A stretch of DNA of 46,488 nt from Alphaproteobacteria bacterium (lineage in GTDB: Bacteria; Pseudomonadota; Alphaproteobacteria; Sphingomonadales; Sphingomonadaceae): positions 1 to 46,488 of the forward strand of contig JAFAZW010000042.1 in assembly GCA_019239415.1 (NCBI GenBank). The letters are read 5' to 3'. Below the pieces are notes generated by a model, which saw nothing but the letters and a program-made list of their open reading frames with translations, was not told the DNA's origin and ran no database searches. Positions 1 through 46,488 of the stretch are shown here, one piece after another. Every line of letters begins with the position of its first letter. Position 1 is the stretch's first letter. The position numbers and the translations under genes are program-made.

Positions 1-537
1 TCGGGCGGACTTGCGGCACCATTATCGTCGGCTTTCCCCCCGGATCCGAGCCTCACCCCTGCAGGACCGGGCGGCGCCTCGAATGTGCCGACCTCGGTCT
101 CCCAGCTCACCTTACTGACCGACGCGGACCCCTTCTCCGACCTGATCGCGTCCCAATTGCCCCGGCAGATCGGCGGTACGAGCATCGGATACCGGACGCT
201 GGATCGAGGCGCTTTGATCGACGCTCTCGTGAAGGGCAATTTCGATGCGGCTCTCATCAAGGTTGAGGCGACCCACCACACGCCGAAATTCTGGACGGCA
301 TTCTTCACGCCCGGGGACCCTTATGTCGCCTTTGGCACTCCGATCGCGGCGCTTCCGGCGGTCGATCTAACCAAACCCGGCGGATTCCGTGAGGCCGGTC
401 TCCTGATCAACAATCAAGGGAATTGGGTGGGAGTGGCGCGAGAGTTAGGGCTGTACCTCGCATCCGAGAGACTGACTGGCATCCGCAGCACAGCCAGCGG
501 CCAGTTCAGCTTCGAGGAGATCGGCACCGCGAAATGA
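1..537 (+). CDS. ABC transporter substrate-binding protein, C-terminal part (5' end outside window)
   Basis: The reading frame is open from base 1, so this is the last 178 residues of a longer gene; the GTG at 85 is only an internal codon. The visible part (for example 'NFDAALIKVEATHHTPKFWT' and 'GLYLASERLTGI') resembles the C-terminal lobe of family 5 (peptide/nickel) solute-binding proteins, but no signature motif is visible, so the family call leans on context. It is followed with an ATGA overlap by two permeases of the Dpp/Nik type, and the three would form one importer operon. The protein would act in the periplasm, delivering a peptide-like or metal-chelate ligand. The substrate cannot be told from sequence. 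Confidence 0.6.
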   Translation, partial: SGGLAAPLSSAFPPDPSLTPAGPGGASNVPTSVSQLTLLTDADPFSDLIASQLPRQIGGTSIGYRTLDRGALIDALVKGNFDAALIKVEATHHTPKFWTAFFTPGDPYVAFGTPIAALPAVDLTKPGGFREAGLLINNQGNWVGVARELGLYLASERLTGIRSTASGQFSFEEIGTAK

Positions 538-1403
538 AAGCGCTGCCATCGAGCTTGCTCTGGTTCGCGCCCACTGTCTTCGGGGCGCATGCATTGGCCT
601 ACGCCGTGGTTCAACTGCTTCCCGACCCGATCAATGCGGTGTTGGGTCTGCAAAGCGGCAGCAACGAAGCGCGACGTGCTCTCCTCGAGGCACAGCCGGT
701 GCGCACCTACGTGCACACTTTGACGGACCTCCTGCGCGGCCATCTCGGCACCACCCGCGACGGCGTTCCGGTGGGCCAGGAGTTGGCGCGGGCCCTCAGC
801 GCAAGCGCCCCGCGCCTTGCAGCAGCCGTCGCACTTATCTCCGCAGCAGTCCTGGTCATCGCGTTCCTGCCGCGCCGCAGGCTAGCTGGCGCACACGCCA
901 TGACCGCCGCTCTAACTTTTCTGCCGCCGTTCCTCGCGCCGTTCCTGATGCTGTGGCTCTATATCGAAAGCCAGGCCGCGGCCGGCACGGCGGCCGATCG
1001 CCTATCGTGGTGGCTGTGCACATTCTCGGCGGCACTCCCTGCAATGGCCTTTGCAAGCATGCAGGCGGCGCTGATCATGGGTCGCAACCTGGAACTGCCT
1101 TTCGCTCGCACCATCAAAGCGGCAGGCGCGACGGAGAGTCGCATTCGTGTTCGCCTCACCCATCATCTGATTGGGGAAATGGCGCCGACGCTGGAGAAGC
1201 TCGGCATTGGCCTCTTTACGGCTTTGCTCTTCGCGGAGCCGGCGTTCGGTGAGGACGGTCTTGGCTCGTTGACGCTGCGCGCGGTTCGCCGTAGCGACCT
1301 CGACCTGATCGTTGCGCTAGTGGCCGCCATGGCCGCGGCCATCGCGCTCTTGCGCGTCGTAAGCGCGGCGACACGTTCATCCTACGGCGTACAAACATTA
1401 TGA
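534..1403 (+). CDS. ABC transporter permease, DppB/NikB type
   Basis: Inner-membrane subunit of a peptide/nickel-type importer, 289 residues. It has several hydrophobic segments and a cytoplasmic coupling (EAA-like) loop near 'FARTIKAAGATESRIRVRLT'. I start it at ATG 534, which overlaps the stop of the binding-protein gene (ATGA), rather than at an upstream codon inside that gene; this overlap points to translational coupling. The 'GHLGTTRDGVPVGQELARAL' stretch matches the periplasmic region that follows the first membrane helix in DppB proteins. The C terminus overlaps the next permease, again as ATGA. The protein is slightly shorter than a typical DppB (about 310-340 residues). Confidence 0.82.
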   Translation: MKALPSSLLWFAPTVFGAHALAYAVVQLLPDPINAVLGLQSGSNEARRALLEAQPVRTYVHTLTDLLRGHLGTTRDGVPVGQELARALSASAPRLAAAVALISAAVLVIAFLPRRRLAGAHAMTAALTFLPPFLAPFLMLWLYIESQAAAGTAADRLSWWLCTFSAALPAMAFASMQAALIMGRNLELPFARTIKAAGATESRIRVRLTHHLIGEMAPTLEKLGIGLFTALLFAEPAFGEDGLGSLTLRAVRRSDLDLIVALVAAMAAAIALLRVVSAATRSSYGVQTL

Positions 1404-2176
1404 GCCGGATCCTGCGCCTCATTCCGCTTGTGCTCATCCTCGGCTTCGCTCCATTCAACTCTGCCGCTGACCAGAACCCTTGGGCTGCCCCCGAATTGCT
1501 GCATCCACTGGGCACGGACGAATTCGGTCGCGACGCGCTGCTGACATTGCTCATCGCAAGCGCGCGGTCGATCGCCCTTGGAACTTCACTCGCGATTGGC
1601 GTCACCGCTGCGGCGACCCTCTTTGCATACTGGCTTGTATTTCGCTCCGGGCGGTTCGGCGGGGCCGCACTGCTGTCTTTGATCCAGGTCGTCGAGAGCA
1701 TTCCTGTCGTGATTTGGGTCTTGGCTGCGTTCTCGGCGACAGGTGCCGGGTCGAAAAGCGTGGCTGGCCTCGTCTTCTTCATTGCCATGCTCCCGTTCGC
1801 GACAGCCATCGCGGCCGGAGAGTTTTGGCGCTTGCGCAAGCGCCCATTTGTGGAGGCGGCGCTACTGGCCGGGATTGGCGGCTGCCGGCTGCTTCAGCGG
1901 CATCTCGTACCGAACGCAACGAGCGTCCTACTCCCCTTGCTGGTTCAAATCGTCGGGCTCGCCATCATGATCGAAGGAGCCACCGGCCTACTAGGCTTTA
2001 CCAACAGAACCGACCTGGACCTGGGAGTTGTGTTGCTGCGGGGGAAGGAGAATGTCGGAGCTCACCCGGCGCTGCTCGTGTCTGTCCTCGCCGCGTTCGC
2101 TGTCATCTTCCTCGCTCTGCGCTCGGCGCAGCGGGCGCTGTCGCGCCGAGACCGCCTGGATCCGACACCGGCCTGA
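1400..2176 (+). CDS. ABC transporter permease, DppC/NikC type
   Basis: Second membrane subunit of the importer, 258 residues. The diagnostic DppC motif 'HPLGTDEFGRDALLTLL' lies near residue 35, followed by hydrophobic helices and a coupling loop around 'VEAALLAGIGGCRLLQRHLV'. The ATG at 1400 overlaps the upstream stop codon. The last 74 bp lie antisense to the 3' end of the ATPase gene on the other strand, so the two transcripts converge and share complementary 3' ends. The protein is a little shorter than usual, lacking most of the N-terminal cytoplasmic leader seen in many DppC proteins. Its role as partner of the preceding permease is inferred from order and overlap. Confidence 0.83.
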   Translation: MSRILRLIPLVLILGFAPFNSAADQNPWAAPELLHPLGTDEFGRDALLTLLIASARSIALGTSLAIGVTAAATLFAYWLVFRSGRFGGAALLSLIQVVESIPVVIWVLAAFSATGAGSKSVAGLVFFIAMLPFATAIAAGEFWRLRKRPFVEAALLAGIGGCRLLQRHLVPNATSVLLPLLVQIVGLAIMIEGATGLLGFTNRTDLDLGVVLLRGKENVGAHPALLVSVLAAFAVIFLALRSAQRALSRRDRLDPTPA

Positions 2177-3650
2177 CCGGCACCGGGTTCGAGTCAAGGA
2201 GCTCGACGGCGGGTCCGGAAGCTACGACGCGCCCGTCGTCCATGACCAGCACCCGCTCGCACAGCGCCGCAACCAACTCCCGGTCGTGCGAGATCAGCAA
2301 GAGCGCGACTTCGCCCTGCTGTATGAGCTTGCCAAGCACCGCAACGAGCTGAAGCGCGGCCTCCGGGCCAAGCGAAGCCGACGGCTCGTCGGCTATAATG
2401 ACGGAAGGTTCGGACGCGAGAGCCCGCGCGATCGCAACGAGTTGCTTTTGGCCGCCGGAGAGCGTTTCAGGCAGGCGATCGAGGAGCTCGGCATCGAGTC
2501 CCACGCGAGCGATCCAGCCCCGCGCCTCCTCCAGCGCCGCCGCCGGCTCCGTCCCGCGAGCGAGAGCGGCTTCGGCAACAGCCTCCCCTATCGACAATCG
2601 CGGATTGAGAGAGGTCGCAGGGTCCTGAAAGACTAGCTGCACGGGCGACGGCTGGCCGCGCCGCCGTGCAGCCGGATCGGGATCGACGCTTCCACGCACG
2701 AGGGGAACCAATCCAGCAAGGGCGCGCGCCAGCGTCGTCTTTCCCGCTCCGGAGGGCCCGATTACTCCGAGCGCCTCTCCCCGCCGGAGTTCCAGGGAGA
2801 CATCCGCAACGACTTCCGAACCCGAGATCTGAACGCCTATGCCTTTGGCGCAGAGCAGAGGGGGTCCAAGCCTCCTGTTGGACGCCGGTCGACAAGCGGG
2901 GAGTGCGATCGGCGGCGCAGTGGGCACCAGGCGGCCGTCTTCGATCCGCACGATAGTGTCGCACGCGCGGTGGACCAGGTCCCATTGATGCGAGATCAAG
3001 ATCGTCGATCGTCCGCCATTCGAGTTGGTCCTCAGCCAATCGACAAAATCCTGCTGCAGGTCTGGATCCAGGCCACTCGTCGGTTCATCCGCTATGAGCA
3101 GCTCGGGCTCGAGGAGCGTCGCCAAGGCCATCAGAACACGCTGACGCTCTCCGCCGGAAAGATGTGCCGGGCGAGAGGCAAGTATGCGCGCGGGGTCGGC
3201 GAAGCCCAGCGACGATAGTGCAGTCAGCAACCGATCTTCGCGCTCCACGGCCGACAGGTCCCGGTGGGCGCGGAGGGGTTCCTCCAGCTGGACCCGGCAG
3301 GACCGGAGCTGATCCAGCGCTTCATCGGGGCTCTGAAATATCAGGCCGATCTGAGAACCGCGAATTCGCCTCAACTCGCGCTCCGGAAGCGCAAGAAGCT
3401 GCATTTCTCCTAACTGCACGTCTCCGGCCGCAAGTCGCAATCCCGGCGGCAGCATGCCCGCGACAGCCAAGGCAAGAGTGGACTTGCCCGCGCCGGGGGG
3501 TCCGACGACGCCGAGTATTTCCCCCCGTGCGAGTTCCAAGTGCTCAATACCGAGTACGGTGCGACCGCCAATGGCTGCGCGCACAGCGAGGTTCCGCACC
3601 GCCAGAAGTGGTGAGCTTGAACTCGTCCGTTTCTCCCGCGCCAGCATCAT
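2103..3650 (-). CDS. ABC transporter ATPase with two nucleotide-binding domains (DppD-DppF fused)
   Basis: A 515-residue double ATPase that would power the importer encoded on the opposite strand. Domain 1 has Walker A 'GPPGAGKST', signature 'LSGGERQR' and Walker B 'LLIADEPTSGLD'. Domain 2 has 'GPSGAGKTT', 'LSGGQKQL' and 'VIIADEPSASLG', in which the usual D-loop aspartate is glycine. Two ATG codons lie in tandem (3650 and 3647); an AAGG element upstream fits either, and the second is better spaced. Fused DppD/DppF proteins are common, but here the gene sits convergent to its permeases instead of downstream of them. No other ATPase for the permeases is visible in the window. Confidence 0.87.
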   Translation of the reverse strand: MMLAREKRTSSSSPLLAVRNLAVRAAIGGRTVLGIEHLELARGEILGVVGPPGAGKSTLALAVAGMLPPGLRLAAGDVQLGEMQLLALPERELRRIRGSQIGLIFQSPDEALDQLRSCRVQLEEPLRAHRDLSAVEREDRLLTALSSLGFADPARILASRPAHLSGGERQRVLMALATLLEPELLIADEPTSGLDPDLQQDFVDWLRTNSNGGRSTILISHQWDLVHRACDTIVRIEDGRLVPTAPPIALPACRPASNRRLGPPLLCAKGIGVQISGSEVVADVSLELRRGEALGVIGPSGAGKTTLARALAGLVPLVRGSVDPDPAARRRGQPSPVQLVFQDPATSLNPRLSIGEAVAEAALARGTEPAAALEEARGWIARVGLDAELLDRLPETLSGGQKQLVAIARALASEPSVIIADEPSASLGPEAALQLVAVLGKLIQQGEVALLLISHDRELVAALCERVLVMDDGRVVASGPAVELLDSNPVPVRPVSDPGGLGATAPAAPSAERGR

Positions 3651-4213
3651 GCACCTTCGCTACCCACTGTCTCGCAACCGGACAAGAAGGCCTATGTGGC
3701 ACCACGACAGGTGATTCCGCGCAATCTAACCACCATCTAGTGTAGGGCCCGCGTTCCCCGAACACCTCGCTGCGCGGACGGCCGTCAGTCCGCCGAGTAG
3801 GTGTTGCGACCGTGCCGGCAGCATTTTACGGGCGGTGGTTCTCACTAGAAATTGTCACACAGAACTGTCACACAGCCGTATCCGCCCCTCAGCGGAATCA
3901 ATACCTTAACGGCCTCGAAAAAGCGGTCTCGAATCCTCTCTCCCCGACCATTTTCCAGCTAAGTCGTCGAAATCGCTGTCTTTCCACCCGCTAGGGTGCA
4001 GCTTGTAAGTCGAGCTGTACCCCGCGCCTGCACGCACAGCTGTTCGACGATGGGATATCCGAACCTTGCAGCAACATATGAGCGATCCGCCAAGGGGACG
4101 GCGCTGAGCGAAGGCGCCGGTTGCTGCGGCGAGCCCCTGTCGTCTCACGCATCGGCGTCTCTTGGGAATGGATCGCCCGCGAGGGCCGGACGTTGACGGG
4201 AGAGGAGGCGTTC
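3651..4213. other. Intergenic region between divergent genes, with a short tandem repeat
   Basis: About 560 bp without a convincing gene, lying between the divergent ATPase (minus) and aminotransferase (plus) genes, so it should hold both promoters. The only structure noted is a direct repeat, TGTCACACAG at 3853-3862 and again at 3866-3875 (13-bp period), in a locally AT-richer stretch. Short open frames here lack ribosome sites and recognisable products. Confidence 0.4.
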
Positions 4214-5365
4214 ATGCCCGCCCTCGTCCAGTCGAAGAATGCCGAAGGGTTCGAAGTGGTCCGGACCGAGGGGTGCCGGGTCTTCGCGGCGGACGGGAGA
4301 AGCGCAATCGATTTCCAGAGTGGCTGGTGCGTCGGCAATCTCGGTTGGAGCCGGCCCGAGATCGAGCGGGCGTTGCGCGACTTCGACGGACCCGCCTACG
4401 TCTATCCGGGGCATCGCTACGCGCCGTGGGAGGAGCTGGCGCAGGCGCTCGTCGAGATCGTTCCGCCGGGGCTGCGGCGGGCCTTCCGGGCCACCGGCGG
4501 AAGCGAAGCGGTGGAGATCGCGCTCCAGGCGGCGATGCTCCATACCGGTCGCGCCCGCTTCGTCACCATCGAGGGTTGCTATCACGGCAACACGCTCGGT
4601 CCCCACAGCATCGGCGACAACGAAACGAGGCACCTGTTTCCGCGCCTCGGGCTCCCCGCTCCGCGGACGATCAGGCCGCCGCTGGACGAGGCCCGGCTGG
4701 CCCAGGTCGAGACCGCGTTGAAGCCGCGCGACGTCGCCGCGGTGATCCTGGAGCCGGTGATCTGCAATCTCGGCGCGCTGGTGCCCGAACCGGCGTTCAT
4801 GCGCGGTATCCAGGACCTTTGCCGCCGCTACGGGGCCTTGCTGATCCTCGACGAGGTCGCGACCGGCTTCGGCCGCACCGGCCGGATGTTCGCCGCCGAG
4901 CATAGCGGCGTCCAGCCCGACATGCTGACCATTGCCAAGGCGATCACCGCCGGCTTCGCGCCGATGGGCGCAACGCTGACGAGTTCCGCGATCGCCGAGT
5001 CGATGCTGAAGGTCGGCGCCTATTCGACATATGGCTGGCATCCGCGGAGCACCGCCGCCGCGCTCGCCAACCTCGCCTGGTGGCGCGACAATGGAGAGGC
5101 GCTGCTCGCCCATGTCGGCGCGATGAACCGGCTGTTCGTGACTCGCGTCGGCACGCTCGGTCTCGGGCCGGTCCAGGGCGAGGGCCTCGCGCTCGGGGTA
5201 GCGACCGGTGACGAGGCGCAGGCGGAGCGGATCAAGGCGAGATGCCTGAAGGAGGGGCTTATCGTCGCCGCCGAGGGTGACGTGGTCTCCCTGTTCCCGC
5301 CGCTCGTCATCGACGAGGCGACCGCGGAGGAAGGCCTCGCTATCCTCCAGCGTTGCGCCGCCTGA
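4214..5365 (+). CDS. PLP-dependent class III aminotransferase
   Basis: A fold-type I aminotransferase of about 383 residues in the ornithine/acetylornithine/4-aminobutyrate group. It moves an amino group from an omega-amino compound to a keto acid with pyridoxal phosphate. Seen in the sequence: 'ATGGSEAVEIALQAA' (cofactor phosphate loop), 'CYHGNTLG', 'LLILDEVATGFGRTG' (the aspartate that pairs with the pyridine nitrogen) and 'TIAKAITAGFAPMGA' with the Schiff-base lysine at residue 242. An upstream in-frame ATG at 4121 exists, but ATG 4214 follows a strong GGAGAGGAGG element, so I start there. The protein is shorter than the common 420-450 residues, mainly at the N terminus. The substrate is not determinable. 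The 3' end overlaps the convergent small gene by 26 bp. Confidence 0.87.
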   Translation: MPALVQSKNAEGFEVVRTEGCRVFAADGRSAIDFQSGWCVGNLGWSRPEIERALRDFDGPAYVYPGHRYAPWEELAQALVEIVPPGLRRAFRATGGSEAVEIALQAAMLHTGRARFVTIEGCYHGNTLGPHSIGDNETRHLFPRLGLPAPRTIRPPLDEARLAQVETALKPRDVAAVILEPVICNLGALVPEPAFMRGIQDLCRRYGALLILDEVATGFGRTGRMFAAEHSGVQPDMLTIAKAITAGFAPMGATLTSSAIAESMLKVGAYSTYGWHPRSTAAALANLAWWRDNGEALLAHVGAMNRLFVTRVGTLGLGPVQGEGLALGVATGDEAQAERIKARCLKEGLIVAAEGDVVSLFPPLVIDEATAEEGLAILQRCAA

Positions 5366-5822
5366 GCTTGCCGGATGCTCTCCACGGGATCGCGCTTCGG
5401 ACGCGTCGGCCGCGCCGGGACAGGAGCCGCAACGCTCCCGCCGCTCCGGCCGCAGTCACGAGAAGAAGCAGAAACCCGGGGAGCGCGGGCTCTTGTTCGT
5501 CGTCAAAAGCGGTGGCGGAGACGCGTGGCGGGCGCACGGGAACGAGAACGCCTTTCCGGGCGCGGCGCGCGGCCGGGCGCCGCGCTGCCGCCTCACCGGA
5601 AGCGGCGACGACGGGAAGCGCGTGCGCGTAATCCGGCGCCATCGCGTGGCTGTGCCGGCCGGCTTTCCATACGACGCGATGCCCGGGCGGCACCGGCTTC
5701 CACTCGCGACCGTCGCGGATGAGATCGCCGTTGCACCGACCGCACCGAGCGAAGAAGTAGCCGCCGTTATACGTTTCTCGGCCCGATCCTCGATGACCGA
5801 CCATATGGCAGAGAAGATTCAT
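5340..5822 (-). CDS. Small protein of a sphingomonad type, with Cys motif and C-terminal membrane segment
   Basis: 160 residues starting at ATG 5822, five bases after the stop of the MraZ-like gene, with GGGGTG upstream. The N-terminal part ('MNLLCHMVGHRG', then 'CGRCNGDLIRDG' and 'WKPVPPGHRVVWK') follows a pattern I recall from uncharacterised sphingomonad proteins, with CxxC-like cysteines that could bind metal. The middle is Arg/Ala-rich and probably disordered. A hydrophobic stretch near the end ('PGFLLLLVTAAGAAGAL') followed by arginines looks like a single membrane anchor. Function unknown. It is the last gene of the ftsZ-like operon, and its final 26 bp overlap the aminotransferase gene. 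The family recall is from memory, not from a search. Confidence 0.66.
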   Translation of the reverse strand: MNLLCHMVGHRGSGRETYNGGYFFARCGRCNGDLIRDGREWKPVPPGHRVVWKAGRHSHAMAPDYAHALPVVAASGEAAARRPAARRARKGVLVPVRPPRVSATAFDDEQEPALPGFLLLLVTAAGAAGALRLLSRRGRRVRSAIPWRASGKLRRRNAGG

Positions 5823-5827
5823 CGAGT

Positions 5828-6295
5828 TCACCCCTCGGAAGCATGGACCGCGGCGAGCGCTCGCAAACTGGTGTCGCCCGCCTCGAGGGCGCGATCGAGG
5901 GCCCAGATCTCGACTTTCCTGCCGATGCCGACGAAGAGCGCGGCGCTGCCGATCCCGCCGCGCTGGCGGAGCGCCGGCGGGAGGACGAGGCGCCCTTCTC
6001 CTGAGACGGATAGCTCGTGGGCGAAACCGAAAATGCGCCGCGCCCGACGGAAGTGGCCTTCCGGGTCCTTCGCTTCGTCGGCGATCCGGCGCCGATCGAG
6101 GTCCCGCAGCAGGTTCTGCAGATGCGCACGCGGATAGGCGACCAGGCACGGATCGGTCTGGTGCGCCCCGACGATGATCGCGGACGCCACGCCGCCGCAC
6201 AACGCATCGCGGACGAACCTCGGCAGCCGGATCGCCCCCGCCGTGGCGACAGCGACGACAGCGCTGCCACCGAAGAAGGCTTGTCCCTCCATCAT
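5828..6295 (-). CDS. MraZ-like (AbrB-fold) protein
   Basis: 155 residues. The C-terminal half carries the second MraZ/SpoVT-AbrB repeat: 'SGEGRLVLPPALRQRGGIG' followed by 'ALFVGIGRKVEIWALDRA', very close to the MraZ consensus (D..GRi.iP..Lr...g, then v.vG.g..ieiW). The N-terminal repeat is looser ('GAIRLPRFVRDAL', 'PCLVAYPRAHLQNLLRDL'). MraZ proteins form ring-shaped DNA-binding oligomers that control the division and cell-wall cluster. Here the start codon overlaps the ftsZ-like stop (ATGA), so it is co-translated downstream of ftsZ, the reverse of the standard dcw order in which mraZ comes first. It is probably a paralogue and not the dcw mraZ itself. A tandem MM start leaves two possible initiation codons. 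Confidence 0.74.
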   Translation of the reverse strand: MMEGQAFFGGSAVVAVATAGAIRLPRFVRDALCGGVASAIIVGAHQTDPCLVAYPRAHLQNLLRDLDRRRIADEAKDPEGHFRRARRIFGFAHELSVSGEGRLVLPPALRQRGGIGSAALFVGIGRKVEIWALDRALEAGDTSLRALAAVHASEG

Positions 6296-7536
6296 GCCGT
6301 CAAGACCGTCAGCCCGCGCTGCCGGTCGGACGCGGCGGTGTCGCGTCCGGCAGCCTCGGCGGCAAGGACAGCATGAACTTGTCCGGAGCGGGCGGCTTCC
6401 GCCATCCGTTCGAACAGGCTCGGCTGGCGTCGAGCGGCACGATTCGGCGCGGCGGGCGGCGCGCCCGGCGGCGGGCTGGACCCTTCTTCGCCGGCGCTCT
6501 CCTTCGGGGCCGGTCCCGGCGCCGGCGCGATCTCGACGGGTGCGGCTTCAACAGTATCCGGCATGTCGCCCCGTGCCGAGTTCGGACCGATTCCGGCCGC
6601 GATGATCGAGACTCGCATCCGGCCCTGAAGCGAGGGATCGTGGCTCGACCCCCAGATGATGTCGGCGTCGGCATCGACGAGGTCGGTAATGTGACGCGCC
6701 GCCTCGTCGACCTCCCACAGCAGGAGGTCGTCGCCGCCGACGATCGACACGAGCAGGCCGCGCGCTCCCGCCACCTCCTCATCGAGCAGTGGATCGGTAA
6801 GCGCCTGCATGGCCGCGCGCTGGCCGCGGTCTGCCCCGGCGGCCTCACCGGTACCGATCTTGGCTCGCCCGGTGTTGGCGAGGACGGTGCGCACGTCGGC
6901 GAAGTCGAGATTGATGAGGCCGGGGACCACCATCAGATCGGAGATGCTGCGCACGCCCCGGTACAGGATCTCGTCGGCGAGCGCGAACGCGCCCCTCAAT
7001 GTCGTGGAGGGAGAAATGAGTCGGAACAGGTTCTGGTTCGGAATGACGATGAGGCTGTCCACGTGGGGCGCCAAAGCCTCGAGCCCGTGATCGGCGGCAC
7101 GGGCGCGGCGAGTGCCCTCGAAGGCGAAGGGCTTGGTCACCACGGCCACCGTGAGCATCCCCATCGAGCGGGCGATCTCGGCGATGACCGGGGCCGCGCC
7201 AGTGCCCGTTCCGCCGCCCATTCCGGCGGCAATGAAGCACATGTCAGAGCCTTGAAGGGAGCGCTCGATTTCGCCCCGCGATCCCGTCGCCGCCTCTCGA
7301 CCGACTTCGGCCCGCGAGCCCGCGCCGAGGCCTTCCGTGGTGTCGCGCCCGAGCTGGAGAATATGGGGGACGGGCGAGCATCTGAGCGCCTGTGCGTCCG
7401 TATTCGCCGCCACGAGCTCGACCCCCTGGAGGTGCCTTGCCATCATGATCGAGAGGGCGTTGTTGCCGGCCCCACCGACTCCGACGACGGTGATCCGGGG
7501 ACTGAGGGGCAGGGGCTGGGAATTGGAGCTCGACAT
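6292..7536 (-). CDS. FtsZ-like tubulin-family GTPase (second FtsZ paralogue)
   Basis: 414 residues with a complete FtsZ core. Seen: '[11 protein letters not shown]' at the N terminus, the GTP-binding tubulin signature '[10 protein letters not shown]' near residues 107-116, 'NQNLFR', and the T7 synergy loop '[10 protein letters not shown]' near 209, with the aspartates needed for GTP hydrolysis. The tail ends with '[14 protein letters not shown]', shared with alphaproteobacterial FtsZ proteins, but lacks the conserved C-terminal peptide (DIPxFLRRQ-like) that binds FtsA and ZapA-type partners. ATG 7536 has AGGA upstream; ATG 7560 would add eight residues. Together with the mraZ-like gene it is a small division-like operon away from any dcw genes (no murein or ftsA/Q genes are nearby), so I take it as a paralogue of the housekeeping ftsZ. 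Confidence 0.84.
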
Positions 7537-7733
7537 GGGCGGATTCCTGCGCGACTCCATGGAAAGCGGGTCGCGGCCAGGACGAGCAGTAGGTAGCGGG
7601 AAGATGACCGCGCCACCGCCGAAATTGCGCGGGTAATTCTACCGTAGGAACCAAATCGAAACTGGGATGAGCGTCACGATGACGTCGTCAACGGTGCTGC
7701 GGCAACATGTGGCGACGCTAACGTGGCCAAGCT

Positions 7734-8609
7734 TCACTCCGATCGGCCAAGCACCAGGCGCAATAGCTCGGCCAGATTGCGGACCTCGAGCTTGCGCAGG
7801 ATGTTGGCGCGGTGAAACTCGGCGGTGCGGGGGCTGATCTTGAGCGCCCGCGCGGCCTCCTTGTTGGATGCGCCAAGCACTATCTGGGCGAGCATGGTCC
7901 GCTCGCGTCTTGTCAGCTTGTCATGCCCCGGAAACGACACCGAGAGGATGTCGACGGCATCGTTGAGACGCCGGATTTCCTGCTTTGCCGCGCGCAGTTC
8001 GGGCGTCTCGACATATTCCCAGCGTCCGCCCCGCCGGGCGATGGTGAAATGATGGGTCATGGCGACGTCGAGGATGTCCACCGCGCGGGCCGCGCGAAGC
8101 GAATAGGTGCACAGAACCAGCATCGGGCAGCCCGCGACCGCCTGGTCGAGCTCGGCTTCATACTCGCTGAACGTCTCCCACAGATGGCGCTCCATCCAGA
8201 AGGCGTTGCCGCTCACCCGAAGCCCATCGAAGCCCCGCGACCGCGCTTCCGCGAGCTTTCGGAGCCAGTGGCGGGCGATGCGCTTGGGATCGGGGCCGTA
8301 GCGATTGAGATAGGAGAGATAGTCGGGGATCAGCTCCAGGCCGCCTGCCTCGAGGAAGCGCTCCGCTTCGGGCATCGCCAGGCAAAGCGCGCGTCGCGCC
8401 TGCTCCTCGGTCTCGGGGTCCGGCAGCCCCCAGGCGCAATATTCGTTGCCGCGCAGGCCGGCCCGGAAATATTCGACATTCGCGTCGAGCAGGTCCTCCA
8501 CGGTTTCGTAGAACATGCAGATGTGCGAGCCCCAGGGAAGATCCCCGATCGGCTCGATGCCGGTGGGCCGAAGCTCGCGACGCTCGGCGCTTGGGTCACC
8601 GGCAGCCAT
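7734..8609 (-). CDS. MEDS-domain LuxR-family transcriptional regulator
   Basis: 291 residues. Residues about 15-180 form an MEDS domain (the sensory domain named after DcmR), with 'GSHICMFYETVEDLLDANVEYF' type spacing and 'GFDGLRVSGNAFWMER'. The C-terminal 60 residues are a LuxR/GerE helix-turn-helix ('LTRRERTMLAQIVLGASNKE', 'SPRTAEFHRANILRKL'). Two ATG codons compete. ATG 8615 abuts the GGGAGG element with no spacing, while ATG 8609 sits six bases past it, so I choose 8609. MEDS proteins are thought to sense small molecules such as halomethanes or hydrocarbons; no ligand can be named here. It is divergent from the receiver-kinase fusion gene and may regulate it. Confidence 0.85.
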   Translation of the reverse strand: MAAGDPSAERRELRPTGIEPIGDLPWGSHICMFYETVEDLLDANVEYFRAGLRGNEYCAWGLPDPETEEQARRALCLAMPEAERFLEAGGLELIPDYLSYLNRYGPDPKRIARHWLRKLAEARSRGFDGLRVSGNAFWMERHLWETFSEYEAELDQAVAGCPMLVLCTYSLRAARAVDILDVAMTHHFTIARRGGRWEYVETPELRAAKQEIRRLNDAVDILSVSFPGHDKLTRRERTMLAQIVLGASNKEAARALKISPRTAEFHRANILRKLEVRNLAELLRLVLGRSE

Positions 8610-8914
8610 GGTCATCCTCCCTTGGAGTCACCCACGACACCGACCCCATAGCACAAAACCACGCCCGCAGGCCTCGTAATCGTCCCAGTAGCATTACCGC
8701 GGGCGGTCGCTACGTCATGGCGAGTTCCACTCGGCCCTGCCTGGTCGCGTCGAGCTTGGGCCGCCGCACGCGAGATCAACGTCTTGCCACGGCATATTGA
8801 CACAAGGACGCTCAGGCGCACGGCACGCATGATGTCGCCGTCCTCCGTCCGTCGACCGCGAAGCGCGCCAGGCGATGATCCTGCGCGATCCTGCGGAGGA
8901 ATGCGGAGACTGAT
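8610..8914. promoter_or_regulatory. Shared divergent control region of the MEDS-LuxR and sensor-kinase genes
   Basis: About 300 bp separating two divergent regulator genes. It must contain both promoters, and since both products carry LuxR-type DNA-binding domains it is a plausible autoregulatory site. I see no clear -35/-10 pair or palindrome that I would defend. A GGAG element lies about eight bases before the start codon at 8915. Confidence 0.4.
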
Positions 8915-11437
8915 ATGCCTAACACTGTCCACATCGTCGACGACGATCCGTCGGTCCGCGCCGCGCTGAGCTATTTGCTCTCGAGCCACGGTTATCCCAC
9001 CCAGATCTATGCGAGCGGCGCGGAGCTGCTGGGCGAGCGCCGAAGCCTGACCGGCTGTCTGCTGCTGGACCTGAAAATGAGCGACACGAGCGGGCTCGAG
9101 GTGCTGGAGGAGATGGCGCGCCGCGGCTCACAGCTGCCGGCGATCGCCATGAGCGGCGAGCGGGACCTGCCAGCGGCGGTCCAGGCGCTGAAGCTCGGAG
9201 CGGTCGATTATCTCCAGAAGCCTCATGATCCGGACGAGCTCGTGCTCGCGATCGAACGTGTCCGCGCGCTGGCGGACCACCGGACCCACCGGAGCGCGAC
9301 GCGGGCGTCGGCAACGGCACGGCTGCGCAGCCTTTCCCCCCGACAGCGCCAGATCCTTCGCGGGCTGATCGCCGGGATGACGAACAAGGAGATCGCGCGG
9401 CGTCTCGATCTTAGTCCGCGGACCGTCGAGATGCACCGGCGCAACCTGCTGAGGGATCTCGGCGTCCGCACGACGTCGGCCGCGATCCGGCTGGGGATCG
9501 AGGCGGAGCTGACGCCGCTCGAGACGCCCGACGACGGCACGGCGCCGACGGCGGCCGCGCTGGCACCGCTTCCCACCTTCGCTGCGGCGAGGCGCCAGCC
9601 GTCAGCGCGTAACGCCGATATCGAGGAGATGCTGCCGCCCGCGCTCGACGTCCTCGAGGGGACGTCCGACGGGGTCTTCCTGCTCGATCACGATTTCAAC
9701 TTCACCTACGCCAATCGCAACGCCCTCGAGATCATGGGCGATTCGTGCGATCTCATCGGCCGCAACATTTGGGAAGTCTTGCCGGGCGGGGCCCGTACCA
9801 GGCTCTACGACGAGTGCAAGGCGACGGCCGAACAGCGCAAGGCCTCCCGTTTCACCTTTTACGGACCTACTCTGGGCAAGTGGCTGGACATCAACGTGCG
9901 GCCGATCCCCAGCGGCCTGCTCCTGTTGTTCAGGGACCTCAGCCGAGAGCGCGCCGCTCTGGCCGAGCTGAGGCTGAGTGAGGAGCGCCTGCGGCTCGCC
10001 CTCGAAGCCTCCGGCGACGGGGCCTGGGACTGGAACATCGCCGACGACACGATGACCTTGTCACCGCGCTTCCTGGTGGGCCTCGGCTATGACCCGGAAA
10101 CCGTCTCGTTTCGGTCCGATATCCTGCACAATTTGATTCATCCGGCCGACTGGCCGGAGGTCGACCGGCAAATGCGCGAGCATCTCGCCGGAAGGTCGGA
10201 GGTGTTCGCCTGCGAATATCGGGTTCGACGCCGTGACGGCGGATGGGCCTGGGTGTTCGAGCGCGGCCGGGTCGTGGCGCACGACCCCCGGACCGGCAAC
10301 TCCGTCCGGATGGTCGGCACCGTTTCCGACACGAGCGCGCTCAAGGAGATGCAGGCTCGTGCCCAGGAGGCGCTCGAGCGCATCGCGCTCGCTCAGCAAC
10401 TCGCAGGAGCAGGCACCTGGGAACTCGACCTTACGACCCGAATCGCGACGATGTCCGGGCGAACCCGTGAGATGCACGGACTTGCGGCGGACGCCGACGA
10501 GGCGATTCCGGAACTGATGTGGGAGGCCATTCTCCACCCCGACGATCTCGAGCGCACCAAGGCGGCGCTGAAGGAGGCGGTCGACACCGGCACGACCTAC
10601 TCGGCCGGCTATCGCGCCGTCGCGCCGGACGGCGAGTGCCGGTGGCTCCGCGCTCTCGGACGGCCGCTCCGCGCGGCCGACGGCGTCGCCACCCGCTTCG
10701 TCGGTATCGTGCTCGACGAGACCGAGCGGCACAAGTCGGCGCAGGAGCTCCAACGCGCGCAGGACGAGCTCGCCAACGTCTGCCGACTCACGGCTCTGGG
10801 CACGGTGATGACCAGCCTCGCTCATGAGCTGAGGCAGCCGCTGACCGCGATACGAGGCTATTCCTCGGCGCTCCGCCACACCCTCAGCGCTTCCCCTGGG
10901 AGCCGTTTCGCGGAAGCTCTCGACGGCATAGAGGAGAGCGCGATCCTTGCGGACGACATCCTCGCGGGAGCGGAGATGCCGAGCCGCTGGACCCAGATCG
11001 ACGCGCGAGCGGAGAGCCTGGGGGAAATAACGCGAAGCGCGGCAAATATCGCCGTCGGCACGGCCGAGGTCCAATTCGCCGTCGCTCCCGAGGCGGACGG
11101 CGTTCGGGTCGACCGGGTTCATTTGCAGCAGGTCATGATGAACCTCATACGCAATGCCACCGACGCGATGCAGGAAGGCGGCGGCCGGAAGATCACGATT
11201 TCGGCGGTCCCGGTGTCCGACGAGGAGGTGGAGGTCAGGGTCTCCGACGAAGGTCCCGGCATCCCCGCAAACGTTCGCGATCGACTGTTTTCCCCGTTCG
11301 TCACGATGAAGTCGGGGGGGACCGGCATCGGGCTCTCGATATGCCGGACGATCATCGAAGCCCATGGCGGGCGGATCTGGCTGGCCAGCGGGCCGGACCG
11401 CGGGGCGGTCATCGCCTTTACGCTGCCACGAGCCTGA
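8915..11437 (+). CDS. Single-chain two-component protein: receiver, LuxR HTH, three PAS domains, histidine kinase
   Basis: 840 residues. Domains in order: receiver (1-120, acidic pair at 9-10, phospho-acceptor Asp52 in 'LLLDLKMSD', 'YLQKP' lysine); LuxR/FixJ helix-turn-helix (about 140-197, 'LSPRQRQILRGLIAGMTNKE'); three PAS domains (about 240-350, 360-490, 495-615); and a HisKA/HATPase kinase with His637 in 'LAHELRQPLTAIRGY', N box 'NLIRNATDAM' and G boxes 'DEGPGIP' and 'GGTGIGLSI'. This is the equivalent of a FixJ-type regulator fused in front of a FixL-type kinase, so sensing, phosphotransfer and DNA binding sit in one polypeptide. No heme-binding PAS histidine is obvious. All catalytic motifs are present. 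It is divergent from the MEDS-LuxR gene, and only 16 bp separate it from the convergent usher gene. Confidence 0.88.
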   Translation: MPNTVHIVDDDPSVRAALSYLLSSHGYPTQIYASGAELLGERRSLTGCLLLDLKMSDTSGLEVLEEMARRGSQLPAIAMSGERDLPAAVQALKLGAVDYLQKPHDPDELVLAIERVRALADHRTHRSATRASATARLRSLSPRQRQILRGLIAGMTNKEIARRLDLSPRTVEMHRRNLLRDLGVRTTSAAIRLGIEAELTPLETPDDGTAPTAAALAPLPTFAAARRQPSARNADIEEMLPPALDVLEGTSDGVFLLDHDFNFTYANRNALEIMGDSCDLIGRNIWEVLPGGARTRLYDECKATAEQRKASRFTFYGPTLGKWLDINVRPIPSGLLLLFRDLSRERAALAELRLSEERLRLALEASGDGAWDWNIADDTMTLSPRFLVGLGYDPETVSFRSDILHNLIHPADWPEVDRQMREHLAGRSEVFACEYRVRRRDGGWAWVFERGRVVAHDPRTGNSVRMVGTVSDTSALKEMQARAQEALERIALAQQLAGAGTWELDLTTRIATMSGRTREMHGLAADADEAIPELMWEAILHPDDLERTKAALKEAVDTGTTYSAGYRAVAPDGECRWLRALGRPLRAADGVATRFVGIVLDETERHKSAQELQRAQDELANVCRLTALGTVMTSLAHELRQPLTAIRGYSSALRHTLSASPGSRFAEALDGIEESAILADDILAGAEMPSRWTQIDARAESLGEITRSAANIAVGTAEVQFAVAPEADGVRVDRVHLQQVMMNLIRNATDAMQEGGGRKITISAVPVSDEEVEVRVSDEGPGIPANVRDRLFSPFVTMKSGGTGIGLSICRTIIEAHGGRIWLASGPDRGAVIAFTLPRA

Positions 11438-11453
11438 CCCTTCGGTGCGGCCC

Positions 11454-13721
11454 TCAGCTCCGGCAGGCGCGGGTGCCGAGATCCGGCTGGGGGTCTGATC
11501 CGGGCGGCAGGAGCAGCTCGAGCGTGCACCGCCCTTCCGGCCATCGCGCTTCGAGCCGGTTCACGTCCGCCAAGCCGGACAGGAAGACCTCCCCGCCCGG
11601 GGCGGCAAGAAAGCTGCGGCCGCCAACGGTTACCGTCGCTCCGGCAGGGAGTGCGCCGAGGCCCGGCACCTCGAGGCGCACGAGGGCCGAGCGCGTACGC
11701 GTCGCCCGCAGGTTCACGACGACGCCGCGGCGGGCGTAAGGCCGCACACGCGTCTCAGGCGCCGTGACCTCCGCGTCGATCGGCAGGTCGGCGAGCTCCA
11801 AGCGAATGAAATTGTCCTCATAGCCGCGCAGGCGTGGAGCGACCACGCGGCCGTTGCTGCCGGTGCGGCCGACGAGGTGGTTGTCGGCATAGACCCGAAC
11901 CCCCGGCTGGCCCGCATCGACCACGGCGAAGGCGTCGGACAGGCGCTGTGCCGCGAACGCCTGGCCTCCCGCCATGCCGATGCCGCCGCTGGCACGGATG
12001 CGGGTCCCCACCCGGCCGTCGCGATAGCTTAGCTCCGCATCATACTGGCCGAAGCTGGTATTCATCGCCAAGGCGCCGCTGAGGCTGTCCAGAGGACCCG
12101 CCGTCGCCAGCACCCGATATCCCCAGCCTTCGTCGGCCGGCGCGCTGCGCTGGAGCGAAAGGGCGCCCGAGGCCGCGCCGTCGCGCACGCCGACCGCCCC
12201 GGTCATGCCCGTGCGTGGGCCGAGCGGCGCCGAGAAGGACAGCTCCGCGGACGTCTCGCGCGGCCCGCGCATTGCGCTGCGCGCCGCGAAATGGACGGTG
12301 CCGAGGCCGGCGACGCGGAAGGAGGCGCTCGCCCCGGCGAAAGCCGCGTCCGGCCGCTCGTCGCGAGCATCGCGCTGCAGGTAGGAGAGGCCGAGCGATC
12401 CCCAGCGCTGCGAAAGGCCGGCAAAGGCTGCCAGGTCCACCGCCGGCAGCGGCCGGTCGTCGCCGACCTGCCGGTAATGCTCGCTCGTGAGCCGCGCCGA
12501 GCCGCCGAACGACAAGCCGTGTGCGCGATGCTCGAAGCCGATGCTCCAGCTGTGGCCGGCGAGGCCCCCGCGGCTTCGGCTGGCGGCGGCGGAGACGCTG
12601 AGCAGGCCCAGCTGTGGAAAGGCGAGTTCGGCGCCTGCGCTGGCCTGCTGTGTCTCGGCGGATGCCGCCGCATAGCCTTCGGCGGTCAGTCGGTCCGAGA
12701 CGCCGAGCCGGTAAGTCGCGGAGGCGACGAGCGGACCGTAGGATGCGCTTGAGACCGCATAGTCGCGGCGCAGGAACCCTAGTTCGTAGCTGAAGTCCGA
12801 AAGGCCCGCCCGAAGCAGGGTCGGCGCGGCATAATAGGCCTGGCGGACGACAGTCTCGCGGCCGAGCGCGTCCCGCACGACCATTTCGACTCTGCCGGCG
12901 CCGGTGACGACCGGGAAGCCGGTCAGGGTAAAGGCCCCGGGCTGCACCTCCTTCGAGGCGGTGAGGGCGCCGTCGACGTAGAGGTCCGCCACGGCCGGAA
13001 GCGCGGCGCTGCCCGCGAGCGTCGGCACCGGCGCGGTGAGGAATCCCGGCTGGACCTCGAAGCTGCGCGTGAATTGGAGGCCGCCGATGCGCAGCGGCGC
13101 CCCTCCGAAGCCGCCGCGCGTGATCGTGTCGCCGACGCGCAGCGAGCGCATATGATCCGGATCGTCCCAGGTCAGGCTGGTGTCGAGCCGCACCGCGCGG
13201 GCGCCGGCGCGGGAGATGCGGGCAATGGCTGTGGTTTGGGCAAGCGCCGGTCCCGCCGAGACGCCCATTTCGAACGCGCCGTTCGCCGCGGGACTGCTCC
13301 CGTTACCGGCGACGGCTTCGAGGTCGTAATTCAGAAACATGCCGGGGCCGGAGCTGCTCATCGGCGAAACGGCGGCCGCGGTCGCCGTGATGTGAGCCTC
13401 CCGAAACGCCGACGGCGGCAGGACCAGGTCGAGCCGCTGCGACGCCGGGTCATAGGTCACGCGCACCTCGCCCGCCGGGCCGAGCCGTATGCAGCGCTGA
13501 TCCTCGATGACCACGGTGTCGAGGCGCTCCGTGCGGACCCTGAGCGCCTCGAGCGGCGCGGCCGGCACGCAGAAGGCGCCGTCGGCCCCCCGTACGACGA
13601 CCACCCCGGGGCCGGCGGTGGCGCCGTTGACGCGCAGCTCGAGCACCAGCTCCGCCGATCCCGAAGGCGGTGCGGCGGCGGCGCTCACCGCTGCCGAAGC
13701 GACGAGGCTAAGGAGCCACAC
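11454..13721 (-). CDS. Fimbrial outer-membrane usher (PapC/FimD family, SCPU-type locus)
   Basis: 755 residues with an N-terminal signal segment. Usher hallmarks: 'FLNYDLEAV' at the start of the barrel, then 'RSFEVQPGFLTAPVPTLAGS' and 'LPAVADLYVDGALTASKEVQ' followed by 'PGAFTLTGFPVVTGAGRVEM' (plug/hinge region), and a long run of beta strands ('DFSYELGFLRRDYAV'). Ushers form the outer-membrane pore through which chaperone-bound subunits polymerise. The start is GTG 13721, overlapping the chaperone gene by 14 bp. Operon order is SCPU subunit, chaperone, usher, as in archaic chaperone-usher loci. No tip adhesin follows: the next gene is convergent. Confidence 0.87.
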   Translation of the reverse strand: MWLLSLVASAAVSAAAAPPSGSAELVLELRVNGATAGPGVVVVRGADGAFCVPAAPLEALRVRTERLDTVVIEDQRCIRLGPAGEVRVTYDPASQRLDLVLPPSAFREAHITATAAAVSPMSSSGPGMFLNYDLEAVAGNGSSPAANGAFEMGVSAGPALAQTTAIARISRAGARAVRLDTSLTWDDPDHMRSLRVGDTITRGGFGGAPLRIGGLQFTRSFEVQPGFLTAPVPTLAGSAALPAVADLYVDGALTASKEVQPGAFTLTGFPVVTGAGRVEMVVRDALGRETVVRQAYYAAPTLLRAGLSDFSYELGFLRRDYAVSSASYGPLVASATYRLGVSDRLTAEGYAAASAETQQASAGAELAFPQLGLLSVSAAASRSRGGLAGHSWSIGFEHRAHGLSFGGSARLTSEHYRQVGDDRPLPAVDLAAFAGLSQRWGSLGLSYLQRDARDERPDAAFAGASASFRVAGLGTVHFAARSAMRGPRETSAELSFSAPLGPRTGMTGAVGVRDGAASGALSLQRSAPADEGWGYRVLATAGPLDSLSGALAMNTSFGQYDAELSYRDGRVGTRIRASGGIGMAGGQAFAAQRLSDAFAVVDAGQPGVRVYADNHLVGRTGSNGRVVAPRLRGYEDNFIRLELADLPIDAEVTAPETRVRPYARRGVVVNLRATRTRSALVRLEVPGLGALPAGATVTVGGRSFLAAPGGEVFLSGLADVNRLEARWPEGRCTLELLLPPGSDPQPDLGTRACRS

Positions 13722-14427
13722 GGACCGGCACGTGGCCTTCGCCCTGAGCCGTGCGCACGACGAGTTCCGCGGGGGCGCCCGTCGCCGGACCCAGGCTCCA
13801 GGCCAGGCTGCTGGAGGGGAGCACCACGCCCATCCTCTCGCTTCGGCCGATGGCCTCCCCGGCGGCGTTCCGCGCCTCGATCGCCAGGATTTGCGCGTGC
13901 AGGGTACCGCTGTTCCGGCCCTCGACGATCAGGCTGCCGTCGGCTCCGCGCCGGGCGGCCCAGCTCAGCGTCGCGACGGCGCTGCGGGCGGCGATCACAT
14001 AGAGAGGAAGGTCGAGCTTCAGGAGAACGCTGATGCCGGTGCCCGCGGACCTGGGCCCGGGTATCTCCTCGACGATCAGCCGATAGGCGGCGCCGGGGAT
14101 GCGGTTGCGAAAGCCGACGCGGATCAGTTGCCGCGCGCCGGGCGCGACCGTGAAGATCGGCGGCGACACCACAAGGTCGCGCGTCGGCTCCGTGCGGTCG
14201 CGGCCGTCCGCTTCGGTCCAGCGCAGCGCCGTCACGCGTACCGCGACCGGCTTGGGGTCGGCATTCTCCAGCCGCAGTTCGGCCGAGCCCTTGTCCGGCG
14301 CCACGGCGACCGAGACGGGATTGATCCGAAGGGAGCTCGCGCCCGCCGGGCCCGCCGCCGCGGCAAGGCCCGCGAGGATGAGGGCAGCCGCCGCACGGCG
14401 GCTGCCCCTCACGATGGCGATCGTCAT
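13708..14427 (-). CDS. Periplasmic pilus chaperone (PapD/FimC family)
   Basis: 239 residues. A signal peptide ('AAAALILAGLAAAAGPAGAS') precedes a PapD-like domain pair: 'LRINPVSVAVAPDKGSAELR' (first strands), 'VSPPIFTVAPGARQLIRVGF' (the conserved P..f.l.pg..q.iRv strand), and a shorter second immunoglobulin-like domain. Such chaperones complete the fold of fimbrial subunits by donor-strand complementation and bring them to the usher. It lies 12 bp after the SCPU subunit gene and overlaps the usher gene. The subunit substrate is most simply the preceding SCPU protein. Confidence 0.85.
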   Translation of the reverse strand: MTIAIVRGSRRAAAALILAGLAAAAGPAGASSLRINPVSVAVAPDKGSAELRLENADPKPVAVRVTALRWTEADGRDRTEPTRDLVVSPPIFTVAPGARQLIRVGFRNRIPGAAYRLIVEEIPGPRSAGTGISVLLKLDLPLYVIAARSAVATLSWAARRGADGSLIVEGRNSGTLHAQILAIEARNAAGEAIGRSERMGVVLPSSSLAWSLGPATGAPAELVVRTAQGEGHVPVRVAP

Positions 14428-14439
14428 CGCTGCTACGGA

Positions 14440-14940
14440 TCAGTAGGAGATGGTGACCTGGACGGTATCGGCATATTCTCCCGCGGGCGCGCCCGTCTGC
14501 CCGGCCGGGATGAGTCCGTAGACCGTCTTGATCTGCGCCGAGCCGGTGCCGGTGCCGGAGAAGGTCGACGTCGCGCCCTCGACGCCGTCGCCCCACAGCT
14601 GGGTGCGCGAGGAGTCGATGAACAGGCTGTAGCCCAGCAGGTTCGCGCCGCTCGCCATCTTGCGATGGCTAAGGTCGGCGCCGCTGCCCGCGCCGGCATC
14701 GGCGGCCGCGCTCCAGGCCGTTCCGTTCGTGCAGGTAACGCTCACGCTCCCCGTCCCCTGGACCGCCTGCCCCGAGGTGACATCGACATTGCCGAAGGCG
14801 ACGGCGGAGGTCGAGACGGTGCAGTTCGCCGTCACCGTCGCATTGACGTCGAGGGACGACGTCGCGTCCGTTGCGAAGGCCGGCGCGCCGGCGAGAGCGG
14901 CGACTAAGGCGGCCGCGGCGCCGCGTACGAAGTTCTTCAT
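14440..14940 (-). CDS. Spore coat protein U (SCPU) domain fimbrial subunit
   Basis: 166 residues: a cleavable signal peptide ending near 'GAPAFA', then an SCPU domain with 'LDVNATVTANCTVSTSAVAF', 'GNVDVTSGQAV', 'SVTCTNGTAW' and the C-terminal beta strand 'EYADTVQVTISY'. The paired cysteines (NCTV, VTC) would form the subunit disulfide. Such proteins are secreted subunits of archaic chaperone-usher fibres linked to surface attachment and biofilm. ATG 14940 has AAGGGG eight bases upstream. It is the first gene of the three-gene operon. Confidence 0.88.
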   Translation of the reverse strand: MKNFVRGAAAALVAALAGAPAFATDATSSLDVNATVTANCTVSTSAVAFGNVDVTSGQAVQGTGSVSVTCTNGTAWSAAADAGAGSGADLSHRKMASGANLLGYSLFIDSSRTQLWGDGVEGATSTFSGTGTGSAQIKTVYGLIPAGQTGAPAGEYADTVQVTISY

Positions 14941-15302
14941 GAATGTTACCCCTTGCTCTGCAGTGTGGGCCGGTTCGCTGCGCAGCCGGGAGAGCCCGTC
15001 TTCGCACCGAACGCGGTGGCTTCAGCTAGCGAAGGCTAGTCGAAGAAGCCGTTGATTGCGGCGGCGGGAAATCCCGATAGGGTTTGTACGGTGCCCGCGT
15101 ACGCCGCGCACCGCCGGCGGCCCATCTTGCCGAGAACTGCTCCTGAGACCGCGGGACCGTCGCACGCCTCCCCGGTGACGGAGAGGCGTGTCAGCTTGTC
15201 ATGGGGGCGCGTGCCAGCCGCATGTGCGGTAGCGACAGTGCGTTCGCGAGGAGGGCCACGCCCTTTGGCGGGCCGGGCGAGGCCGAGGGGCAGGGGCCGG
15301 GA
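14941..15302. promoter_or_regulatory. Upstream region of the SCPU operon with an imperfect inverted repeat
   Basis: 362 bp between the SCPU start (minus) and the end of the GGDEF-EAL gene (minus). No gene is convincing. An imperfect inverted repeat lies at 15020-15045: arms CTTCAGCTAGC and GCTAGTCGAAG around GAAG, with two mismatches. It is about 80-105 bases upstream of the SCPU start and could be an operator, or a structure at the end of the upstream transcript. Confidence 0.35.
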
Positions 15303-17123
15303 TCAGTCCCGTACGGGCTGGCGTGGCAGCGCCGGTTCGGTAGCCTTCTTGCGGAGCAGCTCCGTCGTCTGCGCCATGGTCAAGGGCTTCGAAAAGAGGA
15401 AGCCTTGGCCGAAATCGCAGCCGATGCTCCTGAGGAACTCCAGCTGTGCCTCGGTCTCGACGCCTTCGGCGACCACCTCGATCGAGAGATGCCTGGCGAG
15501 ATCAACCACGGCGCGGACGATGGCGGCGCTCTCCGGCACGCTTTCGACGGTCGAGACGAACGACCTGTCGACCTTGAGGATGTCGAGCGGAAAGTCCTTG
15601 ACGTGCGAGAGCGAGGAATAGCCGGTGCCGAAGTCGTCGAGCGAGATCCGAATCCCGGTCGCGCTCAGCAGTCGGAGGGCGCGCTCGACGTATTTCGCGC
15701 CCTGGGCGAGGAAGGCATGCTCCGTCACCTCAACCTGGATCAGGGCCGGCTGGATTCCGGCATATGAGAGGCGTTTGACGAGCCGTTCGGCGTAGTCGTC
15801 GTGCATGAATTCCGCGGGCGCGGCGTTGATCGAGACGTGACCGAAGTGGACGCCCTCGCGCAGCCAGCAGCGTATATCCTTCATGACCCTTTCCTGGATC
15901 AGGTCGCCGAGCCGCGAGGCGAGATCGTAGTCCTTGAACGCCTCGGAGATCGTCTCCGGCCCCTGAATCCCGGACCGGGGATGCTCCCACCGAAGCAGCG
16001 CCTCCAATCCGCTGATCCGCCCGGACACGAGGCATGTCTTCGGCTGATAGAAGGGGAGCACGGATTTCTCGAAGACCGCCACCCTGGCGAGGCTCAGCTG
16101 CGAAGCTTCCTTCTGCGCCTGTTGGCGCATGTGCTGCTGGAACATCTGGATGCCCCCCCGCGCTCGCGCCTTGCTGTCATCGAGTGCCGTCTCGGCATTC
16201 TTGAGCAGTTCGTGGGCGCTCGCCGCGTCGGCCGGAAAGAGTGCGCCGCCGATGCTGGCGCTCGGGTGCATGAGCTGTCCGTCGTAGGGGATCGGCCGCT
16301 GCAATCGCTCGACGATCGTCTCGCCCAGCCGCACAAGCTGCGAGTCGGTCGAGGCACCGTGAACGATGAGCGCGAACTCATCGCCGCCGACGCGGGCGAG
16401 CCAGGCGTCGGCCTTGAGCGCGTCGCGAAGCCTGCGCGCCACCGTCCGCAGCAGCTGGTCGCCCGCGCCGTGGCCGAGCGTGCCGTTGACCTGCTTGAAG
16501 CGGTCGAGGTCGAGGAGGAGGAGGCCGAAGGAGGAACCGCTCTCCATCGCGCGCAGGGCCGCGGCCTCGACACGCATTTGAAACCAGCGACGGTTGGGAA
16601 GGTCGGTGAGCGGGTCCTGCTCACCGATCCTGCGCAGGCGTTCGGCGGTGTCGCGCTGGGCCGTGATGTCGCGCGACATCGCCAGAAAGCGCGTGATCCG
16701 CCCCCGTCCGTCCCGCAGCGGCGTGACGATCACATCCCACCATCTCGGACTGCCCTTGGCGGTTGGGCAGGGCGCGGAGAAGCGGACGGCGGCGCCCGCT
16801 CGCGCGCGGGCGACGGCGTTGCGGACGAGCGCGCGGCCCGCGACGGGCCACAGGGCCGCCCATTCCTGCCCGACAAGCTGATCGAAATCGTCGATCTCCA
16901 TCGCGCAGAGGCCGGGGCCGTTCATGAGTTCGATCCGCCCGTCGACCGACAGGATCTTGATGCAATCGACGCTCGCGGCGAGGATGCTGTCGAACAGCGC
17001 CCCCGCGCCGGCAAGATCCTCCGCGCCGCTACCCCGTTTGGCGGGCAGCATCGGGTGGGCGACGGGGCCGCCACCGAACTGCCGGCTTGCGCGTCGACTC
17101 CGGGCGTTCTCGGTTTCAATCAT
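15303..17123 (-). CDS. PAS-GGDEF-EAL cyclic-di-GMP protein
   Basis: 606 residues from ATG 17123, which has GGGAGGGA ten bases upstream; the open frame extends further but reads as non-coding. A PAS domain ('FDSILAASVDCIKILSVDGR' to 'GRITRFLAMSRDITAQ') is followed by GGDEF ('DPLTDLPNRRWF', 'LDLDRFKQVNGTLGH', intact 'RVGGDEFAL') and EAL ('GLEALLRWEHP', 'QVEVTEHAFL', 'DDFGTGYSSL', 'LKVDRSFV', 'VAEGVETEAQ'). Catalytic residues of both domains appear present, so it could make or degrade c-di-GMP. The inhibitory RxxD site before GGDEF is absent. Its position upstream of the SCPU fimbrial operon suggests control of surface attachment, but that link is inferred. Confidence 0.88.
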   Translation of the reverse strand: MIETENARSRRASRQFGGGPVAHPMLPAKRGSGAEDLAGAGALFDSILAASVDCIKILSVDGRIELMNGPGLCAMEIDDFDQLVGQEWAALWPVAGRALVRNAVARARAGAAVRFSAPCPTAKGSPRWWDVIVTPLRDGRGRITRFLAMSRDITAQRDTAERLRRIGEQDPLTDLPNRRWFQMRVEAAALRAMESGSSFGLLLLDLDRFKQVNGTLGHGAGDQLLRTVARRLRDALKADAWLARVGGDEFALIVHGASTDSQLVRLGETIVERLQRPIPYDGQLMHPSASIGGALFPADAASAHELLKNAETALDDSKARARGGIQMFQQHMRQQAQKEASQLSLARVAVFEKSVLPFYQPKTCLVSGRISGLEALLRWEHPRSGIQGPETISEAFKDYDLASRLGDLIQERVMKDIRCWLREGVHFGHVSINAAPAEFMHDDYAERLVKRLSYAGIQPALIQVEVTEHAFLAQGAKYVERALRLLSATGIRISLDDFGTGYSSLSHVKDFPLDILKVDRSFVSTVESVPESAAIVRAVVDLARHLSIEVVAEGVETEAQLEFLRSIGCDFGQGFLFSKPLTMAQTTELLRKKATEPALPRQPVRD

Positions 17124-17364
17124 TTGAACGGTCCCTCCCGATGCTCCGACTAAGGAAGCGTCGCCGAAGAAGGAGATAAGTGGCCGGACCGGAAGAATAC
17201 GGTAGGACCGACTCAGCCGGTGACGGCGAGCGGGAAACTGAACCCGGAGCACCGTGATTGCCGACTGGGATCTCGGCTTCCGTCTCCCGCGGATGCTCCC
17301 CTCGAGCAGCCGCGAACGCATGAGGCGGTTCGGCGGCGATCGGGTGCATTGACCCGTCGACCGC
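17124..17364. other. Intergenic spacer
   Basis: 241 bp between the permease end (minus) and the GGDEF-EAL start (minus). It should contain the promoter of the GGDEF-EAL gene. Nothing further recognised. Confidence 0.4.
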
Positions 17365-19824
17365 TTACTCCGATCCCAGCACGGCCGCGGGGCGCAGCCG
17401 CGTGAGGCGCGCGATGTCGGTGGAGGCCGTCACCGCGCAGGCGAGCGTGAGGACGACGAACACCGCGCCGAAGTCGATGAGGTTCGGCGGGGCGCGAAGC
17501 GAGAAGCCGTTGATCCAGCGCAGGATGAGGACCGACGACCCGGCCGCGGCGAGCGCATAGCCGACGGCCAGCGGCCAGGAGAGCTGCCAGGCGATGAGCC
17601 CCGCAACGGTGAGACGCCTGGCGCCGAAGAGCTTGCGCAACGCCATCTCCCGTCGCCGGGAGGCGACGATGCTGCCCGAGAGCGCCGCCACGCCCATCAG
17701 CGCAATCGCGAGCACGAGCGCGCTGCCGGAGAGGAAGACCGTGCGCAGACGCACCTCCCCCTCGTAATGCTTCGCGATGTCCCCGGAGAGGGCGGAGACG
17801 ACCGGCGCCGTCTCGGGGAACTCCCTCCTCAGCCTGTCCTCGACGCCCATCCGCGCCGTGTCGATGCCGCCCGCCGCGCGAACATAGAGGATCGTCTCCT
17901 GCTCGGGCTGATGGAAATAGAGATAGGGCTTCGGCCCTTCCCGCAGCGAGGCGTGGGGGACGTTGGGTAAGACGCCGGCGATCACGAAGGCGGGACTCCA
18001 GCCGACGTCGAGGCTCGCGGTCAGGGTCTTGCCGACGGCGTCCGCAGGGCGGGCATAGCCGAGCGTTCGCGCGGCAGCCTCGTTGACCAGCGCCGGCGTG
18101 GCGGCCGCGGCAGCGCCCCCGGGCCCGGTGCTGCGCGTCAAACGGTCTCCCTCGCGCCCGTCGAGCAGCCGTCCGGCGGTGGGCGTGACGCCCATCAGCT
18201 GGAAGAAGCTCGGCCCCGCGGCCATGTAGTCCATCGAGATCTCGCGCGGGAGGCTCGCGGCCTGAACGTTCGCCTGCGCCCGGACGAGGCCGACGCCGAC
18301 TTCGTCCTGAGCCGCCGCGGCGCCGGCCGCTCCCGACACGCGGCCGAGCTCGCGCACGAGAGTCTCGAGCTGCGCGGGCGGCGCCGAAGGGGGAATGGAG
18401 CGCACGACGAGGACCGGCCTGGGGTCGAAGCCGAGCGGCGCGGCGTTCAGCAGCGCCACTTGCTTGCTGATGGCCAGCGCGCCGAGCATGAGCGCGGTCG
18501 CGAGGGCGATCTGGATGCTCATCAGCGGCGCGACGAGACGCGCGCGCACGGCCGACGCCGCCGCGCGGTTGCGGAGCGTCTCGGCCGGCCTGACCGACCG
18601 CGCCAGCGCGAACGGGAACAGCGCCACCGCCGCGGAGACCGGCAGGAGCAACCCGTAAATGAACGGCGCGTGCGCCGAGGCGGCAACGTCGCCGAAGCCG
18701 GGATCTCCTTCCGCGAAGTTCGACCACCAGGGCCGAGCCACCTCCACGGCGGCGAGCGCCAGCCCGAGCGCCAGAAGGGTCGACAGGAGAGCCTCGCCCG
18801 CGAAGAGGCGGAAGATCCGCGCCGGCGTGGCGCCGAGAAACTGCCGCAGGGCCAGTTCGCGGGTCCGCAACGAGACCGACATGGCGAGGTAGAATGCATA
18901 GTTGAACGCGGCGAGAAGCAGGAGGATGTGGGCGACCGCGAGCACGATCAGCACGCGCGAATAGTCGATCAGGGGCTTGAACCCGCCGATGGGCAGCGCG
19001 TCGGCGGGCGCGTCCCGTACGTGCAGGGCCTTGAGAGGATAAGCGCGGATAGTCACCGCGAGCCCGGCATCCTTCAGCATCGGTGCCTGCGCGGCCAGAA
19101 TCCGCGTCGCCGCCCGGGACAGTTCCTCGGCCGAGGCCTTGCCGCTCGTCCTCGCGTAGAAGTAGCCGCCGAGATCGAGCCAGTCCTTCTCCCTTGCCGC
19201 GACGTCCAGGAACAGCGGCGATTGGAGGGAAGCGAGTGCCTCGAGCTCGAGGTGCGAGTTGCGCGGGAGGTCCTGGAACACCGCGGCGACGGCCAGGCTG
19301 CGGCCACCGGGCAGCTTGACAGTCTGACCGACGGGATCCGCGCGCCCGAACAGCCGGATCGCAGTCGAGCGGCTCAGCGCAACGCGGTCGGGCCGGGTCA
19401 CCGCTTCGGCGATATTTCCGCCAACTGGCTGTAGGGGGAAGAGCGCCAGGAAACCCGGCTCCGCGAGCACCAGTTTCTGGCTGAAGTGGCGATCGCCGAC
19501 GGTCATCGCGGCGGTGGACGCAAAGACCCGCGACGTCGTGTCGAGCCCCGCCAGATGGGAGGCGAGGGCGCTCCCGGCGCGGGCACTCAGGCTCACGGTC
19601 CGGACGGGCGGCGCGCCGGGCGAAGCGATGGTCGTTTCGAACCGGAAGATCCGCGCACGCGCCGGCACCCAGCGGTCGTAGGAGAGCTCGTGGTCCGCGA
19701 TCCCGGCGAGGACCAGGAATCCCGCGAGGCCGATGGCAAGGCTGACGAGGGGCAGGGAGGTTCCCCAGGGATTGCGGACCATCCGGCGCAGGAGCATCTT
19801 CGCGCCGGCGAGGAGGTCACGCAT
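17365..19824 (-). CDS. MacB/FtsX-type ABC transporter permease with two FtsX domains
   Basis: 819 residues. An N-terminal helix ('LPLVSLAIGLAGFLVLAG') leads into a periplasmic MacB-core-like domain with 'VALSRSTAIRLFGRADPVGQ' and 'AVFQDLPRNSHLELEAL'. A first FtsX helix bundle follows ('SVSLRTRELALRQFLGATPA'), then a second periplasmic domain and a C-terminal FtsX domain ('SIVASRRREMALRKLFGARR'). This double-FtsX layout is that of exporters and efflux permeases related to MacB or to lipoprotein and peptide efflux systems. No MacB-type ATPase or periplasmic adaptor is visible nearby, so it must use one from elsewhere. It lies 84 bp downstream of a small protein gene that follows the diiron-protein gene, so it may be the last gene of the precursor-1 operon and serve in immunity or efflux. 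Confidence 0.83.
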   Translation of the reverse strand: MRDLLAGAKMLLRRMVRNPWGTSLPLVSLAIGLAGFLVLAGIADHELSYDRWVPARARIFRFETTIASPGAPPVRTVSLSARAGSALASHLAGLDTTSRVFASTAAMTVGDRHFSQKLVLAEPGFLALFPLQPVGGNIAEAVTRPDRVALSRSTAIRLFGRADPVGQTVKLPGGRSLAVAAVFQDLPRNSHLELEALASLQSPLFLDVAAREKDWLDLGGYFYARTSGKASAEELSRAATRILAAQAPMLKDAGLAVTIRAYPLKALHVRDAPADALPIGGFKPLIDYSRVLIVLAVAHILLLLAAFNYAFYLAMSVSLRTRELALRQFLGATPARIFRLFAGEALLSTLLALGLALAAVEVARPWWSNFAEGDPGFGDVAASAHAPFIYGLLLPVSAAVALFPFALARSVRPAETLRNRAAASAVRARLVAPLMSIQIALATALMLGALAISKQVALLNAAPLGFDPRPVLVVRSIPPSAPPAQLETLVRELGRVSGAAGAAAAQDEVGVGLVRAQANVQAASLPREISMDYMAAGPSFFQLMGVTPTAGRLLDGREGDRLTRSTGPGGAAAAATPALVNEAAARTLGYARPADAVGKTLTASLDVGWSPAFVIAGVLPNVPHASLREGPKPYLYFHQPEQETILYVRAAGGIDTARMGVEDRLRREFPETAPVVSALSGDIAKHYEGEVRLRTVFLSGSALVLAIALMGVAALSGSIVASRRREMALRKLFGARRLTVAGLIAWQLSWPLAVGYALAAAGSSVLILRWINGFSLRAPPNLIDFGAVFVVLTLACAVTASTDIARLTRLRPAAVLGSE

Positions 19825-19908
19825 CGCGCCGCCCCGTGAGCCCGTCGCGGAGAGAAGCGCCGGGGCAAGGGCGGCGGCCGCGCACCGCTTCGCGCCAGCC
19901 CCGGCGCC

Positions 19909-20277
19909 TCATCGGCCGGCGCTCTGCTGCTGGCGGTGCTTGACGGCGATGGCGAAGCAGCCCGTCCAGCCGCCGGGTCCCACGTTCGAGCAGGAGCCGA
20001 TTCCCGTCTCCCCTCCCTCCATGAGGCGGTTGCGCTCCCGCGCCACGCTCTCCAGCGGTCCGTTCGGATCGAAGCCCTCGTCGCGCAGCGGCAGGCGGTA
20101 ACGGTCGGGGTCCCTGCGGCCGCAGACGACGATCGCGCTGTTATCCTCCGCCTCGCACCGGGGCACGATCCGGATGGCCCTCACGGTCGCCGGCGGCCGC
20201 TCCGTCGTCACCGGGTCGGGCGGCGGCTGCAGCAGCGCGAGCAGGGATGCGGTGAGTGGAAGGAGCGCAGAACCCAC
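19909..20277 (-). CDS. Small secreted protein of a sphingomonad type
   Basis: 122 residues from GTG 20277, with AGGG eight bases upstream. The N terminus looks like a signal peptide ('ALLPLTASLLALLQ'). The body contains 'AIVVCGRRDPDRYRLP' and 'ESVARERNRLMEGGETGIGS', then 'CSNVGPGGWTGCFAIAV', a pattern I recall from uncharacterised sphingomonad proteins. Three or four cysteines could pair in the periplasm. It begins 10 bp after the diiron-protein gene ends, on the same strand, so it is probably cotranscribed. Function unknown, and a part in the peptide pathway is not shown. Confidence 0.68.
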   Translation of the reverse strand: MGSALLPLTASLLALLQPPPDPVTTERPPATVRAIRIVPRCEAEDNSAIVVCGRRDPDRYRLPLRDEGFDPNGPLESVARERNRLMEGGETGIGSCSNVGPGGWTGCFAIAVKHRQQQSAGR

Positions 20278-20287
20278 GAGTCGGCCC

Positions 20288-21001
20288 TTACGAAGCGGCG
20301 GCGGCCCGCTCCGCCTCCTCGCGTATGAACGCGGCGTAGCCCGCCAATCCGCTCGCCAGCCTGTCGCGCATCAAGGGGTCGCCGGAAAGCAGCTCGTTGA
20401 GGATCGTGGCGGTACTCAAGACGTGCCTCTTCTCGTCGCCGATCACTCGCGCGAGTCCAGCCTGAATCTTGTGCTGCGCGAGCACGTCCGGATGATGGAT
20501 GTTTTCGGAAAGCGTGGAAAGATAGAAAACATTGCGCACTTCGGCAAAATGCGTGTCGCACAGGAAGCTCGGCAGGTCGCCGTCATATTGGTCGACGAAC
20601 GCATCGGGCGCCGGCGAGGGGGCGGGCGAGATCCCGCACGTCCCGTCCGCGACGTCCGCCATGGCGCTGAAGATGCGGCAGTGCCGTCGCTCGTCCGCGG
20701 CGTGGCGGCTCATGGTGCGGCGATGCCGCTCATCCGCGATCGTCGAGGCGACGAAGCCGATCACCTCGGCCCCGACGCCTTCCGTCTCGGCATGATGGCG
20801 AAAGATACGGGCAAGGGCCTGCGGGTTCGACTGCGGCCGGATGGTGGCCGCAAAGGCGCCGACCGAGTCGGCGAACGTCTCCCAGTCGAGGCCGCGGACG
20901 ATCTGGGCAAAGCCGGGCGCGACGCTCGCGCCCGCCTCCTCGAACAGGTTCAGCACGAACGCCGCCGAAGGCCGGCCGGGATGCGTCCGGACGGCGCTCA
21001 T
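20288..21001 (-). CDS. Ferritin-like diiron protein in the RiPP operon
   Basis: 237 residues from ATG 21001, overlapping the sulfotransferase stop (ATGA). The sequence fits a four-helix diiron fold: a helix with Glu72/74/79, 'HAADERRHCRIF' (Glu104-x-x-His107), 'HFAEVRNVFYLSTLSENI' (Glu154), and 'IGDEKRHVLST' (Glu190-x-x-His193). The pair of ExxH motifs plus two single glutamates is the set of metal ligands used by ferritin-like oxygenases and oxidases. A role in oxidising or hydroxylating the peptide of the same operon is plausible but inferred; a storage or structural role cannot be excluded. The open frame extends upstream inside the sulfotransferase gene, and that part is not coding. Confidence 0.76.
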   Translation of the reverse strand: MSAVRTHPGRPSAAFVLNLFEEAGASVAPGFAQIVRGLDWETFADSVGAFAATIRPQSNPQALARIFRHHAETEGVGAEVIGFVASTIADERHRRTMSRHAADERRHCRIFSAMADVADGTCGISPAPSPAPDAFVDQYDGDLPSFLCDTHFAEVRNVFYLSTLSENIHHPDVLAQHKIQAGLARVIGDEKRHVLSTATILNELLSGDPLMRDRLASGLAGYAAFIREEAERAAAAS

Positions 21002-21816
21002 GCGTCGGGCTCCCGCGCCAGATCGGCCAGGTAGGCCTCCCTCCAGCGGCGCGACTCCGCACCGGATTGCCGTTCGACCGGAGGAATGGGGAGGCGCGGC
21101 TGGGGAGCGAGTGCGACCCCGAGGTGGCCGGCGACCGCGGCAAGTGCTTCCTGCGGCTGCGCGACGACGTCTTCGTAGACCAGGTGCAGCGGCTCGACGC
21201 CGAGCGCGTCGAACAGGCGGCTCCAGCGCTCGTTCTGGGCGACGATCCAGCCCTTGGCGCGCTCCACCGCGTCGCGCGAATAGGGGACCTGCTCGTTGGT
21301 CCCGATCGATTGCTCCTTGCACCAGACACCGGTCAGGTGCGCCCGCGCGTAGGAGACCGACTGGGCGGTCTGGTCGCGCCGATCGAGGAAGACGATGTGC
21401 GTCGGCATCAGCGCTTCGAGCAGCGCCTCGTTCGACTCGCCGAGCGCGCGCAGGTGCATGAGGAAGCATTTGAACCCGAACACGCCGTTGGGGGACGTGC
21501 GCGTCGCCAGCGCCTCCTCCCACCGCCGCCGCTGTGACGCCGCACGGTCCGCCTCCGGCTCCCCTTCCGCGTGGGGAGCGAAGTCGAGATATTCGAGCGG
21601 GGCGCCGAGGCAGCCGGTCTGCCACAGCAGATGGCTCAAATAGGTGCTGCCGCTGCGCGGCGTCGTCGCGATCATGTAGCGCACCGCGGGCGGGGCGGAT
21701 CGCCGCGGAAAATCGAACTTGGCTTCGTAGCCGCTGTCGAACTCGGGCGCCGAGATGGTTCGCGGCGGCAAGGGCGACGCGGCCGGGGCGATCGGGGCGG
21801 CATGATCCTCAGGCAT
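20998..21816 (-). CDS. Stf0-type sulfotransferase
   Basis: 272 residues. The PAPS-binding 5'-phosphosulfate loop is 'TTPRSGSTYLSHLLWQTGCL', followed by 'GAPLEYLDF', the arrangement of Stf0 (trehalose 2-sulfotransferase) proteins. The 3'-phosphate region is 'VFLDRRDQTAQSVSYARAH'. It transfers sulfate from PAPS to a hydroxyl (or amine) of an acceptor. The gene overlaps the exporter gene by 8 bp and the diiron gene by 4 bp, so it is tightly tied to the precursor-1 operon. The acceptor could be the modified peptide (Ser, Thr or a newly made hydroxyl) or a cell-surface sugar; the operon favours the peptide. Confidence 0.85.
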   Translation of the reverse strand: MPEDHAAPIAPAASPLPPRTISAPEFDSGYEAKFDFPRRSAPPAVRYMIATTPRSGSTYLSHLLWQTGCLGAPLEYLDFAPHAEGEPEADRAASQRRRWEEALATRTSPNGVFGFKCFLMHLRALGESNEALLEALMPTHIVFLDRRDQTAQSVSYARAHLTGVWCKEQSIGTNEQVPYSRDAVERAKGWIVAQNERWSRLFDALGVEPLHLVYEDVVAQPQEALAAVAGHLGVALAPQPRLPIPPVERQSGAESRRWREAYLADLAREPDA

Positions 21817-23917
21817 TCGCCCTCACTTCCTGGACCGGCTGGACCGGGCCGACCCGGATCGTCCGGTCCGCGGCGGCGACGGCTTCCGGACGGTGGCTGA
21901 CGAGGATGACGGTGATGCCGAGGCGGCGGAGCTCGCGGTGGATGGCCCGCTCGTTGCCGACGTCGAGCTGGCTGGTCGCTTCATCGAGCAGGAGCAGCTG
22001 CGGCCGGTGATAGAGTGCACGGGCGATGAGAAGCCGTTGCCGCTGCCCGCCCGAGAGCGCCGTGCCCCGTTCGCCGACCATGGTCAGAAGCTGCATCGGC
22101 ATGGCGCGGACCTCGGCCTCGATGCAGGCGCTCGCGCAGGCCTGCCACGCGCGCTCCACGTCGGGTTCCGCCTCGAACAGGGTGATGTTGCCGAGGATGT
22201 CGCCCTCGAGCAGTTCGTCGTCCTGGAAGACGCAGGCGCGCGCGCGATCGAGCGACGCCGGATCGAGCAGATCGGCGTCGACGCCGGACCAGAGGATGGA
22301 GCCGCTCGTCCGGGGGAGGAGCCCGGCGACGATCTTCAACAACGTGGTCTTGCCGCTTCCGGAGGGGCCGGCGACCGCCACGAACTCGCCCTGCGCGACC
22401 TCGAGCGCGACGTCGCGCAGCAGCGGGGCACCGCCGCCATAGTCGAAGCTGAGACCGGAGATCCGCAGGCTTTCGAACGGCGGCGCGGCGGCGCGCCTTG
22501 CCGCTTCGGCGGGCTCCTCTTCGACGATATCGGCAAGATGCTCCAGCTGCACCTTCACGGCGGCGATCTCGGCGACCTTGCCGGACAGGAGCGAGGCGCG
22601 GTCCATCAGCATGCGGACGTAGAAGATGAGTGCGAGGATGCTGGCGCCGCGCCCGTGCACGGCGCCCGGCGCCAGGACGAGGTAGAGGGTGAGGCCGATC
22701 CACGCGCAGTCGCTGACGAAGGCGGAGGCGGCGTCGAACAGGCCGCGGTGCCAGGCGTAATTGCCCTGGAAGGTGACGGAATTGTCCACCCGCAGGCCGT
22801 AGCTGGCCAGCCGCTGGGACGTCTTGCCGAACAGCTTGAGCGCGCGGATCGCGCGCACCGATTCCATGAGGTGGAGTCGCTCCAGCGACCGCGCATGGAC
22901 CACCTCGTCCATCAACTCCCGCGACGTGACGCCGCTGACGAAGCGGATGGCGCCGACCAGCGTCGCGGCGGCCGCGGTGAGCAGCATCACCAGCGGGCTC
23001 AGCGTCCCGATCGCGACGAGCAGGACGATGAGCATGATGACGTCGATCGAGGCGTTGAGATAATCCTCGCTGAGCAGCGTGCGCAGCCGGTCGGTCCCTT
23101 CGAACCGCGAGACGATGTAGGTCGAGTATCGTTGCTCGAAGAAGGACGGAGGCTTGTCGAGAAGGCGTCGGAAGGCGGTCGCCATGATGCCGCGCTGGGT
23201 CGCGCCGCTGAGGTGGACGACGAGGGCGCTGCGAACGATCCTCGTCCCCATCAGCACGGCGAGGACCAGCAGCCCCATCATCGCCAGCTGCACCGGAGCG
23301 TTCGCCGCGAGAGAGGATCGATCGAGCATCCGCGCGACCAGCCACGGCGTCAGCACGAGGAGCAGCTCGAGGCACAGCGACACCGCCAGGCCGAGCGACG
23401 CGGGCAAGAGCAAGGCGCGCTTGCGGGGAAGCAGGTCGCCGAACCGCAGCGGCTTGACCGCCTCGAGGAAGCCGGTGGGCGGCGTGTTCCGGACGAATTC
23501 GATCGCGACGCCGGTCACCAGCGGCGCCGCCTGCTCGAGCGAGACCCGCCGCCGCCCGTAGGAGGGGTCGAGGATGGTGAGGTTGCGGCCGTCGAAGGCG
23601 GACAGCACGACATAATGGCTGAAGCCCCAGTGCAGGACGGCCGGGAGCTCCAGTTCGGCGAGCGCGGCAAGGTTGATCGCGACCGGCACGGGTTCCAGCC
23701 CGAGCTGCTTCGCCACTTCGACCAGGCCGTTGAGCGTCATGCCGCGCGCCGAGGGCGGACACATCTTGCGGACGCCGGCCAGCGAGACGTCGGACCCCAT
23801 CGCGCGCGACACCATCACCAGGCAGGCGAGGCCGCACTCGAAATAGGTCGCCTGCCGGACCAGGCGGAGGCGGCGCCCGCTAGATGTGCGCATAGACATA
23901 AGCGAACACCGCCGCAT
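21809..23917 (-). CDS. Peptidase-containing ABC exporter with active C39 domain
   Basis: 702 residues. The N-terminal C39 peptidase is complete: Gln22, Cys28 in 'YFECGLACL', His101 in 'HWGFSHYVVL' and Asp117 in 'LTILDPSYG'. A six-helix membrane domain follows, then an ATPase with 'GPSGSGKTT', 'LSGGQRQR' and 'LLLLDEATSQLD'. Such exporters remove the leader after a GG/GA/GS motif and export the core. The partner precursor at 25398-25523 has a fitting GA site. The start is uncertain: ATG 23917 overlaps the small membrane gene by 38 bp, and 23899 and 23893 are also possible. No HlyD adaptor is encoded in this operon. Confidence 0.9.
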   Translation of the reverse strand: MRRCSLMSMRTSSGRRLRLVRQATYFECGLACLVMVSRAMGSDVSLAGVRKMCPPSARGMTLNGLVEVAKQLGLEPVPVAINLAALAELELPAVLHWGFSHYVVLSAFDGRNLTILDPSYGRRRVSLEQAAPLVTGVAIEFVRNTPPTGFLEAVKPLRFGDLLPRKRALLLPASLGLAVSLCLELLLVLTPWLVARMLDRSSLAANAPVQLAMMGLLVLAVLMGTRIVRSALVVHLSGATQRGIMATAFRRLLDKPPSFFEQRYSTYIVSRFEGTDRLRTLLSEDYLNASIDVIMLIVLLVAIGTLSPLVMLLTAAAATLVGAIRFVSGVTSRELMDEVVHARSLERLHLMESVRAIRALKLFGKTSQRLASYGLRVDNSVTFQGNYAWHRGLFDAASAFVSDCAWIGLTLYLVLAPGAVHGRGASILALIFYVRMLMDRASLLSGKVAEIAAVKVQLEHLADIVEEEPAEAARRAAAPPFESLRISGLSFDYGGGAPLLRDVALEVAQGEFVAVAGPSGSGKTTLLKIVAGLLPRTSGSILWSGVDADLLDPASLDRARACVFQDDELLEGDILGNITLFEAEPDVERAWQACASACIEAEVRAMPMQLLTMVGERGTALSGGQRQRLLIARALYHRPQLLLLDEATSQLDVGNERAIHRELRRLGITVILVSHRPEAVAAADRTIRVGPVQPVQEVRANA

Positions 23918-24080
23918 CGACCACGACGAGGAGCAGAACCAGCCATGCCGGCGGCAGCTTCGCCCGCGGGCGCGCCAGCAGAAGATCCTCGGGCCGCAGC
24001 GGCCGCGCCTGTGGCAGGAACAAGGCGCGCCACCGGTCGTGCGACGCCCCGGTCGGTCCTGGCACGGGCGTTTCGCTCAT
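23880..24080 (-). CDS. 66-residue single-pass membrane protein of the RiPP operon
   Basis: ATG 24080 overlaps the radical SAM stop codon (ATGA), and the end overlaps the exporter start. The first ~47 residues are soluble and proline-rich ('ALFLPQARPLRPEDLLLARP'), followed by one C-terminal membrane helix ('PAWLVLLLVVVDAAVFAYVY'). I do not recognise a family. Its place between the modifying enzyme and the exporter suggests a small adaptor that tethers the maturase or precursor to the exporter, an accessory exporter subunit, or an immunity protein. These are guesses from context. The double overlap and the clean membrane segment support that it is a real gene. Confidence 0.7.
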   Translation of the reverse strand: MSETPVPGPTGASHDRWRALFLPQARPLRPEDLLLARPRAKLPPAWLVLLLVVVDAAVFAYVYAHI

Positions 24081-25228
24081 GCGCAGGCCGCCATCGCCGC
24101 CGGCTCGGCTCCGCCATTTTCCACGACATAGGCGCGCAGCCGCGCGTAGACTCGCTTGAGGGCCTCGCAATAGACGGTCTCACGCCACGCGTGCCCCGCC
24201 GGATCGTACCGGTGCGCCCCTTCTCCGCTCCGGCAATGCGCGGACCAGGCGCACGCCGTGCACACGCCGGGCTTCGAGGCGCTGAGGCCCGGCAGCGGGC
24301 CGTCGCCATAGCGCGTCCTGAAGTCGCCGAGCTCCGAGTTCCAGACGGTGAGCGCCGCCGCATCGGGACGGAACACGTCCGGCATCGTCATCCGGTAGGA
24401 ATCGTCGGGAGCAAGGCTTCCGTCGCTGGCGACCCCGAGCACGAGCGTCTCGCCGAGCGCGCGCCAGGCCGCAAGCCCGGGGGCGCGCGCGAAGGCCAGC
24501 ATGCCGGTGAAAGGCCGCACCGCGATCGACGGATCGTCGTCGGACAGCCATTCTTCCAGGGCCGCGCCGAGGAAGTCGCCCATGCGCGCAACGGTTTCGG
24601 GAGCGGTGTTGCCCCAGTCCGCGTCCGGAAAGTTGAACGCGACGGTGCGAAAGCCGAGCTCGTCGACGATGTGGCGGTAGACCCGGCGCGCGTCCCGCGT
24701 CGGATCGACGACGCAGATCGCGCCGAGCGATTTCAGTCGCCCGGCGTCGCGAGCCTCCCGCAGCCGCCGCACGCCGGCGGCGGTCCGCGCGTGCGTGCCG
24801 CGACCGCGATGATCGACGCGAAACGCGTCATGATAATCGGCGGGGCCGTCGACGGAGACGCCGACGTCGATGCCGAAGCGGGCGAAGATCTCGATCCACT
24901 CGTCGTCGACGAGCATCGCGTTGGTCTGGACGGAGAGGCCGGTCCGCGCCGCACAGTCCCCGATGTGGAGGCGTTCGCACAGCTCCGTGAACCGGCGCTT
25001 GCCGAGCATGAGCGGCTCGCCCCCGTGAAGGACGAGACGCACGGCGTCGAGTTGCGTCTCCCCTGCCGCGCGGCGGATGTAATCGGCCACCCCGCCCGCC
25101 GTGCGCAGGCTCATCAGCTTGGGATGGGCCTGGAACGACTTGTCCGGACCGTTGAAGAAATAACAGTAGCTGCAGTTGATGTTGCAGACTTCCGTGACTT
25201 TCAGCACGAGCTCGAGTGCTAGACCCAC
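24077..25228 (-). CDS. Radical SAM/SPASM peptide maturase
   Basis: 383 residues from GTG 25228, with GGAG seven bases upstream. The radical SAM cluster motif is Cys15-x3-Cys19-x2-Cys22 ('EVCNINCSYCYFF'), followed by 'LVLHGGEPLM' (SAM-binding GGEP) and 'GIDVGVSVDGPADYHDAFR', typical of SPASM peptide maturases. The C-terminal 'GVCTACAWSAHCRSGEGAHR' holds auxiliary-cluster cysteines, with a further Cys near the end ('YCEALKR'). The layout matches enzymes of the FxsB/XyeB/darobactin-type group that crosslink aromatic side chains in RiPP precursors. It follows the 41-residue precursor gene after a stem-loop and is overlapped by the small membrane gene. The exact bond it makes is not known. Confidence 0.89.
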   Translation of the reverse strand: MGLALELVLKVTEVCNINCSYCYFFNGPDKSFQAHPKLMSLRTAGGVADYIRRAAGETQLDAVRLVLHGGEPLMLGKRRFTELCERLHIGDCAARTGLSVQTNAMLVDDEWIEIFARFGIDVGVSVDGPADYHDAFRVDHRGRGTHARTAAGVRRLREARDAGRLKSLGAICVVDPTRDARRVYRHIVDELGFRTVAFNFPDADWGNTAPETVARMGDFLGAALEEWLSDDDPSIAVRPFTGMLAFARAPGLAAWRALGETLVLGVASDGSLAPDDSYRMTMPDVFRPDAAALTVWNSELGDFRTRYGDGPLPGLSASKPGVCTACAWSAHCRSGEGAHRYDPAGHAWRETVYCEALKRVYARLRAYVVENGGAEPAAMAACA

Positions 25229-25357
25229 TGCGCTACTCCTCGGTCAGGCGGGGGCGACGTCCGCGCGGCGGCCAGCGAGTTGATACGCGGTTTCCCGGTG
25301 GGGCTGGGGCGTCGATCGTCGCCCGCGCCGCTTCGGCACGAACCGCAAGCACTGGAA

Positions 25358-25390
25358 GGGGCAGCGCCGGACTTGGCCCGCCGCTGCCCC
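25358..25390 (-). terminator. Stem-loop after precursor 1 (attenuator or stabiliser)
   Basis: A perfect 9-bp stem (GGGGCAGCG at 25358-25366 with CGCTGCCCC at 25382-25390) around a 15-base loop, beginning 8 bases after the precursor stop codon and before the radical SAM gene. On the minus strand it is followed by TTCC, not by a T-run, so it is not a classical terminator. Attenuation or 3'-end protection of the precursor message is the likely role. Confidence 0.55.
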
Positions 25391-25397
25391 GCCGAGA

Positions 25398-25523
25398 TCA
25401 GGCGTGCCAGGTCCAAATGGCTTTCGCGAAGCTCGCGCCTGTCGCCGGGACGTCAAGGTCACCGCTCACAAGCTTCTTCTTCAGCGGGATCTGCTTCTGA
25501 GCTTGACTGGTCTCATTCTTCAT
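25398..25523 (-). CDS. RiPP precursor peptide 1 (41 residues, C-terminal core with aromatic residues)
   Basis: ATG 25523 lies seven bases after a clear GGAGG, and the frame closes with TGA at 25398. The first ~20 residues are polar and Lys-rich ('MKNETSQAQKQIPLKKK'), followed by 'LVSGDLDVPATGA' and the end 'SFAKAIWTWHA'. The GA preceding the last 11 residues matches the double-glycine type sites cut by C39 peptidases, and the operon contains an intact C39 exporter. The core has two aromatic-x-residue triplets, F-A-K and W-T-W, the type of motif that radical SAM enzymes turn into three-residue cyclophanes or, in darobactin, into ether and carbon-carbon bridges. Role assigned from size, ribosome site, order and motif; no homologue search was possible. 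Confidence 0.8.
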   Translation of the reverse strand: MKNETSQAQKQIPLKKKLVSGDLDVPATGASFAKAIWTWHA

Positions 25524-25558
25524 GACTCGACCTCCATGTGCCACCATTGGCGAGTCGT

Positions 25559-25587
25559 TTTGTGGCGACGCGTGAGATGGGTGTCAA
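25559..25587 (-). promoter_or_regulatory. Likely promoter of precursor 1
   Basis: Reading the minus strand, a perfect TTGACA (25582-25587) is followed 17 bases later by CACAAA (25559-25564), a weak -10 with 3 of 6 matches. The proposed start site would leave a leader of about 30 bases before the precursor's GGAGG. The -35 and spacing are convincing; the -10 is not. Confidence 0.45.
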
Positions 25588-26170
25588 TCCGAGCGCTGGC
25601 TTAGTCGATGCTATTAACGCGTTCTCACGATAGCCGGCGTGTATATCGACGCCGCTCGCGCGTTTTTTCGCCCAGAGAAGTCGAGTTCGCGCACAGACGA
25701 CTTATCGGCATGGCGAGACCAGCGTCAGAAACGTGCCCTAGGCTCGGCTTCGTTTTCAGCCTAGCCCATAAGTACTTTTTCACTCCATGTGCCAAGTACT
25801 GCGCTTTGCCAAACGATATTCCAGATTTATCGAGCCAACATGGGCTCCGGCGAGCAGCTCAGTCAAACGCGCTCCGCCCACGGAACGCAACCCGTCATTC
25901 CGTTTTGCTGGGAGGCAATCTTGCCCATCGCGCAAGGTATACTGGATATGTTTGACAGACTGGAATGGATTTTCGGTGGCCAAGGGTGCCGCGCAAGGTG
26001 AAGACGCAGCCCGCACACGAGAATGCCAAAGAATCCGTCGACAAGCAGGAGTGGGCAATACCGGATCGGATCGTGTCCGAAACGCTCTATCCTCTCCACG
26101 GTTTGACCAAAATGAAAGTTTCTGCTCCCGCCTGAGGGAGAAATGCCTTCGCGAACTGCAGTCGAGTTGC
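25588..26170. promoter_or_regulatory. Divergent, AT-richer control region between precursor 1 and the HExxH gene
   Basis: About 580 bp of lower GC than its surroundings between two divergent RiPP operons. It holds a 7-bp inverted repeat (CTAGGCT at 25738-25744 and AGCCTAG at 25758-25764) and two copies of AAGTACT (25770-25776 and 25794-25800) 24 bp apart, which may be regulator sites. Open frames here on both strands are weak; the best is given separately at 25965. Confidence 0.4.
25965..26135 (+). CDS. Possible 56-residue peptide upstream of the HExxH gene
   Basis: ATG 25965 (or GTG 25986) to TGA 26133-26135. The product is hydrophilic, with 'AHENAKESVDKQEWAIPDRI' and the end 'LYPLHGLTKMKVSAPA'. 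It sits 35 bases before the HExxH gene on the same strand, where a precursor could be expected. There is no good Shine-Dalgarno and the third codon positions are not GC-rich, though the whole region is AT-richer. It may be a third precursor, a remnant or chance; I rate it low. Confidence 0.22.
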   Translation: MDFRWPRVPRKVKTQPAHENAKESVDKQEWAIPDRIVSETLYPLHGLTKMKVSAPA

Positions 26171-27223
26171 ATGATTCGGTCGGCCCCTCTAGCGTTTCGT
26201 ATCAACCGATTCGCTTTTGCCGCCGGAGACGCCGTGTCGCCGTGGACGTCGACTTCCAAACCCGACGGGTGGATAGATCATCTTGCATCCTGTCTTGGAG
26301 CGTGGCGGCCGGCGTTGCTTGACGCTCCCGCGGCCGCGGCGTTCAAGGCGGCCGTCGCCGACTGCGCACGGGCCCGCGAGGCGTGGCTCTACCATCCGTT
26401 CGTCGCGGCCATCACCGCCCGTGCGGAGCCGCCCCTTGCGGGCGAGCTGAACCTTTTCGCCTGGGCCGCCTTCCAGGAGAGGATGCCCGACCTCGAGCTG
26501 GCGGTCGCGCCCGGTGCGCAGCTCCTGGACCTTGGCGGAGACTATCGGGCGCTGGCCGGCCGGCGCTCCTGCGCGCAGCTGGCAGCGACGCTGTCCTCCA
26601 TGCGGCGGCGCGACGTCGCGCTCGTGGTGCCGCCGGGCACTGCGCCCCCGTCCGCGGGCGCGCGCATGACGTTCGAACGGCATCGGGAGCAGATCAGGAC
26701 GAGGATGCCGCAGCTGTGGGCCTGGATTGCCGCTGCGACCACCTTCGCCGCGGCGCTGCCGCCCGCCGCGACCGGCTCCTTTTCGAGCCGCTCCTCGCCG
26801 GACGAGCCGGGCGTGGTCTATCTTACGCTCGGCGGAGACATATTGCAGACGCTGGAGGCGCTGGTCCACGAGACCGCGCACCTTCATTTGTTTCGCGAAG
26901 AGCGCGTCGCCTCGCTGACGAACTCGGCGGAGGCGCGGTTCCGCTCACCCCTGCGCGCCGATCCGCGTCCGCTGCGCGGCGTGCTGCTGGCGATGCATGC
27001 CTGCGCCCATATCGCCGCGGCGTTCCGCGAGGCGGAAGCGTGCGGTCTCGATCATCCGCTGCGCTGCCGCGCCCAGCGGATGGAGATGCTCGACCTGTTC
27101 CGCGAGGCTCGTGAGGTGGTGGAGAGCGCGCGGCGGCACCTCACCGATGCCGGCGCGGCGTTCGTCGAGCGGACCGCCGCGGTCGCCGAGCACGCCGCGA
27201 CGCCGGCACTGTCGGCGGCATGA
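26171..27223 (+). CDS. HExxH-motif putative peptide modification protein
   Basis: 350 residues if started at ATG 26171; GTG 26234, with GGAGA about six bases before it, is a good alternative and would give 329. The protein is mostly helical and carries 'LEALVHETAHLHLFREERVA', the HExxH zinc-type motif of a family found beside radical SAM/SPASM RiPP loci (mod_HExxH, as in FxsB systems). Also seen are 'LDLGGDYRALAG' and 'GVVYLTLGGDILQTLEALVH'. Family function is unproven; some members are fused to the radical SAM enzyme. Its stop overlaps the next gene as ATGA. It is divergent from precursor 1 and is most likely a second-step enzyme of that pathway. Confidence 0.78.
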   Translation: MIRSAPLAFRINRFAFAAGDAVSPWTSTSKPDGWIDHLASCLGAWRPALLDAPAAAAFKAAVADCARAREAWLYHPFVAAITARAEPPLAGELNLFAWAAFQERMPDLELAVAPGAQLLDLGGDYRALAGRRSCAQLAATLSSMRRRDVALVVPPGTAPPSAGARMTFERHREQIRTRMPQLWAWIAAATTFAAALPPAATGSFSSRSSPDEPGVVYLTLGGDILQTLEALVHETAHLHLFREERVASLTNSAEARFRSPLRADPRPLRGVLLAMHACAHIAAAFREAEACGLDHPLRCRAQRMEMLDLFREAREVVESARRHLTDAGAAFVERTAAVAEHAATPALSAA

Positions 27224-28473
27224 CCGCCGGCGACTTCTCGCTGCCGCCCGTCGCGGGAGAGCCGGCAATGCCGGAGGTCGCGAGACCCGCGAGCGGCGCC
27301 GACCAGCCGCACAGGCGGCCCTCCGCTTTGGGGGAAACGTTCCGCGATCCGGTCCCGCACAGCGCCCCATATCGCTTCGTCATGGCGCGCGCCGACGACC
27401 TCGACCGACTCCGCCGCCTGCGCCGGCGGCTGCAGCGGTGCCGGGAGTGGGTCCATTGCCGGCAGCCTTTCTTCGAGCATTGGGAAGCCGATCTCTCGAC
27501 GTGCGCGATCGACGAGGCCGGCCCACTCCTGCCGGAGGCCTGCCTCGCATCGGTGGCGAAGGCGGCGGAGCGTTGGTTCGGACAGCCGCTCTCGTCGCGC
27601 GTGAAGTTGCTCGCGCACCGCATGGAGGCGGGTCATCACAGCGAGCTTCACAACGACAATCCCCGCTTCGGCCACGAGACCCACCGCCTGAATCTCTACC
27701 TCAACGACGACTGGCACGACGGCGTGGGCGGCCGGCTTCGCGTCGCCGCGTCGAACGAGCCGCATACGGACGACATCGCCATACGGCCGACGATCGGCAC
27801 CGTCATGGTCTTCGAAGCGTCGCCCCACTCCTTTCATGGCGTCGACCGCGTGGCCGGCGGCCAACGCTATTCGATCCTGTTCTACCTGTGGCATGCGGGA
27901 AACACGCCGGAGGTGCGGACCGCGGTGGCGGACAGTCTCGCCCGCGCCGCCCCCGCCCGGGAGCGGGTGTGCAGCCGCGCCGCCGGCCTGATCGAGCTGC
28001 TGCGCAGCGCCGGGGCGGGCGAGGTCGGGTTCGGGGCGTCCACGCTTCTCGAACAGGCCGTCCGCTCCGCCGCGCTGCTGGCGAGCTGGGGAGCGCCCGA
28101 ACCGGCCTGGCTCGCAGCCTTGCTCCAGCTGGTCGACGACGAGGTGCTGGCCGATGCCGGATCGGCGCTTCCCGGCGCCGACATCGACGCCGGCACCCTC
28201 GCGGCCGCCGCGGCGATCGCCCTGAGCCTCGGGCAGGCGTCCCCCGCGGGCGGGGATCCGCGCCTCGCCGCGGCCGCCGCGGGGCTGCGCTTCTCGAACA
28301 TCGTCGCCGGGCTGCCGGCGCTCGATTTCTCGCACGCCGCCTGGCTGGCCCACAGAGGCGCGTTCGTGCGCGACCGCGCGGCGCTGCCGTCGCCGGCACG
28401 GTCCCTCGGCGCAGCGCTGTTCGATCACCCGCTGCCGGCCACCGAATTGCCGGGCGAGGCGGGTGTCGGGTGA
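27220..28473 (+). CDS. 2-oxoglutarate/Fe(II) oxygenase with C-terminal helical HD-like domain
   Basis: 417 residues. The oxygenase core, about residues 120-225, has the facial triad His144-x-Asp146 in 'HSELHNDNPRF', the distal His206 in 'SPHSFHGV', and Arg216 in 'GGQRYSILFYLW' for 2-oxoglutarate, with 'HRLNLYLNDDWHDGVGGRLR' typical of prolyl-hydroxylase-like folds. The remaining ~170 residues are helical; 'TLLEQAVRSAALLASWGAPE' resembles HD-superfamily proteins of the DUF6817 kind, but the metal histidines are missing. ATG 27220 overlaps the HExxH stop codon. Likely hydroxylates the peptide; the C-terminal part may bind leader or partner. The combination is unusual in my experience. Confidence 0.8.
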   Translation: MTAGDFSLPPVAGEPAMPEVARPASGADQPHRRPSALGETFRDPVPHSAPYRFVMARADDLDRLRRLRRRLQRCREWVHCRQPFFEHWEADLSTCAIDEAGPLLPEACLASVAKAAERWFGQPLSSRVKLLAHRMEAGHHSELHNDNPRFGHETHRLNLYLNDDWHDGVGGRLRVAASNEPHTDDIAIRPTIGTVMVFEASPHSFHGVDRVAGGQRYSILFYLWHAGNTPEVRTAVADSLARAAPARERVCSRAAGLIELLRSAGAGEVGFGASTLLEQAVRSAALLASWGAPEPAWLAALLQLVDDEVLADAGSALPGADIDAGTLAAAAAIALSLGQASPAGGDPRLAAAAAGLRFSNIVAGLPALDFSHAAWLAHRGAFVRDRAALPSPARSLGAALFDHPLPATELPGEAGVG

Positions 28474-28742
28474 CGGCCCCGGAACGTGGGGACGGCGGGG
28501 GCCGCTCGGCGATCGTGGGGAAACTGGCTGGCGGCGCCTCGACCATCGCGCCAAATAAAATCCGGCGTAACGTGCGGGGGCAGCTCACGCCACGTATCCG
28601 CCCGACCCGTTCCTTTAGAGCCAAAATGGTCGCGTCCCGGCTGCATGGTCCCGGCAGGCGAACGACTGGGCGCACGCGGACTTTTCCGCTCCGGTCGTTC
28701 AAGCTACGAACGGCGGATCGGTCGATTCGGAGCAGCACCATA

Positions 28743-29408
28743 GTGGTCGAGACGGAGGCCTACAGGGCCAATGGCTATGTCTGCCTGCCAGGTTTGTTTC
28801 CCGTTCCGGTGATGCATGCTTTCTATCGCCGCATGCAGGCCGATCTGCAGGCCTCGGGCGATTCCCTCGCCACGTTCGCGGCGCGCGGGCCGCTTCTCCG
28901 CCACGAAGCGATCGAGATCTACGCATATCAGTACCCGCCCCTGCTCGGCTTTCTCTGGGGGCTGACGCCGCGCATCGCCGCGGCGGCGGGAGTCGACTTG
29001 CTGCCGACCTATGCCTATTTCCGCCTCTACCAGCACGGCGACGTCTGCCGGGTCCATTCCGACCGGCTGGCCTGCGAGCACAGCCTGTCGCTGACGCTCG
29101 CTTATGCCGACGATCTTCCCTGGGAATTCTCGGTCGCGACGGAGCAGACCGACGCGCTCGATCCGGCCATCGCGGAGGATTTCGGCGCGCTGTCATTCGG
29201 GTCCGTCGCGATGCGGGCGGGCGACGGCGTCCTCTATCAGGGCATCCGCCACCGGCACGGACGGCTTCGCGCCAATCCCAATGCGTGGTCGGCCCATCTG
29301 TTTCTGCACTGGGTGGACCGCGACGGCCCCTACAAGGAGCAGGCGTTCGACCAGCCGACGGTGGCGCATAATTCCCGCGGAGGCGCGGCCTGGCTGCGCG
29401 CGATCTAG
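28743..29408 (+). CDS. 2-oxoglutarate/Fe(II)-type hydroxylase
   Basis: 221 residues from GTG 28743, which has GGAG about ten bases upstream; an in-frame ATG at 28626 would add a low-complexity Arg-rich leader that reads as non-coding. The N terminus 'YRANGYVCLPGLFPVPVMHA' is typical of phytanoyl-like hydroxylases. The metal triad is His105-x-Asp107 ('CRVHSDRLA') with a distal His at 170 or 172 ('GIRHRHGRLR') and a nearby arginine. It follows the HD-like oxygenase after a 269-bp gap and precedes precursor 2 by 205 bp. Which precursor it acts on is not clear. Confidence 0.77.
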   Translation: MVETEAYRANGYVCLPGLFPVPVMHAFYRRMQADLQASGDSLATFAARGPLLRHEAIEIYAYQYPPLLGFLWGLTPRIAAAAGVDLLPTYAYFRLYQHGDVCRVHSDRLACEHSLSLTLAYADDLPWEFSVATEQTDALDPAIAEDFGALSFGSVAMRAGDGVLYQGIRHRHGRLRANPNAWSAHLFLHWVDRDGPYKEQAFDQPTVAHNSRGGAAWLRAI

Positions 29409-29534
29409 GATGAACGGCAGGCGCGACGTGGGCGGGCGACCGTTGCGAGGGGTGGAACCAACTGCATGGCCGCTATCGACGCCGAGATCTGGCTTCAGGA
29501 GTCAGTAGAGCAGAGTCTTGATAGAGAAAGTCAC

Positions 29535-29563
29535 TTGCTTGGCATAATCTCGCGCCGTATGAG
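29535..29563 (+). promoter_or_regulatory. Possible promoter of precursor 2
   Basis: TTGCTT (29535-29540), 17 bases, TATGAG (29558-29563), about 50 bases before the precursor-2 start. A competing pair is TTGATA (29518-29523) and CATAAT (29543-29548), with a long 19-base spacer. The region is AT-rich, as expected for a strong promoter. Neither pair is decisive. Confidence 0.33.
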
Positions 29564-29613
29564 AGCACAAGTCAGCAATTATTCTGATTCATGCTGACGT
29601 AAGGAGAACGAAA

Positions 29614-29763
29614 ATGACAAAGCTTAGTCCTTTTGCTTCCGAGCCTCAGAAGGTGGAAATGTCGCAGCTGAATCAGTTTATCAGCCAGGGACGGATGCCC
29701 ACTCTTCCCGGACCTTCGAAGTCCGAGGCATCAAACGACTTCGCGAACAAGAACCACAACTAA
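29614..29763 (+). CDS. RiPP precursor peptide 2 (49 residues)
   Basis: ATG 29614 follows a strong AAGGAG at seven bases; TAA closes it at 29763. The N-terminal part ('MTKLSPFASEPQKVEMSQLN', then 'QFISQGRM') is leader-like. The C-terminal part ('PTLPGPSKSE', then 'ASNDFANKNHN') is rich in Pro, Ser, Lys, Asn and His. It has no cysteines and no GG/GA site, consistent with the dead C39 domain of the nearby exporter. A strong terminator follows at once, then an asparagine-synthetase-like ligase and a hydroxylase, an order typical of RiPP loci in which the precursor is expressed far above the enzymes. Carboxylates (Glu, Asp) and a Lys are available for amide bonds; prolines could be hydroxylated. 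No known class matched by eye. Confidence 0.82.
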   Translation: MTKLSPFASEPQKVEMSQLNQFISQGRMPTLPGPSKSEASNDFANKNHN

Positions 29764-29798
29764 GTAGCTGCAACGCCAGATAAGCTACAATGAAACTC

Positions 29799-29827
29799 GA
29801 GCCTGTCGTATGACAGGCTCTTTTTTT
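29799..29827 (+). terminator. Rho-independent terminator after precursor 2
   Basis: A perfect 9-bp stem, GAGCCTGTC (29799-29807) with GACAGGCTC (29812-29820), tetraloop GTAT, and a run of seven T (29821-29827). It begins 35 bases after the precursor stop and ends 10 bases before the start of the ligase gene, so downstream enzyme genes depend on read-through. Confidence 0.9.
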
Positions 29828-29837
29828 GAGGTGTCCA

Positions 29838-31304
29838 GTGATTGATGCTGAGTTGCATCTCGGTGATGATCCGGCCGGATCGACTGTCGAAGGCAAGCGG
29901 CTTGCATTTGGCAAGAGCATCATTGCGGCGTTTCCCTCGCCTCTGATCGGCATGGCCGTCGATGCCGGGCCCTCCCGGAGCGAGGTGTGGATCGGCGAAG
30001 CGCATGCGGCGCCCGCCCGTTCCGCCGGTCCGCCGCCGGCGGTCGCCGAGCGGATCCGGGCGCACCGCCAGGGTGTGGAGGGAGATGCCGTCCTCGTCCT
30101 GATGTCGGGGGATTCCGCGAACCGCACGATCACGGTGGCGAGAAGCAGCGCCGGCGCCTGTCCGATCTACGTGGCGACGAACGATGACCGCCTGGTGGTC
30201 TCCTGGCGGTACGAGGCGGCAGTCGCCATCCTGCCGCGCGTGAAGCCCGACCTCGCGGCCTGCCGCCTCTACCTCAAGAAGGCGGTGACCCATACGCGCA
30301 ACCAGGTCATCGAGGGTACGTTCATCCTGTGGCCCGGCGAAGCCGTCGAATTCTCGCGAGCGGGTCTGGCATTCCAGGAGATCGAGCCGCTGCCCGTGGT
30401 GCGACCCGCCATGCTGAGGGCCGATGCCTGCGTCACCGGAGCGTTCCTGGAGACGGTCGCCGAGGGCTGCCGGCCGATGGTGACGGCCGCCGTACGTCCC
30501 CTCCTCGAGATAAGCGGCGGCTACGACTCGTCCTGCGTCGCCCTGGCGGTCGCCGGCCTGCGAGCGGACATGCTCTCCTATGGGGTCATTCAGGACGGCG
30601 CCGCCGGCGAGCAGCAACGCGCCCGGCGGGCCCAGCTCCTGTCGCTGATCAAGACGCGGGACGTCGAATATCCCGCCTACGGCGATTCGTCCTTCGACTT
30701 CCCGCTCGAGGAGGAGCAGCACACCACCTGCATGGACGACATATATCGTTCGTATACGGCACGGGCCTTCGCCAACTTTCCGTGCGAACTTCCCGATCTC
30801 GTGATTACGGGGATCGGCGGCGACGAGCTGACGCGGGAAGAAACCTTTCGGAGGGAGCCAGGAGAGCTACGGGGAAATTATTCCAGCTCGGCGATCTCCG
30901 GCGCGATGTGCCGCTATGACGTATTCCTCAGGCGCGGAATCTGGCTGTCCAATCCCCTGATCGCCCAGGACGTCATCGACTTCTGCCGGGCCCTGCCGCC
31001 GGAGATCCGCAAGGACCGGCTCCTGAACGTTCTGACCCTGGCCAGAGGGGGCCTGAGCGACGGATTCATCTTTCCCTACTATGCCGAGCATTTCGGCAAC
31101 GTTCTCCTTCGCTACGCGGTCGTCACCGACTTCAACGCGATGTTCAGGTCCTCGATCGTCGGCGATTATGGAATCGTCGATGTGGCCAGCATGCTCCAGT
31201 CCGCCCGCGACGCGTTGCGCGACGGCTTCACCTTTCGACAGGCGTCCGACTTCCTGTTCCTGCGGAAGCTCGAGATGGTGCTCCGCCGCTATCTGCCAAA
31301 CTGA
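29838..31304 (+). CDS. Asparagine-synthetase-like amide ligase (lasso-cyclase-like)
   Basis: 488 residues. I start at GTG 29838, six bases after GAGG; the TTG at 29826 lies in the terminator T-run. The C-terminal synthetase domain has the ATP pyrophosphatase loop 'LEISGGYDSSCVALAVAGL' (SGGxDSS) and 'VITGIGGDELTREE'. The N-terminal domain keeps the Ntn scaffold ('GDAVLVLMSGDSANRTITVA') but lacks the catalytic N-terminal cysteine, so it cannot use glutamine. Such proteins activate a carboxylate with ATP and let an internal or external amine attack, as in lasso peptide cyclases. It lies just after precursor 2. There is no lasso B protein nearby, so a different amide bond is possible. Confidence 0.84.
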   Translation: MIDAELHLGDDPAGSTVEGKRLAFGKSIIAAFPSPLIGMAVDAGPSRSEVWIGEAHAAPARSAGPPPAVAERIRAHRQGVEGDAVLVLMSGDSANRTITVARSSAGACPIYVATNDDRLVVSWRYEAAVAILPRVKPDLAACRLYLKKAVTHTRNQVIEGTFILWPGEAVEFSRAGLAFQEIEPLPVVRPAMLRADACVTGAFLETVAEGCRPMVTAAVRPLLEISGGYDSSCVALAVAGLRADMLSYGVIQDGAAGEQQRARRAQLLSLIKTRDVEYPAYGDSSFDFPLEEEQHTTCMDDIYRSYTARAFANFPCELPDLVITGIGGDELTREETFRREPGELRGNYSSSAISGAMCRYDVFLRRGIWLSNPLIAQDVIDFCRALPPEIRKDRLLNVLTLARGGLSDGFIFPYYAEHFGNVLLRYAVVTDFNAMFRSSIVGDYGIVDVASMLQSARDALRDGFTFRQASDFLFLRKLEMVLRRYLPN

Positions 31305-31314
31305 ATCGCCGTCG

Positions 31315-32370
31315 ATGAGCCCCGTTCCGCCCAGCGCTCCCGCCTCGCCCCGCCCGGCCGGCGCGGGGGCCGCATCCGATCGGCTCTATGACCGGATCAC
31401 GGACGCCAACCTGAACGCGCTCTGCACCTTCCTGCGCGCCAGCGGCTATGACGTGGCGCGGTCCGTGGTGCTGGATCTGCAGGAGATGGTCCTCGACGGC
31501 GGTTCGATGTCGCTGGGCACGGTCGCGTCCGTCCTGGAGGCGATGGGGGTGCCGTTCCACGCTTGCCGCTACGCGAAGACGCCGGGCATTCCCGCCGGGG
31601 AGGTGGCGCTCGTCCCGTTGCGCGCCCGGAGGGGAACGGCCTCGCGTAAGACCGAATATGCCTTCGCCATTGCCGTCTCCGCCGGGCCGGGCGCAATCCC
31701 TTACTGCACGAACGGCCATGGCGAAGCGCTCGTCCTCTCCGCCGACCAGTGGCGGCGGCAATGGAGCGGCGTCGCGATCCACGTTTCGCGACCGCCGCCG
31801 GACGGCTGGACCACCGACCCATCGCGTATCGAGGCCGAGCGGCGATCCGCGGCGGCGTATCGGCGCGAGATCCGGTACGTCGAGAACCTGATCGACCCCG
31901 AGCTCTGCGACGACATCGTCGCCGTTTGCGAGCGTCGCAGGACGTTCCGGAGAAGCGGCGTTTCCACCGCGAACATCGCCTCTTCGGTGCGGACCAGCCA
32001 CAGCAGCGACTTGCGGGGCGAGATTGCGCGCCGGCTGGAGGCGCGGCTCAGGATGCACGCGCTGTTCGAGTCGCGCGTCTTCGAGACGTTCCAGGTCGTG
32101 CGCTACCGGCCCGGCGAGCAGTTCCTGGCCCATATCGACGTCTCGCCCGACGTCCCCCGCCCGCTGACCGCCATCCTCTATCTCAACGAGGATTTCGACG
32201 GCGGCGCGACGAGCTTTCCCAATCTCGGCCTCGAATGGCATCCGCGCAAAGGCTGCGCCCTCATCTTCCCCAATCTCGACGCCCTGGGTCAGCCGATCGA
32301 GTGGTCGTTGCACAAAGCGGAACGGGTGAATGCCGGCCGCAAGTATGCCTGCAACATCTGGACGCGATGA
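31315..32370 (+). CDS. C39-like domain fused to a prolyl-4-hydroxylase-type oxygenase
   Basis: 351 residues, 10 bp after the ligase gene, starting at ATG 31315. Residues about 22-158 resemble a C39 peptidase fold without active site: 'GSMSLGTVASVLEAMGVPFH' fits the helix after the active-site segment, and 'EALVLSADQWRRQWSGVAIH' fits the strand-helix end of C39 domains, but no catalytic Cys or His is in place. Residues about 185-351 are a prolyl 4-hydroxylase domain with His273-x-Asp275 ('FLAHIDVSPD'), 'LTAILYLNEDFDGGATSFPN', distal His333 and Lys343 ('GRKYACNIWTR'). The C39-like part probably holds the leader peptide while the oxygenase hydroxylates the core. The hydroxylase is certain; the C39-like call is from pattern. 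Confidence 0.8.
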   Translation: MSPVPPSAPASPRPAGAGAASDRLYDRITDANLNALCTFLRASGYDVARSVVLDLQEMVLDGGSMSLGTVASVLEAMGVPFHACRYAKTPGIPAGEVALVPLRARRGTASRKTEYAFAIAVSAGPGAIPYCTNGHGEALVLSADQWRRQWSGVAIHVSRPPPDGWTTDPSRIEAERRSAAAYRREIRYVENLIDPELCDDIVAVCERRRTFRRSGVSTANIASSVRTSHSSDLRGEIARRLEARLRMHALFESRVFETFQVVRYRPGEQFLAHIDVSPDVPRPLTAILYLNEDFDGGATSFPNLGLEWHPRKGCALIFPNLDALGQPIEWSLHKAERVNAGRKYACNIWTR

Positions 32371-32458
32371 CGCTCCCGTCGGAGCGGCTCACCGGGCGAA
32401 AGGCAAAGGCGTCGAGAAGGTCGGACCCGATCGCGCGAAACCACGCATCAGACAGGCG

Positions 32459-34606
32459 CTAGGGGTGGCGACCGGCGGCATCCGGTTCCGCCCCGTCCGG
32501 GAGACCCGCTTCCCGGCTCTCCAGCAACATCCCGTCGATGAGGTGCAACACCCTTTGGGCCGATGCGATCGTGCCGTGGCGGTGCGCCACGATCACCCGG
32601 GTCATCCCCAGCCCGGCGATCGCCTGGCTTACCGAGCGCTCGCAGGCCTCGTCGAGCTGCGACGTGCCCTCGTCGACGACGAGTAGCCGCGGCTTGCGAT
32701 AGAGGGCGCGCGCCAGCAGCAGGCGCTGGCGCTGGCCGCCCGAAAGAGGCGCTCCCACTTCGTCGATCCGCGAATGATAGCCCGTCGGCATCGCGGCGAC
32801 GTCGTCCGCGATGAACGCGAGGCGGGCGGCCTCCTCGACGCGATCCATGTCGGCGGGATCGGCGAACATCGATATGTTCTCGGCGATCGAGCCGGCGAAG
32901 AAATTGTCGTCCTGCAGCACCACCCCGAGATGGTGATAATAGTTGCGGTGCCCAAACGCCCGCAGCGGCATGCCGTCGATCAGCACCTCCCCGCTGGTCG
33001 GGACGAGCACTCCGAGGATGATCTGCAACAGGGTCGTCTTGCCGCCGCCCGACGGGCCGGTGATCACGACCGATTCCCCGGGCTCGATGGTCAGATCCAC
33101 CCCCTTCAGCACGAATGGAAGGTCGTCGGCGTAGCGATGGCGGATGCCGCGCAGCTCGATTCTCCCCTTCGGGATGCGGGCCTCGAGCTGCGGCCGCGAA
33201 AAGGGGCTGTCGTCGGCCTCGAGGGCGATGTCGGCGAGCTGATCGAGCGTTGGCCTCACCAGCCGGACGGAGAACACCTTCTCCATCGCCGATCCCGCCG
33301 TCGCCAGAAACTGCGTCTTGTAGGCGAGATAGGCAACCACCATGCCGAGCGTCAGGCGCCCCTCGGTCACCAGGTAGACCGAGATCCAGACGACCAGGAT
33401 GTTCTCCAGGCTGAAGATCGTCCTCTGCGCCGCCGCCTGCAGGTTGGCGAGATTCTGGAAGCGCAGGTCGGCCTTCAGCAACCCGGCGGCCTTGGCCTGC
33501 CAGACGCCTTGCCGCCTCACCTCCTTGTTCGCGAGCCGGATGGTTCGCACGCCCCTGATATTCTCGAGCAGGATCGAATGCTCGTGGCCGCTCAGGAGCA
33601 GATATTCTTCCCTCGCCTGCCGCTGGGCGCGCGCCACGAAGGCGCGGAAGCCGACATCGACGAGGAACGCGCCCACCGAGACGAGCGCCAGGACCGGCGC
33701 GTAGAGGGTCATCAGGACGAGCGTCAGCAGGGCCAGCGCACCGTCGACCAGACCGGCGGCGAGATCGTCGCTCAGCAGCTGCTTCACGAGGGCGATCGAC
33801 CTGAAGCGCGTGAGGGTCTCGCCGAGGGATCGCGATCCGAACCAGCCGATCGGCAGCCGGTAGAGCTTGCGCGAGAGATCGGCCGCCAGTCGGAACAGGA
33901 TGGCAGTGCTGAAGGTCGACAGCACCGCGCTCCGCAAATACAGCGCCACGCCGTTCAGGATCGTGAACAGGCCGAAGCCGAGGGCGAGCGCCGCCATGAT
34001 GCCGATATTCTGGCCGATCAGCGCGTTATCGATGGCGATCTGGAGGTAATAGGGCGTCGCGAGGATCACGACCTGCGAGAAGACCGACAGGATCAAGGTC
34101 TGGCTGATCGCCCGCTTCAGGCCGTTCACGTCGGCGAGCAGCGTGCCGAGTTTCAGCTCCCCCTTGCCGTCGCGCCGGTGGAAGTTCGTCGGACGCCTGA
34201 TCTCCAGGGCTTTTCCGGTGGACCGGCGACCGATCCGATCCAGCGTCTCCCAGTAGATCTGTCCGTCCGGCGCATGAAGCAGTACCTTGCGACGCGAGAA
34301 TTTCTCGGCGACGACATAGTCATCGCCGTCGAGCTGCAGGATCGCGGGGGTCGGGAGGCTCGACAGGTCGCCGTCCGTGGCCCTGAGGAGCCGGCCGGTG
34401 AGGTCCAGGCTCTCGGCCAGCTCGAGCAACCCTTCGGGACCGGCGGCGTTGCGCGCGACCTCCAGCCCCGCCGCTGCGGCGGGTTCGATCTTCCTGCCGA
34501 GCATCCGCGCCGCGATCACCACGCACGCAATGCCCGATCGCGAATCGCTGAGCGGCGGATGCGGCGCGTCGCGGGCTTCGGAGCCGTCGATGCGGGGAGA
34601 GTCCAT
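32459..34606 (-). CDS. ABC exporter with degenerate C39-like domain (HlyB type)
   Basis: 715 residues. The N-terminal domain aligns with C39 but is inactive: the catalytic 'ECG' is 'SRSG' (Ser24 in place of Cys) in 'SDSRSGIACVVIAARMLG', and the His strand reads 'GDDYVVAEKF'. The membrane domain and ATPase are complete: 'GPSGGGKTT', 'LSGGQRQR', 'LLVVDEGTSQLD'. This is the state of HlyB-like type 1 exporters, where the domain binds the substrate without cutting it. It begins directly after the HlyD gene stop (TAG-ATG) and converges on the hydroxylase gene with 88 bp between them. Precursor 2, without a GG site, is the likely cargo. Confidence 0.88.
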   Translation of the reverse strand: MDSPRIDGSEARDAPHPPLSDSRSGIACVVIAARMLGRKIEPAAAAGLEVARNAAGPEGLLELAESLDLTGRLLRATDGDLSSLPTPAILQLDGDDYVVAEKFSRRKVLLHAPDGQIYWETLDRIGRRSTGKALEIRRPTNFHRRDGKGELKLGTLLADVNGLKRAISQTLILSVFSQVVILATPYYLQIAIDNALIGQNIGIMAALALGFGLFTILNGVALYLRSAVLSTFSTAILFRLAADLSRKLYRLPIGWFGSRSLGETLTRFRSIALVKQLLSDDLAAGLVDGALALLTLVLMTLYAPVLALVSVGAFLVDVGFRAFVARAQRQAREEYLLLSGHEHSILLENIRGVRTIRLANKEVRRQGVWQAKAAGLLKADLRFQNLANLQAAAQRTIFSLENILVVWISVYLVTEGRLTLGMVVAYLAYKTQFLATAGSAMEKVFSVRLVRPTLDQLADIALEADDSPFSRPQLEARIPKGRIELRGIRHRYADDLPFVLKGVDLTIEPGESVVITGPSGGGKTTLLQIILGVLVPTSGEVLIDGMPLRAFGHRNYYHHLGVVLQDDNFFAGSIAENISMFADPADMDRVEEAARLAFIADDVAAMPTGYHSRIDEVGAPLSGGQRQRLLLARALYRKPRLLVVDEGTSQLDEACERSVSQAIAGLGMTRVIVAHRHGTIASAQRVLHLIDGMLLESREAGLPDGAEPDAAGRHP

Positions 34607-35809
34607 CTAATCGGCGGCGGCGAGCAGCGGATCCAGCAGCCAGGCGGCGGCCGACCGGCGTTCGACGATGATCCGGGCGGTAAACGTCATGCCCGGACGC
34701 AGCGGCTGCACTTGGCCGTAGGCCCGGAAGCCGGCGCGATCGAGCCGCGCATGGGCCAGGAACACGCTCGCCGCGCCTGCCCCGCCGGCGCCGACCGAAG
34801 GTGCCAGCGACACCGAGTCTATCGTCGCCGGGATCGTTCCGAAGCGGGCGTGGGGAAATGCATCGAAGGCGAGGCGCACCTTCTGCCCCGACCGTACGAA
34901 CGCGATCGCATTTCCCGGCACGTTGAGGCGGGCAACCATCACCCTCCCGGGCGGAACGATCATCATCAGCGGAGCCTGGGCGCCGACCGCATCGCCGGGG
35001 TGCAGGGTCATGCCGGTGACGCGGCCCGACGCCGGCGCGGCAATTGTGTAGCCGCCTTGCGCGGTCGTGGTGGCCACTTCCTTGGTCAGTTGGGCGCGGC
35101 TGCTTTCGCGCGATTCATGCGAGGCCGACGCTTCGAGCGCGGCCTGCCGGCTGAGGTCGCGCAATTGTCGGATGCTGGCAAGCTTCGCGCCCCTCGACTG
35201 CTCGAATCCGGCGAGCTGCTGGCGCTTGAGCAGCAGGTCTTCCTCCCGCGCATTGACATCGTGCTGGCTGACGAAGCCGCGCTTCGAGATGCGGGCCGCC
35301 AGCGCCAGCTTCGCATCGGCCAGCGCCACCAGGCGCTGCATGATCGCGATCTGGCGATCGATCGAGGCCAGTTCCGTCGTCGCCCCGTCGAGCTGCGCCT
35401 GATACTGCTTCTGCAGCGCGGCGGAGGCCTTCTCGCCGAGGGCCGACTGGGATTGCAGACGCGCATCCTGCGCCCGCAGCGCATCGAGCACCGTCCGCTG
35501 GGGGCTGCCGCCCGTCTGGTCCATGTCCTCTACGGCGACGGTCGCCAGCGCCTGTCCCTTCGCAACCCACTGGCCCTCGCGCACCATCACCGCCGAAGCC
35601 CTGCCGGGCCGCGACGCGACGACCTGGAGGATGCCGCCATCCGGCTGCACGACTCCGGTCGCGGTCTCGACCCGGGGGAAGGAGGCGGTTGCCAGGAACA
35701 GGATCGTCACGACGAGGGCGGCCAGAAGCAGCGTTGCGATCACGTGCCAGTGAAGCGGCAACCTGAAATGAGTCGGGCTGAACAGGTCTTCGTGGGCGGC
35801 GTGGGACAA
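34607..35809 (-). CDS. HlyD-family periplasmic adaptor
   Basis: 400 residues. A short cytoplasmic N terminus, one membrane helix ('VIATLLLAALVVTILFL'), a lipoyl half-motif ('PRVETATGVVQPDGGILQVV'), long coiled coils around residues 110-230, a second lipoyl half ('IAAPASGRVTGMTLHPGDAV') and a beta-barrel domain. It bridges the exporter to an outer-membrane channel (not in this window). The start is TTG 35809: it has an ideal GGAGG seven bases upstream and a stop codon directly before it in frame, and no better start follows. Operon order is methyltransferase, adaptor, exporter. Confidence 0.87.
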   Translation of the reverse strand: MSHAAHEDLFSPTHFRLPLHWHVIATLLLAALVVTILFLATASFPRVETATGVVQPDGGILQVVASRPGRASAVMVREGQWVAKGQALATVAVEDMDQTGGSPQRTVLDALRAQDARLQSQSALGEKASAALQKQYQAQLDGATTELASIDRQIAIMQRLVALADAKLALAARISKRGFVSQHDVNAREEDLLLKRQQLAGFEQSRGAKLASIRQLRDLSRQAALEASASHESRESSRAQLTKEVATTTAQGGYTIAAPASGRVTGMTLHPGDAVGAQAPLMMIVPPGRVMVARLNVPGNAIAFVRSGQKVRLAFDAFPHARFGTIPATIDSVSLAPSVGAGGAGAASVFLAHARLDRAGFRAYGQVQPLRPGMTFTARIIVERRSAAAWLLDPLLAAAD

Positions 35810-35895
35810 TCACTCGCCTCCATCGCGGGTCGACGGCGACCTGCCACCCGGCCGGTCGTCCTCGATGCCGCCGGCCTCGGCCGCGCGAGACCGGA

Positions 35896-36651
35896 TCACA
35901 GGCCGCCCTCCCGCTTTCGCGCCAGGAACACGCCGACATAGGGAAGGGCGTGCGCATGGTCGTCGGTCGCACCGTCGCGCTCGAGGCCGACGCTCCGCAT
36001 CATCTCCGACAGTTCCCGCTCGTCGAAGATCCGGATGTGCTCCGAGGGCAGGCGCTGGGACATATAGTCCTGGCGGAGGGTCATCCAGCGCGCGTCGTCG
36101 GAGATGTCGACCTGCGTGGTGACGTACCCTCCCGCCTCCCGCACGGACGGGCTGTAGAAGGTGCCGACGCGGCGGAGCGCGGCCTCGAGGCTGAGGTAGC
36201 ATAGCAGAAAGAGGCCCCCCGGGCGGAGCGCCTCGGCCACGCCCCGCACGTAGCTGCTGTCGCCTTCGGCTCCGAGCGAGCCGAGGCTGGAATTGAATGC
36301 CGTCACGAGGTAGAACCCGCCGGCATCGACGTCGGCGATGTCGCAGCAGGCGACCGACACCGGCAATCCGCGACACCGCCGCAGCGCGATCTCCGCCGCC
36401 TCGCGACTGATGTCGATGCCGCGGAGGTTGCGGTAGCCCGCGGCGGCCAGCTCGATGAGATGCTGGCCCTCGCCGCAACCCAGATCAAGAATAGCGTTGT
36501 CGGGCCGCGGACAGACCCTGCGGACTATTGCGACGGCTTGACGAACGTCGGCGAGATGCTCTTCCGGGTCGAACAGGCCTGCGCGGGCGTCATAAAGATG
36601 AGCGACGGCTTCCGGGCTCAGCAAAGACGGCTGGTGTCGCGCGGATTCCAT
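35896..36651 (-). CDS. SAM-dependent methyltransferase (class I)
   Basis: 251 residues from ATG 36651 (a TTG at 36687 would add 12). Motif I is 'AILDLGCGEGQHLIELAAAG', followed by 'NLRGIDISREAAEIALRRC' (acidic residue for the ribose) and 'EALRPGGLFLLCYLSLEAAL'. The fold is a small-molecule type Rossmann methyltransferase. It is the first gene of the exporter operon, 86 bp before the HlyD gene, so methylation of the precursor-2 peptide (for example its terminus or a carboxylate) is a reasonable guess. A housekeeping role is possible. Confidence 0.82.
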   Translation of the reverse strand: MESARHQPSLLSPEAVAHLYDARAGLFDPEEHLADVRQAVAIVRRVCPRPDNAILDLGCGEGQHLIELAAAGYRNLRGIDISREAAEIALRRCRGLPVSVACCDIADVDAGGFYLVTAFNSSLGSLGAEGDSSYVRGVAEALRPGGLFLLCYLSLEAALRRVGTFYSPSVREAGGYVTTQVDISDDARWMTLRQDYMSQRLPSEHIRIFDERELSEMMRSVGLERDGATDDHAHALPYVGVFLARKREGGL

Positions 36652-36857
36652 GGACTTGGGAATGGCGCCTGGGCGCTGCGGCGGCAAGGGCCTTGACGGC
36701 CATTCGCCGCCGCTCGTCTATTTAATTTCAGGGACATCGACCTTCTTGTCATCGGCATTCGGGCGGTCTCGCAATCGACCGCGCCGTCGCGACTCGCTAT
36801 TCGACGAGATACTCGGCGACGATTCTCGCCGCGCGGCCGCCCGGTTGCGCATTTGGC

Positions 36858-39625
<2,768 letters not shown>

Positions 39626-39629
<4 letters not shown>

Positions 39630-39712
39630 GCGGCGATGAGGCCGCCGATGCACGCCGTGAGGGCGGCGGCCTTGAGGGGCTTTTCCAGCACCGCGTGGCG
39701 ATGTCCGCCATC
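39626..39712 (-). pseudogene. Remnant of a receiver domain (C-terminal tail)
   Basis: On the minus strand a short frame ending at TAG 39626-39628 reads 'GGHRHAVLEKPLKAAALTAC' and then 'IGGLIAA'. This fits the beta5-KP-alpha5 end of a response-regulator receiver domain (conserved Lys-Pro). The rest is missing: upstream on the same strand is the intact xoxJ-like gene in a different frame. It overlaps the S9 peptidase stop by a few bases. Probably a decayed leftover; about 28 residues is too little to be sure. Confidence 0.4.
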
Positions 39713-40499
39713 AGCCGGTCGGCACATCGTAGCGGGCGAGCAGCGCGCGGATGGCGCCGGCGCGGCGGGCGAGGACGGCGTCGATCCCGCGCAGCAGGGC
39801 GCCATCGTCCTTCCGGACGCCGACCGAGATGTCGTAGGCCATCGGCCATTGCGCGTCGTCGAGCCACGGCGTCACCTTCTCGAGCCGCAGCGGCACCGGC
39901 GAGGACTTGGCGAAATAGCCGGCGAGGGGACCCCAGACGAGGGCGACGTCGACATCGCCCTTCGCCACCGCCGCGACGATCGCGGCCGGCGGGTTGGGCT
40001 GCGCATAGTCGCCGTAGAGCATGTAGCCGCGGACGTTGCCGACGATGCCGCGGCGGGCGAGGGCGTGGGCGGGCGGCGTGTTCATCGCGTCGTTGCCCAC
40101 CATCTGCACGCCGATGCGCAGCCGCTTCAGGCGCGGATCGTCGAGCGTGAGGCCGGCAAGGCCGTCCCTGGCTCGCGTCACGAACATGTAGGAGGAGCGG
40201 TAATAAGGCCGGCTCGTGGCGACCGTCTCGACGGTGCTGGCGACGCCGGGCCAGAAGTCGCATTTGCCCTCGCCGAGCGTGTTGCGGACATAACCGCGCC
40301 GCTGCGCCCACCAGACGTAGGAGAGGTCGGCGTGGAGTTCGGCGGCGATCAGGGCCGCGAGCTTGTTCTCGAACCCCGCGCCCGCGCGGTTCGAGAAGGG
40401 CAGGTTGTTGGGATCGGCGCAGGCGACGAGGTGGCGGCGCGGCGACGCGCCCACGCATCCGGCGAGGATCAGGACGAGGAGGAGCGCGGCGCCCTTCAT
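39711..40499 (-). CDS. XoxJ/MxaJ-like periplasmic binding lipoprotein of quinoprotein dehydrogenase loci
   Basis: 262 residues from ATG 40499, overlapping the propeller gene stop (ATGA). Lipobox 'LILAGCVG', then 'HLVACADPNNLPFSNRAGAG' and 'FENKLAALIAAELHADLSYV', the start of the family known as quinoprotein-dehydrogenase-associated ABC-type substrate-binding proteins. In methylotrophs XoxJ/MxaJ helps activate PQQ methanol dehydrogenases. A longer open frame upstream is a shadow of the propeller gene. No dehydrogenase, cytochrome or pqq gene is visible in the window. Confidence 0.82.
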   Translation of the reverse strand: MKGAALLLVLILAGCVGASPRRHLVACADPNNLPFSNRAGAGFENKLAALIAAELHADLSYVWWAQRRGYVRNTLGEGKCDFWPGVASTVETVATSRPYYRSSYMFVTRARDGLAGLTLDDPRLKRLRIGVQMVGNDAMNTPPAHALARRGIVGNVRGYMLYGDYAQPNPPAAIVAAVAKGDVDVALVWGPLAGYFAKSSPVPLRLEKVTPWLDDAQWPMAYDISVGVRKDDGALLRGIDAVLARRAGAIRALLARYDVPTG

Positions 40500-41491
40500 C
40501 GCCGCGCCGCGATCGCGCCCCACGGCTTGCCGCCGAGGCGGACGGTGCGGACGACGCGGTTGGCGGCGAGGTCGATGACGGTCACCGTGCCGGCGAGCCC
40601 CGCGGCGGCGTAAAGGCGGGTCTCGTCGGGCGAAAGGGCGATGCCCCAGGTGCGCTCGCCGGTGGGGAAGCTGCGCACCAGCTTGCCGCTCGCCGGCTCG
40701 AGCTCGGCGACGCGGTTGCCGCGCCCCATGGCGACGAAGACGCGCTTCTCGTCCCGGGTCGCGCGCATCTCGACCGCCTGGACCGGCTCGGGCCCGGGAA
40801 AGTCGGGGGCGAGGTCGATGGTGCGGACGATCTGCCGCGCCCCGGTGTCGAAGACGCTGATCGTCCCCCTCTGCTCGGACGAGACCCACAACGTCCGGCC
40901 GCCGTCGAGGAACAGCACGAAGCGCGGCCGGTTGCCGACCGGGATGCTGTCCAGCAGCCGGCCGCTCGCGGCGTCGATGAAATGGGCGGTGCTCGCCGCT
41001 TCGGACGTCGCCACGACGAGGCCGCCGTCCGGGCTGACGCCGATCCCCTCCGGCTCCGGCCCGACCTTCACCTCGCGCAGGATGGCGCCGCTGGCGAGGT
41101 CGAGGAAGGAAATGGCGCTATGGTCTTCGTTGGCGACGTAGAGCCGCCTGCCGTCCGGGCTGACCGCGAAGCGCTCAGGGTCGGTGCCGCTCGCATAATC
41201 GCGCAGGTGGCGGCGCGTGGCGACGTCCCAGGCTTCAATGCGGTTGGCGTTGCTGGCGGCGACGTAGAGGGTGCGGCCGTCCGGCGAGAGTGCCATGCCG
41301 CGCGGCCGCTGCCCGGTCGCGAGCGGCGCTTCCAGCATGCCCGACGCGCCGTCGACCAGCTCGACCTGGTTCGAGCCCTCGTTGGAGACGAAGACGGTGT
41401 CCGTCGACTTCGGCGCCTCGGCGCGGCAACCGGCGAGGAGGAGCGCCGCGAGTCCCGACCACCAAAGCTCTTTGCGCCGCGCCCGTGTCAC
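40496..41491 (-). CDS. YVTN-type beta-propeller lipoprotein (PQQ-dependent catabolism associated)
   Basis: 331 residues from GTG 41491, which gives a normal lipoprotein signal ('[20 protein letters not shown]' then Cys); the ATG at 41584 would place 31 extra basic residues before it. The body is a series of about seven ~42-residue blades: '[20 protein letters not shown]', '[20 protein letters not shown]', '[20 protein letters not shown]', '[20 protein letters not shown]'. This matches the beta-propeller family found with XoxJ-like proteins in alcohol-oxidation loci. It is the first gene of a two-gene operon. Exact function unknown. Confidence 0.8.
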
Positions 41492-41591
41492 GCTGCCGAG
41501 ATACCGCGCGTCCCGCCGCCGGTCCACTGGGCCGCACCGAGGCTTGCGCTTTCGCAATCTCCGCTTAATGTTCTGCGTGCACATGCAGGAG

Positions 41592-41610
41592 CGGCCCCTT
41601 CGCGGGGCCG
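41592..41610. other. GC-rich hairpin in the divergent spacer
   Basis: Perfect 7-bp stem CGGCCCC (41592-41598) and GGGGCCG (41604-41610) with a five-base loop, between the divergent propeller and kinase genes. No T-run on either side. Possibly a 5'-leader structure. Confidence 0.3.
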
Positions 41611-41689
41611 TGCTTGCACGAGCGCCGGCCGGGGGGCCGGGTCCACTTCAACGGGCGGGGGGAGAGACGCTTCGAAGGAGTAGCCCCGA

Positions 41690-46488
<4,799 letters not shown>

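Follow-up and report, generated by a model that had tools for sequence, protein, structure and literature searches.

A probable triceptide-type gene cluster in a sphingomonad carries an Stf0 sulfotransferase gene and an orphan iron-protein-like gene

Do six tightly packed genes of one sphingomonad contig, among them a short precursor-like gene, a SPASM radical SAM gene and a sulfotransferase gene, form a single RiPP pathway, and how much of that pathway is already familiar? In the window analyzed here (the whole stretch of 46,488 nucleotides), the cluster is real and coherent; its familiar part is the ring-forming half, and what is new in this setting is the sulfotransferase together with an orphan gene for an iron-protein-like product. 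As read from its genes, the cluster probably makes a small ring-linked peptide of the triceptide family and hydroxylates it, and perhaps also adds sulfate to it. We somewhat favor the view that the locus, described from one genome, encodes a triceptide pathway to which oxygenation steps have been added and a sulfotransferase recruited; sulfation and a DExRH-dependent step, both drawn from gene position in this one genome, are possible.

RESULTS AND DISCUSSION

Gene content and layout

All six genes named in the first-pass annotation were confirmed on the minus strand between positions 20288 and 25523, with overlaps of 4, 38, 8 and 4 bp between successive genes after precursor 1 (Table 1), the 38-bp value depending on the choice of the exporter start ATG. 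Third-position G+C peaked in the named frame, precursor 1 included (0.54/0.44/0.76). The unit is larger than these six genes, and outside them we found divergent HExxH and 2OG genes (26171 to 29408), a second precursor-like open reading frame (ORF) and an ADOP/FtsX permease gene. No family match was obtained in Pfam or NCBIfam for the 66-amino-acid (aa) protein, and a megablast search of the 15-kb region against plasmids found nothing. Elsewhere in the window, usher, chaperone and spore-coat-U type genes (11454 to 14940) make up a small chaperone-usher pilus set.

TABLE 1 Features of the locus, in order of position in the window
Feature	Coordinates	Strand	Basis and remarks
ADOP/FtsX-MacB permease, probable member	17365..19824	-	FtsX 8.6e-17, MacB_PCD 2.9e-18
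122-aa ORF, membership doubtful	19909..20277	-	Family searches without match
237-aa DExRH protein, possible AurF/ferritin-like dimetal enzyme	20288..21001	-	Motifs; AurF E 0.11
Stf0-family sulfotransferase	20998..21816	-	PF09037 1.7e-25; PDB 1tex
C39 peptidase-ABC exporter	21809..23917	-	Pfam Peptidase_C39 4.3e-24, ABC_membrane, ABC_tran
66-aa protein, hydrophobic C-terminal stretch	23880..24080	-	Overlaps both neighbors
Predicted SPASM radical SAM maturase, triceptide (3-CyFE) group	24077..25228	-	GTG start; XyeB/YhhB/FxsB profiles, ChlB structure, cysteine motifs
Candidate precursor 1, 41 aa, MKNETSQAQKQIPLKKKLVSGDLDVPATGASFAKAIWTWHA	25398..25523	-	GGAGG, GC3 bias, position before radical SAM gene as in relatives
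Predicted αKG-HExxH peptide β-hydroxylase	26171..27223	+	Start uncertain, frame open from 25787; TIGR04267, ChlH 8s5f
YhhC-like 2OG-Fe(II) oxygenase with C-terminal extension	27220..28473	+	NF041706, 2OG-FeII_Oxy_3; 4-bp overlap with HExxH gene
Possible third Fe/2OG-type oxygenase, membership doubtful	28743..29408	+	HxD by eye
Candidate precursor 2, 49 aa, ends SNDFANKNHN (F-A-N motif)	29614..29763	+	GGAG before ATG, GC3 bias
Intrinsic-terminator-like hairpin	29799..29827	+	9-bp stem, T-run; 3′ of precursor 2

A candidate precursor beside a divergent, probably triceptide-type maturase

Precursor 1 appears credible from its ribosome-binding site, its codon bias and its F-A-K motif, while profile searches gave it no family match. 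The GGAGG reported earlier for this gene was indeed present, ending seven bases 5′ of the ATG. The candidate core, (A)SFAKAIWTWHA, contains F-A-K and W-T-W; the F-A-K, read by eye in the C terminus, is an aromatic-x-acceptor motif encoded beside the enzyme, and the gene order agrees. Substrates of C39 peptidases carry GG, GA or GS, with hydrophobic residues at -4, -7 and -12. The leader of precursor 1 has GA at residues 29 and 30 and no proper double-glycine, and its L18 and L23 match, by eye, a cut after G29, which leaves a GA cut off by one residue relative to the hydrophobic positions. Thus, the core would comprise 11 or 12 residues; the 11-residue core previously proposed depends on the GA cut.

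Judging from its sequence, the radical SAM protein is a divergent relative of three-residue-cyclophane (triceptide) maturases; its cysteine motifs are CxxxCxxC (residue 15) and C-x2-C-x5-C (residue 323). Its top profile matches, all over the full length, were cyclophane-forming maturases (the group XyeB/YhhB/FxsB/GrrM/ChlB), including XyeB (TIGR04496; 8e-71, 238.8 bits, under the curated cutoff of 450) as well as YhhB (7.8e-60) and FxsB (2e-56), both likewise under their curated cutoffs, and the best solved match was ChlB (9gm3; E 6.8e-30) over nearly the full length. The scores fall far under all curated cutoffs for named triceptide maturases, which counts against the triceptide assignment. 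In a midpoint-rooted tree of 18 sequences, the protein was placed in a group of 11 with XyeB of Xenorhabdus, apart from a group of seven that includes the YhhB-type enzymes (95/99 support); its branch is long, and no sequence pairs with it firmly within the group. Pairwise identities were 38% and 36% to the enzymes of two relative loci (L031 and L015, respectively) and 33% to XyeB. According to the accessible part of PMC11002830, triceptide enzymes bond the aromatic ring at position i to the β-carbon at i+2. XyeA of Xenorhabdus bovienii has F-A-R at the place of F-A-K in precursor 1. Tryptophan as the position-3 residue, as in W-T-W, is absent from the partners given in that part of the paper, which counts against a second ring.

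In the exporter, the C39 residues Q22 and C28 are present, and the His and Asp of the triad could be read by eye; it is 29 to 33% identical to the exporters of L015, L024 (XyeAB) and L031. The identities first given to the radical SAM enzyme, the exporter and the sulfotransferase are supported, as is their place with a precursor and a possible diiron protein in one string of overlapping genes. A homologue of the FtsX permease (20% identity over 817 aa) lies directly 3′ of the C39 exporter gene in L015.

Divergent oxygenases and a second precursor-like gene

The HExxH protein scored 72.5 bits against TIGR04267, over the cutoff of 40, with HETAH at residue 233, and it matched solved ChlH (8s5f) at an E value of 6.6e-4; no relative of it was found in the plasmid search at 1e-5. 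The YhhC-like protein reached 90.4 bits against NF041706, under the cutoff of 150, and 1.2e-11 against Pfam 2OG-FeII_Oxy_3, while the third oxygenase candidate had neither a family match nor a solved-structure match at an E value of ≤1. In ChlBH, the HExxH hydroxylase modifies Asp and His only on a preinstalled cyclophane, as given in the available portion of PMC12636437. The HExxH and 2OG genes are opposite in strand to the six-gene string and lead toward precursor 2, which counts against a one-pathway reading. Precursor 2 itself may be a second substrate or part of a neighboring cluster. Four terminator-like hairpins were found in the region (3.3 expected from shuffles), and the one following precursor 2 has the longest stem.

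Beginning with this 49-aa precursor-like ORF, a second RiPP-like cluster extends from 29614 to 39629. Its products include an HlyD protein, a 2OG oxygenase, an S9 peptidase and two proteins with weak resemblances, one asparagine-synthase-like and similar to the macrolactam cyclases of lasso peptides (E 1e-4), the other a methyltransferase similar to that of daptides. In its ABC exporter, the C39 domain apparently has no catalytic Cys (by eye).

The sulfotransferase and its possible acceptors

The sulfotransferase scored 90.4 bits against PF09037 (cutoff, 22), with RSGST forming the PAPS loop, and aligned to PDB 1tex (6.6e-13) through this loop and through the GAPLEY Glu, the presumed catalytic base of Stf0. 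Against the named equivalog Trehalose 2-sulfotransferase (NF047724), it reached 84.4 bits, far under the cutoff of 400. The host genome has three Stf0 genes, and the locus copy is 45% identical to one lying between TonB-receptor-like and xylanase-like genes. Homologues at an E value of ≤1e-10 were found in three of seven relative genomes, with identities of 49% (G005), 50% (G001) and 32% (G004); those of G005 and G001 lie outside RiPP loci, before an EF-P-like gene and a TonB-receptor-like gene, respectively (all neighbors read from translations). Since homologues of 45 to 50% identity occur outside RiPP loci in its own genome and in two others of the genus, the Stf0 of the locus seems to have been drawn from sulfotransferases already resident in the genome.

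Tyr is absent from both precursor 1 and precursor 2, which rules out Tyr sulfation; the acceptor would thus be Thr38, Ser31 or a hydroxyl installed by an oxygenase. Among the literature matches listed, from a coverage that leaves most subscription papers outside, none joined a sulfotransferase with a SPASM radical SAM cyclophane RiPP.

An orphan DExRH protein

The 237-aa protein carries DERRH at residue 103, DEKRH at 189 and HxxxExxH at 100. AurF uses such motif ligands (E, ExxH, E and ExxH) in a four-helix fold. In shuffled sequences, two DExRH motifs occurred in 2 of 200,000 cases, a statistic chosen after the motif had been seen, and two ExxH motifs occurred in 14%. The motifs are what speaks for the ferritin-like, diiron identity claimed earlier; no Pfam family scored over its cutoff, and the top match was AurF (E 0.11 over 22 residues). 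Single-sequence structure prediction gave no confident fold (mean pLDDT, 39.8), and the three matches to solved structures (E 0.1 to 0.9) were all unrelated by name. At E ≤ 1e-6 in 396 genomes of the order, and at E ≤ 1e-3 in 369 of the phylum, the protein turned up only in its own genome; these sets are overlapping samples of larger groups. None was found in the plasmid search at an E value of ≤1. Two of the 10 genomes examined for weak matches gave four (E 0.02 to 0.14), which were rejected as noise, two being without diiron motifs and two not being found again.

Cyanobacterial clusters that pair a CylC-type halogenase with a sulfotransferase were considered as a parallel and set aside: the settings in the accessible part of PMC8406957 are P450/PKS-type or other, with no radical SAM peptides among them. 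They show only that chemistry of this kind recruits dimetal proteins of the AurF type.

Distribution among relatives

Radical SAM relatives are sparse, occurring in 4 of 397 genomes of the family and 7 of 396 of the order (E ≤ 1e-40) and in 4 of 357 of the class (E ≤ 1e-50), with the genome under study counted in each. The 17 relative loci compared are a sample of relatives, into which 4 of 24 plasmid records were taken (H1, H2, H5 and H7). L006 and L007, where the radical SAM matched only partly (E 6e-10 and 1e-11), were excluded, and the short cuts of other loci (L003 and L008 to L014 of L015 to L022, and L028 to L030 of L031 to L033) were not counted twice. Absence from L004 (10.8 kb) or L005 (4.5 kb) says little, given how short both are.

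Seven of the 17 loci have an HExxH gene close to the radical SAM gene, four (all among those seven) a YhhC gene and one an FtsX permease gene. L015 reads, in one direction, precursor (with GG and W-N-R), radical SAM, HExxH, C39 exporter and FtsX. The expectation that a short gene precedes homologous radical SAM genes proved plausible in 13 loci (L005, L015, L016, L017, L019, L020, L021, L024, L025, L026, L027, L031 and L033; assigned by eye with a loose filter and no shuffled control), and no such gene was seen in L004, L018, L022 and L032; the first outcome that the first-pass annotation had named as refuting, a lack of short genes upstream of homologues, thus did not arise. In the YhhB-type loci L016, L019 and L021, two precursors flank the radical SAM gene, one on each side.

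Several of these loci have features of their own. A precursor-like ORF by the radical SAM relative of L031 (10325 to 10522, reverse strand) has a GG leader, five SFDL repeats and the ending WSR, while those upstream of the relatives in L020, L025, L033 and L005 contain repeated Y-x-Q, N-F-V-S or H-T-D units. Three HExxH genes lie near one radical SAM gene in L022 (6760 to 11306), and two do so in L018 (10062 to 14131).

The second such outcome, sulfotransferase and diiron genes not co-occurring with the radical SAM gene in relatives, did arise: Stf0 was missing from all 17 loci and, genome-wide, from each of the 4 relative genomes checked for it, and the DExRH protein, for which, as for each of the small proteins, a single sequence served as query, was in 0 of 17 loci. 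The gene set is thus one genome's assembly and no demonstrated class. Nor does the earlier statement that no described class fits apply to its core, in which radical SAM, HExxH and 2OG genes follow the triceptide/ChlBH/YhhABC theme.

A proposed pathway and its alternatives

In the pathway that we somewhat favor, the SPASM radical SAM enzyme would bind the leader of precursor 1 and close a ring in F-A-K by linking the Phe32 aromatic ring with the Lys34 β-carbon, with perhaps a second ring in W37-T-W39. The αKG-HExxH enzyme and the YhhC-like 2OG oxygenase would install β-hydroxyls after the cyclophane, with His40 as one candidate site. Stf0 would then use PAPS to sulfate a hydroxyl, either that of Thr38 or Ser31 or one put in by the oxygenases, the DExRH protein would contribute a further oxidative step or act as an accessory, and the C39 exporter, helped by the FtsX permease, would cut after TG or TGA and export the peptide. 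A more specific version, in which ring closure makes the substrate for one or more Fe(II)/αKG β-hydroxylases, their new hydroxyl is the Stf0 acceptor (the first case of Stf0 acting on a ribosomal peptide), the dimetal protein adds a step and one enzyme set serves both the F-A-K and the F-A-N precursors, strikes us as quite unlikely.

Alternatively, the peptide may be an ordinary hydroxylated triceptide, with Stf0 and the DExRH protein either riding along as passengers or acting on some other molecule, such as a sugar, a lipid or a small metabolite. Their absence from all 17 relative loci, the closest Stf0 relatives adjoining TonB-receptor, xylanase-like or translation-factor genes rather than RiPP genes, and the trehalose equivalog, distant as it is, speak for this; however, the Stf0 gene overlaps the exporter gene by 8 bp and the DExRH gene by 4 bp inside the string, and the FtsX permease gene, which follows the exporter in L015, here lies beyond both, so that we regard passenger genes as rather unlikely. 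Another possibility is that the divergent HExxH, YhhC-like and third oxygenases act on precursor 2 instead of precursor 1 and belong with the cluster of the former (asparagine-synthase-like, 2OG, degenerate C39-ABC and HlyD genes). They share strand and order with precursor 2 (26171 to 29763), that strand has no radical SAM gene, and between them and precursor 1 lie 620 bp of more AT-rich DNA; yet in relatives the HExxH and YhhC families accompany the radical SAM gene. Given also the two precursors flanking the radical SAM gene in L016, L019 and L021 and the F-A-N in precursor 2, one enzyme set may serve both, and a separate allegiance of the oxygenases seems unlikely.

Finally, W-T-W might be crosslinked into a fused bicycle by a Trp-Trp ether and a C-C ring, since it has the W-x-W spacing of darobactin. 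The radical SAM protein, however, scored only 74.8 bits against DarE (cutoff, 650) and 109.7 against DynA (cutoff, 450), both far below its XyeB score; on these scores we reject a darobactin- or dynobactin-type enzyme and regard such a bicycle as highly improbable. A Trp-Trp ether and a Lys-Trp bond are named in the accessible part of PMC9055067.

Comparison with known systems and implications

Like XyeAB/xenorceptide-type triceptides (XncB and XyeB), the locus combines a short precursor, a SPASM radical SAM enzyme and a C39 exporter, with F-A-K in place of F-A-R; unlike them, it has neither a proper GG nor an HlyD gene in the operon, its maturase is only 33% identical and under the XyeB cutoff, and it adds HExxH, 2OG, Stf0 and DExRH proteins. 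It shares both enzyme families with ChlBH, a fused radical SAM-αKG-HExxH system that makes a cyclophane and then β-hydroxylates, and its two enzymes find their best solved matches in ChlB and ChlH, but here the two are separate, divergent genes accompanied by an extra 2OG oxygenase, a sulfotransferase and the DExRH protein. Sphingomonad-type YhhABC clusters (L016, L017, L019 and L021) likewise join radical SAM, YhhC 2OG and HExxH genes, some with more than one precursor, whereas the YhhC-like protein of this locus falls short of its family cutoff (90.4/150 bits), no Y-N-R or H-N-R motif occurs, and a C39 exporter and Stf0 are added. For sulfation of a peptide, the excerpt of PMC6637879 describes RaxX-RaxSTAB, where a sulfotransferase gene accompanies a double-glycine-processing exporter, yet RaxX is sulfated on Tyr, which the precursors here do not contain. 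Methanobactin made with MbnS is a RiPP with Thr sulfonation in the accessible part of PMC3621798, and Thr38 is a candidate acceptor here; MbnS, however, belongs to PF00685 rather than PF09037, and the locus has no MbnB or MbnC.

If the favored pathway is true, a sulfated, hydroxylated cyclophane peptide would bring a new modification to the triceptides and give the Stf0 family a substrate that is a peptide, and it would show how a resident sulfotransferase comes to be recruited into a peptide pathway. The Tyr-free substrate would let mass separate Ser/Thr from β-hydroxyl sulfation. The DExRH protein, with no homologue detected in the genomes searched, could represent new peptide chemistry.
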